This document shows positions 1-64,000 of a DNA stretch of 64,000 bases, piece after piece (positions within the stretch are counted from its first letter, which is position 1; every line of letters starts with the position of its first letter). The stretch is from the NCBI RefSeq assembly GCF_023330665.1, contig NZ_CP097127.1, forward strand, positions 496,001-560,000, in the 5' to 3' direction. The notes under the pieces are model-generated. The model saw only the letters and a program-made list of their open reading frames with translations. It did no database searches and was not told the DNA's origin. This DNA is from Conexibacter sp. S30A1. Lineage in GTDB: Bacteria > Actinomycetota > Thermoleophilia > Solirubrobacterales > Solirubrobacteraceae. Both the position numbers and the translations under genes were made by a program.

Positions 1-311
1 TGCATCGCGTCGCTGACCCGCTCGGCGATCACTGCGTCGCCCTCCGGGTCGCTGGCGCGGTCCGCGGTCGCGACCTCGGCCGAGACCTGCTCCTCGACGC
101 TCGTTCGGGTGTGTCGCTTACGGAGATGGTCCAAGCACAGCCGCGTGGTCACGGTCGTCAACCAGGCCGGAAGGTCCTCCACGCCGTCGGTCACCGACAG
201 GCGCAGCCACGCTTCCTGCACCACGTCCTCAGCATCGGTGGAGGAGCCGAGGATGCGACTCGCGATCGCCGCCAGCCGCGGCCGCTGCGCATCGAAATCC
301 GCCGGATTCAT
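1..311 (-). CDS. ECF sigma factor, ECF41/SigJ-like (partial, C-terminus outside window)
   Basis: The minus strand encodes the first 103 residues of an extracytoplasmic-function sigma factor and runs off the window at position 1. The start MNPADFDAQRPRLAAIA is followed by region 2 (LGSSTDAEDVVQEAWLRL, then LPAWLTTVTTRLCLDHLRK), the core- and -10-binding part of sigma-70 proteins. It is divergent from a VOC-family gene, a carboxymuconolactone decarboxylase gene follows, and both sides of the divergent region carry the promoter motif known for ECF41 factors. That context supports ECF41, which normally has a SnoaL-like C-terminal extension; that part cannot be seen here. Start chosen at ATG 311; an upstream ATG at 322 is out of frame and hits a stop at once. 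Autoregulation is likely. Confidence 0.85.
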   Translation of the reverse strand, partial: MNPADFDAQRPRLAAIASRILGSSTDAEDVVQEAWLRLSVTDGVEDLPAWLTTVTTRLCLDHLRKRHTRTSVEEQVSAEVATADRASDPEGDAVIAERVSDAM

Positions 312-328
312 GGGGTCCACATACCTTA

Positions 329-355
329 GACGTGCGCCAGCCCGGGAATGTGACA
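329..355 (-). promoter_or_regulatory. ECF41-type promoter for the sigma factor gene
   Basis: On the minus strand TGTCACA (355-349) is followed by exactly 16 nt and CGTC (332-329). This matches, from memory, the ECF41 promoter consensus of a TGTCACA -35 and a CGTC -10. It lies 17 nt before the sigma factor start and suggests autoregulation. Confidence 0.7.
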
Positions 356-365
356 ACCCGGCCGC

Positions 366-392
366 TGTCACATTCACGCCGCGGCACACGTC
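366..392 (+). promoter_or_regulatory. ECF41-type promoter for the VOC gene
   Basis: TGTCACA (366-372), a 16-nt spacer and CGTC (389-392) form a second copy of the same promoter architecture facing the other way. The start codon of the VOC gene is 8 nt after CGTC, so the transcript would be leaderless or nearly so. Confidence 0.7.
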
Positions 393-400
393 AGCTAGGC

Positions 401-739
401 ATGAACACCTTCGACAACATCCTCTACACGGTCAGCGACCTCAATGCCGCTAAGACCATCCACCGCGCGCTGCTCGGCACCGAGCCGCACACCGATCAGC
501 CCTACTACGTCGGCTTCAACGTGAACGGCGTCGAGATCGGCCTCACCCCCCGAACCGAGGACGGCCCGACCGTGCCGGTCGCGCACATCCGCGTCCCTGA
601 CATCCAGGCCGCCCTGGAGCAAGCCCAGGACGCGGGCGCCACGCTCGTCGATCAGCCGCGAGACGTCGGCGGCGGCAATCTCGTCGCGACCGTCAGCGAC
701 CCCGACGGCACCATCCTCGGCCTCGTTCAGCGCAACTAA
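401..739 (+). CDS. VOC-family (glyoxalase/bleomycin resistance) protein
   Basis: A 112-residue single-domain protein with the vicinal oxygen chelate fold pattern: MNTFDNILYTVSDLNAAK at the N-terminus, VNGVEIGLTP in the middle and VATVSDPDGTILGLVQ at the C-terminus. Family members bind metal and act as lyases, epimerases or dioxygenases, or bind drugs; the substrate cannot be read from the sequence. The start at ATG 401 sits 8 nt after an ECF41-type -10 element, so I prefer it to the longer in-frame extension from 332. It is divergent from the sigma factor and probably its main target. ECF41 sigma factors usually neighbour carboxymuconolactone decarboxylases, oxidoreductases or epimerases, and this gene would fill one of those roles. 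Confidence 0.8.
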   Translation: MNTFDNILYTVSDLNAAKTIHRALLGTEPHTDQPYYVGFNVNGVEIGLTPRTEDGPTVPVAHIRVPDIQAALEQAQDAGATLVDQPRDVGGGNLVATVSDPDGTILGLVQRN

Positions 740-755
740 CACGAGACCAGGCGTC

Positions 756-809
756 CCGGCCTCGGAGCCGACGGGCTGGCGCGGTAACCGCTCCGCCGTC
801 CGAGGCCGG
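756..809. terminator. Long inverted repeat after the VOC gene
   Basis: An 11-bp perfect inverted repeat, CCGGCCTCGGA (756-766) and TCCGAGGCCGG (799-809), with a 32-nt loop, lies 17 nt after the VOC stop codon. No T-tract follows, so it may be a rho-independent-like stop or another RNA structure. It falls within the 203-nt gap before the next gene. Confidence 0.4.
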
Positions 810-942
810 TCGGCAGCCCGACAAACCAACCTCCCATCCGGCGCAGGCGACCGATGGTTCGGCCATCCGAGCGCCAGTACACCACCGACCCGCGATGTCG
901 GTCGGTGATCTCCACATGCACTCACCGCACCAAGAGGGAACC

Positions 943-1404
943 ATGATGCAGCAACGTATGAACAACCCAGTCGGACTCATTCCCGAGGAAATGCCGGCCA
1001 TTCAGGAACTGGCTCGCGCCACTCACAGGGGTGGCGTGCCTTCCACGACGTTGGCCCTCGTTCACCTCCGGGCCAGCCAGATCAACGGCTGCAGCTCGTG
1101 CGTGCAATCCGGTGCCGCGCAAGCCAGAAAGGCGGGCGAGACCGAGGACCGTCTCGCCACCGTGGCCGCGTGGCGAGACGCACCCTACTTCTCCGACGAC
1201 GAACGGGCCGCGCTGGCTCTCACCGAAGCCGTCACCCGACTGGCGGACCGAGCCGACCCCGTCTCGGACACCATCTGGGAGCACGCCGCCGAGCATTACG
1301 ACGAGAAGGGACTCGCCGCGCTTCTTCTGTCAATCGCCACGACCAACCTCTTCAACCGCCTCAACATCCCCACACGCCAAGTAGCGGGATCGTGGGCCCA
1401 ATAG
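943..1404 (+). CDS. Carboxymuconolactone decarboxylase family (AhpD-like) protein
   Basis: A 153-residue protein of the AhpD/CMD fold. The redox CxxC appears as INGCSSCVQSGAAQARKAGE, followed by the family pattern ERAALALTEAVTRL and the C-terminal TTNLFNRLNIPTRQ. Such proteins act as alkylhydroperoxidase-like antioxidants or decarboxylases; the substrate is unknown. The start at ATG 943 has GAGGGA 6-9 nt upstream, better than the in-frame upstream codon at 895. It lies beside an ECF41-type sigma factor, the classic partner of this family. I see no ECF41 promoter directly before it, so it may be read from the VOC promoter. Its last 44 nt overlap the 3' end of the IS110-type transposase on the other strand; its own C-terminus looks normal. 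Confidence 0.82.
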   Translation: MMQQRMNNPVGLIPEEMPAIQELARATHRGGVPSTTLALVHLRASQINGCSSCVQSGAAQARKAGETEDRLATVAAWRDAPYFSDDERAALALTEAVTRLADRADPVSDTIWEHAAEHYDEKGLAALLLSIATTNLFNRLNIPTRQVAGSWAQ

Positions 1405-2368
1405 CGGGCTGCCCACGATCGTGGACCGGTGACACCGTGGCACTCTTGGCCGGGTTGGCCTTGCCATGCCGGGCCTTGGTCTTGATGCAAAGCTGGTTCC
1501 AAGGGTTGGTCGGCCGCCATGCGTGTTGGGCGGCTTCGACTGCGGCCCAGCGCAGCATCGGTGAGCCGGCCTTGGAGATCGGGCCGACCCATGAGCTCTG
1601 CCCGGACTGCTTGATCGTCGGCGCCAGCCCGGCGTAGCCGATCAGCTTCCGGGCACTGGGTAAGCGTGAGATGTCACCGATCTCCGCGACGATCGTGAGC
1701 GCGAGCAGGTAGCCGAGCCCGGGGACTGTGACCAGCAACCGGACCCGCGGGTCAGTGCGAGCAATCGGACGCAGCTCGAGCGCGATCTGGGTGATCTGAC
1801 GGTCGAGATCGTCGACGACCTCAAGCAAAGTGCGGATCGATCCGATCCACACCGCCGGCACGTCACGCTCCGCCAGGCGCTCAAGCGCACCGGGCTTGCG
1901 CAGCGTGGTCAGGCTGCCACGCAAACCCCACTGCGTCAGCAACCCGAACATCCGGTTACGCGCCGAGGTGCGCAGGTGCACGAGATGCTCACGGCGTCTC
2001 AGGCGCTCACGCAACTCGCGATCACCAAGTGACGGGACCCACAGCTCGGCCACCAAGTCACGCGCTGCGAGCTGTGCCAACACACGAGCATCGACCTTGT
2101 CGGTCTTGCACGCCAACGGAGCGATCGCCTTCACCTTCCGTGCGTCGGCGACCGCGAACCGCCAGCCGCAGGCCCGTAGCTGCTCACGCACCCGCACCGC
2201 GCCGCTCATCATCTCCACGCACCCATAAGCCTCAGGGCCGACGGCGCGGACGATGCGAGCAAGCCCGTCAACGTTCGCGGACACCGTTCCCTCGAGCATC
2301 TCGCCACGCTCATCAAACGCACACCTCGCCGCCCTGCGGGTGCCCCAATCGATCCCGACATACTGCAT
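1361..2368 (-). CDS. IS110-family transposase, aberrant C-terminus
   Basis: A 335-residue DEDD transposase. The N-terminal RuvC-like part shows YVGIDWG, CVEMMSGAV and TDKVDARVLAQL. The C-terminal Transposase_20 part shows VTVPGLGYLLALTIVAEIGD, LIGYAGLAP and SKAGSPMLRWA with its likely catalytic Ser. The start at ATG 2368 follows GGAGG on the minus strand. After KARHGKANPAKSA the protein continues VSPVHDRGQPAIG, unlike the VARKLL-type ending expected for the family, and runs into the CMD gene. The 3' end of the element was therefore probably lost or rearranged. IS110 elements lack classical terminal inverted repeats and use a bridge RNA from the non-coding end. Confidence 0.85.
   Translation of the reverse strand: MQYVGIDWGTRRAARCAFDERGEMLEGTVSANVDGLARIVRAVGPEAYGCVEMMSGAVRVREQLRACGWRFAVADARKVKAIAPLACKTDKVDARVLAQLAARDLVAELWVPSLGDRELRERLRRREHLVHLRTSARNRMFGLLTQWGLRGSLTTLRKPGALERLAERDVPAVWIGSIRTLLEVVDDLDRQITQIALELRPIARTDPRVRLLVTVPGLGYLLALTIVAEIGDISRLPSARKLIGYAGLAPTIKQSGQSSWVGPISKAGSPMLRWAAVEAAQHAWRPTNPWNQLCIKTKARHGKANPAKSATVSPVHDRGQPAIGPTIPLLGVWGC
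1388..1420. repeat. 10-bp inverted repeat at the CMD/IS110 junction
   Basis: GATCGTGGGC (1388-1397) and GCCCACGATC (1411-1420) pair perfectly around a 13-nt loop that contains the CMD stop codon. It could be a bidirectional stem-loop between convergent genes or part of an insertion junction. No T-tract follows. Confidence 0.4.
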
Positions 2369-2545
2369 GAGGCCTCCTTCGAGGATTACTTCTCGCCGAA
2401 GCACAGATTCTTCGCGGGAGGCCCGATGTCTCACCGAACCGCTGCAGCCACCGCCTTCATGACAGTCGCTTTCGTGATCCGGACGGCTGGCGGCCCGCTA
2501 TCGCGTTTGCGACCATCCGTCGCCGCATCTGTCGGTCGGCTTGCC
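2369..2545 (-). ncRNA. Candidate IS110 bridge RNA region
   Basis: This non-coding stretch precedes the IS110 transposase, where elements of this group encode their bridge (seek) RNA. A small stem, CGAAG (2397-2401) with CTTCG (2410-2414) plus flanking CTC/GAG pairs, can be seen. The limits are a guess, the stem is short, and the damaged transposase end makes function uncertain. Confidence 0.3.
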
Positions 2546-2582
2546 TCTCATTCGGCACTGCCGTACAATGTCCGGTATGGCT
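2541..2582 (+). promoter_or_regulatory. Sigma-70-type promoter and possible operator of the toxin-antitoxin pair
   Basis: TTGCCT (2541-2546), a 17-nt spacer and TACAAT (2564-2569) form a good housekeeping promoter. ATG 2577 is only 7 nt after the -10, so the mRNA is probably leaderless. CCGTAC (2561-2566) and GTATGG (2575-2580) form an imperfect inverted repeat over the -10, a plausible site for autorepression by the ribbon-helix-helix antitoxin. Confidence 0.55.
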
Positions 2583-2858
2583 TCTCGTACAGAGCGGATC
2601 GAGGCGCGGATCGACCCGGACAGCGCCGAGCGAATCCGGTACGCAAGCACGCTCGAGCGCACGTCCGTGAGTGGCTTCATGGTCGCTGCGGCAGCGGAGA
2701 AGGCCGAGCGGGTGATCGCCGAGCACGCCTACACGTCGGTCCCCAGCGACTATTTTGACCGGCTGCTCGAGAGTCTTGATGCGCCCGCGGAGCCGATGCC
2801 CGAACTGGCAGCGGCCGCCCGCCGCGAGCAGGACCGACCGCGTTTCCGGCGCGCCTGA
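2577..2858 (+). CDS. tacA: DUF1778/TacA-type antitoxin
   Basis: A 93-residue protein with an N-terminal ribbon-helix-helix DNA-binding part (TERIEARIDPDSAERIRYAS, then TSVSGFMVAAAAEKAERVI) and a C-terminal toxin-binding tail (YFDRLLESLDAPAEPMPELA), the layout of DUF1778 antitoxins. It precedes the acetyltransferase toxin by 15 nt. The family neutralises the toxin and represses its own operon. ATG 2577 is chosen because it fits the promoter just upstream and the family's short N-terminus; a longer in-frame start at 2541 would overlap the promoter. Confidence 0.85.
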   Translation: MASRTERIEARIDPDSAERIRYASTLERTSVSGFMVAAAAEKAERVIAEHAYTSVPSDYFDRLLESLDAPAEPMPELAAAARREQDRPRFRRA

Positions 2859-2873
2859 GCACACCAGACAGTC

Positions 2874-3368
2874 GTGTACCTCTCGGAGCGGATCGCGGAG
2901 CGGCATGACCTGGCCGCCTTCGCGTGCGGCGATGAAACGCTCGATCATTGGCTCGCGGGCTCCGCGCTGACGGCGGACGCGATGGGAATCGCCCGGACCT
3001 ATGTTTGGACAGAGACGAACACGGTCATCGGCTACTTCAGCCTCTGCCCGCATGAGGTCCGCCGCGACGATCTGCCCTCAAAGCTCAGCCACGGCGCTCT
3101 GCGCAGCATCCCAGCGATCCTGCTCGCGCGGCTCGCGCTTGACCGCCGACTCCACGGTCAGGGACTGGGCGCCAGCCTGCTGCTCGATGCACTCACCCGA
3201 GCCACGGACGCGATCGAGATCGCCGGCGGCAGACTGATCGTCGTCGACGCGATCGACGAACGCGCACGGCGCTTCTACGAGCATCACGGATTCCGCGCCG
3301 CCCCAAGTCGACCCGCACGCCTGTTCCGCAAGGCCTCTGATGTGGCGGCCGCGCTCCGGGGCACATGA
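2874..3368 (+). CDS. tacT: GNAT acetyltransferase toxin, TacT-type
   Basis: A 164-residue GNAT protein with the acetyl-CoA-binding motif RRLHGQGLGASLL around residue 100 and a late Tyr in FYEHHGFR. TacT-like toxins acetylate the amino group of charged aminoacyl-tRNA and stop translation; which tRNA is used here cannot be told. The N-terminal pattern (LAAFACGDETLDHWL) and the adjacent DUF1778 antitoxin are typical of the pair. The start is a GTG at 2874, 15 nt after the antitoxin stop. A horizontally mobile stability module is likely given the nearby IS110 element and tRNA. Confidence 0.85.
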   Translation: MYLSERIAERHDLAAFACGDETLDHWLAGSALTADAMGIARTYVWTETNTVIGYFSLCPHEVRRDDLPSKLSHGALRSIPAILLARLALDRRLHGQGLGASLLLDALTRATDAIEIAGGRLIVVDAIDERARRFYEHHGFRAAPSRPARLFRKASDVAAALRGT

Positions 3369-3918
3369 TCGCTTTCACACCGCGCCCTGACTTGACGGGC
3401 TTGAGCCTTGGCGACGATTCTCAACTCCGCGACGGCGCTCTTCGGCGCGGACCGTCGCCGATCGGTGCAGGCGGGCGCGCACGTCCTGGGTGGTGATCCC
3501 GAGCGCGAACGGCAGCGTCAGCGCGATCGTGCCGAGCAGCAGCTCGTCTGAGGCGGATCGTCTCGAGCTTCAGTGCGGCGCTCACCAGACCGCTGGCGGT
3601 GGTGGTCACGGGTGCGTTGATCACGAGCCTGCGCGCGTCTTTCACTTGTGTTGGCGGAATCGCCGATCGGTGCCCGCGGGCGATGGGTCGTGGAGATAAG
3701 GGAGGATCGCGTCATACGGCCATTGCAGCCCGCAGCACCGGACCCGCTGGATGAGTTCGCTGGGTCGGGTTGTATCGGCGATCATGGGCGAGGACCGATC
3801 AGCAGCCAGCGCCGCCGGCCGCCCGATTCGCGAAGCGTTTGGTAGCCATGGACCTATCTTGGCCTCTCGACGCTGCCACTGCAGCTCAAAAAGCGCCTAT
3901 ATACAGGAACTTCGCCGA
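3369..3918. other. 550-nt region without a convincing gene
   Basis: No ORF here has recognisable motifs. The minus strand around 3460-3545 reads LLLGTIALTLPFALGITTQDV, which resembles a membrane-protein scrap, but a stop closes it upstream; it may be a decayed gene. A 14-bp direct repeat, TCGCCGATCGGTGC, occurs at 3455-3468 and 3660-3673, each followed by a GCGGGCG-like run. The region ends at the 3' side of a tRNA-Val gene, so it may be the edge of an integrated island. No integrase is visible. Confidence 0.5.
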
Positions 3919-3991
3919 TGGGCGATACTGGGCTCGAACCAGTGACCTCCACCATGTCAAGGTGGCGCTCTCCCAGCTGAGCTAATCGCCC
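3919..3991 (-). tRNA. tRNA-Val (anticodon GAC)
   Basis: The minus strand folds into a full cloverleaf of 73 nt: acceptor GGGCGAT/ATCGCCC, D arm GCTC...GAGC, anticodon stem CCACC/GGTGG with loop TTGACAT (anticodon GAC), T arm ACTGG-TTCGAAC-CCAGT and discriminator A. The 3' CCA is not encoded. Its 3' end faces the accessory region 1-3918, a usual integration point for islands. Confidence 0.95.
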
Positions 3992-4042
3992 TGGGAGCGG
4001 TAAATGTAGCGGGAGATAGCCACGCGCGCCGCAAGATGTCAG

Positions 4043-4061
4043 CGGGGCGCGCGGCGCCCCG
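4043..4061 (-). terminator. GC-rich hairpin after the lipoprotein gene
   Basis: CGGGGCGC (4043-4050) and GCGCCCCG (4054-4061) form an 8-bp stem with a 3-nt loop about 20 nt past the lipoprotein stop codon on the minus strand. There is no T-tract, so this is a terminator candidate only. Confidence 0.4.
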
Positions 4062-4080
4062 TCGAGACGGCAGCGGCCGC

Positions 4081-5040
4081 TCAGCCGCCCGGCGTGGCGC
4101 CCGTAACGGCGCCTGAAGCGGTGCTCGAGGCAGACTGCAACAGCGACAGCAGGTTGACGGTCTGACCTGCGGGTGGAGCCGCCGGCGCCGGCTGTGGGCC
4201 GTAGTCGGTGATGTCGAGCGTGGTCGTCGTCGTGATGGCTTGACCGCTACCCGGTGGCCGGATGGCAACCGACACCGTCAGCTTGCGCACCCGCTGGGCG
4301 CCATCCACCCACACTGTCGCCGGGATGGACGTGGCGTTGACCAACTTGCCGGCAGCGCTGTCCAGCACGCGCTGCAGCGCCGCGCGGGTTGCTGTGGGCT
4401 CGCCGACGCCTGCCTTATGAAGGTCGAGCTTCAACCGGTACTCGGTGGTCGCTACCCCGTCCACGGTGGTCGGCCCGAGGTCTTGGACGCTGCTGGCTTC
4501 GCCCTTCAGGTAGTCCAGCGTGTCGGCGGGGTTGCTGAACGAGCTGTTTGTGATCGATGAGAAGCTCGACAGTGGCGAATGGCCGGCGAGCTGGCTGAGA
4601 TCGAACTTCCACCAAGGCTTGCTTCCCGGGATGCGCGCCGACAGCGCGCTCGGCAGCTTGAAGTAGAACGTCTTGCCGCGGACGATCTCCTGCATCGAGT
4701 AGCTCTGTCCGGCGGCGTGGACGACCAGGTTCAGTGTGCCTCCGTGATTGGGCGTTGAGAACGCACCCGAGCCAGAGACCCGCTCGGTGCCCGCGCCTGG
4801 AATGCTCTCAACCGTGGAAAAGCGCAGCGCGAACCCGCTGGTCGAACCAGAGATATCGGCGGCACGCGCGATTGCCGCTGCCGGCGTGACCGCAGGCTTT
4901 GTGCGCTTGCCTGAACCGCCAGAGGAACCAGCGCTGTGAGCAGCGGCCCCGCACCCCGCAATCGCGAGGGCGGCAACTCCGGCAAGCGCGCCGCTCGCCA
5001 GGGACACGCGTGAACGGGCGCGGCGTGGAGGGATGTGCAC
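4081..5040 (-). CDS. Secreted lipoprotein, LppX/LprG-like
   Basis: A 319-residue lipoprotein. The basic N-terminus (IPPRRARSR), a hydrophobic stretch and the lipobox AIAGC place the lipidated Cys near residue 29. A Ser/Gly-rich linker follows, then a domain with repeated beta-type patterns (FALRFSTVESIPGAG, TFYFKLPSAL, TTEYRLKLDLHKAG, ATVWVDGAQRVRKLTVSV) like the LppX/LprAFG lipid-carrier family. The C-terminus is rich in Pro/Ala/Ser/Thr. The likely role is carrying or sensing a lipid at the cell envelope. I choose GTG 5040: it gives a normal signal peptide and lies 7 nt after TAACTT, while the longer TTG start at 5076 adds 12 unlikely residues. Confidence 0.65.
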   Translation of the reverse strand: MHIPPRRARSRVSLASGALAGVAALAIAGCGAAAHSAGSSGGSGKRTKPAVTPAAAIARAADISGSTSGFALRFSTVESIPGAGTERVSGSGAFSTPNHGGTLNLVVHAAGQSYSMQEIVRGKTFYFKLPSALSARIPGSKPWWKFDLSQLAGHSPLSSFSSITNSSFSNPADTLDYLKGEASSVQDLGPTTVDGVATTEYRLKLDLHKAGVGEPTATRAALQRVLDSAAGKLVNATSIPATVWVDGAQRVRKLTVSVAIRPPGSGQAITTTTTLDITDYGPQPAPAAPPAGQTVNLLSLLQSASSTASGAVTGATPGG

Positions 5041-5047
5041 CGGCGCG

Positions 5048-5053
5048 AAGTTA
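5048..5053 (-). promoter_or_regulatory. -10 element, leaderless type (lipoprotein)
   Basis: TAACTT on the minus strand lies 7 nt before the GTG start of the lipoprotein gene. No Shine-Dalgarno sequence is seen between them. Confidence 0.4.
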
Positions 5054-5134
5054 GCAGTCGCTATCGGCGGGATCAATGATCGGCGCCATACTGCGTCTGG
5101 CTTGGGCGGTAACGCGAAGGCGCTCGCTGGCCCC

Positions 5135-5140
5135 TACGAT
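5135..5140 (+). promoter_or_regulatory. -10 element, leaderless type (thrS)
   Basis: TACGAT ends 8 nt before ATG 5149. There is no ribosome-binding site in the gap, so transcription probably starts at or next to the A of ATG. Confidence 0.5.
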
Positions 5141-5148
5141 CCAGCGCT

Positions 5149-7092
5149 ATGGAATACGTGCTGCCCAATGACGACCGGCTTAGCCTGCCCGATGGCGCCA
5201 CCGGCGCTGACGCAGCCGCTGCGATCGGCCCCGGGCTCGCTCGGGCGGCGTTGGCCGTGAAGGTAGACGGTGTCACCTACGACCTCGCGCGCGAGCTGCC
5301 CACGGACGGGGAGCGTCGCATCGAGATCATCACCGAGCGCAGCGGCGATGACGCCCTGGCGCTGATCCGCCACGATGCTGCGCACGTCTTCGCCGAGACG
5401 ATGCTCGAGCTCTACCCGGGGGTTCAGATCGCGATCGGGCCGCCGATCCAGAACGGCTTCTATTACGACCTCGAGCTGCCGGCCGGTGTCAGCGTGGGGG
5501 AGGAGGACTTGCCCGCGATCGAAGCGCGGATGCGCGAGCACATAGCTGCGGACGAGCGCTTCGTGCGCGAGGACGTCCCGGTAGCGGTCGCGCTCGACCG
5601 CTACCGGGCTGAAGGCCAGTCCTACAAGGTGGAGCTGATCGAGGATCTCGTGAAGAATGCCCCCGCCGACGCGCCGCTTGAGACCGTGAGCCTCTATCGC
5701 AACGGCGATTTCGTCGACCTCTGCCGCGGCCCGCACGCGCCCAGCACGGGCCGCATCAGAGCCTTCAAGCTGCAATCGGTGGCCGGCGCCTATTGGCGCG
5801 GTGACTCGCACAACAAGATGTTGACGCGCGTGTACGGGACCGCGTTCTTCTCCGCCAAGGACCTTGACGTGCACCTCGAGCGCCTGGAGCTGGCGCGCCG
5901 CAACGACCATCGCAAGCTTGGCCGCGAACTCGGCATGTTTGGCTTCTCAGAGACGGCGCCGGGCTCGGCGTTCTGGTTTCCGGCCGGCACCGCCGTATAC
6001 AACGAGCTGGTCCGTCTCAGCCGCGAGATGGGCTTGACGCGCGGCTACACGGAGGTCAAGACGCCGCAGCTGTTCGACAGCTCGCTGTGGAAGACCTCAG
6101 GCCACTGGGACAAGTACCGCGAGGAGATGTTCGTCACGGAGTCAGAGGACCGGCAGCTGGCGATCAAGCCGATGAACTGCCCCGGCCACTGCCAGCTGTA
6201 TCTGATGCAGGCGCACTCCTATCGCGACCTGCCGATCCGCTACTCCGAGCCAGGGTTGCTGCATCGCAACGAGCCCAGCGGCACGCTGCACGGCCTGCTG
6301 CGCGCGCGTCACTTCGCTCAGGACGACGCGCACATCTTCTGCACCGAGGACCAGATCCAGGATGAGGTCGCCGCTGTGCTGCGGTTCGCGTTCGAAACCT
6401 ACGGTCTATTCGGGCTCGACCTGCGCCTGGAGCTCTCCACCCGGCCTGATCAGCGGATCGGCTCCGACGAGCTATGGGACAGGAGCGAGCTGGCACTCGA
6501 GAACGCACTCGCGAGCCTGGGGCTGGAGTACACGGTCAACCCGGGTGACGGTGCCTTCTATGGCCCGAAGATCGATATCCACATGACCGACTCGCTCGGC
6601 CGCTCCTGGCAGCTCGGCACCTGTCAGCTCGACTACAACTTCCCGGAGCGTTTTGACCTCACCTACACCGGCGCCGACAACGCAGCGCACCGGCCGGTGA
6701 TGATCCACCGTGCGCTGATGGGCTCATATGAACGTTTCATCGGGATCCTGCTTGAGCACTTCGGGGGTCAGCTGCCCTTTTGGATGGCTCCGCTGCAGGC
6801 GCTGGTACTGCCGATCTCAGACCGCCACAACGCCTACGGCGAGAGTGTGCGCGAGCGGCTGGTCGCCGCCGGCGTACGGGCCGAGCTCGACGATCGCAGC
6901 GAGTCGGTCGCCCGCAAGATCCGCGAAGGGGAGCTGCGCAAGGTCCCGTTCATGCTGATCGTCGGCGATCGGGAGCAGCAGGCCGGCGAGGTTGGCGTGC
7001 GCGAGCACCGCGGTGGCGACAAGGGATCGGTCCCGATCGAGGATTTCCTCGCCATGGTCCACGATCTGATCACAAGCCGTAGCTTGACTTGA
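5149..7092 (+). CDS. thrS: Threonine--tRNA ligase
   Basis: A 647-residue class II synthetase that charges tRNA-Thr. In order: an N-terminal TGS domain (residues 1-60), the editing domain with HDAAHVFAE and the RGPHAPSTG element, the catalytic core with motif 2 (RNEPSGTLHGLLRARHF), the zinc-site context MNCPGHCQLY and motif 3 (HRALMGSYERFIGILLEHFGG), and the anticodon-binding domain (ALVLPISDRHNAYGESVRERL). Length is normal. It is divergent from the lipoprotein gene and followed after 91 nt by infC. The start is supported by the TACGAT element 8 nt upstream. Confidence 0.97.
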   Translation: MEYVLPNDDRLSLPDGATGADAAAAIGPGLARAALAVKVDGVTYDLARELPTDGERRIEIITERSGDDALALIRHDAAHVFAETMLELYPGVQIAIGPPIQNGFYYDLELPAGVSVGEEDLPAIEARMREHIAADERFVREDVPVAVALDRYRAEGQSYKVELIEDLVKNAPADAPLETVSLYRNGDFVDLCRGPHAPSTGRIRAFKLQSVAGAYWRGDSHNKMLTRVYGTAFFSAKDLDVHLERLELARRNDHRKLGRELGMFGFSETAPGSAFWFPAGTAVYNELVRLSREMGLTRGYTEVKTPQLFDSSLWKTSGHWDKYREEMFVTESEDRQLAIKPMNCPGHCQLYLMQAHSYRDLPIRYSEPGLLHRNEPSGTLHGLLRARHFAQDDAHIFCTEDQIQDEVAAVLRFAFETYGLFGLDLRLELSTRPDQRIGSDELWDRSELALENALASLGLEYTVNPGDGAFYGPKIDIHMTDSLGRSWQLGTCQLDYNFPERFDLTYTGADNAAHRPVMIHRALMGSYERFIGILLEHFGGQLPFWMAPLQALVLPISDRHNAYGESVRERLVAAGVRAELDDRSESVARKIREGELRKVPFMLIVGDREQQAGEVGVREHRGGDKGSVPIEDFLAMVHDLITSRSLT

Positions 7093-7110
7093 CCGCGGCG
7101 CGGCTATACT
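7084..7110 (+). promoter_or_regulatory. Putative promoter of infC-rpmI-rplT
   Basis: TTGACT (7084-7089) and TATACT (7105-7110), spaced 15 nt, lie at the end of thrS. A leader of about 70-100 nt follows before infC. In many bacteria such leaders carry L20-dependent control; I cannot confirm a structure here. Confidence 0.45.
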
Positions 7111-7183
7111 TCGCAGGCGTTGATAGAGAAGCTTCACCGAGACCGGCCCGGCCCCGCTTGACGCAGCGCCGCAACAACAGCTA

Positions 7184-7864
7184 GTGCCGGTTCCACGCAG
7201 GTTCGACCGGCGCATGCCGGAGCGTGACCAGACACGGATCAACGATCGCATCCGCGTTCCCGAGGTACGCCTGATCGGCGACGACGGGAAACAGATCGGC
7301 GTGGTCAAGACCAGCGAGGCGCTCAGTTACGCACAAGAGCGTGACCTCGACCTTGTCGAGGTGGCCCCGGAGGCCCGCCCGCCCGTCTGCCGCGTGCTCG
7401 ACTACTCGAAGTACAAGTACGAGCAGGCGCAGAAGCAGAAGGCTGCACGCAAGCATCAGCAGCAGATCACGATCCGCGAGATCAAGTTGCGGCCGAAGAT
7501 CGCGCAGGCTGACTACGACACCAAGAAGGGGCATGTCGAGCGCTTCCTGCGAGCCAAGGACAAGGTCAAGGTGACGATCATGTTTCGCGGTCGCGAGGTC
7601 ACGCACCCTGAGCGCGGCGTGGCGCTCCTGAACCGCCTGGCCGAGGAGCTCGGGGAGCTGGCGGTCGTCGAGCAGACGCCGGTGCAGGACGGGCGCAACA
7701 TGACGATGATGCTCTCGCCCTCCAAGGCCATCCTGGCGGCCGAGGAGGCGCACGCCGAGACCGCGCACGCCGAGGCGGGCGAGAAGAAGCCGCGCCGCCA
7801 GCAGCGAGACGCGATGGCCGCCGAAAGCGAGTCCGCGTCGGCCACGCCTTCAGCGCGCGCCTGA
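7184..7864 (+). CDS. infC: Translation initiation factor IF-3
   Basis: A 226-residue IF-3, which keeps the 30S subunit free and checks the start codon. The N-terminal domain reads RINDRIRVPEVRLIGDDGKQIGVV, the linker is Lys-rich (YKYEQAQKQKAARKHQQQ), and the C-terminal domain shows IREIKLRPKIAQADYDTKKGH and RFLRAKDKVKVTIMFRGREVTHPERG. A charged, Ala-rich tail of about 40 residues goes beyond the usual end. The GTG start at 7184 directly follows a stop codon; ATG 7214 (MPERDQTRIND) is a good alternative. It is the first gene of the infC-rpmI-rplT operon. Confidence 0.93.
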   Translation: MPVPRRFDRRMPERDQTRINDRIRVPEVRLIGDDGKQIGVVKTSEALSYAQERDLDLVEVAPEARPPVCRVLDYSKYKYEQAQKQKAARKHQQQITIREIKLRPKIAQADYDTKKGHVERFLRAKDKVKVTIMFRGREVTHPERGVALLNRLAEELGELAVVEQTPVQDGRNMTMMLSPSKAILAAEEAHAETAHAEAGEKKPRRQQRDAMAAESESASATPSARA

Positions 7865-7927
7865 ACCGCTGCGGCTTGGACGGCGCCAGCGGCGACTGAC
7901 GCGATCTGCTTTACTGAGCGGCCGATC

Positions 7928-8131
7928 ATGCCCAAGATGAAGACCCATTCCGGCGCTAAGAAGCGCTTCAAGCTGACCGCGACCGGCAAGGTCAAGGCCC
8001 GCCACGCGTTCTCGAGTCACATCCTCGAGAAGAAGTCGCCCAAGTACAAGCGCAACCTCGCGAGCCCGGTGATCCTCTCCGATCACGACGCGCCGCGGGT
8101 CAAGACACTGCTGGGAGCCAAGAAGTCATGA
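7928..8131 (+). CDS. rpmI: 50S ribosomal protein L35
   Basis: A 67-residue basic protein with the L35 signature [20 protein letters not shown] and an [12 protein letters not shown] segment. It is part of the large ribosomal subunit. It lies between infC and rplT, the standard order, and its stop overlaps the rplT start by 4 nt (ATGA), which implies coupled translation. Confidence 0.97.
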
Positions 8132-8490
8132 GCCGCGTCAAGCGTTCTGTGCACGCGCGCAAGAAGCGCCGTGAGACCCTGGAGATGGCCAAGGGCTTCC
8201 GCGGCGACGCCTCGCGTCGCTACCGGGTGGCCAAGGAGGCTGTGCTCAAGGCCGACCAGTACCGTTATCGCGATCGCCGCAACCGCAAGCGGGACTTCCG
8301 CCGGCTGTGGATCACGCGCATAAATGCCGCTGCCAGGCTCAACGGGCTGTCCTACTCGCAGCTCATCCATGGCCTTGAGCTGGCGGGCGTCGAGCTTGAC
8401 CGCAAGGTCCTGGCTGACATCGCCGTGCACGACGCCGAGACCTTCCGACGTATCGCGCAACGCGCCCAGGAGGCGCTGGCCGTCGGCTGA
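8128..8490 (+). CDS. rplT: 50S ribosomal protein L20
   Basis: A 120-residue L20, a 23S rRNA-binding assembly protein and often the autoregulator of this operon. The N-terminus [20 protein letters not shown] and the segment [20 protein letters not shown] are characteristic; the C-terminal globular part follows ([20 protein letters not shown]). A clear terminator lies 28 nt downstream. Confidence 0.97.
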
Positions 8491-8517
8491 GCAGCGCCGC
8501 AGACCAGCACCGCCACA

Positions 8518-8549
8518 GGGCGCCGCTCCCACGGGACGGCGCCCTTTTT
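8518..8549 (+). terminator. Rho-independent terminator of infC-rpmI-rplT
   Basis: GGGCGCCG (8518-8525) and CGGCGCCC (8537-8544) form a perfect 8-bp stem with an 11-nt loop, followed by five T (8545-8549). Confidence 0.9.
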
Positions 8550-8565
8550 CGTTCCTGACATCACG

Positions 8566-9294
8566 ATGATCACAAGCCCTCACAACGACAAGCTGAAGAC
8601 CGTCCGCAAGCTGCGCGCGCGCCGCCGCGAGCGTGAGCGGCTCGGGCTCTTCGTCGCCGAGGGCGAGGACCTGCTGAGCGCCGCCGACGCGGCCGGTTGG
8701 GAGCCGGTCGAGCGCTTTGCGGCGAGCGGTAGCGGCCTGCCGGGGATCGAGGTTGACCCGGCCGTGTTGCGCTCTGTCAGCGAGCTCGCCTCGGGCACGC
8801 GGACGCTGGCCGTCTACCGGGAGCGCTGGCTCGAGGGCGGCGCGCTGGCTCACTCAAACGGCCTCTGCGTCTATCTGCACGGCCTGTCTGACCCTGCCAA
8901 CGTCGGTGCCGTGCTGCGCTCGGCAGCCGCGTTTGGCGCCGGTTGTGTGGCGCTCGGTCCGGGCAGTGCCGATCCCTTCAGCCCGCGGGCGGTGCGGGCG
9001 AGCATGGGCGCGATCTTCAGCGTTCCGGTCGTGTCGGCGTCCGTGGCAGCGCTACCGGGCGTCAAGCTCGCGTTGGATGCGCGCGCAACCCGCCCGCTTT
9101 CAGCCGTGGTCAGAGAGCTTGAGCGCGCCGGCACGGTGACCCTGATGATCGGCGCGGAGCGGGAAGGACTCGGTGGGGAGCTGCTTGGTCACGCCGACCA
9201 CGAGGCGCAAATTCCGATCGCCACCGAGTCGCTGAACGCAGCCGTGGCTGCCGCCATCGCCATGTACGAGCTGTCCCGGGACAGCAACTCGTAG
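8566..9294 (+). CDS. TrmH/SpoU-family RNA 2'-O-methyltransferase
   Basis: A 242-residue SPOUT methyltransferase that uses S-adenosylmethionine to methylate a ribose in rRNA or tRNA. The N-terminal substrate-binding part contains LFVAEGEDLLSAA. The knotted domain shows motif 1 (DPANVGAVLRSAAAFGA), motif 2 (SPRAVRASMGAIFSVPV, IGAEREGLGGELL) and motif 3 (IPIATESLNAAVAAAIAMYE). Placed between rplT and pheS as in many genomes, it is probably an rRNA enzyme of the RlmB/TsnR type; the exact nucleotide is unknown. Confidence 0.88.
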   Translation: MITSPHNDKLKTVRKLRARRRERERLGLFVAEGEDLLSAADAAGWEPVERFAASGSGLPGIEVDPAVLRSVSELASGTRTLAVYRERWLEGGALAHSNGLCVYLHGLSDPANVGAVLRSAAAFGAGCVALGPGSADPFSPRAVRASMGAIFSVPVVSASVAALPGVKLALDARATRPLSAVVRELERAGTVTLMIGAEREGLGGELLGHADHEAQIPIATESLNAAVAAAIAMYELSRDSNS

Positions 9295-9297
9295 GAT
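9292..9297 (+). promoter_or_regulatory. -10 element, leaderless type (pheS)
   Basis: TAGGAT overlaps the stop codon of the upstream methyltransferase and ends 9 nt before ATG 9307. Confidence 0.4.
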
Positions 9298-9306
9298 CAG
9301 CGGGAC

Positions 9307-10362
9307 ATGAGCGTGACCGACCGGATCGAGCAGCTCGAGCGTGAGGCGCAGGCGGCGGCTGCTGTCGCCGCATCGAGTGCCGAGATCGAGGAGCTGCGCG
9401 TTCGCTACCTCGGGCGCAAGGCAGAGCTGCCAAATCTGCTGCGCGAGGTCGCGCAGCTGCCTGCGGATCAGCGATCGGCCGTCGGCAGCGCCGCCAACCG
9501 GGCCCGCCGGGCGATCGATTCACTGCTCGATCAGCGCGCCGGAGAGCTTGCTGTGAGCGAGCTCGATGCGCGCCTGCAAGCTGAGCGTGTCGACGTGACG
9601 CTGCCGGGCGACCCGCTGCCCGCGATCGGCCGTCTGCACCTCATCACCCAGACCCGGCGCGAGATCGAGGATGTCTTCATCGGGCTGGGCTTCAACGTCG
9701 CCGAGGGGCCAGAGATCGAGACCGTCAGCTACAACTTCGACGCTCTCAACCACGACGCCCAGCACCCCGCGCGGGCCTGGAGTGACACGTTCTACATCTC
9801 CGACGAGGTGCTGCTGCGCACGCACACGAGCCCGATGCAGATCAGAGCGATGGAGCTCAGCCCGCCGCCGGTCTATCTGATCGTGCCCGGCCGCGTGTAC
9901 CGGCGCGACTCCGACCTCACGCACACGCCGCAGTTTCACCAGGTGGAGGGTCTGGCGGTCGATGAGGACATCACGCTGGCCGATCTCAAGGGAACACTGC
10001 TCGCGTTCGCGCGCGCGATCTTCGGGCCCGAGCGCGAAATCCGCCTGCGGCCGCACTTCTTCCCGTTCACCGAACCGAGCGTGGAGGTGGATGTCTCCTG
10101 CTTCAACTGCTCGGGCGGCGTCGTGGCGGGCGGCGAGCGCTGCGGCATCTGCAAGGGGACAGGCTGGCTTGAGATCCTCGGCTCCGGCATGGTCGACCCG
10201 AACGTGCTCGCCTACGTGGCCGGCAACGGCTACGACCCGGAGCGCGTGCAGGGCTTCGCCTTCGGGATGGGAATCGAGCGGATCGCGATGCTCAAGCATG
10301 GCGTCAGCGACCTGCGCCTCTTCTACGACAACGACATCCGTTTTCTGGAGCAATTCGCATGA
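9307..10362 (+). CDS. pheS: Phenylalanine--tRNA ligase alpha subunit
   Basis: A 351-residue alpha chain that holds the aminoacylation site of the (alpha beta)2 enzyme. An N-terminal coiled-coil (residues 1-85) is followed by the class II core: GFNVAEGPEIETVSYNFDALN, LLRTHTSPMQIRAM, RRDSDLTHTPQFHQVEGL and FGMGIERIAMLKHGVSDLR. A four-Cys cluster (SCFNC and RCGIC) sits in the insertion before GSGMVDPNVL, a likely metal-binding variant found in part of the family. It overlaps pheT by 4 nt. Confidence 0.97.
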   Translation: MSVTDRIEQLEREAQAAAAVAASSAEIEELRVRYLGRKAELPNLLREVAQLPADQRSAVGSAANRARRAIDSLLDQRAGELAVSELDARLQAERVDVTLPGDPLPAIGRLHLITQTRREIEDVFIGLGFNVAEGPEIETVSYNFDALNHDAQHPARAWSDTFYISDEVLLRTHTSPMQIRAMELSPPPVYLIVPGRVYRRDSDLTHTPQFHQVEGLAVDEDITLADLKGTLLAFARAIFGPEREIRLRPHFFPFTEPSVEVDVSCFNCSGGVVAGGERCGICKGTGWLEILGSGMVDPNVLAYVAGNGYDPERVQGFAFGMGIERIAMLKHGVSDLRLFYDNDIRFLEQFA

Positions 10363-12773
10363 GGGTGCCGATGGAGTGGCTGCGCGAGTACTGCGAGCTG
10401 CACATGGACGCCCACACGCTTGCTCAGCGTCTGGCGCTGACCGGGACCGAGGTGGAGCGGGTGGAGCACCACGGTGTGAGCGAGCTCGAGCACTTCGTGG
10501 TCGGCCACGTGCTCGAGCGGCGCAAACACCCGGATGCCGACCGGCTCAGCGTCTGCATGGTCGACACCGGCGGCTCCACACCGGCGCAGATCATCTGCGG
10601 CGCTCCGAACGTGGCCGCCGGCCAAACGGTCGGTGTGGCACGCCCCGGTGCGGTGATGCCGGACGGCACCAGGCTGCAGAAGGCCAAGCTGCGCGGCATC
10701 GTGTCGCAGGGCATGATCCTCTCCGAGCGCGAGCTCCAGATCAGCGACGAACACACCGGCATCATGGTGCTCGATCAAGCTCACGCGCCCGGCACGCCGC
10801 TGGCCGATGTTGCCCCGATCGCCACCGAAGTACTCGTCCTCGAGATCACGCCCAACCGTCCCGACTGCCTGTCGATCTACGGGGTGGCGCGCGAGGTTGC
10901 CGCCGCCACAGGAGCACAGTTGCGCCCCGCCCCTTGGGAGTACGACCCGGGCAGCTTCGGCGTGCTCGACGGCATCACGATCGTCAACCAGGCAGGCGAT
11001 GAGCTGTGCCCCCGCTTCACCGCGCGCATCTTCGACGGTGTGCGCGTCGGCCCGAGCCCGCTGTGGCTGAAGGCCCGCCTGATGGCCTGCGGACAGCGCC
11101 CGATCTCGAACGTCGTCGACATCACCAACTACGTGATGCTGCTGACCGGTCAGCCGATGCATGCCTTCGACCGGGAGCGCATCGCCGGCGGGCGGCTGAC
11201 GGTTCGCACTGCCCATGACGGAGAGCGGATCCAGACGCTCGACGGCCAGCAACGCACGCTGAGCGAGCGGGCGGTCGTGATCGAGGACGGTGACGGCCCA
11301 ACCTCGATCGCCGGGGTGATGGGCGGCGGGCGCTCCGAGGTTTCTGACCAGACGACCAGCATCCTCAGCGAGGCGGCGACCTGGAACGGGCCGAACATCC
11401 ATGCGACCTCGCAGGCGCTGGGGCTGCGCAGCGAGGCTTCAACCCGTTTTGAAAAGGGCCTTGCGCGCGAGCAGACGCTCTGGGCCCAGGCTGTCGCCAC
11501 CAGGCTCTTTCAAGATCTCTGTGGCGCCACCGTCCGGCCGGGCACGCTTGACCTTGGCGCGCCCCCGCCCCCGCCAGTGACGATCCATCTGCGCGACGCG
11601 CGCATCGAGCGGTTGCTCGGCATGAGCGTCCCGCGCGCCCGTTGCCGCGAACTGCTTCAGACGATCAGTTTCGGGACCGCCGACGCCGCCGATGGCCTGG
11701 ACGTCACCGTGCCGGACTTTCGACGCGCGGATGTGACACGCGAGGCGGACCTGATCGAGGAGGTCTCGCGGCTCGCGGGGCTCGAGAGCCTGCCAGCCAC
11801 CCTGCCTGCACGCCGGACCGCCTTTGGACGGCTCACGGCCCCACAGCGTCTGCGGCGCAGGCTGGAGGATGGGTTGGCCGCCCATGGCCTGCACGAGATC
11901 GTCGGCTGGAGCTTTCAAGCGCCGGACGTCTCCGCGCGGCTGCTGCTGGACGGCGAGCCCGCGGTCGAGCTTGCCAACCCGATGTCCTCGGAGCAGGCGC
12001 GGATGCGCACGGGTCTGATCGCCTCGCTGCTCGACGTGGCCGCCCGCAACCACGCACGCGGTGCCACCAGGCTTGCCCTGTTCGAGTCGGGGGCGGTCTA
12101 TCTGCCGGACAGCTCCGGGGTCAGCGGTGTCGCGCGCGAGCCGCACCACCTGGCGGCGCTCGTCTGCGGCGCTGTGCGGGCACCCACCTGGCGCGAGCAG
12201 CACCCGCCGCAGGCGGACTTCTTCGCCGCCAAGGGCCTGCTGGGTGCGGTGCTCGCTAGCGCCGGCGTCCCGTGGCAGCTCATGGCCGGGTCCGAACACC
12301 CATTCCTGCATCCCGGGCGTCGGGCTACGGTGCAGGTCGGGGCCGCCGGTGTCGGCTGGGTGGGCGAGATTCACCCACGGGTGGCATCAGGCTGGGGCCT
12401 GAGCGAGACGGTCGCCGCCTTCGAGATCGACCTCTCGGCGATCGAGCCACCGGGCCCGCATGCCTTCGCAGACCTGACGAGCTTCCCGGCCGTTCACGAG
12501 GATCTGGCGATCGTCGTCGGGGAGCACGTGCCCGCCAGCGAGTTGCTCGCCGTGATCGACAGCGCCGGTGCGCCGCTGCTTCGCTCGAGCGAGGTCTTCG
12601 ACGTCTTTCGTGACGAGCAGCGGCTCGGCGCCGACCTGAAGTCCGTGGCCGTGCGCCTCAGCTTCGCGGCCGGCGATCGCACGCTCACCGACGAGGAGGT
12701 TGCGCGCCAGCGCCAACTGATCATCGCCGCTGTGGACGGGCAGCTCGGCGGGAGGATCCGTGACGCCCAGTAG
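10359..12773 (+). CDS. pheT: Phenylalanine--tRNA ligase beta subunit
   Basis: An 804-residue beta chain. Domains in order: an EMAP-type tRNA-binding domain (about residues 40-150, KHPDADRLSVCMVD, ICGAPNVAAGQ), the B3/B4 editing region (residues 210-380, PISNVVDITNYVML, ASTRFEKGLAREQ), B5 (about 400-470), the core-like domain and the C-terminal ferredoxin-fold anticodon-binding domain (FPAVHEDLAIVV, FAAGDRTLTDEEV). ATGA overlap with pheS couples the two subunits. Its last 14 nt overlap argC. Confidence 0.96.
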   Translation: MRVPMEWLREYCELHMDAHTLAQRLALTGTEVERVEHHGVSELEHFVVGHVLERRKHPDADRLSVCMVDTGGSTPAQIICGAPNVAAGQTVGVARPGAVMPDGTRLQKAKLRGIVSQGMILSERELQISDEHTGIMVLDQAHAPGTPLADVAPIATEVLVLEITPNRPDCLSIYGVAREVAAATGAQLRPAPWEYDPGSFGVLDGITIVNQAGDELCPRFTARIFDGVRVGPSPLWLKARLMACGQRPISNVVDITNYVMLLTGQPMHAFDRERIAGGRLTVRTAHDGERIQTLDGQQRTLSERAVVIEDGDGPTSIAGVMGGGRSEVSDQTTSILSEAATWNGPNIHATSQALGLRSEASTRFEKGLAREQTLWAQAVATRLFQDLCGATVRPGTLDLGAPPPPPVTIHLRDARIERLLGMSVPRARCRELLQTISFGTADAADGLDVTVPDFRRADVTREADLIEEVSRLAGLESLPATLPARRTAFGRLTAPQRLRRRLEDGLAAHGLHEIVGWSFQAPDVSARLLLDGEPAVELANPMSSEQARMRTGLIASLLDVAARNHARGATRLALFESGAVYLPDSSGVSGVAREPHHLAALVCGAVRAPTWREQHPPQADFFAAKGLLGAVLASAGVPWQLMAGSEHPFLHPGRRATVQVGAAGVGWVGEIHPRVASGWGLSETVAAFEIDLSAIEPPGPHAFADLTSFPAVHEDLAIVVGEHVPASELLAVIDSAGAPLLRSSEVFDVFRDEQRLGADLKSVAVRLSFAAGDRTLTDEEVARQRQLIIAAVDGQLGGRIRDAQ

Positions 12774-13776
12774 TCAGCCGACGGTGGCCGTGTTCGGGGC
12801 CGGCGGCTATGCCGGCTCGCTGGCGGCCCGGCTGCTGCACGAACACCCCGTGTTTGAGCTGCGTCACGTCACCGCCCGCGCCGACGTGGGCCGCCGGATC
12901 GACGAGCTCTATCCTCAGCATCGCGTGCCGATGCTGCTCGAGGAGGCCGACCTTGAGCGTCACGCGCAGGTCGACGCTGCGATTGTCGCCTACCCGCATG
13001 GCGCCGCGGCCCAGTTTGTGGCGGCTTTGTACGCCCGTGGCGTACGGGTCGTCGACCTGAGTGCCGACTTCCGCCTGCGTGACCTTGCCACCTACGAGGA
13101 GTGGTATCTGCCACACCCGGAGCCCGGACTGCTCGCCGGCGCGGTCTACGGGCTTCCCGAGCTCTATCGCGCGCAGATTGCGGCTTGCGACCTGGTCGCC
13201 AACCCCGGCTGCTACCCCACGGCCACGATCCTCGCCCTCGCGCCGCTCGCGCGGGAGGGCCTCATCGCGGAGCTCGTCGTCGACGCCAAGTCGGGGGTCT
13301 CGGGTGCCGGCCGGACGGCGAGCGAGAAGACCCACTTCGTCACCGTCGACGAGAACGTCAACGCCTACGGTGTGCCGCGTCATCGTCACACGCCGGAGAT
13401 TGAGCAGGAGCTTGCGGCGCTCGGCAGCAGCCTGCAAATCACGTTCACGCCCCATCTGCTGCCGCTTGACCAGGGCGAGCTTGTGTCCTGTTACGTGACG
13501 CTGAGCGACCCGCAGGTCACGCTCGAGCAGCTGCACCGCCTCTACCACGACGCCTACGACCACGAGCAGTTCGTGGAGCTCGCGAACGAGCCGCCGGGGG
13601 TTCGCGCCGTGCGCGAGACCAACATCTGCCGGATTGCGGTCTTCCGTGACGAGCGCACCGGACGTGTGATCGTGTTCGCAGCGATCGACAACCTCTGGAA
13701 GGGCACCGCCTCGCAGGCGGTTCAGAACCTGAACCTGATGTTCGGCCTGCCGGAGGGGACCGGCATCACCAGGTGA
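12760..13776 (+). CDS. argC: N-acetyl-gamma-glutamyl-phosphate reductase
   Basis: A 338-residue NADPH-dependent reductase of arginine synthesis, third step. The Rossmann motif VAVFGAGGYAGSLAARLL is at the N-terminus, the catalytic Cys in LVANPGCYPTAT, and the substrate-binding segments SGVSGAGRTASEKTHF and PRHRHTPEIEQ follow. It is the first gene of argCJBD; each gene overlaps the next by 4 nt. The start is a GTG at 12760, inside the end of pheT. Confidence 0.95.
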   Translation: MTPSSQPTVAVFGAGGYAGSLAARLLHEHPVFELRHVTARADVGRRIDELYPQHRVPMLLEEADLERHAQVDAAIVAYPHGAAAQFVAALYARGVRVVDLSADFRLRDLATYEEWYLPHPEPGLLAGAVYGLPELYRAQIAACDLVANPGCYPTATILALAPLAREGLIAELVVDAKSGVSGAGRTASEKTHFVTVDENVNAYGVPRHRHTPEIEQELAALGSSLQITFTPHLLPLDQGELVSCYVTLSDPQVTLEQLHRLYHDAYDHEQFVELANEPPGVRAVRETNICRIAVFRDERTGRVIVFAAIDNLWKGTASQAVQNLNLMFGLPEGTGITR

Positions 13777-15017
13777 GCGGCTCGTTCTTTCAGTCGCGCT
13801 GGGTCAGCGCCCCGGCTAACGTCAGTGAGGCTTCAGATGGCCTGCTGCCGAAGGGTTTCCGGGCGGCTGGCGGCGCCTGCGGTGTGAAGGCTGACGGCGC
13901 CATGGACCTTGGACTGATCGTCTCCGACGCGCCGGCCACGACCAGCGCGGCCCGCTTCAGCCGCTCGGGCACCCAGTCGGCGCCGGTGCTCTACAGCCTG
14001 CGGGAGGCAAAGCTCTGGCAGCTGCGTGCCGTGGTTGTCAACTCCGGCAACGCCAACGCCGCGACCGGTGCCCGGGGGCTCGACGACGCTGCCGCGATGG
14101 CAGCGGCCGCGGCGGCAGCGGCGGGCGTTGACCGCCACCAGGTGGCCGTGGCCTCCACCGGCGTGATCGGCGTGCCGCTGCCCGTCGAGCGCATCCTCGA
14201 CGGGCTCCCACGCCTTGGTGGCGAGCTGCGGCCCGCCGGCGGCGATGACTTCGCGCAGGCTATCCGCACCACCGACGCCTTCCCCAAGCAGGTCACGCTC
14301 GACGTGGCGCTGAGCGCCGGCAGCGTGCGCCTCAGCGTGCAGGCCAAGGGCGCCGGGATGATCTCGCCGAAGTTCGCGACGCTGCTGGTGTTCGTGCAAA
14401 CGGATGCCGTCATCGAGCCCGAGGAGGCTGACCTGCTGCTGTCGGTCTGCACCAAGCGTTCGTTTGAGCGCATCAGCGTCGACGGCCAGCTCTCCACCTC
14501 GGACACGATTGTGCTGCTCGCCTCGGGCGCCTCCGGTGTGCGAATCGAGCCCAAGACGGCCGACGAACGCGCCTTTGGCGAGGCTCTCGATGCCGCCATG
14601 CGGCAGATCGCGCTGCTGGTGGTCAAGGACGGCGAGGGCGCACGCCGCGTCGGCAGGGTGGTGGTCAAGGGCGGCGACCAGCACGTCGCTGATCGCCTCG
14701 CGCACGCGATCGGCGACTCGCCACTGGTCAAGACAGCCCTCTACGGCGGCGATCCGAACTGGGGGAGGATCATCCAGGTCGTCGGGGCTGTGCTGCCGGG
14801 CATGGCGCCTCTTCACGTTGACATCTCGATCGAGGGCATCGTCGTCTGCGTCAACGGAGCCTACGTCGCCTACGACCAGCGGGCGCTCGCCGAAGCGGTG
14901 TCGGGCGATGAGGTCGAATACGAGGTTGTGCTGCCCGGCGAAGGCGCCGAGGCTGAGCGCTACTTCTCAGATCTCGGCCACGAGTATGTGACGATCAACG
15001 CGGAGTACACGACGTGA
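13773..15017 (+). CDS. argJ: Bifunctional ornithine acetyltransferase/N-acetylglutamate synthase
   Basis: A 414-residue ArgJ, which recycles the acetyl group from N-acetylornithine to glutamate. The self-cleavage region reads KGAGMISPKFATLLVF with the nucleophilic Thr in FATLL, and NSGNANAATGARG and YGGDPNWGRIIQVVGA are family motifs. It should be processed into two chains. GTG start at 13773 overlapping argC by 4 nt. Because ArgJ is present, the acetyl cycle is probable; whether it also makes acetylglutamate from acetyl-CoA cannot be read from the sequence. Confidence 0.95.
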   Translation: MSGSFFQSRWVSAPANVSEASDGLLPKGFRAAGGACGVKADGAMDLGLIVSDAPATTSAARFSRSGTQSAPVLYSLREAKLWQLRAVVVNSGNANAATGARGLDDAAAMAAAAAAAAGVDRHQVAVASTGVIGVPLPVERILDGLPRLGGELRPAGGDDFAQAIRTTDAFPKQVTLDVALSAGSVRLSVQAKGAGMISPKFATLLVFVQTDAVIEPEEADLLLSVCTKRSFERISVDGQLSTSDTIVLLASGASGVRIEPKTADERAFGEALDAAMRQIALLVVKDGEGARRVGRVVVKGGDQHVADRLAHAIGDSPLVKTALYGGDPNWGRIIQVVGAVLPGMAPLHVDISIEGIVVCVNGAYVAYDQRALAEAVSGDEVEYEVVLPGEGAEAERYFSDLGHEYVTINAEYTT

Positions 15018-15885
15018 ACCAGCCGCGCCCCAAACGCGATGTGGAGACGCTGCTCGAGGCGCTGCCCTACATCCGCGAGTTTTACGGCAAGACCGTGGTG
15101 ATCAAATACGGCGGCGCGGCGATGGTCGACCCGCTGCTCAAGGACGAGTTCGCTCGCGACGTGGTGTTGCTCAAGTATGTGGGCATGAACCCGGTGGTGG
15201 TGCACGGCGGCGGTCCGGAGATCACCTCTTACATGCAGCGCCTGGACCTCCCGGTGCGCTTCGTGGACGGTCTGCGGGTCTCCGACGAGCAGACCGTCGA
15301 GCTTGTGAAGATGGTGCTGGTCGGCAAGGTGAACAAGGACATCGTGCTCCAGATAAACCGACACGGTCAGCCGGCGGTCGGCCTGAGCGGTGACGACGGC
15401 CTGCTGTTTCGCGCCAGCCGCATGTCTGCGCCAAGCGGCGCCGACATTGGCTTCGTCGGTCACATCGACCACGTCAACACCGGTGTGATCACCCACATCG
15501 CCGCCGACTACATACCGGTGATCGCGAGCGTCGGTGCGGACGCTGACGGTAACTCGTACAACATCAACGCCGACGACGCGGCCGCTGCGGTCGCCGCAGC
15601 GCTGGGTGCCTACAAGGTGATGTTCATGACCGATGTGGCCGGCTGGCTGCGTGACCCGAACGATCCGGAGAGCCTGATCTCCGAGGTCGGCGCGGATGCG
15701 CTTGAGCAAGCGCTGCCCGGCGTCTCAGGCGGGATGCGACCGAAGCTGAACGCGTGCCTGGAGGCCGTGCGCGCCGGGGTCAGCGCCGCCTACATCGTGG
15801 ACGGACGCGTGCCGCACTCGCTGCTCACGGAACTCTTCACCGACGCCGGCTCGGGCACCAAGATCAGCTCCTTTGGTGGCCAGCT

Positions 15886-15889
<4 letters not shown>
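15014..15889 (+). CDS. argB: Acetylglutamate kinase
   Basis: A 291-residue amino-acid kinase fold that phosphorylates N-acetylglutamate. Motifs: VVIKYGGAAMVD, PVVVHGGGPEI, the substrate site VRFVDGLRVSD, LSGDDGLLFRA, and the C-terminal SGGMRPKLNACLEAVRAGV. An N-terminal helix (residues 1-20) suggests the arginine-sensitive hexameric type. Third gene of argCJBD, overlapping argD by 4 nt (GTGA). Confidence 0.95.
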
Positions 15890-17043
<1,154 letters not shown>

Positions 17044-17044
17044 C

Positions 17045-18217
17045 GTGAGCGCTCGCGGCGAGCTCTTCACGTACGCTGACGCGGCGGCGCAGGTGCGGGC
17101 GGCGTTACCGCCAAGCTACGGGGTGACGCGGGCGCCGGACGGCGTTATCGACGTGCGTGACGAACGCCAGAAGTTGGTCTGTCGTATCCGGGTGCGGGTG
17201 CTGGCCGGCGGCAGTCAGTGGCTCACGCTCACGCCGCTGCGCGGCTACGAGCGCAAGTGCGAGCGGATCCGCTGCTGGCTTGAGCGCGGGGGCCTGCGTC
17301 CGTCCTGGCAGTGGAAGCAGGCGCGCGTGCCGATGGTGGTGGATGAGCCCGCAAACGTGGCGGCGGCGCGGGTTCTGCAACGCCTGCTCGAGATCCAGCA
17401 GGCGAACCTTCCGGGCGTGCTGGTGGGCGAGGACCCGGAGTTCCTGCACGACCTGCGGGTCGCCAACCGGCGGGCACGGAGCGTTGTGCGGCAGATGCGC
17501 GCCGCGTTTTTGCCGGAGCCAGCCGCGCGCATCGTGGCAGAGCTGCGCTGGCTTGGCGCCCAGACCGGCGCCACACGCGACCTGGAGGTGCTGCTCGTGA
17601 CGCTCGACCCGGCGACCGCGGAGCTGGCGCCTGTGCGCCTGCTGCTGGAGCGCCGGCTCGCTCGCGCACGGGCCGAGATGACGGTGACGTTGCGCAGCCC
17701 GCGGGCCGCGCAGCTTGACAGGACCCTCACGCGCCTGGCGCAGGATGCCGCGCAACGGGCGCCCGCGGCGGCGCTCCCGGTGGCGGAGCTCGCCGCGGCA
17801 CGGATCCGTCGTCTGCACCGCAGCATCGTCCGCGCCGGCGGCGCGATCAGCGCACCCATGGAGCCGCAGGCATACCATGCTCTGCGCAAGCAGGGCAAGG
17901 AGCTCCGCTATCTGCTTGAGCTCTTCGGCTTGGCGTTGTTCGACAACACCGCCGTGAGCGAGCTGATCACGGCGCTCAAGGAGCTGCAGGACGTGCTCGG
18001 ACGCCACCAGGATTGTGCGGTACACGCCACGACGCTGCGGCAGCTCGCGCCCGAGCTGGCCGCGCAGGCGGGTGGCGCCGCCGCGCTGCTTGCCACCGGC
18101 GCCGTGATTGCCAGGCTTGAGACCCAGCAGGCAGAGGCTCGTGAGCACTTCGAGTCGAGCTTCAACGTCTTCGCGTCCGCACGACAGCGCAAGCTGGTGG
18201 CGCGAGTATTCGATTGA
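17045..18217 (+). CDS. CHAD domain protein
   Basis: A 390-residue protein with a C-terminal CHAD domain (conserved histidine alpha-helical), from about residue 110. The conserved pieces are EFLHDLRVANRRARSVVRQ and YHALRKQGKELRYLLELF, plus ELQDVLGRHQDCAVH. CHAD domains bind polyphosphate and go to polyphosphate granules in other bacteria. The N-terminal 100 residues (FTYADAAAQVRAALPPSYGV and RIRVRVLAGGSQWLTLTPLRGY) do not look like CYTH. It begins 1 nt after argD and is followed by a ParA ATPase after 21 nt; the pair is the interesting point. Confidence 0.85.
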   Translation: MSARGELFTYADAAAQVRAALPPSYGVTRAPDGVIDVRDERQKLVCRIRVRVLAGGSQWLTLTPLRGYERKCERIRCWLERGGLRPSWQWKQARVPMVVDEPANVAAARVLQRLLEIQQANLPGVLVGEDPEFLHDLRVANRRARSVVRQMRAAFLPEPAARIVAELRWLGAQTGATRDLEVLLVTLDPATAELAPVRLLLERRLARARAEMTVTLRSPRAAQLDRTLTRLAQDAAQRAPAAALPVAELAAARIRRLHRSIVRAGGAISAPMEPQAYHALRKQGKELRYLLELFGLALFDNTAVSELITALKELQDVLGRHQDCAVHATTLRQLAPELAAQAGGAAALLATGAVIARLETQQAEAREHFESSFNVFASARQRKLVARVFD

Positions 18218-18238
18218 CTGATCTGAGAGAGCGACCCG

Positions 18239-19039
18239 ATGACCAACCCACAGCGCGACACCAGGGTGATTGCCACCTACAACATCAAGGGCGGGGTCGG
18301 CAAAACCTCCGCCGCCGTCAACCTCGCCTACCTCGCGGCTGCGGCCGGGCACCAGACGCTGCTGTGGGACCTCGACCCGCAGGCGGCCAGCACCTACCTC
18401 TTTCGCGTGCGCCCGAAGGTCAAGGGTGGCGGGCGGGGGCTGCTGCGCAAGCGCAATTCGGCTCGCGACCACATCAAGGCCACCGACCACGAGCGTCTCG
18501 ACCTGTTGCCGGCCGACTTCTCCTACCGTCACCTCGACCTCGCGCTTGACCAGTTCAAGAAGCCGGCCGCCCGCCTGCGCAAGGTGCTTGCGCCACTGCG
18601 GGCTGACTACGATTACATCTTCCTGGACTGCCCGCCGAGCATTTCGCTGGTGTCCGAGGCGGTGTTTGAGGCGTCCGACGCGCTGCTCGTCCCGGTGATC
18701 CCAGCCACGCTTTCCTCGCGTGCCTATGAGCAGCTTGAGGAGCTGACGCGCGCAGGTAAGGTCGGGCGCCGCAGTGGCACCGCGACGTTCGCCTTCTTCT
18801 CGATGGCGGATGTCAGTCGCCCGCTGCACCTGCAGGTGATGGAGCGCCTGCGCGGCATCGACCAGCTGACGGTGCTCGGGGTTGCGATACCCACCGCTGA
18901 CGAGGTGGAGCTGATGGGGGAGGAGCGCAACCCGGTGAACGTATTCGCGCCCGCCAGCGCGGCAGCTGTGGCCTACGTGGCGCTCTGGACCGAGATCGAG
19001 CGGCGGCTGCGCCCCTCCGCGCCGCCCGCCGGGAGCTAG
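18239..19039 (+). CDS. ParA/MinD-family ATPase
   Basis: A 266-residue deviant Walker ATPase: NIKGGVGKTSAAVNLAYLA (Walker A with both lysines), LWDLDPQAAS, and Walker B YIFLDCPPSISLVSEA. Such ATPases move or space cargo on the nucleoid. No ParB or parS-like partner is present. The neighbour is a CHAD protein, so a cargo such as polyphosphate granules is possible by analogy with McdA and similar systems; this is inference. A GAGAG sequence before ATG 18239 may be the ribosome-binding site. Confidence 0.88.
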   Translation: MTNPQRDTRVIATYNIKGGVGKTSAAVNLAYLAAAAGHQTLLWDLDPQAASTYLFRVRPKVKGGGRGLLRKRNSARDHIKATDHERLDLLPADFSYRHLDLALDQFKKPAARLRKVLAPLRADYDYIFLDCPPSISLVSEAVFEASDALLVPVIPATLSSRAYEQLEELTRAGKVGRRSGTATFAFFSMADVSRPLHLQVMERLRGIDQLTVLGVAIPTADEVELMGEERNPVNVFAPASAAAVAYVALWTEIERRLRPSAPPAGS

Positions 19040-19047
19040 GCCCGCAG

Positions 19048-19545
19048 TTGTCCGACGAGGATCAGAAATCACCTCAGCCTGGCCGGCCGCGCGTCGCCGA
19101 CCGGGTTGTGCGTCACCGCAGCTGGGTCGTCGCGGCCACGCTCGTCGTGGTGATCGTCCTCTTCAGCCTGATCGCCGGTCGTGCCCGCACACGCGGACGC
19201 CCGCCGGTGGTCCAGTTTGGCGTTCAGGTCCGCCCGCCCTCAGCCTCCGGTCTGGTCTACACGAACGGCTGGCTGGTCTCGGGCGGTGCAGAGCAGGTGG
19301 CCGTGTACGCGGGAAGCGAGGCATCGAACCGCGCTGACGGACTGCTCCTGATCGTGCAAGTGAGCGCTCACCGCCACCGCAGCGCGCGCGTGGTCATCCG
19401 TGGCAGCGGTGCGGTGACGCTGCTGCGGCCCGCATCGCCTGCCACGGTGACGGCGGCTCTGCACGCGCAGCTGCGGTTCATAACCGCCGCCGGTGCCACG
19501 GGCATCCTCGACGTGGGCGACGGTCGCACCGCGTTCATCCACTGA
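19048..19545 (+). CDS. Membrane-anchored protein of unknown function
   Basis: A 165-residue protein starting with TTG 19048. A basic, Pro-rich N-terminus is followed by one membrane segment (SWVVAATLVVVIVLFSLIAG, residues 26-45) and an extracytoplasmic domain of short beta-like stretches (VVQFGVQVRPP, VTLLRPASPATVTAALHAQL). I do not recognise the family. It starts 8 nt after the ParA gene and may belong to the same operon. Confidence 0.55.
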   Translation: MSDEDQKSPQPGRPRVADRVVRHRSWVVAATLVVVIVLFSLIAGRARTRGRPPVVQFGVQVRPPSASGLVYTNGWLVSGGAEQVAVYAGSEASNRADGLLLIVQVSAHRHRSARVVIRGSGAVTLLRPASPATVTAALHAQLRFITAAGATGILDVGDGRTAFIH

Positions 19546-19640
19546 GCCTCCAAGCTGGGGCTGGGGACATCACCTACGCCCCAAAGCTCGCGCCGGCCCG
19601 CCAGTTTGTGCATCCGGTGCGCCTGAGACGCTCGGTTTTA

Positions 19641-19671
19641 CCCAAATCAGGGCGAGGGCGTCTGATTTGGG
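19641..19671. terminator. Hairpin between convergent genes
   Basis: CCCAAATCAG (19641-19650) and CTGATTTGGG (19662-19671) form a perfect 10-bp stem with an 11-nt loop between the plus-strand membrane protein and the minus-strand oxidoreductase. It probably ends transcription from one or both sides; no long T-tract is present. Confidence 0.55.
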
Positions 19672-19694
19672 GCGCAGGGGTGGTCAGCGTTGGC

Positions 19695-20780
19695 TCACGG
19701 TCGGTCAGCTCGCCCGCCGGGGTGCTCGAGCCTGGCGCTTGACAACGGCTCGGGGATCAGGCGCTCATCGCCTGCGCTGATGGCGTCGGCGAGCAGGCGC
19801 CCGGAGGCGAGCCCCAGCGAAAGCCCGCGCCCGCCGTGCCCGGAGGCGATCCACAGATGCTCCTGCCCTGGGACTCGCCCCAGCAACGGACGGTTGTCAA
19901 AGGACTTGGGGCGCGCGCAGACGAGCGTCGAGCGCACGCGCGCCTGGGCGAGCGACGGTACGAACCGTGGTCCGCGGTCGAGCAGCCGCGGGCCCCAGTC
20001 CTCGCCGCGCGGCTCCTCACCCGCCAGCAATGTCGAGCCGACCGCCAGCCAGCTCGGGCTGTCGAGCAGCGTGAACGGTGCCACGTCATCGATCGCGCCT
20101 GCCAGCAGCCCGCGCGTGAGCGTCCCCTCGATCAGCGCGTGCCGGGGGTGGCGGGTGAGCTCCACCAGCACGATCACCCCCCACAGCGGCGTGACCGCAC
20201 CGGCGTCGATCAGCCCATCCAGGGCTGGCCCGGTGCCTGTGCCGGCGGCGACCACGACCTCGCCGTGCGTGCGTCGTAGCGCCGCCAGATCGGCGGCCTC
20301 GCCCAGCAGAAAGCGCACGCCCGCCGCACGGGCGTGCTCGGCCACCGTCTCGGTCGCGGTGAGCGGGCTGATCGGATAGCCCGTGTGCAGCAGACAGCCC
20401 CACATGTCGCCGGCCAGGAGCGGCTCCTCCGCAAGCGCCTGCTGGGGGTCGAGCACCGCGGGCGCGAGCTCGGGAAAGCTGCCGTAGTGGGCCGCCAGCT
20501 CGCGCGCGGTCGCTTCGTCCTCGACCAGCAGCATCGCGCCGACCGGCTCGCCCGGCATCGCCGCGCCGAGGAACTCGCCAAGCAGCGCCACGTTCTCCTC
20601 ATAGAGCGCGGTCGTGAGCGCGTCGTAGGTGTGCTCGACCAGGCCGTTATTGCGCCCCGACGCACCGGCTCCGATCCCCGACCGGTCGAGCACGGTCACC
20701 GACATACCGTGCTGGGCGAGGAAGTACGCGCTGGCGCAGCCGACGATCCCGGCGCCGATGATCGCAACGTCTGAAGCCAT
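19695..20780 (-). CDS. FAD-dependent oxidoreductase, DAO family
   Basis: A 361-residue protein of the D-amino-acid oxidase/glycine oxidase/sarcosine oxidase fold. The FAD-binding motif VAIIGAGIVGCASAYFLAQHG is at the N-terminus, GASGRNNGLVEH follows, and the C-terminal FAD contact is HLWIASGHGGRGLSLGLASG. The substrate is unknown. It is divergent from murL with only 26 nt between start codons, so the two may be co-regulated; a link to D-glutamate metabolism is only a guess. Confidence 0.8.
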   Translation of the reverse strand: MASDVAIIGAGIVGCASAYFLAQHGMSVTVLDRSGIGAGASGRNNGLVEHTYDALTTALYEENVALLGEFLGAAMPGEPVGAMLLVEDEATARELAAHYGSFPELAPAVLDPQQALAEEPLLAGDMWGCLLHTGYPISPLTATETVAEHARAAGVRFLLGEAADLAALRRTHGEVVVAAGTGTGPALDGLIDAGAVTPLWGVIVLVELTRHPRHALIEGTLTRGLLAGAIDDVAPFTLLDSPSWLAVGSTLLAGEEPRGEDWGPRLLDRGPRFVPSLAQARVRSTLVCARPKSFDNRPLLGRVPGQEHLWIASGHGGRGLSLGLASGRLLADAISAGDERLIPEPLSSARLEHPGGRADRP

Positions 20781-20793
20781 CAGCCAGCGAGAC

Positions 20794-20799
20794 TACGCT
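20794..20799 (+). promoter_or_regulatory. -10 element, leaderless type (murL)
   Basis: TACGCT ends 7 nt before GTG 20807. The reverse strand of the same bases reads AGCGTA; a TAGCGT for the divergent oxidoreductase gene occupies 20795-20800. Confidence 0.45.
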
Positions 20800-20806
20800 A
20801 GTGCTC

Positions 20807-22150
20807 GTGTCAACGCTTCCAGTCAAAGACTTCAGTCCGCAGGCGGTCCGCTCCTTCCAGTTCACCTACCGCAGCATCGCCCCGGACGGGCAGGTGCGGC
20901 TCGGCTATGCGCTCGACGACAACGAGTTCGAGGAGCGCTTCGAGTTCCCGGCCCCGCGTGTGCAGACCCCGGCGCTCGAAGGTCTGCTCGACCTGCTGCA
21001 CTGGATCGCCGGCATCAGCTACTACAAGGCGGCGGTGCCACAGCACCTAGTCTGCGAGACCGGCGCCCCGCCCGCTGCGGCCGCGCAGCTGCTGGCGGCG
21101 CTCTACTCCGAGGGCCTCGCCGAGTTTGCCTATGTGAACTCGCTCGAGGCGCTGCCGCGCCCGCAGTTCCCCCGCGGCGACGACACGACCCCGAGCGCCC
21201 AGCAGCGCGAGCTGCGCTCGCTGCTGGTGCCCCTCGGCGGTGGCAAGGATTCCGCGGTGGCGGTTGAGGTCGCTCGCGCAAGCGGCCTCGAGGTGACGTT
21301 GTTCTCGGTTGGTGACGCGCCACCGATCCGCGCAAGCGCCGAGGTCGCGAGCCTGCCGCGCCTGATCATCAGGCGCACCCTTGACCCGCGGCTGCTTGAG
21401 CTCAATGCGCGCGGCGCGCTCAACGGGCACGTCCCGGTCACCGCGATCGTCAGCGCTGTGGCGCTGCTCGCCGCCGCCACCCAGGGGATCGACGCGGTGG
21501 CGATGGCCAACGAGCGCAGCGCCTCGGTCGGCAGTCTCCAGTGGCAGGGCGTAGAGGTCAACCACCAGTTCTCCAAGGGCCGTCGCGCCGAACGGCTGCT
21601 GGCGGACGCCACCGCCGAAATCGACGGCGCCCCGCGGATCTTCTCGCTCCTGCGTCCCGCCTCAGAGCTCTCGATCGCCAGGGCCTTTGCGCGGCTCGAG
21701 CGCTACCACCCGGTGTTCACCAGCTGCAACCGCGTGTTCGCGCTCGACCCGCAGCGGCGCACCAGCTCCTGGTGCTGTAACTGCGACAAGTGCCGTTTCG
21801 TGTTTCTGATCCTGGCACCGTTCAGCACTCCCGAGCACATGCTTGAGATCTTCGGCGCCGACCTGCTCGATGATGCCTCCCAGTACGACGGGTTCGTCCG
21901 CCTGGTCGGCGGCGTGGATCAGAAGCCGTTCGAGTGCGTGGGCGAGCTGCAGGAGAGCCTCGCGGCCGTCCAGCTGCTCGACGCAAGCCCGCTGTGGCGC
22001 GAGCACGCCAACGTCAGGCGGCTGGCTGGCGCCGTGCTCGCAGGCCATGAGCTCAGCGCCGGGCAGATCGCTGCGCTATTTGAGCTGGGCGAGGAGCACG
22101 ACATCCCGGGCGAGCTGATCGGCTCGGTGCGTGAAGTTCTCGGAGCTTGA
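20807..22150 (+). CDS. murL: UDP-MurNAc-L-Ala-L-Glu epimerase
   Basis: A 447-residue protein that I recognise as MurL. In the MurL/MurD2 route MurD2 attaches L-Glu to UDP-MurNAc-L-Ala and MurL then inverts it to D-Glu in an ATP-dependent step. The PP-loop is VPLGGGKDSAVAVEVA (near residues 142-157) and a Cys cluster SSWCCNCDKCRFVFLIL lies near residues 320-336, both typical of the family. The next gene, overlapping by 20 nt, is a MurD2-type ligase, which supports the call strongly. GTG 20807 is chosen over GTG 20801 because it fits the TACGCT element. The assignment is from motifs and context and has not been tested. Confidence 0.85.
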   Translation: MSTLPVKDFSPQAVRSFQFTYRSIAPDGQVRLGYALDDNEFEERFEFPAPRVQTPALEGLLDLLHWIAGISYYKAAVPQHLVCETGAPPAAAAQLLAALYSEGLAEFAYVNSLEALPRPQFPRGDDTTPSAQQRELRSLLVPLGGGKDSAVAVEVARASGLEVTLFSVGDAPPIRASAEVASLPRLIIRRTLDPRLLELNARGALNGHVPVTAIVSAVALLAAATQGIDAVAMANERSASVGSLQWQGVEVNHQFSKGRRAERLLADATAEIDGAPRIFSLLRPASELSIARAFARLERYHPVFTSCNRVFALDPQRRTSSWCCNCDKCRFVFLILAPFSTPEHMLEIFGADLLDDASQYDGFVRLVGGVDQKPFECVGELQESLAAVQLLDASPLWREHANVRRLAGAVLAGHELSAGQIAALFELGEEHDIPGELIGSVREVLGA

Positions 22151-23342
22151 CGGACGGCGGGTCGCGCTCTGGGGGCTGGGGCGCGAGACCCGCGCGCTGC
22201 GCGACCAGCTGGCGGCGCGCCTGCCGGCCACGGTGATCAGCGCCGTGATCGATGAGGACACCCCGCAGGAGGAGGCGCGTGCAGCGCTCGCGCACGCCGA
22301 CGTGCTGATCCGCTCGCCCGGCGTCTCGATCTACAAGCCGCTGATCCAGGCCGCCCGCGCCGCCGGCCTGCCCGTCGGCACCGCCACCGGCCTATGGCTG
22401 GCCGAGCGCGGTGGCCGGCATGTGATCGGCGTGACCGGCACCAAGGGCAAGAGCACCACCGCCACGATCGTCGCGCACCTGCTGCGCCGCGCGGGCATGA
22501 GCGTCGAGCTGGCCGGCAACATCGGCCGACCGGTGATCGAGCTGATCGGACTCGACCCCGCGACCTGGGTGGTGCTCGAGCTCTCGAGCTACCAGATCGC
22601 CGACCTGGAGGTCGGGCCGGAGGTCGCGCTGCTCACCAACCTCTCGCGCGAGCACACCGACTGGCACGGCAGCGAGCAGCGCTACCGCGCCGACAAGCTG
22701 CGGCTCTTTGACCTGCCCGGGGTCCGCGCCGCGGTTCGCCCGCTTGGCGACCGCGGCGACTGGCCGCTGGTCGTGCCGGCCGCCGCGGTCCCGCTGCGCG
22801 GCGCGCACAACGCGCAGAACGTCGCGGCCGCGGTGGCGGCGATCCAGGCGGCCGGACTGCCGCTGCCCGACCTCCCCGGCGCGCTGACGGGGCTTGAGCC
22901 GCTGCCGCACCGTCTGCAGACGGTGCACGTCGACGCGCGTGGGGTCGAGTGGGTTGACGACAGCATCTCGACCACGCCGGCATCGGCGGTGGCGGCGATC
23001 GAAGCCTTTGCCGGGCGGTCACTGGTGCTGATCGCCGGCGGTGCCGACCGCGCTCAGGATTACGCTCCGCTCGGACAGGCGCTCGCCTTGCGCCGTGAGC
23101 CGACGGCGCTCGTGCTGCTGCCCGACACCGGCGAGGCGATCGCTGCCGCCGCGGCGGCCTTTGGTTTCGCCGCGGCCCGCATGTCGACAGCGGGAGACAT
23201 GCGGGAGGCAACACGCCTGGCCGCCTCGCGCGCGCAGCCCGGCGCGGTGATCCTGCTTTCGCCCGCGGCGCCGAGCTTCAACGCCTACCGCGACTTCGAG
23301 GAACGCGGCGATCACTTCGCCGCGTTAGCCTTGCGAACGTGA
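22131..23342 (+). CDS. murD2: UDP-MurNAc-L-Ala--L-Glu ligase (MurD2)
   Basis: A 403-residue Mur ligase. VALWGLGRETRALRDQLA forms the N-terminal domain, the ATP loop is GVTGTKGKSTTATIVAHLL (residues 100-118), and NLSREHTDWHGSEQRYRADK is the central metal/substrate region. The C-terminal motif is DDSISTTPASAVAAI in place of the DSKATN seen in ordinary MurD; this, together with an adjacent murL, points to MurD2, which adds L-Glu. GTG start at 22131 inside murL implies translational coupling. No ordinary murD occurs in the dcw cluster of this window, so this is probably the cell's main second ligase. Confidence 0.85.
   Translation: MKFSELDGRRVALWGLGRETRALRDQLAARLPATVISAVIDEDTPQEEARAALAHADVLIRSPGVSIYKPLIQAARAAGLPVGTATGLWLAERGGRHVIGVTGTKGKSTTATIVAHLLRRAGMSVELAGNIGRPVIELIGLDPATWVVLELSSYQIADLEVGPEVALLTNLSREHTDWHGSEQRYRADKLRLFDLPGVRAAVRPLGDRGDWPLVVPAAAVPLRGAHNAQNVAAAVAAIQAAGLPLPDLPGALTGLEPLPHRLQTVHVDARGVEWVDDSISTTPASAVAAIEAFAGRSLVLIAGGADRAQDYAPLGQALALRREPTALVLLPDTGEAIAAAAAAFGFAAARMSTAGDMREATRLAASRAQPGAVILLSPAAPSFNAYRDFEERGDHFAALALRT
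23326..23331 (+). promoter_or_regulatory. -10 element, leaderless type (argG)
   Basis: TAGCCT lies inside the end of murD2, 7 nt before GTG 23339. Confidence 0.35.
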
Positions 23343-24583
23343 CCGAACCGACCGCAACCTACCTGGCCAGGCCCGAGGACGTGCAGCGCGTGCTGCTGCT
23401 CTACAGCGGCGGCCTGGACACGAGCGTGATGCTCAAGTGGATTCAGGACGAGTACCAGGCCGAGGTGGTGGCGCTGACCGTCAACCTCGGCCAGCCTGGC
23501 GAGGACTACGACGTCGTGCGCGGCAAGGCGCTTTCGCTGGGGGCCGTGGAGGCGCATGTGGTCGACGCGCGCGAGGAGTTCGCGCGCGAGTACGTCGTGC
23601 CCGCGATCCGCGCCAATGCCATATACGGCCTCGGCTACCCGCTGTTCACGGCGCTCGGGCGGCCGTTGATCGCCAAGCTGGCGGTTGAGCTGGCGCGCCA
23701 GACCGGCTGCGACACGATCGCGCACGGGTGCACCGGCAAGGGCAACGACCAGGTGCGGATCGAGTCGACCGTCGCGACGCTGGCACCGGAGCTCAAGGTG
23801 ATCGCGCCCGTGCGGTCGTGGAAGATGGGTCGCAACGAGGAGGCCGCCTACGCGCGCGAGCACGGAATCCCGGTCAAGGGCGGGGCCGAGGTCGCGCCCT
23901 ACTCGATCGACGACAACCTCTGGGGACGCTCGAGTGAAGGCCGCTGGATCGAGGATCTGTCGGTGGCCCCGCAGGAGGACGTATTCCAGCTGGTGACGCG
24001 TCCAGAACTCGCCCCGGACGAGCCGGAGACGATCGAGATCGAGTTCGAGGCCGGGGTGCCGGTTGCCCTGGACGGCACGCGCCTGGGTCTGGTGGAGCTG
24101 CTTGACCGGGTCGCGGCGGCTGGCATGCGTCACGGGGTCGGGATCGTCGACCACATCGAGGACCGGATCGTGGGCCTCAAGGTGCGAGACATCTACGAGG
24201 TGCCGGCGGCAGCGATTCTGTTGCCGGCGCACGCCGAGCTCGAACGGCTGGTAGGCACCATCCACCAGAACCAGTTCAAGACGATGCTCGACCAGAAGTG
24301 GGCCTACCTGGTCTATGCGGGGCTGTGGTGGGAGCCGCTGCGCTCGGACCTCGACGCCTACATGCTGGCCGCCAACTCACAGGTCACCGGCCGGATCGGG
24401 GTGAAGCTGTTCAAGGGGTCGGCGCGAGTGGTGACCAGGCAGTCGCCCTACGCGGTCTACGACGCTCAGCTTGCGAGTTTTGCGGAGTCAGGCGGGCTGT
24501 TCAGCCAGGAGGCGTCGCCGGGCTTCATCGAGCTGTGGTCGCTGCAGTCGCGGATGGCCTGGCAGGTGCGCAACAGCCGATGA
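23339..24583 (+). CDS. argG: Argininosuccinate synthase
   Basis: A 414-residue enzyme that joins citrulline and aspartate with ATP. The ATP-PP loop LLLYSGGLDTSVMLKWI is at the N-terminus, and GCTGKGNDQVRIE, APVRSWKMGRNEEAAYA and GGAEVAPYSIDDNLWGRSSEG are diagnostic. Length is slightly above the usual 400. Its stop overlaps a small 86-residue gene by 4 nt; the start overlaps the murD2 end by 4 nt. Confidence 0.96.
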   Translation: MTEPTATYLARPEDVQRVLLLYSGGLDTSVMLKWIQDEYQAEVVALTVNLGQPGEDYDVVRGKALSLGAVEAHVVDAREEFAREYVVPAIRANAIYGLGYPLFTALGRPLIAKLAVELARQTGCDTIAHGCTGKGNDQVRIESTVATLAPELKVIAPVRSWKMGRNEEAAYAREHGIPVKGGAEVAPYSIDDNLWGRSSEGRWIEDLSVAPQEDVFQLVTRPELAPDEPETIEIEFEAGVPVALDGTRLGLVELLDRVAAAGMRHGVGIVDHIEDRIVGLKVRDIYEVPAAAILLPAHAELERLVGTIHQNQFKTMLDQKWAYLVYAGLWWEPLRSDLDAYMLAANSQVTGRIGVKLFKGSARVVTRQSPYAVYDAQLASFAESGGLFSQEASPGFIELWSLQSRMAWQVRNSR

Positions 24584-24840
24584 GCCGCTGGCCGTGGCGC
24601 CGGCGGGCGGTGGCTGGGCCCCCGGCACCCGAGCCTGCCCGCCAGGTCGAGCCCGAGGCGCGGACGGCGCCAGAGCCCGCCGTGCGGCCGCTGCCCGACT
24701 CCGAGCCGGGGCAGCGGCCCGATGGTGGCGGCGAGTTCGCTGGTGGCGTTTCGCCGGCGCGGCTGGACGAGGCGCTCAGGCGTCTGCGTGAGCGTACGCC
24801 CGCGCGCGAGGACGACCCCCCGGTGCAGCCAGGGGGCTAG
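24580..24840 (+). CDS. Small Pro-rich protein of unknown function
   Basis: An 86-residue protein starting at ATG 24580 in an ATGA overlap with argG. It begins with a basic run (MSRWPWRRRAV), is rich in Pro/Glu/Ala, and ends with a short charged helix (SPARLDEALRRLRERTPARED). I do not recognise it. The tight coupling to argG and the helix suggest a real protein, but composition alone is weak support. Confidence 0.45.
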   Translation: MSRWPWRRRAVAGPPAPEPARQVEPEARTAPEPAVRPLPDSEPGQRPDGGGEFAGGVSPARLDEALRRLRERTPAREDDPPVQPGG

Positions 24841-24857
24841 CGGCGCGGGGCGAGCCT

Positions 24858-24885
24858 TCAAGCAAGGTCTGCGCAATTTGCTTGA
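24858..24885. terminator. Hairpin between argG operon and dnaE
   Basis: TCAAGCAA (24858-24865) and TTGCTTGA (24878-24885) make a perfect 8-bp stem with a 12-nt loop. It lies just before the dnaE promoter and may end the upstream operon or act as an operator. Confidence 0.45.
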
Positions 24886-24894
24886 GGACCGGGT

Positions 24895-24921
24895 TTGACT
24901 GTCCGGGCAGGGGCCTATCCT
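24895..24921 (+). promoter_or_regulatory. Promoter of dnaE
   Basis: TTGACT (24895-24900) and TATCCT (24916-24921), 15 nt apart, end 10 nt before ATG 24932. No Shine-Dalgarno is seen, so the mRNA may be leaderless. Confidence 0.5.
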
Positions 24922-24931
24922 CGGTTCTCCG

Positions 24932-28457
<3,526 letters not shown>

Positions 28458-28459
<2 letters not shown>

Positions 28460-28480
28460 GCGCGCGGGTCCGCCGCGCTC
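28458..28480. terminator. Hairpin between dnaE and zwf
   Basis: GAGCGCG (28458-28464) and CGCGCTC (28474-28480) pair around a loop that can extend the stem (CGG/CCG). It starts at the dnaE stop and lies before the convergent zwf stop, so it may act in both directions. There is no long T-tract. Confidence 0.45.
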
Positions 28481-28487
28481 GCTCTCA

Positions 28488-29936
28488 CTACTGGTTCTGA
28501 GCGTCCGTTGCGGGCGCCGCGGTGAGCCAGGGTGCGCGCCAGCCGCCGTAGCCGTTGAGCAGCTTGTCGGCTTCGGCCGGGCCCCAGGAGCCGCAGGCGT
28601 ACGGGATGACCGCGGGCGGGTTGTTCAGCAGCGGCTCGATCACCCGCCAGCTCTCCTCGACGCTGTCCTGGCGTGTGAACGCCGTGCCATCACCGATCAT
28701 CGCGGCGTGCAGGAGCACCTCGTAGGGGGTCGGACCCTCGCCGCCCTCCTGTGCGAACTCCATCTCAAGGTCAATCTCAGAGGCTCCGCGCGTGTCTGCG
28801 CGGTGCGCATCGACGATCATCTTGATGCCTGTGCGCGGGTCGATCTTGACGATGATCTGGCCGGGCTGCGGCAGACGGGCGGTGGTCGGGATGAAGGCGA
28901 GCTTCGGTGGATGCTTGAAAACGAGCCGCACCTCGGTCTGCTTGGCGGGTAGGCACTTGCCCGTGCGCAGGAAGAAGGGCACCCCGGCCCAGCGCCAGTT
29001 CTCGATCTCCAATCGCAGCGCTGCGTAGGTCTCGGTGGTCGAGTCCGCGGCGACGCCGGGGATCGCCCGGTAGCCTTCGTACTGGCCGCGCACGTAGTGG
29101 GCCGGATCGGCGTTGGCCATCGAGCGCAGGACCGAGTACTTGGCGGTCTTCAGCGTGTCGGCGTCGCCGCCGGCGGGTGGTTCCATCGCGACCGCGGCGA
29201 CGACCTGCAGGAGGTGGTTGACCACGACGTCGCGTAGCGCTCCGACGGGGTCGTAGAAGTGCCCGCGATCCTCAACCCCGACCGTTTCCGACATCGTGAT
29301 CTGCACCGAGGAGACGTAGTTGCGGTTCCAGATCGGTTCGATCGTGGTGTTGGCAAAGCGCAGGTAGAGGATCTCCTGAAGACCCATCTTGCCGAGGAAG
29401 TGGTCGATTCGGTAGAGCTGATCCTCGTGCAGATACTTGTGCAGGTCGGCGGCCAGCTTGCGCGCTGACGCGAGGTCGTGCCCGAACGGCTTCTCCACCA
29501 CGACGCGCTCGCCGCTGCCGAGCAGCCCGGCCGTGTGCAGACCGGCGATCACCGTCTCAAAGAGACTGGGCGGCACCTCGAGGTAGAAGGTCGGGTTGTG
29601 CAGGTGGCCAAGCTGCCGCACGAGCCGGTTGTAGGTCTGCGCGTCGGCAAAGTCGCCGCTCACATAGCGCAGACGATCGGCGAAACGCGCGAAGACAGAC
29701 TCATCCAATTGCTCGCCGCTGTCCTGGATCGATTCGCGTGCGCGCTGGACCAACTGTTCGACCTTCCAGTCGTCCACGGCAACCCCGATCACCGGTAACT
29801 CCAGCAGGCCGCGCTGCTCGAGCCGGTAGAGCGATCTGAACGTCATCTTTCGCGCGAGGTCTCCCGTGATGCCGAAGACGACAAGCGCGTCCGCGGCCTG
29901 CCTCGATGCATGTTGGCGTCGTTGCGCTCCGCTCAC
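28488..29936 (-). CDS. zwf: Glucose-6-phosphate 1-dehydrogenase
   Basis: A 482-residue enzyme, the entry to the pentose phosphate pathway. The nucleotide site is VVFGITGDLARKMTFRSLYRL, then VVVEKPFGHDLASARKLA and the active site RIDHFLGKMGLQEI. Residues near the C-terminus (YEVLLHAAMIGDGTAFTRQDSVEESWR) fit the family. The start is placed at GTG 29936, 7 nt after TAGGGT; a longer in-frame GTG at 29969 would overlap the nfo stop. It is transcribed away from dnaE and follows nfo on the minus strand. Confidence 0.94.
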   Translation of the reverse strand: MSGAQRRQHASRQAADALVVFGITGDLARKMTFRSLYRLEQRGLLELPVIGVAVDDWKVEQLVQRARESIQDSGEQLDESVFARFADRLRYVSGDFADAQTYNRLVRQLGHLHNPTFYLEVPPSLFETVIAGLHTAGLLGSGERVVVEKPFGHDLASARKLAADLHKYLHEDQLYRIDHFLGKMGLQEILYLRFANTTIEPIWNRNYVSSVQITMSETVGVEDRGHFYDPVGALRDVVVNHLLQVVAAVAMEPPAGGDADTLKTAKYSVLRSMANADPAHYVRGQYEGYRAIPGVAADSTTETYAALRLEIENWRWAGVPFFLRTGKCLPAKQTEVRLVFKHPPKLAFIPTTARLPQPGQIIVKIDPRTGIKMIVDAHRADTRGASEIDLEMEFAQEGGEGPTPYEVLLHAAMIGDGTAFTRQDSVEESWRVIEPLLNNPPAVIPYACGSWGPAEADKLLNGYGGWRAPWLTAAPATDAQNQ

Positions 29937-29943
29937 CTCACAC

Positions 29944-29949
29944 ACCCTA
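29944..29949 (-). promoter_or_regulatory. -10 element, leaderless type (zwf)
   Basis: TAGGGT on the minus strand ends 7 nt before the proposed GTG start of zwf. It lies just past the nfo stop codon. Confidence 0.4.
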
Positions 29950-29955
29950 CCCCTT

Positions 29956-30819
29956 TTACGCAGCCTCACGCATCGATAGCCCCCGCGTGCGCAGCCCGTG
30001 CAAGAGCTCGATGTCGGCGGCGCTCACGGCGCCGTCGGCGCTACCTGTCTCCAGCACCACCGGCAGGCTCTCAAAGTGCGGGTCTGAAAGAAAGACCGAT
30101 AGCCCGTCGGCGCCAATCTCGCCAGTTCCGGGAGCCGCGTGCCGGTCACGGTTTGAGCCAAGGCCGATGAGTGAGTCGTTCAGGTGCAGTGATCGCAGGC
30201 GCGTCAGTCCCACCGCGGCGTCGCACTCAGACAGCGTGCGCGCCAGCCCGTCCACGGTCCGGACCTCGTAGCCGGAGGCGAGCAGATGGCAGGAGTCCAG
30301 GCATAGGCCGAGGCGGCTCGAGGCGCCGGCGGCGTCGATCAGCGCCGCCAGCTCGCCGAAGGACCGTCCCAGCGTGCCGCCGGCGCCGGCGGTGTCCTCC
30401 AGGTGCAGCTCGCAGTGCTCCGACTCGGCGAGTGCCTCAGCGATCACCCTGCCGGCGCGCGTGATCGCGGCCCCGACGTCACCGGTCTTGGCCGAGCCGG
30501 GGTGAAGCACGACGCCGCTGGCTCCGATCGCCTCGCCGATCCGCAGCGAATGGGTGAGTGAGGTGAGCGACTTGGCGGCTATCTCAGGATCTTCGGAGCC
30601 GCAGTTGAGCAGGTAAACGGCGTGGATCAGCACGGCTTCGACGGTGCTCTCCGACCGGGCTTCACGAAAGCGCGCCAGGTCATCCTCGCTGTAGGCGGTG
30701 GGGCGCCACATGCGCGGGGACTGGTTGAAGATCTGAATCGCTTCCGCGCCGAGCTCAGTGCCGCGCTCAATTGCCTTGTAGAGACCGCCGGCGGGGGAGA
30801 CATGGGCGCCGATCAGCAT
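29956..30819 (-). CDS. nfo: Endonuclease IV (AP endonuclease)
   Basis: A 287-residue TIM-barrel enzyme that cuts DNA at abasic sites. The N-terminal IGAHVSPAGGLYKAIERGTELG, AIQIFNQSPRMWRP, the zinc-binding HLEDTAGAGGTLGRSFGEL, LGLCLDSCHLLASGY and LHLNDSLIGLGSNRDRHAAPGTGEIG are family motifs with zinc-ligand His/Glu/Asp residues. It is divergent from gltX across 50 nt. ATG 30819 has GCAGG just upstream. Confidence 0.94.
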   Translation of the reverse strand: MLIGAHVSPAGGLYKAIERGTELGAEAIQIFNQSPRMWRPTAYSEDDLARFREARSESTVEAVLIHAVYLLNCGSEDPEIAAKSLTSLTHSLRIGEAIGASGVVLHPGSAKTGDVGAAITRAGRVIAEALAESEHCELHLEDTAGAGGTLGRSFGELAALIDAAGASSRLGLCLDSCHLLASGYEVRTVDGLARTLSECDAAVGLTRLRSLHLNDSLIGLGSNRDRHAAPGTGEIGADGLSVFLSDPHFESLPVVLETGSADGAVSAADIELLHGLRTRGLSMREAA

Positions 30820-30869
30820 CCTGCAGGCCGTCCTGGAACCTCTGTGTCTAGCATGGGCCTCCGGTCATC

Positions 30870-32222
30870 ATGAGAGTTCGTTTCGCACCATCACCCACCG
30901 GCGCCCTGCACATCGGTGGCGCCAGGACGGCGCTCTACAACTGGCTGTTGGCCAACGGGCCCGCCGGCGAGGGCGCCGCCGGGCGACGGGGATCGTTTGT
31001 GCTGCGCATCGAAGATACAGACCGTGAGCGCTCGACAGAGGCCAACGTCGAGCAGATCCTCGACGCGCTTAGCTGGCTCGGGCTGGACTGGGATGAGGGG
31101 CCGCTCTCGCAGATCGCCAATACGCCCCGCCACCGCATGGCGCTGGCGCAGCTGTTGGCCGAAGGTCATGCCTACCACTCGAGCGCGGACGCGGAGGTTG
31201 TGCGCGCCTACAAGGAGCGCCACGGCGCCGACCGCGGCTTCCGCGGCACGCCCGAGGCGAGCGGTGCGGTGCGCCTGCGCGTTCCGGACGATGGTGTCAC
31301 GAGCTTTACCGATCTGGTGCGCGGCGAGGTGAGCTTCCCCAACGCGAGTATGGACGATCCCATCATCGCGCGTGCTGACGGCTCGGTGCTCTACAACTTT
31401 GCGGTCGCCGTGGACGACCTCGACGAGGGCATAACGCACGTTGTGCGCGGCGAGGATCACATCTCCAACACGCCCAAGCAGCTGCTCGTCTTCAACGCCC
31501 TGGGGGCCGAGCCACCGCGCTACGCGCACCTGCCGATGCTGCTTGGCGCCGACGGCAAGAAGCTCTCAAAGCGCCACGGTGCCGCGTCGGTTCAGGAGCT
31601 GCGAGACCGAGGCTACCTCCCCGAGGCCGTCAACAACTACATCGCTCTGCTCGGTACCGGCTTCGCGCCCGACGAGGAGTTCTTCACGATGGCCGAGATG
31701 GCCGAGCGCTTCCGCCTGGACCGCGTCTCCCGCAGCCCCGCGGTGTTTGACGAACAGAAGCTCAGGCATCTGAACGGCATGCACCTGCGGGCGCTGCCGG
31801 TCGATGAGCTGACGCGCCGGCTTGAGCAGTTCACCGGTCGCAGCGGCCTGCGTGCGGCGGTCGAGATCTCACGCGAGAAGATCCAGACGCTTGCCGACTT
31901 CTGGCCGCTCGCCGGATTTCTGTTTGATGGCCCGCGCACGGACCCTGACGCACTGGCAAAGGTGCTTGGCGCCGCGGGCGCGCGCGATGTTCTCACCGAG
32001 GTCAGGCAGCGACTGGCGGCGCTTGAGGTCTTCGATGCACACGCGGTGGAGCAGCAGCTGCGCGCCGTCGTGGCTGAGCGTGGGCTCAAACCCGGACAGG
32101 TCTTTCAGCCGCTGCGCGTCGCGATCGCGGGCACGACCGTTTCGCCGGGGATCTTCGAGACGGTCGCAGTGCTCGGTCGCGACAGGACCGTCGCGCTGAT
32201 CGACCGGGCGCTAGCCGGCTGA
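30870..32222 (+). CDS. gltX: Glutamate--tRNA ligase
   Basis: A 450-residue class I synthetase. RFAPSPTGALHIGGARTALYNWL contains the HIGH-type motif (HIGG), the RIEDTDRERS motif follows, and KKLSKRHGAAS is the KMSKS-type motif. There is no sign of an N-terminal domain change. The enzyme may also charge tRNA-Gln as in most Actinomycetota, but this cannot be read from the sequence. A TAGCAT element lies 15 nt before ATG. Confidence 0.94.
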   Translation: MRVRFAPSPTGALHIGGARTALYNWLLANGPAGEGAAGRRGSFVLRIEDTDRERSTEANVEQILDALSWLGLDWDEGPLSQIANTPRHRMALAQLLAEGHAYHSSADAEVVRAYKERHGADRGFRGTPEASGAVRLRVPDDGVTSFTDLVRGEVSFPNASMDDPIIARADGSVLYNFAVAVDDLDEGITHVVRGEDHISNTPKQLLVFNALGAEPPRYAHLPMLLGADGKKLSKRHGAASVQELRDRGYLPEAVNNYIALLGTGFAPDEEFFTMAEMAERFRLDRVSRSPAVFDEQKLRHLNGMHLRALPVDELTRRLEQFTGRSGLRAAVEISREKIQTLADFWPLAGFLFDGPRTDPDALAKVLGAAGARDVLTEVRQRLAALEVFDAHAVEQQLRAVVAERGLKPGQVFQPLRVAIAGTTVSPGIFETVAVLGRDRTVALIDRALAG

Positions 32223-32279
32223 CAGCGGGGGCGAGGGCTAAAGAAATCGCCGCCGACTGCCGATAGCAGCGGTGGTGGG

Positions 32280-33410
32280 ATGTCCCCACCGGTCCCCTAC
32301 TGCTCTCCTGCGCACAACCAGCAAGTGGCCCTCACCGCAAACACGATCGGCCGTCCCACCGACCCGGCAGCCGCCCGTGAGCGCCACCACAACGAGGGCC
32401 AGGGTAGGCGCCTGACCTCTGCATTCGAGGCGCTCGAGGCCTTCCCGATGCTGAATGCGACGCGCGACCGGGTGGTTGACCTGTTTGCCGAGGGAGAGCC
32501 GACCACGGCTGACCTGGTGCGAGCTGTCGAAGGTGACCTCGCTCTGACGATCGCCGTGATGCGGCTGGCCAACCGCGGCGAGAAAGCCTCCCGTGGCCGC
32601 GTGGACAGCGCCGTGCGCGCGGTCGAGATGCTCTCCTCTGCCACCATCCTGGCGATCGTGCAGCGTGCACGCACCTATGACTTCTTCGAGCGCACCGCTG
32701 CGTGGCAGAACCTTCCGGAGCGCCTACGGCTGCACGGCAGCGCCACGCAGCGAGCCGCCGAGCGGATCGCTGCAGAGGTGCATCACGAGGAACGCGACCG
32801 GCTGATGGTGACCTCGATGATGCACGACCTCGGCAAGCTCGTGCTCGTGCACGCCTATCCGGGGTATCCGGCTCAGGTCCACGCCGATGCGCGGACACCG
32901 GATGAGCGCGTGGCTCGCGAACGACGTGAGCTCGGGGTGGACCATGCAGTCGTCGGCGGGGTGGTGGCCAGGCGCTGGGGGATGCCGGCGGCGGTGGCCC
33001 AGGCGATCGAGGCGCACCACTCCACAAACGCCAGTGGCGAGGCGGCGATCATCAGGCTTGCGGATATGCTCGCTCACTACCTGCTCGGCGCCTCGGTTGC
33101 CCCATCGGAGCTGCTGGGCGCCGCGCGCACGGTCAACCTCAGCGCCGAGCAGCTGCGGCGCATCATGTATGAGCTGCCGACTGCTATCAGCTCCGACCGA
33201 CCCCGTCAGATCGACCCTTGTCCGATGTCCGCCCGCGAGGTCGACGTGCTCAGACGGCTTGCCAGAGGCATGGTCTACAAGCAGATCGCATCCGAGCTTG
33301 GGCTCTCGACCAGCACTGTGCGCACGCATCTGCACAACGTCTACGGCAAACTGGGCGCGATGGATCGTGCCCAGGCGGTCCTCATAGCGACCGAACGTGG
33401 ATGGATCTGA
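32280..33410 (+). CDS. HDOD domain protein with LuxR-type HTH
   Basis: A 376-residue protein. The HDOD signal-output domain (about residues 45-250) has FPMLNATRDRVVDL, AIVQRARTYDFFE, MHDLGKLVLVHAY and VVGGVVARRWGMPAAVAQAIEAHH. A LuxR/GerE helix-turn-helix at the C-terminus reads REVDVLRRLARGMVYKQIASELGLSTSTVRTHLHNVYGKL. This combination suggests a transcription regulator, target unknown. The N-terminal 45 residues look unstructured. The ATG at 32280 sits in the loop of a GGTGGG/CCCACC hairpin; a later start at 32325 (GTG) is possible. It overlaps the next regulator gene by 14 nt. Confidence 0.85.
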   Translation: MSPPVPYCSPAHNQQVALTANTIGRPTDPAAARERHHNEGQGRRLTSAFEALEAFPMLNATRDRVVDLFAEGEPTTADLVRAVEGDLALTIAVMRLANRGEKASRGRVDSAVRAVEMLSSATILAIVQRARTYDFFERTAAWQNLPERLRLHGSATQRAAERIAAEVHHEERDRLMVTSMMHDLGKLVLVHAYPGYPAQVHADARTPDERVARERRELGVDHAVVGGVVARRWGMPAAVAQAIEAHHSTNASGEAAIIRLADMLAHYLLGASVAPSELLGAARTVNLSAEQLRRIMYELPTAISSDRPRQIDPCPMSAREVDVLRRLARGMVYKQIASELGLSTSTVRTHLHNVYGKLGAMDRAQAVLIATERGWI

Positions 33411-33804
33411 GCTGCTTTCAATCACCAGCAAATCCCGATACGCGCTGAGTGCGCTGATCGAACTGCACCGCCTCGGCGACGGAGGCCCGGTGCCCGTCGC
33501 CGAGCTTGCCCGGCGTGGTCAGATACCGCTGCAGTTCTTGGAGCAACTGCTCGCGACCCTCAGGCGCGCGGGTGTCCTGCGCTCGCAGCGCGGGGTAAAG
33601 GGTGGTTACAGCTTCGCCCGATCCGCGACGGAAGTGACCGTGCTCGAGGTCGTGGAACTCTTGGACGGGCCGCTCGGCGCGCAGGCCCGCGGGGTGTTCG
33701 CTGACGCCGCCCGAGCCGCCACTGCGGTGCTGCGCGACTGCACAGTTGCGGAGGCAGCCGAGCGCGAGGCGCGGGTCGAAGGTCAGGCCATGTACTTCAT
33801 CTGA
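33397..33804 (+). CDS. Rrf2-family regulator, CymR-like
   Basis: A 135-residue winged-helix protein of the Rrf2 family: ITSKSRYALSALIELHRLG, AELARRGQIPLQFLEQLLATLRRAGVLRSQRGVKGGYSFAR. It keeps only one Cys, so the three Fe-S Cys of IscR are missing. The cysteine regulator CymR also lacks them, and this gene sits right before cysK-cysE, so a repressor of cysteine synthesis is likely. The start at ATG 33397 overlaps the HDOD gene by 14 nt; no better start is visible. Confidence 0.8.
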   Translation: MDGSELLSITSKSRYALSALIELHRLGDGGPVPVAELARRGQIPLQFLEQLLATLRRAGVLRSQRGVKGGYSFARSATEVTVLEVVELLDGPLGAQARGVFADAARAATAVLRDCTVAEAAEREARVEGQAMYFI

Positions 33805-33816
33805 GGCCGCCGCCGC

Positions 33817-33822
33817 TAGATT
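33817..33822 (+). promoter_or_regulatory. -10 element, leaderless type (cysK)
   Basis: TAGATT ends 9 nt before ATG 33832, in the 27-nt gap after the Rrf2 gene. The bases between carry no Shine-Dalgarno. Confidence 0.4.
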
Positions 33823-33831
33823 CAGCGCTGC

Positions 33832-34788
33832 ATGGTTCAAGCCGCCAACAGCATTGCCGCGTACGTCGGCCACACACCACTGGTTCGGCTGACGCGGACG
33901 CTGCCGCCGGACTCGGAAGCGGCACTGTTCGCGAAGGTGGAGGCCTTCAACCCCGGCGGCAGCATCAAGGACCGCATTGGTCTGGCCATGATCGAGGCGG
34001 CGGAGAGCGAGGGTCGGATAGAACCGGGTCGCACGACGATCGTCGAGGCCACAAGCGGGAACACCGGGATTGCGCTGGCCTTCGTTTGCGCCGCGAAGGG
34101 GTATGACCTCGTGCTCACCCTGCCGCAGGGCATGAGCCGTGAGCGCGAGCGGCTGCTGGCGCTCTACGGCGCGCGCGTCGAGGTGACCGAGTCTCTTGGT
34201 GGTATGCACGAGGCGGTACAGGCCGCCAAGGACATGGCCGGCCGCGACGATGTGTACCTCCCTGATCAGTTCGCGAATCCAGCCAACCCCGAAGCTCACC
34301 GCCGGGGCACGGGCCCTGAGTTGTGGGATGCACTTGACGGCCGCATCGACGTGTTCGTCGCCGGTGTCGGCACCGGGGGCACGATCACCGGGGTTGGCGA
34401 GTACCTGAAGAGCCGCAACCCGAAGGTGCGTGTGGTGGCGGTCGAGCCAGCCGCTTCGCCGGTGCTCTCGGGCGGGGTTGCAGGCCCGCATCGCATCCAG
34501 GGGATCGGTGCTGGCTTTGTGCCGAAGGTGCTCAACCGCGAGGTGATCGACGAGGTGCTGCCGATCGCCGATGATGTCGCGGTGTTGGCCGCACAGCACC
34601 TCGCCTCGCGCGAAGGGGTGCTCGCCGGGATCTCGGCCGGGGCTGCCGTCGCGGGGGCCCTGATGATGGCGGCCCGGCCTGAGTTCGCGCGAGCGAGGAT
34701 CGCGGTGGTTTTGCCAGACTCTGGCGAGCGCTACGTCTCGCTTGCCTGGTTCGCGCCTGACGGTGGCCGGAGTAGCGTGTGGCGATGA
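33832..34788 (+). CDS. cysK: Cysteine synthase A
   Basis: A 318-residue PLP enzyme that makes cysteine from O-acetylserine and sulfide. The PLP lysine is in FNPGGSIKDRIGLAMIE, TSGNTGIALAFVCAAKG binds substrate, and GVGTGGTITGVGEYLKSR holds the phosphate. Length is normal. Its last 4 nt overlap cysE (ATGA). CysK and CysE can form a complex in other bacteria. Confidence 0.95.
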   Translation: MVQAANSIAAYVGHTPLVRLTRTLPPDSEAALFAKVEAFNPGGSIKDRIGLAMIEAAESEGRIEPGRTTIVEATSGNTGIALAFVCAAKGYDLVLTLPQGMSRERERLLALYGARVEVTESLGGMHEAVQAAKDMAGRDDVYLPDQFANPANPEAHRRGTGPELWDALDGRIDVFVAGVGTGGTITGVGEYLKSRNPKVRVVAVEPAASPVLSGGVAGPHRIQGIGAGFVPKVLNREVIDEVLPIADDVAVLAAQHLASREGVLAGISAGAAVAGALMMAARPEFARARIAVVLPDSGERYVSLAWFAPDGGRSSVWR

Positions 34789-35525
34789 GTTTGGCGAGGC
34801 CTTGCCGGGCGGCGATCACCGAGGTGAGGCGCGATCTGGCGGCCGTGCGCAGCCGTGATCCGGCTGCAGAGGGTGTCTCGTCGCTTCAGATACTCGCCGC
34901 CTGGCCCGGTGTGCAGGCGCTGTTGGCGCACCGCGTCGCCAGCCGTCTCTTCGCTGCCGGATGGCGCTTGCCGGCCCGTATGATCGCGCTCCTGACACGA
35001 TCTTTCACCGGCATCGAAATTCACCCCGCCGCCCGGATCGGGCCCGGACTGTTCATCGATCACGGCATGGGCGTCGTGATCGGTGAGACGGCGGAGGTCG
35101 GCGCGGACGTGACGATCTATCAGGGCGTGACGCTCGGCGGCACCGGGTTTGCGACCGGCAAGCGCCACCCCACGGTGCACGACGAGGTGATCATCGGTTC
35201 GGGCGCAAAGCTGCTCGGGCCGATCGATGTCGGGCGCGGGGCGAAGGTCGGCGCGAACACAGTTGTGATTCACGATGTCCCACCGGATTCGACGGTGGTC
35301 GGTATCCCCGGACGCCCTGTACGGATCGAGGGGCGCAAGCCCGACGGTCCGGATGCTGACTGGGCACATCTGCCCGATCCGATCGCTGACGCGATGGCAG
35401 CCTTGGCCAGGAGGGTCGAGCGGCTCGAGTCGCTCCAGCCGGCCGACCTGTTGCAGTCGCCTGAAGGACAGCCGCAGGAGGTCCGCCCTGCCACGCTCGG
35501 CGGCCCCAGCCCAGCTGGGGGCTAG
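34785..35525 (+). CDS. cysE: Serine O-acetyltransferase
   Basis: A 246-residue left-handed beta-helix enzyme that acetylates serine for CysK. Hexapeptide repeats begin IEIHPAARIGPGLFIDHGMGVVIGETAEVGADVTIYQGVTLGGTG, with the catalytic His in DHGMG. The C-terminus after about residue 190 is an unusual hydrophilic tail (LESLQPADLLQSPEGQPQEVRPA) beyond the usual family end. It is coupled to cysK by the ATGA overlap. Confidence 0.93.
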   Translation: MSLARPCRAAITEVRRDLAAVRSRDPAAEGVSSLQILAAWPGVQALLAHRVASRLFAAGWRLPARMIALLTRSFTGIEIHPAARIGPGLFIDHGMGVVIGETAEVGADVTIYQGVTLGGTGFATGKRHPTVHDEVIIGSGAKLLGPIDVGRGAKVGANTVVIHDVPPDSTVVGIPGRPVRIEGRKPDGPDADWAHLPDPIADAMAALARRVERLESLQPADLLQSPEGQPQEVRPATLGGPSPAGG

Positions 35526-35553
35526 CGCGGCGAGCCGTCAGCCTGACGCCCGT

Positions 35554-36963
35554 CTACAACCAGTTCCAGCTGGGGAAGGCACCAGCGATCATGATCGTGC
35601 CGCCCATCAGGGTCGCCACGGTTGCGATCCGCCAGAGGCGGCGGTTGTTGGTCAGCGCGACCAGTGGCATCAGCCAGCACACGTACCACGGCAACAGCGA
35701 CCAGGCGGTTGCGAGCACTGCGAACGTCGCCCATGCGGCCCCTTCGATCCAGTCGAGCCTGCGCTGCCACACGCGCCGAAGCAGCCACGCCACGATGCCG
35801 GCCAGCACTGCCTCGTCCGCCAGTTGCACCGCGTGCGAGACCGGCAAGCGCGCGATTGAGAAGAAGAAGCCTGGGAGGCTTTGCCACGCGCCTTCGGACT
35901 GAACCTGCTGCAGCGTGCTCGAGAGATGCAAAACCCCTGTTCCGAAGGCCAGGTAGCTCATGGCTGCGACCACGGCGGTCACCGCTGCGGTCGCGAGCAC
36001 GAAGCGCTTGCGCCGGCTGTGTTCGTGGCCGGTCTCGCTCGCCAGTGCGAAGGGCAGGGTGATTGCGCCGGTCAGCTTCACCGCGGCTGCGGTGGTGATC
36101 AGACCGCCGGCCGCGCCGTCCCGTCGCGCCAGCGTGGCGTAGAGGCCCGCAGTGCTCAGCAACAGCATCAGCAGGTCGTTGTGGCCACCGCCGACACCGT
36201 AGAGCGTGACCAGCGGGTTCAGGCCGAAGAGGGCGAGCGCGCGCGGCTGGCTGACGCCGCGGCGCTTGGCGGCCTTCCAGATGAACACCATCGTGCCCGC
36301 GCTCGCGAGGGCGGCGATCAGTTTGAAGGCGAACTCGTTGAACGCGACCGAGGTCATCGCAAAGATCGCGCTGAGCAGCGTGAAGAGCGGTCCGTAGACG
36401 CTCGGCGTGGCGATCCATTTTGCGCCTATGTAGTTGTAGAGCGGGTCCAGCTGGATGACGTCCGGTCCGTGCGTGTATGGGTTGATGTGATAGTGGGCGA
36501 ACATCCGCGCGTACGCCTGATAGGAAAAGACGTCGGTGGAGAACATCGGCGGGCCGACGAGCACGATCACCGTGAACGCGATCACTGCCCATATGGTCAC
36601 GCGCGCCGGGACGTGATCGCTGTATCTGACCGCGACCAGGTAGGCGGCGAGCACCGCCACCAGCCCGGTGACGACCTCGCCGACGCTGAGGTGTATGCCG
36701 ACGTACTGCAGCGGTCCCGCCATGCCGGATGCGAGCGGCCACAGAGCGATCGACTGCGGTACAAGCGACGGTGTGCGGGTGCCCGCCATGCAGAGCAGCA
36801 GGCCCAGCAGCGGGACGAAGATGGTGGCGCTGACGCCGACCAGCTGGGCTCGCTCGACCGCGCGCAGCTGCTGCAGTAGTGGCGATCGCCCAGGCAGGCG
36901 ATGTCTCGTATCGACCTCGCCAGCACCGTCCAGGGCCGCTCCCAGTGGCGCCTGCACGCTCAC
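35554..36963 (-). CDS. GT-C polyprenol-phosphate-mannose-dependent mannosyltransferase (MptA/B-like)
   Basis: A 469-residue membrane protein with roughly 12 hydrophobic segments. The first loop has MFSTDVFSYQAYARMFAHYHINPYTHGP, with the Asp of GT-C enzymes, and NPLVTLYGVGGGHNDLLML and FPSWNWL are also family-like. Family members add mannose to a growing glycan outside the membrane using polyprenol-phosphate-mannose. The gene for that donor's synthase follows upstream on the same strand, which supports the assignment. The start is a GTG at 36963; the exact glycan is not known. Confidence 0.7.
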   Translation of the reverse strand: MSVQAPLGAALDGAGEVDTRHRLPGRSPLLQQLRAVERAQLVGVSATIFVPLLGLLLCMAGTRTPSLVPQSIALWPLASGMAGPLQYVGIHLSVGEVVTGLVAVLAAYLVAVRYSDHVPARVTIWAVIAFTVIVLVGPPMFSTDVFSYQAYARMFAHYHINPYTHGPDVIQLDPLYNYIGAKWIATPSVYGPLFTLLSAIFAMTSVAFNEFAFKLIAALASAGTMVFIWKAAKRRGVSQPRALALFGLNPLVTLYGVGGGHNDLLMLLLSTAGLYATLARRDGAAGGLITTAAAVKLTGAITLPFALASETGHEHSRRKRFVLATAAVTAVVAAMSYLAFGTGVLHLSSTLQQVQSEGAWQSLPGFFFSIARLPVSHAVQLADEAVLAGIVAWLLRRVWQRRLDWIEGAAWATFAVLATAWSLLPWYVCWLMPLVALTNNRRLWRIATVATLMGGTIMIAGAFPSWNWL

Positions 36964-37006
36964 TGCGGCCCACGGCTCCTGGGCGACTGCCGCCTGCGAT
37001 CTGCGC

Positions 37007-37750
37007 TCACCGCGACCTCGTCAGCTGACGTGTGCGCTGGCGCCGGAGCCTCGGCACCAGAAGCATCGCCTCGATCGCGATCATCCCCGACATCTTGCTT
37101 GATCCAGTGGTTCGGTCGACGAACAGGATCGGGACCTCCGTGACCTTGAAGCCAGCGCTTATCGCACGGTAGGTGACCTCGATCTGAAATACGTAGCCGT
37201 CGGCGCGGAGCGTGTCCAGGTCGATCGCCTCCAGCACGTTGCGCCGGATGCACTTGAAACCGCCGGTCAGATCCCTGACCTTGATGCCGAGCACCAGACG
37301 TGCGTACGTGCTGCCGCCGCGGCTGATCAGCTTACGCATCAGACTCCAGTTGCGGACTGCGCCACCTGGTACATAGCGCGATCCGAGCACGAGATCGGCG
37401 TCGTCGGCGGCGGCGATAAGTTCCTGCAGGTAGCGCGGGTCGTGGGAGAAGTCCGCGTCCATCTCGACCACGAGCTCGGCGCCACCTGCGAGGGCGTGCT
37501 GGAAGCCGGCTATGTAGGCACGGCCGAGCCCACCCTTGTCGCTGCGGTGAAGGACCTCAAGCACCGGCAGCTCGAGCGCGAGCTCGTCGGCGAGACGCCC
37601 GGTGCCGTCTGGCGAGTTGTCGTCAACGATCAGGATCCGGTGCTCACCCGGCGCGATCCTTGCCATCTCCGCGGCGACCGCGCGGACGACCGGTGCGACG
37701 TTCTCGGCCTCGTTGTAGGTCGGTATTACCAGCCAGATCCGCGCATTCAT
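37007..37750 (-). CDS. ppm1: Polyprenol monophosphomannose synthase
   Basis: A 247-residue GT2 glycosyltransferase of the dolichol-phosphate mannose synthase type. WLVIPTYNEAENVAPVVRAV, ILIVDDNSPDGTGRLADEL, GLGRAYIAGFQHALAGGAELVVEMDADFSHDP and GGFKCIRRNVLEAI are the donor and acceptor motifs. It is a soluble catalytic domain with no C-terminal membrane anchor, as in actinobacterial Ppm1 without its fused acyltransferase. With the mannosyltransferase downstream it supplies mannan or lipoglycan assembly. A TACGCT lies 7 nt before ATG. Confidence 0.88.
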   Translation of the reverse strand: MNARIWLVIPTYNEAENVAPVVRAVAAEMARIAPGEHRILIVDDNSPDGTGRLADELALELPVLEVLHRSDKGGLGRAYIAGFQHALAGGAELVVEMDADFSHDPRYLQELIAAADDADLVLGSRYVPGGAVRNWSLMRKLISRGGSTYARLVLGIKVRDLTGGFKCIRRNVLEAIDLDTLRADGYVFQIEVTYRAISAGFKVTEVPILFVDRTTGSSKMSGMIAIEAMLLVPRLRRQRTRQLTRSR

Positions 37751-37757
37751 TGCCGCC

Positions 37758-37763
37758 AGCGTA
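37758..37763 (-). promoter_or_regulatory. -10 element, leaderless type (ppm1)
   Basis: TACGCT on the minus strand ends 7 nt before ATG 37750. Confidence 0.45.
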
Positions 37764-37803
37764 AACGGTCAACGGGCGGTTTGCTCAGTGGAGTCGCGCG
37801 AAA

Positions 37804-37838
37804 CTAAGCGATGGCTTAAGCGCTTATTTGACGCTTAG
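37804..37838. promoter_or_regulatory. Symmetric TAAGCG array
   Basis: CTAAGCG (37804-37810), the palindrome TAAGCGCTTA (37817-37826) and CGCTTAG (37832-37838) form a near-symmetric cluster upstream of ppm1 and just past the end of the next upstream gene. It could be a regulator site or a hairpin that ends the upstream gene. Confidence 0.45.
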
Positions 37839-37842
37839 CATC

Positions 37843-38301
37843 TCAGCGCCGGACGTAGGCGACTCGCCCCCAGCTTGGCTCCGGTGCCAACGCAATCGGC
37901 TCGCCGCCTCGCTCGGGCTGGATGTACACGAAATCACCGCCGGCATCGTCGAAGATGATGCTCAGCTCGCCCTCCTTCACCCGCTGATCGAGCCAGGCGC
38001 TACGGAAGATCAACCGCCGGAGCCAGTGGACGAGTGAGCGGTCAGACGGACCCACGAGCTCCGGCCAGCAATCGTTTACGTGCTGGCCCAGCGCCGAGGC
38101 CGGATCGGTAACCTCGCCGTTGACCACCAGGTTGATGAGATCCTCGGTTTCATCGTCGGTGATCCCATCGCCGATGAACCCAAGCCGGCGTGCCGCCTGC
38201 TCACAGCGCTCGCTGAAGTCGCGCTCGTTGAAGGTGAAGCGCAGGTCTCCATATTCGAGGACGAAGTCCTCTCCTGAGGAATAGTTGCCGCGGCGGTACA
38301 T
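37843..38301 (-). CDS. Conserved-looking protein of unknown function
   Basis: A 152-residue soluble protein (MYRRGNYSSGEDFVLEYGDLRFTFNERDFSERCEQAA near the N-terminus, RLIFRSAWLDQRVKEGELSIIFDDAGGDFVYIQPE near the C-terminus). It is acidic, with no membrane segment or signal peptide. I do not recognise a family. A TAAGAT lies 9 nt before ATG. It is on the same strand as ppm1 with 92 nt between. Confidence 0.6.
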   Translation of the reverse strand: MYRRGNYSSGEDFVLEYGDLRFTFNERDFSERCEQAARRLGFIGDGITDDETEDLINLVVNGEVTDPASALGQHVNDCWPELVGPSDRSLVHWLRRLIFRSAWLDQRVKEGELSIIFDDAGGDFVYIQPERGGEPIALAPEPSWGRVAYVRR

Positions 38302-38310
38302 GCCGTCGGC

Positions 38311-38316
38311 ATCTTA
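38311..38316 (-). promoter_or_regulatory. -10 element, leaderless type (unknown gene)
   Basis: TAAGAT on the minus strand ends 9 nt before the ATG at 38301. Confidence 0.4.
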
Positions 38317-38461
38317 TGGCCGACTCCTGCCTGCGCGCACCCGTGAAAGTGATGTTGCATGGAATCTCGGTATTTGCGCCCTAAGAGCCACTGCCGCGCA
38401 GCCAGGGGGGGTTAATTCGGCCGCGTCGAGGACTCCATTGTCTGTGACGGCAACAGACAGC

Positions 38462-39232
38462 ATGGAAACCATCCTGGTGGCAAGCCAGGACCGCGCGGCG
38501 CGTGCGTTTCTCGGTGACAACCTGACCGCCGACGGATACGCGGTGGTCGAAGCCGGCTCGCTGGCCGGTGCACTGGAGCTCTTGGGGAGAGCGCCGGTCG
38601 GTCTGCTCTTGGTTGACCGCAGGCTGCCCGACGGGGACGGGTTGGTTCTGGTCGATCGCGTCCGTTCGGCTGGGTCACTGCAGCCCGCCGTGGACTGTGA
38701 CCTGCCGATCATTGCTCTCGTCGAAGGCGGCTCGGCGCTGGATCGCATCCGGGCGCTTGATCGCGGGTGTGATGATTGCGTCGCTCGCAGCGCCGTCGCT
38801 TACGCGGAGCTCCGGGCGCGTGTGGCCGCCCTGCTGCGCCGAGCGAGACGTAAGAAGGTGCCGGCACGGCTGCGCGTCGGCCCGCTGACGGTGGATGTGG
38901 CCGGCCGGCAGGTCTGGGTAAGTGGCAGGCCAGTCTGCCTGTCAAACAAGGAGTTCAGCCTTCTGCTGGTGTTGGCGGGAGACCCCTGCAGGGTCTTCGG
39001 GCGGGCTGAGCTGATGGCGACCGTATGGGGCTGGAGCGACGGTGGGAGCACCGCCACAAGGACGCGAACACTCGACTCGCACGCATCACGACTGCGTCGG
39101 AAGCTCTCGCGCGAAGGGTTGGCCTACGTGGTCAACGTGTGGGGGGTCGGCTACCGACTTGTGGAGCCCGCGCCGCCTGGCGAGGCCATGCGGAGTTCCC
39201 GGGGCCCTCAACGACTCAGGCTGGCGGCGTAG
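38462..39232 (+). CDS. OmpR/PhoB-family response regulator, orphan
   Basis: A 256-residue two-domain protein. The receiver domain (METILVASQDRAARAFLGDN to about residue 125) has the phosphoacceptor in LLLVDRRLPDGDGL. The C-terminal winged helix reads NKEFSLLLVLAGDPCRVFGRAELMATVW and RTRTLDSHASRLRRKLSREGLAYVVNVWGVGYRLV. No histidine kinase lies beside it. ATG 38462 is the natural start; longer in-frame starts add an unrelated extension. It precedes mraZ by 189 nt. Confidence 0.85.
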   Translation: METILVASQDRAARAFLGDNLTADGYAVVEAGSLAGALELLGRAPVGLLLVDRRLPDGDGLVLVDRVRSAGSLQPAVDCDLPIIALVEGGSALDRIRALDRGCDDCVARSAVAYAELRARVAALLRRARRKKVPARLRVGPLTVDVAGRQVWVSGRPVCLSNKEFSLLLVLAGDPCRVFGRAELMATVWGWSDGGSTATRTRTLDSHASRLRRKLSREGLAYVVNVWGVGYRLVEPAPPGEAMRSSRGPQRLRLAA

Positions 39233-39306
39233 AGGGTTCGGGGACCAGTCTGCTGGGGGCGCGCGGCCGGGCTGATGGCGTGGTGGGGCCTGGAGCATTT
39301 ATCGAG

Positions 39307-39339
39307 TTGCAAAGTGGGATAAAATGGGTTAAGGTGGGG
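39307..39339 (+). promoter_or_regulatory. mraZ promoter with MraZ boxes
   Basis: TGGG repeats at 39315, 39325 and 39335 are spaced exactly 10 nt apart, the pattern of MraZ operators (direct TGGG repeats with short spacers). They overlap a promoter TTGCAA (39307-39312), a 17-nt spacer and TAAGGT (39330-39335). Autorepression of the dcw cluster by MraZ is the likely function. Confidence 0.8.
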
Positions 39340-39421
39340 CACGCATGCAGGGATCCGGGTGGCGGGACTCCTCCCATCCAGCCACCCGGATTCCAATCTC
39401 CCGCAAGCCACATGAGCAACC

Positions 39422-39874
39422 TTGATCTTCCGCGGAACCTTCGAACACTCGCTGGACACGAAAAACCGGCTGACGATTCCCGCTCGCTATCGCGAGGCTC
39501 TGAAGGCCGGAGTGGTGGTCGCGTTCTCGCCCGAGACCGAGATCGGCGAAACGCGCTCGCTATCGATCTGGCGTCCGGACGACTACGACGCGTTTGCCTC
39601 TGCAGCGCTGGCGAAGTTGAACCCGTTGAGTCCTCGTGCGCGCGATCTGAGCAACCTGCTCTACGGGAACTCCTGGGATCTGGAGCTCGACTCCGCGAAC
39701 CGTCTGGTGCTTCCCCAACCGGCGAGGGAGTTCGCGGCACTGGACCGCGACGTGGTGATCACGGGAGCCGGGGACCACATGCAGCTCTGGGACCGCACCG
39801 CCTTCGGCCACTACAACAGCCTTGCCCTGTCCCGCTTCTCTGAGATAGCTGCGAGCTTTGACAACACTGATTGA
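39422..39874 (+). CDS. mraZ: Transcriptional regulator MraZ
   Basis: A 150-residue protein with two AbrB-like domains: FRGTFEHSLDTKNRLTIPARYREAL, and LYGNSWDLELDSANRLVLPQPAREFAAL. MraZ represses the division cluster in other bacteria. The start is TTG 39422, which yields the family's MxFRG start; the nearby ATG 39412 is out of frame. It is the first gene of the dcw cluster, 1 nt before rsmH, and has its own MraZ boxes upstream. Confidence 0.93.
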   Translation: MIFRGTFEHSLDTKNRLTIPARYREALKAGVVVAFSPETEIGETRSLSIWRPDDYDAFASAALAKLNPLSPRARDLSNLLYGNSWDLELDSANRLVLPQPAREFAALDRDVVITGAGDHMQLWDRTAFGHYNSLALSRFSEIAASFDNTD

Positions 39875-39875
39875 C

Positions 39876-40817
39876 ATGACCACGCCGCACGTGCCCGTCT
39901 TGGCCGGCGAGCTGATCGATCTCGTCGACCCGGAACCCGGTGCCGTCGTCGTCGACTGCACGCTCGGCGCGGCGGGACACGCTCGTCTGGTGGCCGCACG
40001 GATCGGGCACGCGGGCACGCTGGTCGGGATCGATCGGGATCCGCTTGCGCAGGAACGCTTTGCCGACCTTGCGTCCGATCTGGGCTGCGCCACGCGGTTC
40101 ATCCGCAGCGACTTTGTCGCCGGCCTGGCGCTGCTTCGCGCCGAGGGTGTGAGGGCTGACGTCGTCTACATGGATCTGGGGATGTCGTCGATGCAGCTCG
40201 ATACGTGGGAGCGCGGCTTCTCATACTCGTATGACGCGCCCCTGGACATGCGGATGGACCCGGCTCAGGAGCTCACCGCGATGACGATCGTCAACACGTG
40301 GGACGAGCGCAGGTTGGCGAGCCTGCTGCGTGAATTCGGTGAGGAGCGCTTCGCCGGCGCGATCGCGCGAGCGATCAACAGGGCTCGCGGCCGTGTTCCC
40401 CTGACGACGACCCAGCAACTGGTGGACGTGATCAAGACTGCGATACCGGTTCCGGCGCAGTTCGCCGGCGGGCATCCGGCCAAACGCACGTTCCAAGCGT
40501 TGCGCATCGCCGTGAACGACGAGCTGACGCAGCTCGATGCGGCGCTGCCGCTGGCCTGGGACGTCCTCGCGGACGGGGGCAGGCTGGCGGTCATCTCGTT
40601 TCACTCGCTCGAGGACCGCCGGGTGAAGCGCTTTCTGGCGCAGCGTGCCCGTGGCTGTGTTTGCCCGCCCGAGCTGCCGATCTGTGTCTGTGGTCGTGAG
40701 CCCGAGGCGGAGCTGCTCACTCGTCGAGCGATCGCTCCCACGCCCGGCGAGGTCGCGGCAAATCCCAGGTCGAGGTCCGCGCACCTGCGCGCAGCCCGTA
40801 AGCTCGAGGCGCTGTAG
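39876..40817 (+). CDS. rsmH: 16S rRNA m4C1402 methyltransferase RsmH
   Basis: A 313-residue SAM-dependent enzyme that methylates N4 of C1402 in 16S rRNA. The N-terminal HVPVLAGELIDLV and VVDCTLGAAGHA form the SAM site, VYMDLGMSSMQLD follows, and GGRLAVISFHSLEDRRVKRFL is diagnostic. A Cys-rich stretch (GCVCPPELPICVC) lies near residue 265. It is in its standard place after mraZ. Confidence 0.95.
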   Translation: MTTPHVPVLAGELIDLVDPEPGAVVVDCTLGAAGHARLVAARIGHAGTLVGIDRDPLAQERFADLASDLGCATRFIRSDFVAGLALLRAEGVRADVVYMDLGMSSMQLDTWERGFSYSYDAPLDMRMDPAQELTAMTIVNTWDERRLASLLREFGEERFAGAIARAINRARGRVPLTTTQQLVDVIKTAIPVPAQFAGGHPAKRTFQALRIAVNDELTQLDAALPLAWDVLADGGRLAVISFHSLEDRRVKRFLAQRARGCVCPPELPICVCGREPEAELLTRRAIAPTPGEVAANPRSRSAHLRAARKLEAL

Positions 40818-40820
40818 AGC

Positions 40821-41591
40821 ATGGCTCAGACCCCAGCCACCGCAGCTGGCCGTGGGCGTGAGCGCCCGAGCGCCGCTCCTAAGCCGTCCAAGCGGTACAG
40901 CCCACGCTCGGACGGGTCCGTCCGGACGCCATCGGCGGCGGTTCGCAGCCCTGCGCGCGTGCGACCACAGACGCGCCCGTCGGGTCGTGCCAAGGCGGCG
41001 CTCGCCGCGCTTGAGCGCGAGCTTGACCATGCTCACGCAGAGCGCGCCACCGCGGCTGCGGACGCTCGCGGTGCTACACAGGCGACGGCGACGCGCAGGA
41101 CGCTGCGTGTGCAGGCACCGCGGCTTGACAGGATCGTCAGGGGCCGGGCATGGATACCGCTCGTGGCGGCGATGCTGGTGTTGATCGTGGGGCTGCGGGT
41201 CGAGGTGTTGAAGTTGAGTGCGAGTGTGGGCAGTGGCGTGCAACAGGTGGCGAGCTTGCAGAGCAGCAACGCGATCCTCGCTGCCAGGATCTCCGCGCTC
41301 AGCGACAACGGCCGCATTGAGCGGTTGGCCGCCTCATACGGTATGCACCTGCCAAACCCGCTGGATGTGCACTTCCTGGAAGCGGCGGCTGGCGCGCATG
41401 TGAGCGCGGCGATCCGCAATATCAGCAAGCCGTCTGCGACGGCTTTCCTCGCTGGGTTGGCTGCCGAGCAGCAGCACGACGCGCTGCTGACACAGGCCGG
41501 GTCCACGCTCAGTGCGATTGGCGCCCAGCCCACGGCACCGACGACGACCCTCAGCGCTGCCGGTACGACCAGCAGCGGAGCCGGGGGATAG
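40821..41591 (+). CDS. ftsL: FtsL-like cell division protein
   Basis: A 256-residue bitopic membrane protein. A long disordered basic N-terminus of about 100 residues (cytoplasmic), a membrane segment WIPLVAAMLVLIVGLRVEVL (around residue 115), a short coiled-coil (VASLQSSNAILAARISAL) and RIERLAASYGMHLPNPLDV are visible. The place between rsmH and ftsI is that of FtsL. The N-terminal extension and C-terminal Ala/Thr tail are longer than usual, so the call rests on position as much as sequence. Confidence 0.72.
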   Translation: MAQTPATAAGRGRERPSAAPKPSKRYSPRSDGSVRTPSAAVRSPARVRPQTRPSGRAKAALAALERELDHAHAERATAAADARGATQATATRRTLRVQAPRLDRIVRGRAWIPLVAAMLVLIVGLRVEVLKLSASVGSGVQQVASLQSSNAILAARISALSDNGRIERLAASYGMHLPNPLDVHFLEAAAGAHVSAAIRNISKPSATAFLAGLAAEQQHDALLTQAGSTLSAIGAQPTAPTTTLSAAGTTSSGAGG

Positions 41592-41598
41592 GGGCGAC

Positions 41599-43383
41599 GT
41601 GTCGACGACTACGCCACGCCGCTCCGTCGATGCGATCGACCGTCGCGTCGGGCTCATGTTTGGAGCGGTCATGGTGCTGCTGTTGCTCGGCGTGCTGCGA
41701 GCCGGCTACCTGGGGACGGTGCGCTCCTCGGCGCTGCGTCAGGCTGCGACCGACCAGCAGGTTCAGACGCTTCCCGTCCCTGCGCTCAGGGGCGAGATCA
41801 CCGATCGCAACGGCGTGGCGTACGCAATCAGCGAGCCGGCCGAAGCGATCTATGCCGACCCGATGCTGATCGACAAGACATACCGGAACCTGACGAGCGT
41901 CGCAACGGCCCTGGCACCCTTGGTCGGCAGGACCACAGCGAGCACACTGGCGCTCCTGCGTCACCCACGGCTCGGCTACGTCGAGCTCGCCGCCGACGTG
42001 TCCGTCGCCACCGCCGACCGGATCATGTCGCTTCAGGTAGGCGGCTCGGTCGGGATCAACGGCATCTGGGACGTGCCGACCGAACGCCGCGTGTACCCGC
42101 GCGGGAGCGAGCTCGCCCAGGTGATCGGCTGGGTTGGAGGCAACAAGGGACTCGACGGGCTCGAGTATGAGTTCAACAAGCAACTCGCCGGCCGGGCTGG
42201 GGTGCGCAAGACGGTGATCGACGCTCAGGGTCGGGCCATCGCTGTGACCACCGCCAAGGCGGTGGTACCCGGGCAGAACATACGGCTCACGATCTCCGCG
42301 CCGCTCGAAGCCGAGGTGCAGAGCGTGCTCGACGGCGTGGGGGCACAGTACAAGCCGCAGGGCGCCACTGCGATCGTCACCGATCCTCAGACGGACCAGA
42401 TCCTCGCGCTGGCCAACTGGCCGTCGCTCAACCTCGACCACATACCGGCCACCGCGCTGAGCTCGGTCCACGGGCGCCTGCCGGCGGCCGAGGATCAGGC
42501 GGTGGACTTCTCCTACGAGCCCGGCTCGACCTTCAAGGCGGTCACGGTCTCAGGCGCGCTGCAAGACGGCCTCATCACTCCGTCCACGGTGATTCGCATA
42601 CCGCCGTACCTGCAGGCCTACGGCCACATCGTCACCGACGCCGAGACCCACGGCTGGGAGAACCTATCGATCGCCCAGATCCTGAAGTTCTCGAGCAACA
42701 TCGGGGCGGTGGAGATCGGCAAGCGACTTGGGCCCGAGCGTTTCGGGCACTGGGTGAGCGAGTACGGCTTCGGCCGGCCGACGGGGGTAGCACTTCCCGG
42801 GGAACAGCGGGGCATCGTGCTGCAACCGTCGCAGTACTCGGGCTTCTCGATGTACAACCTGCCGTTCGGCCAGGGCATCTCGGTGACGCCGATGCAGATG
42901 ATTCAGCTGTACGACACCGTCGCCGACGGTGGCGTGCTGCACACACCACAGATCATCCAGTCGATCGGTGGCCACCGCGTGCCCGAGCCCAAGGGCCGCC
43001 GTATCGTGTCGGCGAAGGTCGCGCGCGAGCTGCGCTACATGCTGCGTGGCGTGCTTGCCGACGGCGGTACGGCGTCAGGCGCCGCGATCCCGGGATACGA
43101 CATGGCTGGCAAGACAGGCACCGCGCAGGTTGCTGTCAACGGCCAGTACTCCGCAACCAAGTTCGTCGCCTCCTTCGTGGGGATGGTTCCGGCCAGCAAG
43201 CCGCAGCTCGTGGTGCTCGTCGTCGTGGACGACCCGCAGGGCTCGATCTACGGCGGCAGCGTCGCCGCGCCCGCCTTCCAGAAGATTGTCGGCTGGGCGG
43301 TGCCGCACTTTGGCATCGACCCCTGCCCACCGAAGGCATGCCCAGCCTCGGCGATGCATCCCGCGATGCCGCCAACGCCATAG
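41599..43383 (+). CDS. ftsI: Septal transpeptidase FtsI (PBP3)
   Basis: A 594-residue class B penicillin-binding protein. An N-terminal membrane segment (LMFGAVMVLLLLGVLRAGYL) is followed by the PBP dimerisation domain, which begins around RGEITDRNGVAYA. The transpeptidase domain has SxxK in EPGSTFKAV, SxN in FSSNIGAVEIG and KTGTAQVAVN. No PASTA domain. GTG start at 41599, 7 nt after ftsL. It cross-links peptidoglycan at the septum. Confidence 0.93.
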   Translation: MSTTTPRRSVDAIDRRVGLMFGAVMVLLLLGVLRAGYLGTVRSSALRQAATDQQVQTLPVPALRGEITDRNGVAYAISEPAEAIYADPMLIDKTYRNLTSVATALAPLVGRTTASTLALLRHPRLGYVELAADVSVATADRIMSLQVGGSVGINGIWDVPTERRVYPRGSELAQVIGWVGGNKGLDGLEYEFNKQLAGRAGVRKTVIDAQGRAIAVTTAKAVVPGQNIRLTISAPLEAEVQSVLDGVGAQYKPQGATAIVTDPQTDQILALANWPSLNLDHIPATALSSVHGRLPAAEDQAVDFSYEPGSTFKAVTVSGALQDGLITPSTVIRIPPYLQAYGHIVTDAETHGWENLSIAQILKFSSNIGAVEIGKRLGPERFGHWVSEYGFGRPTGVALPGEQRGIVLQPSQYSGFSMYNLPFGQGISVTPMQMIQLYDTVADGGVLHTPQIIQSIGGHRVPEPKGRRIVSAKVARELRYMLRGVLADGGTASGAAIPGYDMAGKTGTAQVAVNGQYSATKFVASFVGMVPASKPQLVVLVVVDDPQGSIYGGSVAAPAFQKIVGWAVPHFGIDPCPPKACPASAMHPAMPPTP

Positions 43384-43384
43384 C

Positions 43385-43390
43385 TACGCT
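43385..43390 (+). promoter_or_regulatory. -10 element, leaderless type (murE)
   Basis: TACGCT overlaps the ftsI stop region and ends 9 nt before ATG 43400. There is no good -35, so its use is uncertain. Confidence 0.45.
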
Positions 43391-43399
43391 GTGGCGCCG

Positions 43400-44833
43400 A
43401 TGGATCTGGACGTCCTGTTTCCGGGCGCACCAGCGGTCGCGATCGCCGGTCTGGCCTATGACAACCGCCGCGTGCAGCCACACGACCTGTTCTTCTGTGT
43501 CCGCGGCTCCTCCTCGGACGGCCACGAGTTCGCGGCAGACGCCGTGCGGCGTGGCGCTGGGGCGCTGGTGGTTGACCACCCGCTGGGGCTTGGCGTTCCG
43601 GAGGTGGTGGTGGACGACGTCCGCGCTCATATGGCACAGGCCGCCGCAACCTTCTACGGCGACCCGACATCCCAGCTCCTGCTCGCCGGTGTCACCGGTA
43701 CCAACGGCAAGAGCACCACGGCCCACCTGCTGCGAGCGATGCTTGAGGCTGACGGCCGACAGACCGGTCTGCTGGGGACCGTCGGCAGTGTCATCGCCGG
43801 AGAGCCGGCGCAGCTCGAACGCACCACACCGGAGGCGATCGACCTGCAGAGGTCGTTCAGGGCGATGCTCAACGGTGGCGATGTGGCATGCGTAATGGAG
43901 GTCTCCTCGCATGCGTTGGCGCTCGGCCGCGTAGCGGCTTCCCGCTTCGCCCTGGGCCTGTTCACGAACCTCACCCAGGACCACCTCGACTTCCACGTGA
44001 CGATGGAGGACTACTTTCAAGCAAAGCGCCTCCTCTTCACGGATGTCGCCGCGGCGCGGGCGGTTCTGAACATCGACGACCCCTACGGTCGGCGGTTGGC
44101 GGCAGACGTCCAGGTCAAGGCGCCGCGCACCTTTGCCATCGACCGAGCCGACGCCGACTACCTGGCCAGCGATGTCCACACGGAGCTGTCAGGTTCGCGC
44201 TTTGTGATCCGTGGGCCGGAGGGCAGCGCGAGCGTGCGCTCGCCCCTGCGCGGACGCTTCAACGTGTACAACGTGCTCGGCGCCTACGCCGCCGCGCGCG
44301 AGCTGGGCGTCGCCGCTGACGCGGCTCTTGCCGCGATCGAGCACGCCGGGCAGGTCCCGGGACGTTTCCAGACAATCGATGCCGGACAGGACTTCGCGGT
44401 GATCGTGGACTACGCGCATACGCCGGACTCGCTCGAGAACGTGCTCAGAACCGCGCGCGCGCTCTGCACCGGTGAGCTGCATGTCGTGTTCGGCTGCGGC
44501 GGCGACCGTGACCGCGGCAAGCGTCCGCTGATGGGCGCGATCGCCGCGAGGCTCGCCGACCACGTCGTGGTTACCTCGGACAACCCGCGTTCCGAGTCGC
44601 CCGAGGCGATCATCGCAGAGATCCTGGAGGGGATAGATCGGCCTGTCTCGCACGACGCCGATCGTCGCGCCGCGATCAGCGCGACGATCGCAGCTGCGCG
44701 CAGCGGCGATGTGGTGCTGATCGCGGGCAAGGGTCACGAGCAGGGACAGGAGTTCGCAGGTGGCGTGAAGCTGCCATTCGACGATGCGGCGGTCGCACGC
44801 CAAGCGCTGGCCCAGTTCCATGGGGGTCGCTGA
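43400..44833 (+). CDS. murE: UDP-MurNAc-tripeptide synthetase (meso-DAP adding)
   Basis: A 477-residue Mur ligase that adds the third residue. AGVTGTNGKSTTAHLLRAML is the ATP loop, ERTTPEAIDLQ the substrate region, TQDHLDFHVTMEDYFQAK the metal site and VDYAHTPDSLENVL the C-terminal motif. TSDNPRSE contains DNPR, the meso-diaminopimelate signature, so the peptidoglycan is probably DAP-type. ATG 43400 gives a normal N-terminus; a TACGCT lies 9 nt upstream. Confidence 0.94.
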   Translation: MDLDVLFPGAPAVAIAGLAYDNRRVQPHDLFFCVRGSSSDGHEFAADAVRRGAGALVVDHPLGLGVPEVVVDDVRAHMAQAAATFYGDPTSQLLLAGVTGTNGKSTTAHLLRAMLEADGRQTGLLGTVGSVIAGEPAQLERTTPEAIDLQRSFRAMLNGGDVACVMEVSSHALALGRVAASRFALGLFTNLTQDHLDFHVTMEDYFQAKRLLFTDVAAARAVLNIDDPYGRRLAADVQVKAPRTFAIDRADADYLASDVHTELSGSRFVIRGPEGSASVRSPLRGRFNVYNVLGAYAAARELGVAADAALAAIEHAGQVPGRFQTIDAGQDFAVIVDYAHTPDSLENVLRTARALCTGELHVVFGCGGDRDRGKRPLMGAIAARLADHVVVTSDNPRSESPEAIIAEILEGIDRPVSHDADRRAAISATIAAARSGDVVLIAGKGHEQGQEFAGGVKLPFDDAAVARQALAQFHGGR

Positions 44834-44865
44834 GCGGTGCCGCTGTGTCGGTCGGCTTCCACAGC

Positions 44866-44871
44866 TACGCT
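44866..44871 (+). promoter_or_regulatory. -10 element, leaderless type (murF)
   Basis: TACGCT ends 9 nt before ATG 44881, in the 47-nt gap after murE. The element and spacing match murE exactly. Confidence 0.45.
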
Positions 44872-44880
44872 CGGTCCCCG

Positions 44881-46221
44881 ATGAGATCGTGGAACGCTGA
44901 CAAGGTCGCCGCTGCGGCTGGTGCCACGCTCGTTGGCCGGTCGGCAGCCGGCGCACGCGGTCCCGCGCGGGTCGTGATCGACTCACGCGAGGTGCGTGCC
45001 GGCGACCTCTTCGTCGGCTTGCCCGGCAGGAACGCCGACGGCGGAGCCTTCGCGCGGGCCGCGCAGGCAGCGGGAGCCTGGGGCGTGCTTGTCGCCCCCG
45101 ACCAAGAGTGCTCGCCTGAAGACAGCGTCGTGCTGGTCTCCGAGCAGCCGCTGGAGTCGTTGCAACGCCTCGCCACCGCGTGGCGCCGGGAGCTTGGCGC
45201 GAGTGTCATTGCCGTGACCGGATCCACCGGCAAGACCACGACCAAGGAGCTGCTCGCGAAGCTGATCTCGCCGTACCGCAGGACAGTGGCCTCGGCGGCG
45301 AACTTCAACACGGAGATCGGGATGCCCCTGCAGATCCTCCACGCTCCCGCCGGCAGCGAGGTTCTGGTGCTGGAGATGGGGATGCGTGGACCTGGGCAGA
45401 TCGCAGAGCTCGCACGGATCGCGGAGCCCGATGTCGGTGTGATCGTCAGCATCGGCCCAGCGCATCTCGACCAGCTGGGTTCGCTCGAGGCTGTGGCCGG
45501 CGCGAAGGCGGAACTGATCGCCGCGCTGGCGCCCGGTGCCACGGCGGTGCTGCCGGCGGGCGAGCGGTTGCTCGCCCCACACCTGCGCGACGACGTCCGC
45601 ACCGTCACCTTCGGTGTCCAAGGCGATGTTCGCCTGGTGAGCCAGGACACAGCCGAGCTCGAGATCGCCATTCACGGAGAGCGCCTGGCGTTGGAGGTCA
45701 ACTTCACAGAGCCGCACCTGCGCCACAACCTGTTGGCGGCGATTGCGGCAGCGGATGCCATTGGCGTGCGGCCCGGGCACAGGCTGGTATTCGAGCCATC
45801 ACCTGGGCGTGGTAAGCGACAGGTGACGGCTGGCGGAGTCACGCTGATCAACGACGCCTACAACGCGAACCCGGCTTCGATGCAGGCTGCGCTCGAAGTG
45901 CTGGCTGCCAGCGCAGCGACCGGAAGGCGCGTCGCGGTGCTCGGAGACATGCTCGAGCTGGGCACTGACTCCGAGCGCTACCACCGCGATGTCGGTGCCT
46001 ACGCGAACGGCCGTGCGGACCTGCTGGTCGGCGTCGGCCCGCGCGCCGTGGCGATGGCGCAGGCGTTCGACTCCCAGACGGTGCTCGCCTCCGACGCCGA
46101 CGCGGCCAGCGAATTGGTCGCTGAGATCGTCCGCCCAGGCGATGTCGTCCTGGTGAAGGGCTCCAATGCGGTCGGGCTGGAGCGCGTCTGTGAGCGCTTG
46201 ATCGCGGGTGGCGCATGGTGA
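44881..46221 (+). CDS. murF: UDP-MurNAc-tripeptide--D-Ala-D-Ala ligase
   Basis: A 446-residue Mur ligase. The N-terminal domain VVIDSREVRAGDLFVGLPG, ATP loop IAVTGSTGKTTTKELLAKL, FNTEIGMPLQ, VLEMGMRGPGQIAEL and the C-terminal LINDAYNANPASMQAALEVL are diagnostic. I choose ATG 44881, after a TACGCT element, over a GTG 36 nt upstream. It overlaps mraY by 7 nt. Confidence 0.94.
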   Translation: MRSWNADKVAAAAGATLVGRSAAGARGPARVVIDSREVRAGDLFVGLPGRNADGGAFARAAQAAGAWGVLVAPDQECSPEDSVVLVSEQPLESLQRLATAWRRELGASVIAVTGSTGKTTTKELLAKLISPYRRTVASAANFNTEIGMPLQILHAPAGSEVLVLEMGMRGPGQIAELARIAEPDVGVIVSIGPAHLDQLGSLEAVAGAKAELIAALAPGATAVLPAGERLLAPHLRDDVRTVTFGVQGDVRLVSQDTAELEIAIHGERLALEVNFTEPHLRHNLLAAIAAADAIGVRPGHRLVFEPSPGRGKRQVTAGGVTLINDAYNANPASMQAALEVLAASAATGRRVAVLGDMLELGTDSERYHRDVGAYANGRADLLVGVGPRAVAMAQAFDSQTVLASDADAASELVAEIVRPGDVVLVKGSNAVGLERVCERLIAGGAW

Positions 46222-47312
46222 TCGCGACAGCTGCGACACACTCGCTCAGCACCCAGGCCGGCAGGGTGCTGATCTCGAGCTCGGCATCGCTGTTGATGTG
46301 TCTGTTCCTGAGCCCGCGCTTCATCGACTTTCTGCGGCTCAGATCGTTCGGCCAGCAGATCCAGGAGGAGCTGCTGCAGCACCAGGGCAAGAAGGGGACG
46401 CCCACGATGGGCGGGATCATCATCGTGCTCGCGTTCGCGATTCCGTATCTGTTCCTTTCAACACACGACTGGGCTTCGATGGGTGTGTTCGGCGCGACGC
46501 TGGCCTGTGCGGCGCTGGGTCTGGCCGACGACTACACCAAGATCCTCAAGCGCCGCTCGCTCGGGATCCGAGGACGCACGAAGATGGTGGTGCTGCTGCT
46601 GATCTCGATCGGCCTCTGGTGGGTTGCAACGCACCGGGCCGGCATGTCTGACTCGGTATCGCTGCGACCGTTCGACGCGAGCATCAGCCTGCCGGTGCCC
46701 GTCTACATCATCTTCATCTACCTGGTGTTTGCGGGCACGACCAATGCGGTCAACCTAACCGACGGGCTCGATGGCCTTGCCGCCGGTTGCGGCGCGATCG
46801 CGCTTCTGACCTACATCGGAATCACCTATGTCACTGGACCGCAGGACCACGATCTGGAACTGGTTGCCGGTTGCCTGTGCGGCGCCTCGATCGGCTTTCT
46901 GTGGTTCAACGCGTTTCCTGCGAGCGTGTTCATGGGCGACACCGGCTCGCTGGCTATCGGGGGCGCGATAGCGGGCCTGGCGGTCATGACCAACACCGAG
47001 ATCCTGCTGCTGGTAATTGGCGGGATCTTCGTGTTTGAGGCGACCAGCGTGATCGTTCAGGTCTTCTCGTTCCGCGTCTTTCACAAGCGCGTCTTCAAGA
47101 TGGCCCCGATCCACCATCACTTCGTCATGGAGGCCTGGTCGGAAACCAAGATCATGCTGCGCTTCTGGATCGTGGCAGCCGCGTGCGGGGCGATCGGCTT
47201 CACGCTCTACCAGATCTCCGTGCCCGATTCGCAGCCCGCAGCGGTCCGCATTGCGGCGCCCATGATCGGTGCGCGAGCATTGCCTCCGGCCGGCACGAGC
47301 AGCGCTCGCTGA
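46215..47312 (+). CDS. mraY: Phospho-MurNAc-pentapeptide translocase
   Basis: A 365-residue membrane enzyme with about 10 segments that makes lipid I. GKKGTPTMGGIIIVL, LADDYTKILKRRSLGI, AVNLTDGLDGLAAG, FNAFPASVFMGDTGSLAIGG and the HHHF motif (MAPIHHHFVMEAWSETKIMLRFW) are the active site. Its ends fit, except for a short C-terminal tail rich in Ala/Pro. Overlaps murF. In most dcw clusters murD follows; here 72 nt lead straight to ftsW. Confidence 0.95.
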   Translation: MVIATAATHSLSTQAGRVLISSSASLLMCLFLSPRFIDFLRLRSFGQQIQEELLQHQGKKGTPTMGGIIIVLAFAIPYLFLSTHDWASMGVFGATLACAALGLADDYTKILKRRSLGIRGRTKMVVLLLISIGLWWVATHRAGMSDSVSLRPFDASISLPVPVYIIFIYLVFAGTTNAVNLTDGLDGLAAGCGAIALLTYIGITYVTGPQDHDLELVAGCLCGASIGFLWFNAFPASVFMGDTGSLAIGGAIAGLAVMTNTEILLLVIGGIFVFEATSVIVQVFSFRVFHKRVFKMAPIHHHFVMEAWSETKIMLRFWIVAAACGAIGFTLYQISVPDSQPAAVRIAAPMIGARALPPAGTSSAR

Positions 47313-47384
47313 GAGATCTCCACGCTGCGACCTCGTGCCCGAGCCGCTGAAGGCTTTGGCGCACACGCGTGGAATTAGACGGTC

Positions 47385-48659
47385 ATGCCGCCAAGCTCAC
47401 CCCATGTCCGAAGCGCCCGCAGGCTCGCCCCGCCGCTTGAGCACCAGATTCTGATGACAGCCACGCTGTGCCTGATCGCGTTCGGCGCGGTGATGGTCTA
47501 CAGCGCCTCCTCACCATTAGGCGCGCTGGCTGGCGGCTACGGTACCGGCGAGTTCGTCGTCTACCTGATCGCGATCGCCATCGGTCTGTTCGTGATGCGG
47601 TTCTGTGAGCAGTACGGCCTGAGACTGATCACCCCAGAACTAACCCGCCTGATGCTCCTTGGATCATGCGGACTGCTGCTGGTTGTGCTCGTACCGGGTC
47701 TCGGTCGCGATGTGGCGGGCGCACGTCGCTGGTTCGCCGTGGGGCCGCTCGAGTTTCAGCCATCAGAGCTCGCAAAGCTTGCACTCGTGCTCTACGCGGC
47801 TCGCTACCTGGCTGACAACCCGCGACGCCTGCAGCGTGATTTCAAGCAGGCCCTCGCACCGATTGCGGTTGCACTGGGCCCCGCGTGCCTGCTGATCGCC
47901 GTGGAGCCCGATCTCGGCACCGCATTCGTGTGCTTCGCGACGATCATGACGATGCTTGCGGTTGCTGGTGCCCCGAACGGCCATCTGCTGCGCGTCCTGC
48001 TGCTCGCCGCGGCCGGCGTGGGGCTGATGATCCTCGTGCACCCATACGAGCTCGCGCGCCTGACCTCATTCCTGCACCCGCTTTCGGAGCGAACAAGCGC
48101 CGGCTTCCAAGCAACGCAGGCGCAGATGGCGGTGGGTTCCGGCGGTCTCTGGGGGGTCGGCCTGGCGCAGTCGGTGGGCAAGATGTGGCTACCCGAGGCG
48201 CAGTCCGACTTCATCCTTGCTGTGGTGGGACAGGAGTTGGGTACGCTCGGAATCGTGGCCGTCGTCGGGTTGTACGCGATGATCGCCTACGCTGGCCTGC
48301 GCACAGCCCGTCGTGCCGCAAGCGGATACTTGAAGCTCCTCGCCTTCGGCCTCACCTCGTTGATCCTTTGCCAGGGAATCCTCAACATCTTCGTAGTGCT
48401 CGGGATCGCGCCGCTGACAGGCGTGCCGCTGCCCTTCATCTCCTATGCGCCCACGAACCTGATCGTGATGCTCGCATCCGTCGGCCTGCTGCTCGGCATA
48501 GCTCGACCAGCGGCACGGGAGCTGCGGCTAGTGGACGACGAGCCAGCAAACACGACCTGGGGAGTCAGCAGTGAGCAAGCCGCTGATCGTGGTGGCTACC
48601 GGCGGGACCGCAGGGCACGTGGTGCCCGCGTTGGCGGTAGCCAGGCAGCTCGAGGCTGA
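47385..48659 (+). CDS. ftsW: FtsW, septal peptidoglycan polymerase
   Basis: A 424-residue SEDS protein with about 10 membrane segments that polymerises lipid II. Family motifs: WFAVGPLEFQPSELAKLALVLY, LIAVEPDLGTAFVCFATIM, SVGKMWLPEAQSDFILAVVGQELG and PLTGVPLPFISYAPTNLIVMLASVGLLL. The C-terminal 30 residues are hydrophilic. It overlaps murG by 89 nt, so the C-terminus may differ slightly between strains. Confidence 0.93.
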   Translation: MPPSSPHVRSARRLAPPLEHQILMTATLCLIAFGAVMVYSASSPLGALAGGYGTGEFVVYLIAIAIGLFVMRFCEQYGLRLITPELTRLMLLGSCGLLLVVLVPGLGRDVAGARRWFAVGPLEFQPSELAKLALVLYAARYLADNPRRLQRDFKQALAPIAVALGPACLLIAVEPDLGTAFVCFATIMTMLAVAGAPNGHLLRVLLLAAAGVGLMILVHPYELARLTSFLHPLSERTSAGFQATQAQMAVGSGGLWGVGLAQSVGKMWLPEAQSDFILAVVGQELGTLGIVAVVGLYAMIAYAGLRTARRAASGYLKLLAFGLTSLILCQGILNIFVVLGIAPLTGVPLPFISYAPTNLIVMLASVGLLLGIARPAARELRLVDDEPANTTWGVSSEQAADRGGYRRDRRARGARVGGSQAARG

Positions 48660-49671
48660 CGGCGCCCGCGTCGAGTTCGTCGGCGGTGACCGCGTGGAGG
48701 CGCGGCTCGTTCCGGAGGCCGGCTACCGGCTTCATCACCTGCGTGTGCAGTCGCTGCCGAGAGGCAGGCGAGTTGCGCTCGCGCAGGCGGCGCTGGTGGA
48801 TCTCGCGGCCGTTGGCGCCGCGGTGCGGCTGCTGGCCCGAGCCCGTCCGCAGGCCGTCTACGGCGGCGGCGGCTACGTCGCCGCGCCGGTCGGTCTGGCG
48901 GCGGCGCTGTTGCGGATTCCGCTCGTGATCGCTGAAATCGACGCCCACCTGGGCCTCGCCAACCGGATGCTCGCACCCTTCGCACGCCGTGTCTGTCTGG
49001 CGCTGCCCCTGCCGGAACACGACCCACCAAAGTTCGTCGTCACCGGGCGGCCGATCCCGCCCCTGCCGCCTGACCGGGCGGCCGCAAGAGCCCGTTTCGG
49101 CGTTGGCGCCGGCGAGACACTGGTCCTGGTGTTCGGTGGCTCCCAGGGGGCCCGCTCGATCAACCGGGCCGCCATCCAGGCGTTCGCCGACAGGTCGTTC
49201 CGGGTTCTGCACGCCGCCGGTGAGCGGGACCTGCCGCAGCTGCGCGCACCGCGAGCTGGCTACCAGTTGGTCGGCTACCTCGACGGGCTGATTGATGCGA
49301 TAGTGGCCTGCGACCTGGCCGTGGCACGCTCTGGCGGCTCGATCTGGGAGCTGGCCGCAGCCGGCCGGCCGGCCGTGTTGATCCCATACCCGCACGCAAC
49401 GGCCGACCATCAGCGGGTCAATGCCGAGTACATGCGGCGTGCCGGAGCCGCGTGCGTGATCGGCGATGAGGAGCTCACCGGCGAGCGTCTGCGCGCTGAG
49501 GTTGATGCCCTGCTGGCTGACCGCTCACGGCTCGAGGCGATGGGCAGAGCGGCGCTTGGCTTGGCTCGGCCGCACGCAGCCGCGGTGATCGCATCCGAGG
49601 TTCTTGCGGCGGCCGCCGGTGGTAGCGGGGTGGCCGGCGCAGGCAACGAGCGCGTGCAGCTGAAACCATGA
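48571..49671 (+). CDS. murG: Undecaprenyldiphospho-muramoylpentapeptide GlcNAc transferase
   Basis: A 366-residue GT28 enzyme that makes lipid II. VATGGTAGHVVPALAVARQL is the N-terminal membrane-side motif, AVYGGGGYVAAPVGLAAAL follows, and LVFGGSQGARSINRAAIQAF and AVARSGGSIWELAAAGRPAVLIPYPHATADHQRVNAEYM bind UDP-GlcNAc. GTG start at 48571 inside ftsW; it overlaps murC by 4 nt. Confidence 0.95.
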   Translation: MSKPLIVVATGGTAGHVVPALAVARQLEADGARVEFVGGDRVEARLVPEAGYRLHHLRVQSLPRGRRVALAQAALVDLAAVGAAVRLLARARPQAVYGGGGYVAAPVGLAAALLRIPLVIAEIDAHLGLANRMLAPFARRVCLALPLPEHDPPKFVVTGRPIPPLPPDRAAARARFGVGAGETLVLVFGGSQGARSINRAAIQAFADRSFRVLHAAGERDLPQLRAPRAGYQLVGYLDGLIDAIVACDLAVARSGGSIWELAAAGRPAVLIPYPHATADHQRVNAEYMRRAGAACVIGDEELTGERLRAEVDALLADRSRLEAMGRAALGLARPHAAAVIASEVLAAAAGGSGVAGAGNERVQLKP

Positions 49672-51011
49672 GCAGTCGGCCTTGGGCAGGGCGCCGTCTG
49701 CACATGGTCGGCATCGGCGGCGCCGGTATGAGCGGTCTGGCGCTGATCGCTAAGGAGCTTGGCGCCACGGTCAGCGGATCGGATCGCAGCGTCTCTCCAT
49801 ACGCCCAGACGCTGAATGCGGCGGGGATCACACCAAGCATCGGGCACAGCGCCGAAAACGTGCCGGCCGGTGCGCAGGTTGTGTACTCCAGTGCGGTCGC
49901 GGCTGACAATCCGGAGCTTGGCGCCGGTGATGGGGCACCACTGCACCGCTCGGCGTTGCTGGCCGAGATCGCCAGTCTGAAGCGCTGCATCGCGGTCAGC
50001 GGTACCCACGGAAAGACCACGACCACCGGCATGATCACGCACGTTCTGAGAGCCTGCGGGCTGGACCCCGCCTACGTGGTCGGCGCTGAGCTACGCGACA
50101 CCGGCCGCAACGCGGGCTGGGGCTCCGGCGAGTGGATCGTTCTGGAGGCCGACGAGTCAGACCGTTCGCTATTGCGCTACCGGCCCGAGATCGCCATGAT
50201 CACCAACGCTGAGCTCGACCACCACGCCACCTATGGGTCGAGGCTGGAGCTCGAAGCCACATTCGCCGAGTTTGCCGGCGCCGCCGACACGGCCGTGGTG
50301 TGGGACCGACCCGAGTTGCGTCGTATCGCGGCCTCGGCACCCCGAACGCTGACCTACGATGTGCACGCTCCGCGCGCGGAGCCGTCGGGAATGACCTTCG
50401 AGTGGCAGGGCAGACGGGTGCGCCTTGCGCTCGTGGGTGTGCACAACGCCATAAACGCAGCCGGGGCTCTCACCGTGGCCGCGCTCGCCGGTGCCTCGCC
50501 CAGCGTCGCGGTGTCGGCGATCGGGTCGTTTCATGGCGCGCGTCGCCGACTGGAGCTGCTCGGTCACACGCGCTCAGGCGTGCCGGTCTATGACGACTAT
50601 GCGCACCACCCAACCGAGGTGGCGGCCACGATCGCCGCCGCACATGAGCTGGGTGCCACGCGACTGGTGGCGGTCTTCCAGCCACACCTCTACTCCCGTA
50701 CGCGGGCGCTTGCGCGCGAATTCGGGCAGGCGCTGGCCGCCGCTGACCTGGTGGCGGTGCTCGACATATATGCCGCTCGTGAGAGCAGTTCGGACTACCC
50801 CGGTGTCAGCGGCCACCTGGTCGCAGCGGCAGTCGCCGATGCCGGCGCCCCCGTGGCCTGGATGCCGACGCTCGACGACGCGAAGCGATGGCTGGCCGTG
50901 ATGCTCCGACCCGGGGACGTGTGCGTGCTCATGGGCGCTGGCAACATCGACTCCCTGGGCCGTGCGCTTGTCGGTGCGACCGCCGGCGACCCAGAAACCG
51001 GCCACGGTTGA
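49668..51011 (+). CDS. murC: UDP-MurNAc--L-alanine ligase
   Basis: A 447-residue Mur ligase that adds L-Ala first. The N-terminal HMVGIGGAGMSGLALIAKELG, IAVSGTHGKTTTTGMITHVL, WIVLEADESDRSLL and VYDDYAHHPTEVAATIAAA are typical. ATGA overlap with murG. In standard sequence MurD acts next; in this genome MurD2 would follow. Confidence 0.95.
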   Translation: MSSRPWAGRRLHMVGIGGAGMSGLALIAKELGATVSGSDRSVSPYAQTLNAAGITPSIGHSAENVPAGAQVVYSSAVAADNPELGAGDGAPLHRSALLAEIASLKRCIAVSGTHGKTTTTGMITHVLRACGLDPAYVVGAELRDTGRNAGWGSGEWIVLEADESDRSLLRYRPEIAMITNAELDHHATYGSRLELEATFAEFAGAADTAVVWDRPELRRIAASAPRTLTYDVHAPRAEPSGMTFEWQGRRVRLALVGVHNAINAAGALTVAALAGASPSVAVSAIGSFHGARRRLELLGHTRSGVPVYDDYAHHPTEVAATIAAAHELGATRLVAVFQPHLYSRTRALAREFGQALAAADLVAVLDIYAARESSSDYPGVSGHLVAAAVADAGAPVAWMPTLDDAKRWLAVMLRPGDVCVLMGAGNIDSLGRALVGATAGDPETGHG

Positions 51012-51061
51012 GCGCCTGCAGCTCTCGCGCCCACCGAACGCGCGGTGTCCTGGGACCCCAC

Positions 51062-51067
51062 TACGCT
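51062..51067 (+). promoter_or_regulatory. -10 element, leaderless type (murB)
   Basis: TACGCT ends 8 nt before GTG 51076 (11 nt before ATG 51079). Confidence 0.45.
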
Positions 51068-51075
51068 CCGACGCT

Positions 51076-52014
51076 GTGATGCGACCGTTATCTGAGAGGC
51101 CCGCCGAGATCGAGCGAGACGTATCGCTGGCGCGGCTGACCACGATTCGCACGGGGGGGCGAGCCGAGTTCTTTGCGCGCGTGAAGAGCGTCGAAGAGCT
51201 CCAGCGCGCCCTTGAATGGGCGGCACGGACGCGCCTGCAGGTAGGGGTTATCGGGTCCGGGTCGAATCTGCTCGTAGCGGACAGCGGCGTCCGCGGCCTG
51301 GTGCTGAAGCTGGACGGAGACCTTGCCGAGATCGAGCTCGAACCTGAAGTCGGCGGACACATCATCTGTGGAGGCGGTGCCCGCCTGCCGGCGGTGGCGG
51401 CCGCGGCGGCCCGAGCCGGTCTGGCGGGACTCGAGTTTGGAGTCAGCATCCCGGGCACGGTCGGAGGTGCGGTCCGGATGAACGCCAATGCCTACGGCGG
51501 CGCGCTGGCCAGCGTGCTCGACTGGGTGGATGTTGTCAGCCACGCGGGCAGCGAGCGCCGCTGTCCCGAAGATCTCGGATTCGCCTACCGGCGCTCGAGC
51601 CTGGTCGCCGGAGAGGTGGTGGCTCGCGCCCAGTTCCGGCTCTCTCGCGCAGACCCAGGGACCGTGCGCGAGCATCTGGCTCAGCTACGCCGCCAGCGTC
51701 GTGAAGCCCAGCCGAGTGGCGTACGCACCTTCGGTTCCACGTTCAAGAACCCGGCCGACCCGGAGGCCCGCGGGCGCACGGCAGGACAGCTGCTGGATGC
51801 CGCCGGCTGCAGGGGGCTGCGGGTCGGAGGGGCATGTTTCAGTGCCAAGCACGCCAACTTCATTGAGAACGTGGCCGCTGCAACGACGGCCGATGTCGTT
51901 GCGCTGATGACCCTCGGTCGTGACCGCGTGCAGGAGCGTTTCGGCATCGTCCTGGAGCCCGAGGTGCAGGTGCTCGGCGAGGTCGAACTCCCTGGCGGCG
52001 GGAGATCCGAGTGA
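51076..52014 (+). CDS. murB: UDP-N-acetylenolpyruvoylglucosamine reductase
   Basis: A 312-residue FAD enzyme that reduces the enolpyruvyl group to make UDP-MurNAc. SLARLTTIRTGGRAEFF and VIGSGSNLLVADSGVRGLVLKL bind FAD; GLEFGVSIPGTVGGAVRMNANAYGG, FGSTFKNP and the C-terminal SAKHANFIENVAAAT follow. It is the type I form. The GTG at 51076 and the ATG at 51079 are adjacent in frame; I use GTG because the TACGCT spacing fits. Confidence 0.93.
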   Translation: MMRPLSERPAEIERDVSLARLTTIRTGGRAEFFARVKSVEELQRALEWAARTRLQVGVIGSGSNLLVADSGVRGLVLKLDGDLAEIELEPEVGGHIICGGGARLPAVAAAAARAGLAGLEFGVSIPGTVGGAVRMNANAYGGALASVLDWVDVVSHAGSERRCPEDLGFAYRRSSLVAGEVVARAQFRLSRADPGTVREHLAQLRRQRREAQPSGVRTFGSTFKNPADPEARGRTAGQLLDAAGCRGLRVGGACFSAKHANFIENVAAATTADVVALMTLGRDRVQERFGIVLEPEVQVLGEVELPGGGRSE

Positions 52015-52838
52015 TCCGCGACGGCTGGACTGGGCCAGGAGCGGCGAGTGAACGGCGCGCGCTGCTGGGGCGTCTCAGGCCGCGGCGCCCGCGGCCGTTG
52101 TGGGTGGCGGTCCTGACGGTGCTCCTATGCGGCTGTGGGTGGCTCGGCTGGACCTGGTACAGAAGCTCGAGCTTCGTTCAGGTGCGGACCGTGCGGATCA
52201 CCGGTCTGGCTGGTCCCGATGTGGGCCAGATCCAGGCCGCACTGACGGGCGCTGCGTTGCGGATGACGACACTCGATGTGAACGTGGCCAAGCTCGAAGC
52301 CTCAGTCGCACGGTTCCGCTTTGTCCAGGGGCTGTCGGTCTCGAGCCGCGGCTCGCATGCGGTCACCATTCACGTTGCCGAGCAGGTTCCCGTCGCAGTC
52401 GCCGAGTTTGGCTCTGAGAGTCGCGTCGTCGCAGCCGACGGCCGGTTGGTCGGCGGCGCGGTGCCCGGGGTACGGCTGCCGCGCCTGCCGCTTGCGCAGG
52501 CGCCCACCGGCCCGACGGTCAGTGCACCCGGCGCGCGGTCGGCGGTGGCTGTGCTGGCCGCGGCGCCCTACGCGCTGATTTCGCATATCGCAAACGCGAC
52601 CTGGAGCGCGCAGCACGGGGTCGTCGTGCAGTTGCGAAAGGGGCCGCAGCTCTACTTCGGCGCTGCCGTCGAGCTCGCCAAGAAGTGGCGCTCGGCGATC
52701 GCTGTGCTGCAGAACAAGTACTCCGTGGGTGCCTCCTACATCGTCTTGACCGATCCTGTGCACCCCGCCGCGGGAGTGGGCGTCTCGCCGTCGCGTGCCG
52801 CGGCGCTTGGCCTTGCGACAGGCGCCGGCAGCGGCTAG
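52011..52838 (+). CDS. ftsQ: Division protein FtsQ (DivIB)
   Basis: A 275-residue bitopic protein. Basic N-terminus, one membrane segment (LWVAVLTVLLCGCGWLGWTWY, residues 30-50), then a POTRA domain starting FVQVRTVRITGLAGPDVGQIQAAL and GLSVSSRGSHAVTIHVAEQVPVAV. The C-terminal domain is short and Ala-rich. GTG start at 52011 overlaps murB. It links FtsB/L and the septum in other bacteria. Confidence 0.85.
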   Translation: MIRDGWTGPGAASERRALLGRLRPRRPRPLWVAVLTVLLCGCGWLGWTWYRSSSFVQVRTVRITGLAGPDVGQIQAALTGAALRMTTLDVNVAKLEASVARFRFVQGLSVSSRGSHAVTIHVAEQVPVAVAEFGSESRVVAADGRLVGGAVPGVRLPRLPLAQAPTGPTVSAPGARSAVAVLAAAPYALISHIANATWSAQHGVVVQLRKGPQLYFGAAVELAKKWRSAIAVLQNKYSVGASYIVLTDPVHPAAGVGVSPSRAAALGLATGAGSG

Positions 52839-52847
52839 CCCCGGCGA

Positions 52848-52874
52848 CCCTAAGTCTCTAGTAGAGACTTAGGG
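52848..52874. promoter_or_regulatory. 27-bp perfect palindrome upstream of ftsZ
   Basis: CCCTAAGTCTCTA (52848-52860) and TAGAGACTTAGGG (52862-52874) are exact reverse complements separated by one G. The palindrome starts 10 nt after ftsQ stops. A TACTCT at 52888-52893 could be a -10 whose -35 falls inside the right arm, so an operator is plausible; a terminator hairpin is the alternative. Confidence 0.6.
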
Positions 52875-53051
52875 TGTGGGTTTGCTCTACTCTCGGAGCC
52901 TGATCGAGAGTCAGCCGATCTGCAAGGATCGTTGCGTAACGGTACTCGGCGTTGACTTGGCCGAAGATATGGCCGTAACGTGCGACGCCCCTGCGGAGAC
53001 TCGCGGTCGGGTCAAACGCTCAATCTTGAATCGAGAGTCGGACAACTAATC

Positions 53052-54164
53052 ATGGGAAGCGGCAGCTATCTAGCAGTCATCAAGGTCGTGGGAGTTGGCG
53101 GTGGTGGGACCAACGCGGTGAACCGCATGGTCGACGCGGGACTGCGCGGCGTCGAGTTCATCGCGGCCAACACGGATGCGCAGTCGCTGCAGATGTGCGA
53201 CGCCGACATCAAGCTCAACATCGGCACCGATCTGACGAAGGGACTTGGGGCGGGCGCCAACCCGGAGATCGGTCAGGGCGCGGCGGCCGAGTCGCGCGAC
53301 GACATCAAGGAGGCGCTGAAGGGCGCCGACATGGTGTTCGTGACCGCTGGCGAAGGGGGAGGGACCGGGACCGGCGCCGCGCCGGTGATCGCTGAAATCG
53401 CCAAGAACGAGATTGGCGCCCTGACCGTGGGCGTCGTGACGCGGCCGTTTGCGTTCGAGGGCAAGCAGCGCGCGCGGCAGGCACAGGACGGAATCGACCG
53501 GCTGCGCGAGCACGTCGACACCCTGATCGTGATCCCCAACGAGAAGCTGCTGGCGGTGGTCGAGCGTCGCGCTTCGCTCACCGAGGCACTGCGCGAGGCC
53601 GACAATGTGCTGCGTCAGGGGGTTCAGGGCATCACCGACCTGATCACGATTCCCGGGCTCATCAATCTGGACTTCGCAGACGTGCGCACGATCATGCGTG
53701 ACGCGGGCTCAGCGCTGATGGGAATCGGCCGCTCCAGCGGCGAGAACCGCGCCGGCGAGGCTGCCAAGGAAGCGATCTCCTCACCGCTGCTGGAGGAATC
53801 GGTCGAGGGCGCGGGCGGCATCCTGCTCAACATCACCGGCGGCAGCGACCTGGGACTTTTTGAGGTCAACGAGGCGGCGGAGATAGTGCAGGGCGCAGCC
53901 GACGCCAACGCCAACATCATCTTCGGCGCGGTGATCGACGATGCGATGGCGGACGAGGTGCGGGTCACCGTGATTGCGACGGGCTTCGACCACAGCCACC
54001 GTGGCACGCTGGGCAGCTCACGCGGGCGCGGTCTGGGGTCGGGGGTGGGCTCGGGGCGTCAGCGCGGCAACCGCAGGGACGTGACCTTCGATGACCGCCA
54101 GCGCTCGAGCCTCGAGATTCGCGACGATGAGATCGACATCCCGTCGTTTTTGAAGGATCGCTGA
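53052..54164 (+). CDS. ftsZ: Cell division protein FtsZ
   Basis: A 370-residue tubulin-like GTPase. [49 protein letters not shown] (tubulin signature) and [19 protein letters not shown] are visible. After about residue 320 a Gly/Arg-rich linker leads to the C-terminal tail [13 protein letters not shown], which binds SepF or other partners. ATG 53052 is chosen for the normal start [13 protein letters not shown]. It is the last gene of the cluster; no ftsA is present, as in Actinomycetota. Confidence 0.96.
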
Positions 54165-54220
54165 GCGCCGGCCACGCGGCCGCGCGCTACGCAGCAGGGG
54201 GGCGACGGCCGGTTTTCGGC

Positions 54221-54253
54221 GCCGCCGCGCACTTTTGTACGCGGTGCGGCGGC
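54221..54253 (+). terminator. Hairpin after ftsZ
   Basis: GCCGCCGCGCAC (54221-54232) and GTGCGGCGGC (54244-54253) pair with a 2-nt bulge, with a T-rich loop (ttttgta). It lies about 57 nt past the ftsZ stop and before gcvT. A candidate terminator without a T-tract after it. Confidence 0.4.
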
Positions 54254-54322
54254 TCATATAGATGAATCTTCGCCAATTGGCCCCGTCCACGGCCCCGGCC
54301 ACCATCCGGCCGCGTTGGGCTA

Positions 54323-54328
54323 TACGCT
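54323..54328 (+). promoter_or_regulatory. -10 element, leaderless type (gcvT)
   Basis: TACGCT ends 7 nt before GTG 54336. No Shine-Dalgarno is seen. I also looked for a glycine riboswitch in this leader and found no aptamer motifs. Confidence 0.45.
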
Positions 54329-54335
54329 GCGCTTT

Positions 54336-55445
54336 GTGGGAGAGACTGGCTCACAGACGCTCAGACGCACACCTCTCTATGAGCAGCACCTCCGAGCCGG
54401 TGCGAAGCTCGTGGACTTCGCCGGCTGGGAGCTGCCGGTTCAGTACGTCGGCATCCGCGAGGAGCACCTCGCCGTGCGCCACGACGTTGGCATCTTCGAC
54501 GTTTCACACATGGGTCAGATTGAGGTCAGCGGCGACGGCGCGGTCGCCCTCTGCGAGCGCCTGCTGACCGCCGAGGTCGGCTCGCTCGGCATCGGTTCGG
54601 CGCGCTATAGCCTGATCTGTGATGAGCACGGCGGTGTGCTCGACGACGTGCTCATCTACCGCTTGTCAGAGACACGGCTGCTGCTGGTGACCAACTGCGC
54701 CAACCACGCGCGGGACTTCGCCTGGGTCCATGCTCACAACGACGGTGGGGTGGCCGTGGTCAGCGATCACCAGGACCGCTACGCGATGCTCGCCGTCCAG
54801 GGCCCGCGCGCACGGGCGCTGCTGGCCGGGTTGACCAGCGGAGCGCTCCCGGCCCGGATGCACTGCGACCGCTGTGAGGTGGGCGGTGTCCCAGTCCTCG
54901 CCTGCGGCACCGGATACACCGGTGAGGACGGGCTCGAACTGCTCTGCGAACCGCAGCTGGCACCGAAGCTCTGGGATGCACTCGTGCGGGCGGGCGCCCA
55001 ACCCGCCGGGCTCGGGGCGCGTGACACGCTGCGCATCGAGGCATGCTTCCCCCTCTACGGCAACGACCTTGACGAGCAGCACGACCCCATCTCGGCGGGG
55101 CTCGGCTGGGCCTGCGCCGAGCGCACCGGGTTCATCGGCGCCGAGCGCGTGGCGGCCGTCAGAGCCGCCGGCCCGGCGCAGCTGCTGGTTCCGTTCGTGC
55201 TCGACGGCCCCGGCATCGCACGGGCCGGTAACCCGGTGCTGCCGCGGGTGGCCGAGGGCGGCGAGCCCGATGGCGGCGGCGTGGTCACCAGCGGCACCTA
55301 CTCGCCGAGCCTGGAGTGTGGCGTTGGTCTCGCCTACCTGCCGGCGTGGCGGGCGACACCCGGCCAACAGCTTCAGATCGATGTGCGCGGCACGCTGCGC
55401 GCCGCGACCGTTGCGAGCAAGCCCCTCTACCCAAAGGACCGCTAG
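54336..55445 (+). CDS. gcvT: Aminomethyltransferase (glycine cleavage T-protein)
   Basis: A 369-residue T-protein that passes the methylene group of glycine to tetrahydrofolate. LRRTPLYEQHLRAGAKLVDFAGWELPVQY, FDVSHMGQIEVSG, YSLICDEHGGVLDDVLIYRL and GYTGEDGLELLC are typical, and LGARDTLRIEACFPLYGNDLDE is the folate region. GTG 54336 is supported by the TACGCT element 7 nt upstream. First gene of the gcv operon; the following gcvH is cut by an insertion. Confidence 0.94.
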   Translation: MGETGSQTLRRTPLYEQHLRAGAKLVDFAGWELPVQYVGIREEHLAVRHDVGIFDVSHMGQIEVSGDGAVALCERLLTAEVGSLGIGSARYSLICDEHGGVLDDVLIYRLSETRLLLVTNCANHARDFAWVHAHNDGGVAVVSDHQDRYAMLAVQGPRARALLAGLTSGALPARMHCDRCEVGGVPVLACGTGYTGEDGLELLCEPQLAPKLWDALVRAGAQPAGLGARDTLRIEACFPLYGNDLDEQHDPISAGLGWACAERTGFIGAERVAAVRAAGPAQLLVPFVLDGPGIARAGNPVLPRVAEGGEPDGGGVVTSGTYSPSLECGVGLAYLPAWRATPGQQLQIDVRGTLRAATVASKPLYPKDR

Positions 55446-55531
55446 ATGGCCGACCCGAACTATCCCGAGGACCTCAAGTACAACGCTGATCACGACTGGG
55501 CGAGGATCGATCCAGACAACCCCGGAGAGGC

Positions 55532-55537
55532 CACGTT
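55532..55537. repeat. Target site duplication, left copy
   Basis: CACGTT at 55532-55537 is repeated at 57113-57118 on the other side of the insertion sequence. Removing one copy with the element restores gcvH in frame. Confidence 0.95.
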
Positions 55538-57112
55538 CTCGGGTTTCGCAGTTCATAGGCCGGCGGCTGCCCATGCTTGCTGGACTTGGTTGATTTCCTG
55601 GGTTGTGGGGGTTCGGGCCTGTTCGGGTTGAAATTGGGTGGCGATGATCACTCGTCGTAGCTTGGCGAGCATGTCCTGGAATGATGGGGTGGTCTTGGAG
55701 ACATACCAGGGGGCGCGGGCGCGATGCTCTGTGACGATGTCGGGGTGATGTCCGTAGAGCGCGTACCAGATGATCGTGAGGTCCATCGCCAAGAACTGGA
55801 ATGGGACGGTCCGTTGCACGGCTTTCTCGGTCCGGTTGCGGGCATCACCGACGCCGAACAGTTCTTTGCCGTCCTGGAAGGCGACTTCGATCGGCCAGCG
55901 GTCTGCGTAGCGTTCGACGATCTGCGCGGCGGTGGCGTGAAGGTCGGTGGTGATCAGCGCGATCTGGTAGCCGCACGGCTTGGTGTCGTCTTTGACGAGG
56001 ATCACACGGACCGGGGTTTCGGCGCCGAGCGGCTCCCACAGGCAGTTGATCTCAGCCAGCTCGAGCGTCTCGGTTTTGCTGTAGCGCCTGACGGTCGTCT
56101 TTACCCATTCGGTGGCGGGGTCGGCTGCGATCTGTTGAAGGCTTTCAAGCTGTTTGCCCCATTTGCGTGGCCGGCCGCGTTTGCCGGTGCGCGGCGGCGC
56201 AGGGGCGTAGATCACCGCGTTGCTACGCAGCCTCGATGTGATCGTCACCCGCTTGGGTGCAGCACGCCACGCCTGGCTGATGTAGGCGCTGTCACCGACC
56301 ACGTTGATCTGGCGATCCGGCAGCCGTTTGGCGAGCAGGCAGACCATCGCCCTGGCCAGCTTGACCTTCCCGGGCCGCTCAGGATCGGGCTTGTGCTGCT
56401 TGACGAACTGTTCGCGCCGCGGCTGCCAGAGCCGGAACAGGACCGGCAAACATACGGTGCGCTGCAGGAACGGCAGCTTGACACAGATCCCGGCCACGAT
56501 CCAGTTGTTCCCCCACGCGACCGAGCCTGAGCGGCTGTTGGCGGTCGCGTCGTGATGCCAGAAGGTGCCGTGGATCCGGCGTCCCCTGCGTTTCAGGAGC
56601 GTGTCGTCGACCGCGACCAGCACGCTCGCACCCGGTTCTGTGAACCGCTCAACGATCAGGCAGGCGAGCCGTAACCCGAGCTCGTCCACGGACCAGCGGG
56701 CATTGGCGAAGAACCGGTGGCAACGCGCGTGATGCCACACCCCCGACAGCCTTGAGCCTGTCAGCATCCCGGTCACGCACCGCAGAGAGGTCTGCGAGAC
56801 CTGACCGACCAACACCCCCCGGAACGTCTCAAACGTGGGACGGGTGAAACACGACTCAAACAGGACAAGCAGCTCGTTCAGCGAAGATGGGACGCAGAGC
56901 ATCGGCGGCAGCCTCCAAGAGAAGCCGCGCAGCGTGCCTCCCCTTGGCCGCGACGGACGGGTTATGTTGACAGCAACCGCTTTCGCGCAAGCCGCCGATG
57001 CTCCTTCCCCGACACCGCGCCAACAGGCCACACCAGCCCGCCACGGCCCCGCCCACCACCACCACCTGCTACGCCGCTATGCCGCTACAGGCCCAAAAGT
57101 GCGAAACCCGAG
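55538..57112. mobile_element. Complete insertion sequence, 1,575 bp, in gcvH
   Basis: The element is bounded by perfect 13-bp inverted repeats, CTCGGGTTTCGCA (55538-55550) and TGCGAAACCCGAG (57100-57112), and by a 6-bp target duplication. The next bases of the ends still match partly (GGCC near position 20 of each). It carries one intact DDE transposase on the minus strand. Intact ends, gene and duplication indicate recent transposition and probable activity. Confidence 0.95.
55553..56902 (-). CDS. DDE transposase (IS701/IS4-supergroup-like)
   Basis: A 449-residue RNase-H-fold transposase. VAVDDTLLKRRGRRIHGTFWHHDAT holds the first Asp, NVVGDSAYISQAW the second, and YADRWPIEVAFQDGKELFGVGDARNR the Glu with the Y-(2)-RW-IE pattern. 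A basic GKRGRPRKWGK lies between. I choose ATG 56902 (MLCVPSSLNELL); a longer frame reaches 57031 but adds atypical residues. The stop is 15 nt from the left repeat. The exact IS family needs a database search. Confidence 0.88.
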   Translation of the reverse strand: MLCVPSSLNELLVLFESCFTRPTFETFRGVLVGQVSQTSLRCVTGMLTGSRLSGVWHHARCHRFFANARWSVDELGLRLACLIVERFTEPGASVLVAVDDTLLKRRGRRIHGTFWHHDATANSRSGSVAWGNNWIVAGICVKLPFLQRTVCLPVLFRLWQPRREQFVKQHKPDPERPGKVKLARAMVCLLAKRLPDRQINVVGDSAYISQAWRAAPKRVTITSRLRSNAVIYAPAPPRTGKRGRPRKWGKQLESLQQIAADPATEWVKTTVRRYSKTETLELAEINCLWEPLGAETPVRVILVKDDTKPCGYQIALITTDLHATAAQIVERYADRWPIEVAFQDGKELFGVGDARNRTEKAVQRTVPFQFLAMDLTIIWYALYGHHPDIVTEHRARAPWYVSKTTPSFQDMLAKLRRVIIATQFQPEQARTPTTQEINQVQQAWAAAGL

Positions 57113-57118
57113 CACGTT
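57113..57118. repeat. Target site duplication, right copy
   Basis: CACGTT, the second copy of the 6-bp duplication, directly before the 3' part of gcvH. Confidence 0.95.
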
Positions 57119-57418
57119 CGGGATCACCTGGTATGCGCAGGACACGCTCGGCGAGATCGTCTTCTTCACACCGCCGGCGGTCGGGGCGCAGCTCGCCAAG
57201 GACGAGCATTACACCGAGGTGGAATCGGTCAAGGCGGTCTCTGATGTGGTTGCGCCGCTCTCCGGCGAGGTGATTGAGGTCAACGAGTCCCTCACCAACG
57301 AGCCCCAGAAGATCAACGAGGACCCCTATGGCGATGGCTGGCTGGTGCGGGTCAGGCTCACGGACCCCACCGAGGCGCAGGAGCTGATGGACGCCGCGAC
57401 TTACAAGGCGACGCTCCC

Positions 57419-58750
57419 GTGAGCCGCTACACGGCGGTAACCGACGCTGACCTCGGCGAGATGCTCGCGACGATCGGCGTCGGATCGGTGGAGGAGCTGT
57501 TTGCCGACGTGCCGGCCGGTCTGCGCGTCGAGGGCCCGCTGGCCCTCGACGACGGGCTCTCCGAGCAGGAGGTGTACGGCGAGCTCGCGGCACTGGCGCA
57601 GCGCAACCTCAGCACCGACGAGCAGATCACCTTTCTGGGCGCTGGCATGTACGACAGCTATGTGCCGGCGCTGGTCGACTCGATCACCGCACGAGCCGAG
57701 TTCCTGACCCCCTACACGCCCTACCAGCCCGAGGTTTCCCAGGGTGGCCTGCAGGCGATGTTCGAATACCAGACCGCGATCTGTGAGCTGACCGGCCTGC
57801 CTGTCGCAAACGCCTCCGTGTACGAGGGGCCGAGCGCGGTGGCGGCCGCCGGCTACCTGGCAAAACTGCACAACGGCCGCAGCCGCTTCCTGGTCTCCGC
57901 CGGCGTTCACCCGCACGCGGTCGAGTCGCTGGCGACGCTCGCGCACGGCTGGGGGATGACGGTGGAGGTGGTGGAACTGCGGGACGGAGTGACCTCAGTG
58001 GAGGCGCTGCGGCAGGCGGGGCTCGACGAGGACGTGAGCGCCGTGATTGTCAGCCAGCCGAACTTCCTGGGGGCGGTCGAGCGCCTCGCGCCGATCGTCG
58101 ATGTGGCTCATCGCAGCGGCGCGCTCGTCGTCTGCGCCGCGGACCCGGTCTCGCTCGGGCTGCTTCAGGCGCCAGGCGCCCAGGGTGTCGACGTTGTCGT
58201 CGGCGAGGGGCAGACGCTCGGCAATCATCTGAACTTCGGCGGGCCCTCGTTCGGCTTCTTCGCGGTCACCGAGGAACTCATCCGCCGTCTGCCCGGCAGG
58301 CTTGTCGGTCAGACGCGCGACGCGGAGGGCAAACGCGGTTATGTCCTGACCCTGCAGACGCGCGAGCAGCACATCCGCCGCGAGAAGGCAACCTCGAACA
58401 TCTGCACCGCGCAGGCGCTGAATGCGCTTGCGGGCGTCATCTATCTGAGCTGGCTGGGCCGGCAGGGGCTGGTGGAGCTGGCGGAGCTCCTCGCGCAGCG
58501 CACCGCCTACGCCCGTGAGCGTCTGGCGGCAATACCCGGCGTCACGCCGGTCCATCAACAGCCCGTGGTGCGAGAGTTCGCGATCAGGATCGACGGTGAC
58601 GTGGACGCGGTGCTCGCCCGCTGCCGTGCTGCCGGGATCAACCCCGGCTACCGGTACGCCGAGGACTGTCTGCTCGTTGCCATCACCGAGAAACGTACGC
58701 GTACTCACATCGATCTGCTGGTTGACACGATTGCGGAGGCGCTTGCATGA
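57419..58750 (+). CDS. gcvPA: Glycine dehydrogenase (decarboxylating) subunit 1
   Basis: A 443-residue P-protein alpha subunit. FLGAGMYDSYVPALVDSIT, FLTPYTPYQPEVSQGGLQAMFEYQTAICELTGL, NASVYEGPSAVAAA and VGEGQTLGNHLNFGGPSFGFFA are typical; TREQHIRREKATSNICTAQALNAL is in the C-terminal part. The GTG start overlaps the gcvH stop. The two-subunit P-protein is usual for many non-enteric bacteria. Its expression may suffer from the insertion upstream. Confidence 0.95.
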   Translation: MSRYTAVTDADLGEMLATIGVGSVEELFADVPAGLRVEGPLALDDGLSEQEVYGELAALAQRNLSTDEQITFLGAGMYDSYVPALVDSITARAEFLTPYTPYQPEVSQGGLQAMFEYQTAICELTGLPVANASVYEGPSAVAAAGYLAKLHNGRSRFLVSAGVHPHAVESLATLAHGWGMTVEVVELRDGVTSVEALRQAGLDEDVSAVIVSQPNFLGAVERLAPIVDVAHRSGALVVCAADPVSLGLLQAPGAQGVDVVVGEGQTLGNHLNFGGPSFGFFAVTEELIRRLPGRLVGQTRDAEGKRGYVLTLQTREQHIRREKATSNICTAQALNALAGVIYLSWLGRQGLVELAELLAQRTAYARERLAAIPGVTPVHQQPVVREFAIRIDGDVDAVLARCRAAGINPGYRYAEDCLLVAITEKRTRTHIDLLVDTIAEALA

Positions 58751-60264
58751 GCGATCAACTCACAGCACCACCCAGCCGCTGGTTCATCGAAGCGGCTGAC
58801 GATGAGCTCACGATCTTCGAGCGGTCACGCGAGGGGCGCAGGGCCTTCATCGCGCCGCGTCTGGACGTGCCGGAACGGCCGTTGGACGAGCTGATCCCAG
58901 CCGAGCTGCGGCGACGGGAGGGCGCACGTCTGCCGGAGGTCTCCGAGCCGGAGATCGTCCGTCACTACACGCGCTTGAGCAAGCGCAACTTCGACCTGGA
59001 CACCGGCTTCTACCCGCTCGGGTCGTGCACCATGAAGCACAACCCGAAGCTGCATGAGCGCGTCGCAGGCCTGCCCGGCAACGCTGACCTGCACCCCCTG
59101 CAGGCGGCCGGCGATGCGCAGGGAGCGCTTGAGTTGATGTGGCGGCTGCAGCACTCGCTCGGCGAGATCGCGGGTCTGCCGCACGTCTCGCTACAGCCCA
59201 GTGCCGGCTCGCACGGCGAGCTCACCGGGGTTCTGATCACGCGTGCGTACCACGAAGCCAACGGGGACCGGCGCACCAAGGTGCTCACACCGGACACGGC
59301 CCACGGCACCAATCCCGCGACTGTGACGATGGCCGGCTACGAGCTCGTCAAAATCGGTACTGACGAGTACGGGAACGTTGACATCGATGATCTGCGCCGT
59401 CACGTCGACACCGATGTGGCGTGCCTGATGCTGACAAACCCCTCGACGCTGGGGCTCTTCGAGCGCCACATCGAACAGATCGCAAAGGCCGTGCATGACG
59501 TTGGCGCCACGCTCTACTACGACGGCGCCAACCTCAACGCGATCATGGGGATCTGCCGACCCGGCGACATGGGGTTCGACATCGTTCACTTCAACCTGCA
59601 CAAGTCCTTCACCCAACCGCACGGTGGCGGTGGCCCGGGCGCCGGCCCGATCGCTGTCGCGGCGCATATGGAGCCGTTTCTGCCGCGGCCGCAGGTGGTC
59701 CGGCGCGAGGACGGCAGCTTCGACCTGGACCACGACCGGCCTCACTCGATCGGCCGGATGCGGGGTTTCCAGGGCAATTACGGAGTGTTCGTGCGTAGCT
59801 ACGCCTACATCCGCTCGCTGGGTGCCGCGGGCCTGCGCGAGGCCTCCGAGGTGGCTGTGCTCAATGCCAACTACCTGCTGGCGCGGCTGCGCCGGGAGGG
59901 TGTGCTCGAGTATCTCCCGGCCGCCTACGACCGGATCTGCATGCACGAGTTCGTGCTCTCCGGCGCCGTGATGAAACGCGAGCTGGGGATCCGGACGCTC
60001 GATCTCGCCAAACGCCTGCTCGATCACGGTGTTCATCCGCCGACTGTTTACTTCCCGCTGATCGTCGATGAGGCGCTCATGGTCGAACCGACCGAGACCG
60101 AGACCCGTGAGACACTCGACCACTTCGCCGCGGTGGTGGCCGAGATCCTGCGCGAGGCCGCCACGGACCCGGAGATCGCGCGGACGGCGCCGCACACGGC
60201 GCCGGTGCGCAGGCTGGACGAGGCCGGCGCTGCGCGTCACCCGGTCGTGCGCCAGCCGCTGTAG
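58747..60264 (+). CDS. gcvPB: Glycine dehydrogenase (decarboxylating) subunit 2
   Basis: A 505-residue P-protein beta subunit with the PLP site: FNLHKSFTQPHGGGGPGAGPIAV holds the Lys. NFDLDTGFYPLGSCTMKHNPKLHE and DTAHGTNPATVTMAGYE are also diagnostic. It is coupled to gcvPA by an ATGA overlap. Decarboxylates glycine and loads the methylamine on H-protein. Confidence 0.95.
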   Translation: MSDQLTAPPSRWFIEAADDELTIFERSREGRRAFIAPRLDVPERPLDELIPAELRRREGARLPEVSEPEIVRHYTRLSKRNFDLDTGFYPLGSCTMKHNPKLHERVAGLPGNADLHPLQAAGDAQGALELMWRLQHSLGEIAGLPHVSLQPSAGSHGELTGVLITRAYHEANGDRRTKVLTPDTAHGTNPATVTMAGYELVKIGTDEYGNVDIDDLRRHVDTDVACLMLTNPSTLGLFERHIEQIAKAVHDVGATLYYDGANLNAIMGICRPGDMGFDIVHFNLHKSFTQPHGGGGPGAGPIAVAAHMEPFLPRPQVVRREDGSFDLDHDRPHSIGRMRGFQGNYGVFVRSYAYIRSLGAAGLREASEVAVLNANYLLARLRREGVLEYLPAAYDRICMHEFVLSGAVMKRELGIRTLDLAKRLLDHGVHPPTVYFPLIVDEALMVEPTETETRETLDHFAAVVAEILREAATDPEIARTAPHTAPVRRLDEAGAARHPVVRQPL

Positions 60265-60273
60265 CCGCACGCG

Positions 60274-61404
60274 ATGCGTGTTGAGCTTGCCGAGCTGGCG
60301 GCCCGGATCACCCCGCGGGTCGTGGCCGAGACCTCGAGCTTGGTGGACGTCTCGACGCCGTCTGGGGACCTGGCCGGTGCGGAACGGGCGATCGCCCTGT
60401 GTGCCGGCTTTCTCCCGGGTTGGGAGGTGACACGCCCGGCCTGCTCCACGGCCTCATGCGCACCGGACTTTCTGGCGAGGCGCCGCGGCCACGGACGCCG
60501 ACGGCTGCTGCTGCTCGGCCACCTCGACACCGTCGTGCCGACCGCTGAGCACCGGCCGGCCCGCCGCGAGGGCGAGCGGCTCACGGGCTCGGGCACGATC
60601 GACATGAAAGGCGGGGTCGCGCTGGCGCTCGCGGTCGCCCGCGCCTGTGCGCAGGACATCGAGGGCTACGCGGAGATCGCCGTGCTGCTCGTCTGTGACG
60701 AGGAGTGGCGAGTGGTGCCGTTCAGCCATCTCGAGCGCTTTGCCGGTTACGACGCCTGTCTGTGCTTCGAGGCCGGTGAGGTCGATCCTCAGGGGCGTGA
60801 TGGCGTCATCGTGACCCGCAAGGGCGCGGGCACGCTGCGCGTGCTGGCGCACGGACGGGCAGCGCATTCGGGTGCGGCCCCGCAGGATGGGCGCAACGCC
60901 CTGCTGGCGCTGGCCCAGGCGGCCATCGCCGGCTCGGCGCAGAACGACCCTCAGGGAGCGTCGCGTCTGACGGTCGTGCCGACGGTGATGCGCTCGGGCG
61001 ATGCTAGCAACGTGGTGCCCGCGCGCGGCGAGCTGGTCTTCGACATGCGCGCCGACGACACCGAGCAGTTCAAGCGCGTGGTCGATGCGCTGCCGGCCGA
61101 GGTCGGCGGCGTACGGCTCGAGCCGGTGATGGAGCGCCTCTGGCCCGCCATGGACGCGCGCGCAACGGCCGCGCCGCTGCTCGAACGCGCGGCGGGGCTG
61201 CTGGGTGAGCCGCTGGTGGCACGCGCGCGCGGCGGCGCCAGCGATGCAAGCCACCTGGCAGCCGTGATTGCGCTGACCGTCGACGGTCTGGGTCCGCGCG
61301 GCGGCGGCGCGCACACACCGGAGGAGTTCCTGCACCTGCCGTCCCTGGAGCGGCGCGTGGCGGTGGCCCTGGCGCTTGCTCGGGCTGCCATGCTTGAGGA
61401 GTGA
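60274..61404 (+). CDS. M20-family metallopeptidase
   Basis: A 376-residue zinc peptidase of the DapE/ArgE/carboxypeptidase G2 clan. LLLLGHLDTVVP and GSGTIDMKGGVALALA give the first His and the bridging Asp, VCDEEW the catalytic Glu, CFEAGEVD another ligand, GRAAHSGAAPQDGRNAL is in the dimer domain, and GGGAHTPEEFLHL the last His. The substrate cannot be told from the sequence; succinyl-DAP or a peptide are options. It lies 9 nt after gcvPB and overlaps the rhomboid gene. Confidence 0.85.
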   Translation: MRVELAELAARITPRVVAETSSLVDVSTPSGDLAGAERAIALCAGFLPGWEVTRPACSTASCAPDFLARRRGHGRRRLLLLGHLDTVVPTAEHRPARREGERLTGSGTIDMKGGVALALAVARACAQDIEGYAEIAVLLVCDEEWRVVPFSHLERFAGYDACLCFEAGEVDPQGRDGVIVTRKGAGTLRVLAHGRAAHSGAAPQDGRNALLALAQAAIAGSAQNDPQGASRLTVVPTVMRSGDASNVVPARGELVFDMRADDTEQFKRVVDALPAEVGGVRLEPVMERLWPAMDARATAAPLLERAAGLLGEPLVARARGGASDASHLAAVIALTVDGLGPRGGGAHTPEEFLHLPSLERRVAVALALARAAMLEE

Positions 61405-62054
61405 GTGACGAGCGTCCCGAGCGGACCTGGACGCAGCATCTGCGCCAGGCGTCGTTCAAAGCGCCGATCCGGTCAGACGGTCCGATCACGCTGGGCGCGA
61501 TCGTGCTTGTCATGTGGCTGGTCCAGGTGGCGAATGCGCTGGACGGTTACCGGCTTGACCGGGATGGCATCTACGCGCGCAACATCACGCGCTTCTGGGG
61601 CATCCTGAGCTCGCCCTTCATCCACGCGAGCTTCCAGCACCTGTTCGACAACACGATCCCGTTCGTCGTGCTGGGTCTGATCATCGCCCTGCAGGGCGCC
61701 AGACGGCTGCTGATCGTCACCGGCTTCATCGCCGTCGTCGGCGGTTTCGGTACGTGGCTGATCGGCCCTGGTAACGCGAGCACCATCGGGGCAAGCGGGA
61801 TCGTCTTCGGTTACGCGACCTACCTGATGGCCCGCGGCTTCTTCGACCGCCGGCTTTGGGAGCTCGCGGTCGGCATGCTGGTTGCGCTGGTATGGGGGGC
61901 GGTCCTGCTCGCGAGCCTGGCGCCGCACGCCGGCATCTCCTGGCAGGACCATCTCTGCGGTGCCGTCGCCGGGGTGATTGTGGCCTGGAGGCTGGCGCGC
62001 TCAGACCAACGTCACGCTGCCGCCGTGGCGGGCGCCGGAAGCGGAGCGGCTTAG
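61401..62054 (+). CDS. Rhomboid-family intramembrane serine protease
   Basis: A 217-residue membrane protein with six segments. The active site pair is Ser132 in GASGIVFGYATYLM and His184 in WQDHLCGAVAGV; FIHASFQHLFDNTIP gives the early His/Asn of the family. It cleaves membrane proteins; the substrate is unknown. The GTG start overlaps the peptidase stop by 4 nt (GTGA), so they are probably expressed together. Confidence 0.88.
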   Translation: MSDERPERTWTQHLRQASFKAPIRSDGPITLGAIVLVMWLVQVANALDGYRLDRDGIYARNITRFWGILSSPFIHASFQHLFDNTIPFVVLGLIIALQGARRLLIVTGFIAVVGGFGTWLIGPGNASTIGASGIVFGYATYLMARGFFDRRLWELAVGMLVALVWGAVLLASLAPHAGISWQDHLCGAVAGVIVAWRLARSDQRHAAAVAGAGSGAA

Positions 62055-62097
62055 GACAGGCGGCCACGTCAGAGGAGCCAGACGACGTGCGGGCCGC

Positions 62098-62103
62098 TAG
62101 GCT
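62098..62103 (+). promoter_or_regulatory. -10 element, leaderless type (trpS)
   Basis: TAGGCT ends 8 nt before GTG 62112. Confidence 0.4.
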
Positions 62104-62111
62104 GCGTCGCC

Positions 62112-63098
62112 GTGCGCATTTTCTCCGGCATCCAGCCCACGGGCCGCAAGCACCTGGGCAACTACATCGGCGCGGTCGAACAGTACGTGGCCGGTCAGCA
62201 GCGCGGCGACGGCATCTACTGCATCGTCGATCTGCACGCGATAACGGTGCCCTACGACCCGGCGCAACTGCGCCGCGACGTCTACGACCTGGCCGCCGTG
62301 CTGCTCGCCGCCGGCATCGAGCCGCAGCGCTCGATCCTCCTGCGCCAGAGCGACGTGGCCGAGCACACCGAGCTGCAGTGGCTGCTGATGAGCTCCACCG
62401 CCTACGGCGAGCTCACGCGCATGACGCAGTTCAAGGACAAGTCCGCCCAGCACGAGTTCATCTCCGCCGGGCTCTTCGGCTACCCGGTGCTGATGGCCGC
62501 GGACATCCTGCTCTACCGGACAGATCAGGTGCCGGTGGGTGACGACCAGCGCCAGCACGTGGAGCTCACGCGCGACGTGGCCCAGCGCTTCAACGCCCGC
62601 TTCGGCGAGGTTCTGGTGATCCCCGAGGGCTACTACCCGCCGGTCGGCGCACGGATCATGGATCTCCAGAACCCAGAGCGCAAGATGTCGACGACTGGCG
62701 GCAGCCCGCAGGGCACCGTCTACGTAACCGACGAGCCCGACGTGATCATCAAGAAGTTCCGCACGGCCGTGACCGACTCCGGTCGCGAGATCCGCCACCA
62801 TCGCGACAAGCCCGGGGTCAGCAACCTGCTCGAGATCCTGGCCGCCGTGCGTTCAAGCTCTGTTCAGGAGCTGGAACGCGAGTTCGATGGGGTTGGCTAC
62901 GGTGACTTCAAGCTCGCCGTGGGCGAGGCTGTGGCGGGCTACCTGGCGCCGGTGCGCGAGCGCTACGCGCAACTGCGGGCAGACGAGCCCGCGCTCGAGC
63001 GGGAGCTCGAGCGCGGGGCGCAGCGTGCCCGGGGGATCGCGTCCGAGACGATGCGCGCGGTGCGCGAGGCGATGGGAGTCGGCCGCAGGGCAGGATAA
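62112..63098 (+). CDS. trpS: Tryptophan--tRNA ligase
   Basis: A 328-residue class I synthetase. RIFSGIQPTGRKHLGNYIGAVEQYV has the HIGH-type motif HLGN, DQVPVGDDQRQHVELTRDVAQRFN binds the substrate, and ARIMDLQNPERKMSTTGG carries a KMSTT form of the KMSKS loop. Length is normal. It starts with GTG after a TAGGCT element. Confidence 0.95.
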   Translation: MRIFSGIQPTGRKHLGNYIGAVEQYVAGQQRGDGIYCIVDLHAITVPYDPAQLRRDVYDLAAVLLAAGIEPQRSILLRQSDVAEHTELQWLLMSSTAYGELTRMTQFKDKSAQHEFISAGLFGYPVLMAADILLYRTDQVPVGDDQRQHVELTRDVAQRFNARFGEVLVIPEGYYPPVGARIMDLQNPERKMSTTGGSPQGTVYVTDEPDVIIKKFRTAVTDSGREIRHHRDKPGVSNLLEILAAVRSSSVQELEREFDGVGYGDFKLAVGEAVAGYLAPVRERYAQLRADEPALERELERGAQRARGIASETMRAVREAMGVGRRAG

Positions 63099-63101
63099 GC
63101 T
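63096..63101 (+). promoter_or_regulatory. -10 element, leaderless type (scpA)
   Basis: TAAGCT overlaps the trpS stop and ends 8 nt before GTG 63110. Confidence 0.4.
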
Positions 63102-63109
63102 CGCAGTCT

Positions 63110-63895
63110 GTGAGCCAGAAGCCCGCCATCCGCAGGTCGCTGCGGCTCGTCGACCTCGAGCTCGATCTGGAGATCTTCAACGGCCCCTTCGACCTGCTGC
63201 TGACGCTGATCCTGCGCGAGGAGGTCGACCTGCTCGAGGTCGACCTGGCCGACATCGTGATCTCCTACATCGACCACCTCGAGGCGCGTGGCGAGCTCGA
63301 CCTCGAGGCCGCCACCGAGTTCCTGGTGCTGATCGCGGCGCTGCTTGAGCTGAAATCGCGGCTGATGCTGCCTGGGGAGGAACTGGAGGAGCTGGAGCTC
63401 GATCCCGGCCAGGCCGCCACCGAACTGGTCGAGCGGTTGCTTGACGCGCACCGCTACCGTGGTGCCGGTGCGCAGCTGGCCGACGACCTGCGTGCCCAGG
63501 CAGGGTATCGCTTCCGCTCTGCCCCGCTGCCTGAGAGCCTGCGCCGCGCCGCGCTCAGCGACGCCACCGCGAGCTACGAGCCGGCGTTGCTGGCGGCAGC
63601 GATCGGCCGCCTGCTCGAGCTGCCGCCCGAGGTTGACGTCCGCCACATCTCAGTCCCGAAGGTCACGGTGGCCGATCGCCTCGTGCACCTGCGAAGGCTG
63701 CTGCGCCGCGGCGCCTTCGACTTCGAGGAGGCGGTCACCGGTGCCGACCGGGTCACGGTCGCGGTGACGATCTACTCGCTGCTGGAGCTCTACAAGCAGG
63801 GCGAGCTGACCTGGGCCCAGTCAGAGCCGTTTGGCCCGATCGAGGTGCGGCCGGCCGCGGACGGCCACACGAAGCTCGGATCGGCGGCGGCATGA
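63110..63895 (+). CDS. scpA: Segregation and condensation protein A
   Basis: A 261-residue kleisin of the SMC complex. FNGPFDLLLTLILREEVDLLEVDLADIVISYI and ATEFLVLIAALLELKSRLMLPGEE form the N-terminal SMC-neck domain; RGAFDFEEAVTGADRVTVAVTIYSLLELYKQGELTWAQSEPFGPIEV is the C-terminal winged helix. GTG start, 11 nt after trpS. It binds scpB, which follows with a 4-nt overlap. Confidence 0.93.
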   Translation: MSQKPAIRRSLRLVDLELDLEIFNGPFDLLLTLILREEVDLLEVDLADIVISYIDHLEARGELDLEAATEFLVLIAALLELKSRLMLPGEELEELELDPGQAATELVERLLDAHRYRGAGAQLADDLRAQAGYRFRSAPLPESLRRAALSDATASYEPALLAAAIGRLLELPPEVDVRHISVPKVTVADRLVHLRRLLRRGAFDFEEAVTGADRVTVAVTIYSLLELYKQGELTWAQSEPFGPIEVRPAADGHTKLGSAAA

Positions 63896-64000
63896 GCATA
63901 ACCATGAGCGCCAAGATCGAGGCGCTGCTCTTCCTCTCACCGGATCCGCTCACCGTCGACGCCCTCGCCGCCGCCACCGAAGCCGACGTCCAGGACGTGC
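63892..64000 (+). CDS. scpB: Segregation and condensation protein B (partial)
   Basis: The first 36 residues, with KIEALLFLSPDPLTVDALAAAT matching the ScpB N-terminus (winged helix). The gene leaves the window at 64000. The start ATG 63892 overlaps the scpA stop (ATGA); a second in-frame ATG at 63904 is possible. ScpB binds ScpA and SMC to organise chromosomes. Confidence 0.9.
   Translation, partial: MSITMSAKIEALLFLSPDPLTVDALAAATEADVQDV

What the first reader, a model, noticed from the sequence alone, without database searches (positions are those of the whole stretch)
20807..23342. murL-murD2 pair, with murD missing from the dcw cluster
The two genes encode a MurL-like epimerase (PP-loop GGGKDS, Cys cluster CCNCDKC) and a MurD2-type ligase with DSISTTP in place of DSKATN, overlapping by 20 nt. 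The dcw cluster at 39-54 kb has murE, murF, mraY, ftsW, murG, murC and murB but no murD between mraY and ftsW, only 72 nt. The sequence therefore suggests that this organism relies on adding L-Glu and then epimerising it at the UDP-MurNAc-dipeptide stage. That is known in Xanthomonas and reported in some Actinomycetota; a complete swap with the dcw murD lost would be a strong case.
Basis: partly seen in the sequence, partly recalled or inferred. Interest (0 to 1): 0.75.

Follow-up and report, generated by a model that had tools for sequence, protein, structure and literature searches.

The report
MurL–MurD2 route replaces murD and murI
This actinobacterium has almost certainly swapped the usual cell-wall step (make D-glutamate, then attach it) for the rarer known one (attach L-glutamate, then flip it), while a relative in the same genus still uses the usual step: a clean example of a pathway swap rather than a new pathway.

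Summary
murL (20801-22150) and murD2 (22131-23342) overlap by 20 nt; the dcw cluster has only 72 nt between mraY and ftsW. In the single-contig 3.46 Mb genome the window's MurD2 is the only MurD above the family cut-off. There is no glutamate racemase, and the only D-amino-acid-transaminase match is IlvE. MurD2 carries all four residues that mark Xanthomonas MurD2, plus Ile where E. coli MurD has Lys319. A same-genus genome (G157) has canonical murD exactly between mraY and ftsW, has murI, and lacks murL. In 199 genomes of the class murL and murI are strongly anti-correlated (2/17 vs 161/182; p = 4e-11); of 24 further Actinomycetota with murL, none has murI above cut-off. The pathway is already published, including in Actinomycetota, so this is a new member of a known kind. 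Additions: murL-murD2 sits in murD's own dcw slot in another family; MurL and MurD2 are fused in a CPR contig; K319I/L and K348R are universal but D182E is not; and the MurL model matches QueC-type PP-loop enzymes, supporting adenylation of the substrate carboxylate. Activity is inferred, not assayed.

The parts
20801..22150 (+). [quoted passage not shown] alternative start GTG 20807). PP-loop G146-S151, Cys4 set C309/C325/C328/C331, invariant C379
   Evidence: NF041275 full length, E 1.7e-129; invariant residues over 47 homologues; AlphaFold2 model pLDDT 86, pTM 0.90; QueC/QatC/Cap9-like fold
22131..23342 (+). [quoted passage not shown] coli MurD numbering; about 34 residues shorter in the central domain than its relatives
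   Evidence: TIGR01087 278 bits; residue tables; tree; deletion
23339..24583 (+). argG (argininosuccinate synthase), overlapping murD2 by 4 nt; linkage conserved in near relatives, but the same-genus genome G157 has only a 32% identical ArgG elsewhere
19695..20780 (-). divergent DAO-family FAD oxidoreductase starting 20-26 nt from murL; conserved neighbour in near relatives
   Evidence: PF01266 148 bits; synteny
46215..47312 (+). mraY of the dcw cluster
   Evidence: TIGR00445 275 bits
47313..47384 (.). 72-nt mraY-ftsW junction: the slot where murD lies in the same-genus genome G157 and where murL-murD2 lies in family f5 (G007, G122)
47385..48659 (+). ftsW of the dcw cluster
   Evidence: TIGR02614 317 bits, best of six FtsW/RodA-family models
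39422..54164 (+). dcw cluster mraZ-rsmH-ftsL-ftsI-murE-murF-mraY-ftsW-murG-murC-murB-ftsQ-ftsZ without murD
   Evidence: ORFs; mraY and ftsW named by HMM, the others by sequence and by matches in the same gene order in relatives

Best explanation
The organism (Actinomycetota, Thermoleophilia, Solirubrobacterales by its named relatives) makes the D-Glu of its peptidoglycan only by the MurD2-MurL route. [quoted passage not shown] The dcw murD and the racemase gene murI are absent. Shown here: genes, absences, diagnostic residues, co-inheritance, predicted fold. Inferred: substrate stereochemistry and the chemistry in this species (shown in vitro for X. oryzae, Micromonospora and Salinispora enzymes, PMC8788868).
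For: Only MurD in the genome is MurD2; no murI, no DAAT over cut-off, the best match being IlvE. MurD2 has E/R/P/F at the four X. oryzae MurD2 signature positions and Ile at K319, where K319T lets E. coli MurD take L-Glu. Same-genus G157: canonical murD in the mraY-ftsW slot, murI present, murL absent. Class survey: murL vs murI Fisher p = 4.5e-11; phylum: 0/24 murL genomes outside the class have murI over cut-off, 23/24 have one MurD over cut-off, nearly all next to murL. MurL and MurD2 distances correlate, r = 0.89, 0 of 2000 permutations. MurL-MurD2 fusion in a Kaiserbacteria contig. MurL-linked MurDs separate from canonical MurDs on a 99% branch. Structure match to QatC, QueC, Cap9.
Against: No assay. 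The genome is estimated 93.8% complete. Two class members (G122, G109) carry murI besides murL (or a murL fragment). The MurL score is below the curated NF041275 cut-off. Several groups of MurL-linked MurDs keep Asp at position 182, so the published two-residue rule is not universal (the window does have Glu). The MurD tree is a quick search with some long branches.
Confidence: 0.93

Rival explanations
1. The window's MurD is an ordinary D-Glu ligase that has drifted and moved out of the dcw cluster, and D-Glu comes from an unrecognised racemase or transaminase; MurL does something else.
For: MurD2 scores above the TIGR01087 (D-Glu ligase) cut-off; some relatives (G103, G118, G127, G130, G172) have canonical murD and neither murI nor murL, so unrecognised D-Glu sources may occur in this order.
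Against: All diagnostic positions are of MurD2 type and, one paralogue apart (G172b), shared only with genomes that have murL; canonical MurDs of the same family, including the same genus, fall on the other side of a 99% branch; murL and murD2 are adjacent, overlapping, co-evolving, and once fused.
Confidence: 0.03
2. Mixed system: murL-murD2 is functional, but a murI or murD lies in a part of the genome that is missing from the assembly.
For: Completeness estimate 93.8%; G122 has both murI and murL-murD2.
Against: One contig of 3.46 Mb; the two other same-genus murL genomes (G160, G192) and nearly all other murL genomes also lack murI; the dcw slot itself is assembled through and empty.
Confidence: 0.03
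3. MurL-MurD2 act on another nucleotide sugar or polymer, not on peptidoglycan.
For: A MurD2-like paralogue without MurL lies in a sugar-nucleotide cluster in G172, so such diversion may happen.
Against: The window's MurD2 is the only MurD in the genome while MurC, MurE, MurF and MraY are all present, so the second stem-peptide residue needs it; murL-murD2 lies inside the dcw cluster in G007 and G122.
Confidence: 0.01

Closest known systems
MurD2-MurL alternative peptidoglycan pathway (Xanthomonas oryzae XOO_1320/XOO_1319; Micromonospora, Salinispora)
   Same: Adjacent pair, no murI or D-amino-acid transaminase, MurD2 signature residues E197/R358/P433/F435 conserved, MurL full-length homology
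   Different: Class Thermoleophilia (not in the list of PMC8788868); pair linked to argG and a DAO-family gene, outside the dcw cluster; MurD2 about 34 residues shorter in the central domain
Canonical MurD/MurI route (E. coli; same-genus genome G157)
   Different: D182/K319/K348/A414 replaced by E/I/R/P; no racemase; different clade
QueC-family PP-loop enzymes (QueC, Cap9, QatC)
   Same: Predicted fold (TM-score over QueC 0.67), (S/G)GGxDS loop, C(x)nCxxCxxC set; QueC acts on a carboxylate with ATP
   Different: Below Pfam detection; C(x)15CxxCxxC spacing; extra N- and C-terminal parts; epimerises rather than amidates; not mentioned in the 2026 QueC family survey (PMC13329287)

Membership tests
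MurD2 (L-Glu-adding ligase) | Glu at EcMurD D182 (X. oryzae E197) | tested here: met
   Glu in the window (REH)
MurD2 (L-Glu-adding ligase) | Arg at EcMurD K348 (X. oryzae R358) | tested here: met
   DRAQDY; Arg in every MurL-linked MurD, Lys in every canonical one
MurD2 (L-Glu-adding ligase) | Preference for L-Glu in vitro | not testable with these tools
   needs enzyme assay
MurL epimerase | Full-length homology to the MurL model NF041275 | tested here: inconclusive
   Positions 3-445 of 447, E 1.7e-129, 432 bits, below the 700-bit cut-off; the model is Xanthomonadales-tuned and none of the 30 murL genomes found in the phylum survey reaches it
MurL epimerase | Encoded with MurD2 | tested here: met
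   20-nt overlap
[quoted passage not shown]
   needs enzyme assay
Alternative-pathway genome | No murI, no DAAT | tested here: met
Alternative-pathway genome | No canonical murD | tested here: met
QueC family (PF06508) | Pfam gathering score | tested here: not met
   No Pfam match at E 0.001: not filed as a member
QueC family (PF06508) | QueC fold | tested here: met
   Foldseek on the predicted model: 3bl5 TMt 0.67, 9nto TMt 0.66, 9y02 (QatC) best by E-value but TM 0.37-0.39
QueC family (PF06508) | SGGxDS loop and C(x)8CxxCxxC | tested here: inconclusive
   Variants GGGKDS and C(x)15CxxCxxC; G146-148, D150, S151 and the four Cys are invariant in 47 MurLs

The most novel reading that the evidence does not exclude
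MurL is a QueC-derived adenylating enzyme repurposed as an epimerase, and the murL-murD2 cassette has replaced murI and murD repeatedly, including within single genera, in situ in the dcw cluster in one family and as a gene fusion in a CPR lineage; K319I/L plus K348R, not D182E, is the general mark of L-Glu ligases.
Probability: 0.55. Interest if true: 0.55.

Novelty: new member of a known kind. Interest (0 to 1): 0.42.

Why it matters
D-Glu is a hallmark of bacterial walls, and its supply and attachment are antibiotic targets; a lineage without murI and canonical murD would need inhibitors of MurL/MurD2 instead. One genus holds both routes, which gives a close natural comparison for how an essential pathway is swapped. 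The QueC-like model turns MurL's unexplained chemistry into a testable active site (PP-loop, Cys4 set, C379).

Tried and rejected
Sequence search of MurL against PDB: no relative; the profile search gave only weak TtuA PP-loop matches. hhalign of MurL against E. coli QueC: probability 4%, though it lines up the P-loop and the Cys4 motif, so the QueC link rests on the fold search. PF01177 hit considered as a racemase and rejected as EutA/AMDase-like. IlvE considered as D-Glu transaminase and rejected: 417 bits for IlvE against 155 for DAAT, whose cut-off is 277. L005 considered as a second MurD and rejected as a second MurF next to ddl.

Full report
Observation. The window holds a GTG-started 449-aa ORF (20801-22150) and a 403-aa ORF (22131-23342) overlapping by 20 nt, with argG starting 4 nt before the end of the second. 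The first matches only one NCBIfam model, MurL (NF041275, profile positions 3-445 of 447, 432 bits, E 1.7e-129; curated cut-off 700, a model tuned to Xanthomonadales) and no Pfam family; the second matches MurD (TIGR01087, 278 bits, cut-off 212). The dcw cluster is complete from mraZ to ftsZ except for murD; mraY ends at 47312 and ftsW begins at 47385.

Whole genome. The window lies in a 3,458,291-base single contig, estimated 93.8% complete. Only the window's MurD2 reaches the MurD cut-off; other Mur-ligase matches are MurE, MurF, MurC, a second MurF beside ddl, and MurT. Glutamate racemase TIGR00067: no match. PF01177: one hit, resembling EutA/arylmalonate decarboxylase. Aminotransferase class IV: IlvE and a PabC-like protein; no D-amino-acid transaminase above its cut-off. 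Named relatives of the locus (80%, 67%, 56-58% identical MurL) are Solirubrobacterales or Actinomycetes MAGs.

Diagnostic residues. PMC8788868 reports that X. oryzae MurD2 differs from E. coli MurD at D182, K348, A414 and L416 (E197, R358, P433, F435), that E197D/R358K turns it into a D-Glu ligase, and that E. coli MurD K319T gains L-Glu use. Aligned with E. coli MurD, the window has E, R, P, F at the four positions and Ile at K319. Across 45 MurL-linked MurDs besides a near-copy, K348R is universal and K319 is always Ile or Leu; D182E is not (Asp in genus g9, in families f20 and f54, and in others), although Glu is found in the window, in most Thermoleophilia with murL, in the f59 genomes and in L020. 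All eight canonical MurDs taken from genomes without murL are D/K/K/A. Mur-ligase catalytic residues are kept. The window's clade has lost about 34 residues of the central domain.

Same-genus contrast. G160 and G192 have murL and no murI; G157 (one contig, 3.6 Mb) has murI and no murL, and has a canonical murD (390 bits) between mraY and ftsW, exactly the slot that is empty in the window. Its murI sits beside rph-like and rdgB-like genes (named from sequence, not by HMM). It lacks the window's argG orthologue (best 32% against 90-91% in G160 and G192). Genus g50 shows the same contrast for murL and murI (G031 murL+, G043 murI+).

Surveys. In 199 genomes of the class, murL occurs in 17; murI above cut-off occurs in 2 of those and in 161 of the other 182 (Fisher p = 4.5e-11, not corrected for relatedness). 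Among 396 Actinomycetota of at least 90% completeness, 30 have murL; of the 24 outside the class, none has murI above cut-off and 23 have a MurD above cut-off, nearly always adjacent to murL.

Gene order. In G007 and G122 the order is mraY-murL-murD2-ftsW: the pair occupies murD's own slot. In the window's family it lies outside dcw, with a divergent DAO-family gene and argG in near relatives. In genus g9 the two genes are apart. In a Candidatus Kaiserbacteria contig they form a single 838-aa ORF (MurL residues 11-409, MurD 447-834) followed by murC. MurL and MurD2 distance matrices correlate at r = 0.89 (0 of 2000 permutations). On the MurD tree the MurL-linked proteins and the canonical ones lie on opposite sides of a 99% branch (quick search, SH-aLRT only), so the window's MurD2 is not a drifted copy of the lost dcw murD.

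Mechanism. PMC8788868 states that MurL consumes ATP to AMP, works only L to D, lacks known conserved domains, and is proposed to adenylate the alpha-carboxylate. The AlphaFold2 model of the window's MurL (pLDDT 86, pTM 0.90) matches QatC (best E-value, low TM-score over the whole length), QueC (TM-score 0.67 over QueC) and Cap9 (0.66) in the PDB. Over 47 MurLs the loop GGGxDS, C309, C325, C328, C331 and a further C379 (PFECVGE) are invariant; C(x)15CxxCxxC resembles QueC C(x)8CxxCxxC and QatC C334/C354/C357/C360. Sequence comparison alone is too weak to claim membership, and Pfam does not detect PF06508. My inference: MurL works like a QueC-type carboxylate-activating enzyme, with a metal, probably zinc, at the four cysteines as a structural site and C379 as a candidate base. 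The roles of individual residues are guesses.

Novelty. The pathway and its presence in some Actinomycetota (Micromonospora, Actinoplanes, Verrucosispora, Salinispora), with absence of D-Glu-forming genes, are published. Thermoleophilia, CPR and Lachnospiraceae are not in that list; orthologues in other groups may be described outside the open-access library I could search. I rate it a new member of a known kind, with modest additions on evolution, specificity residues and fold.

Noticed in passing
L019:5971-8487 (Candidatus Kaiserbacteria, MFLP01000036.1): Single 838-aa ORF fusing MurL to a MurD2-type ligase, directly followed by murC.
   Followed up: partly
L082:7001-8344 (genome G172): A MurD2-like ligase (Glu182, Tyr319, Arg348) in a sugar-nucleotide gene cluster, in a genome with a canonical dcw murD and no murL: perhaps L-Glu is added to another UDP-sugar.
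   Followed up: partly
genomes G103, G118 (genus g22) and G127, G130, G172 (genus g24), same order: Canonical murD but no murI, no murL and no D-amino-acid transaminase above cut-off; the D-Glu source is unexplained.
   Followed up: partly
L080 and L081 (genome G122): Both murI and a dcw-embedded murL-murD2 pair on one contig, without canonical murD: an intermediate state, or a racemase with another role.
   Followed up: partly
window 19695-20780: DAO-family FAD oxidoreductase divergent from murL with only 20-26 nt between start codons, conserved in near relatives; role unknown.
   Followed up: partly
window 22131-23342: MurD2 of the window's clade (window, L012-L014, G192) lacks about 34 residues of the central domain that relatives G160 and L015 keep.
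   Followed up: yes
window 55553-57031, minus strand: A 492-aa ORF that looks like a DDE transposase, just downstream of the gcvT-like gene that follows ftsZ.
   Followed up: no
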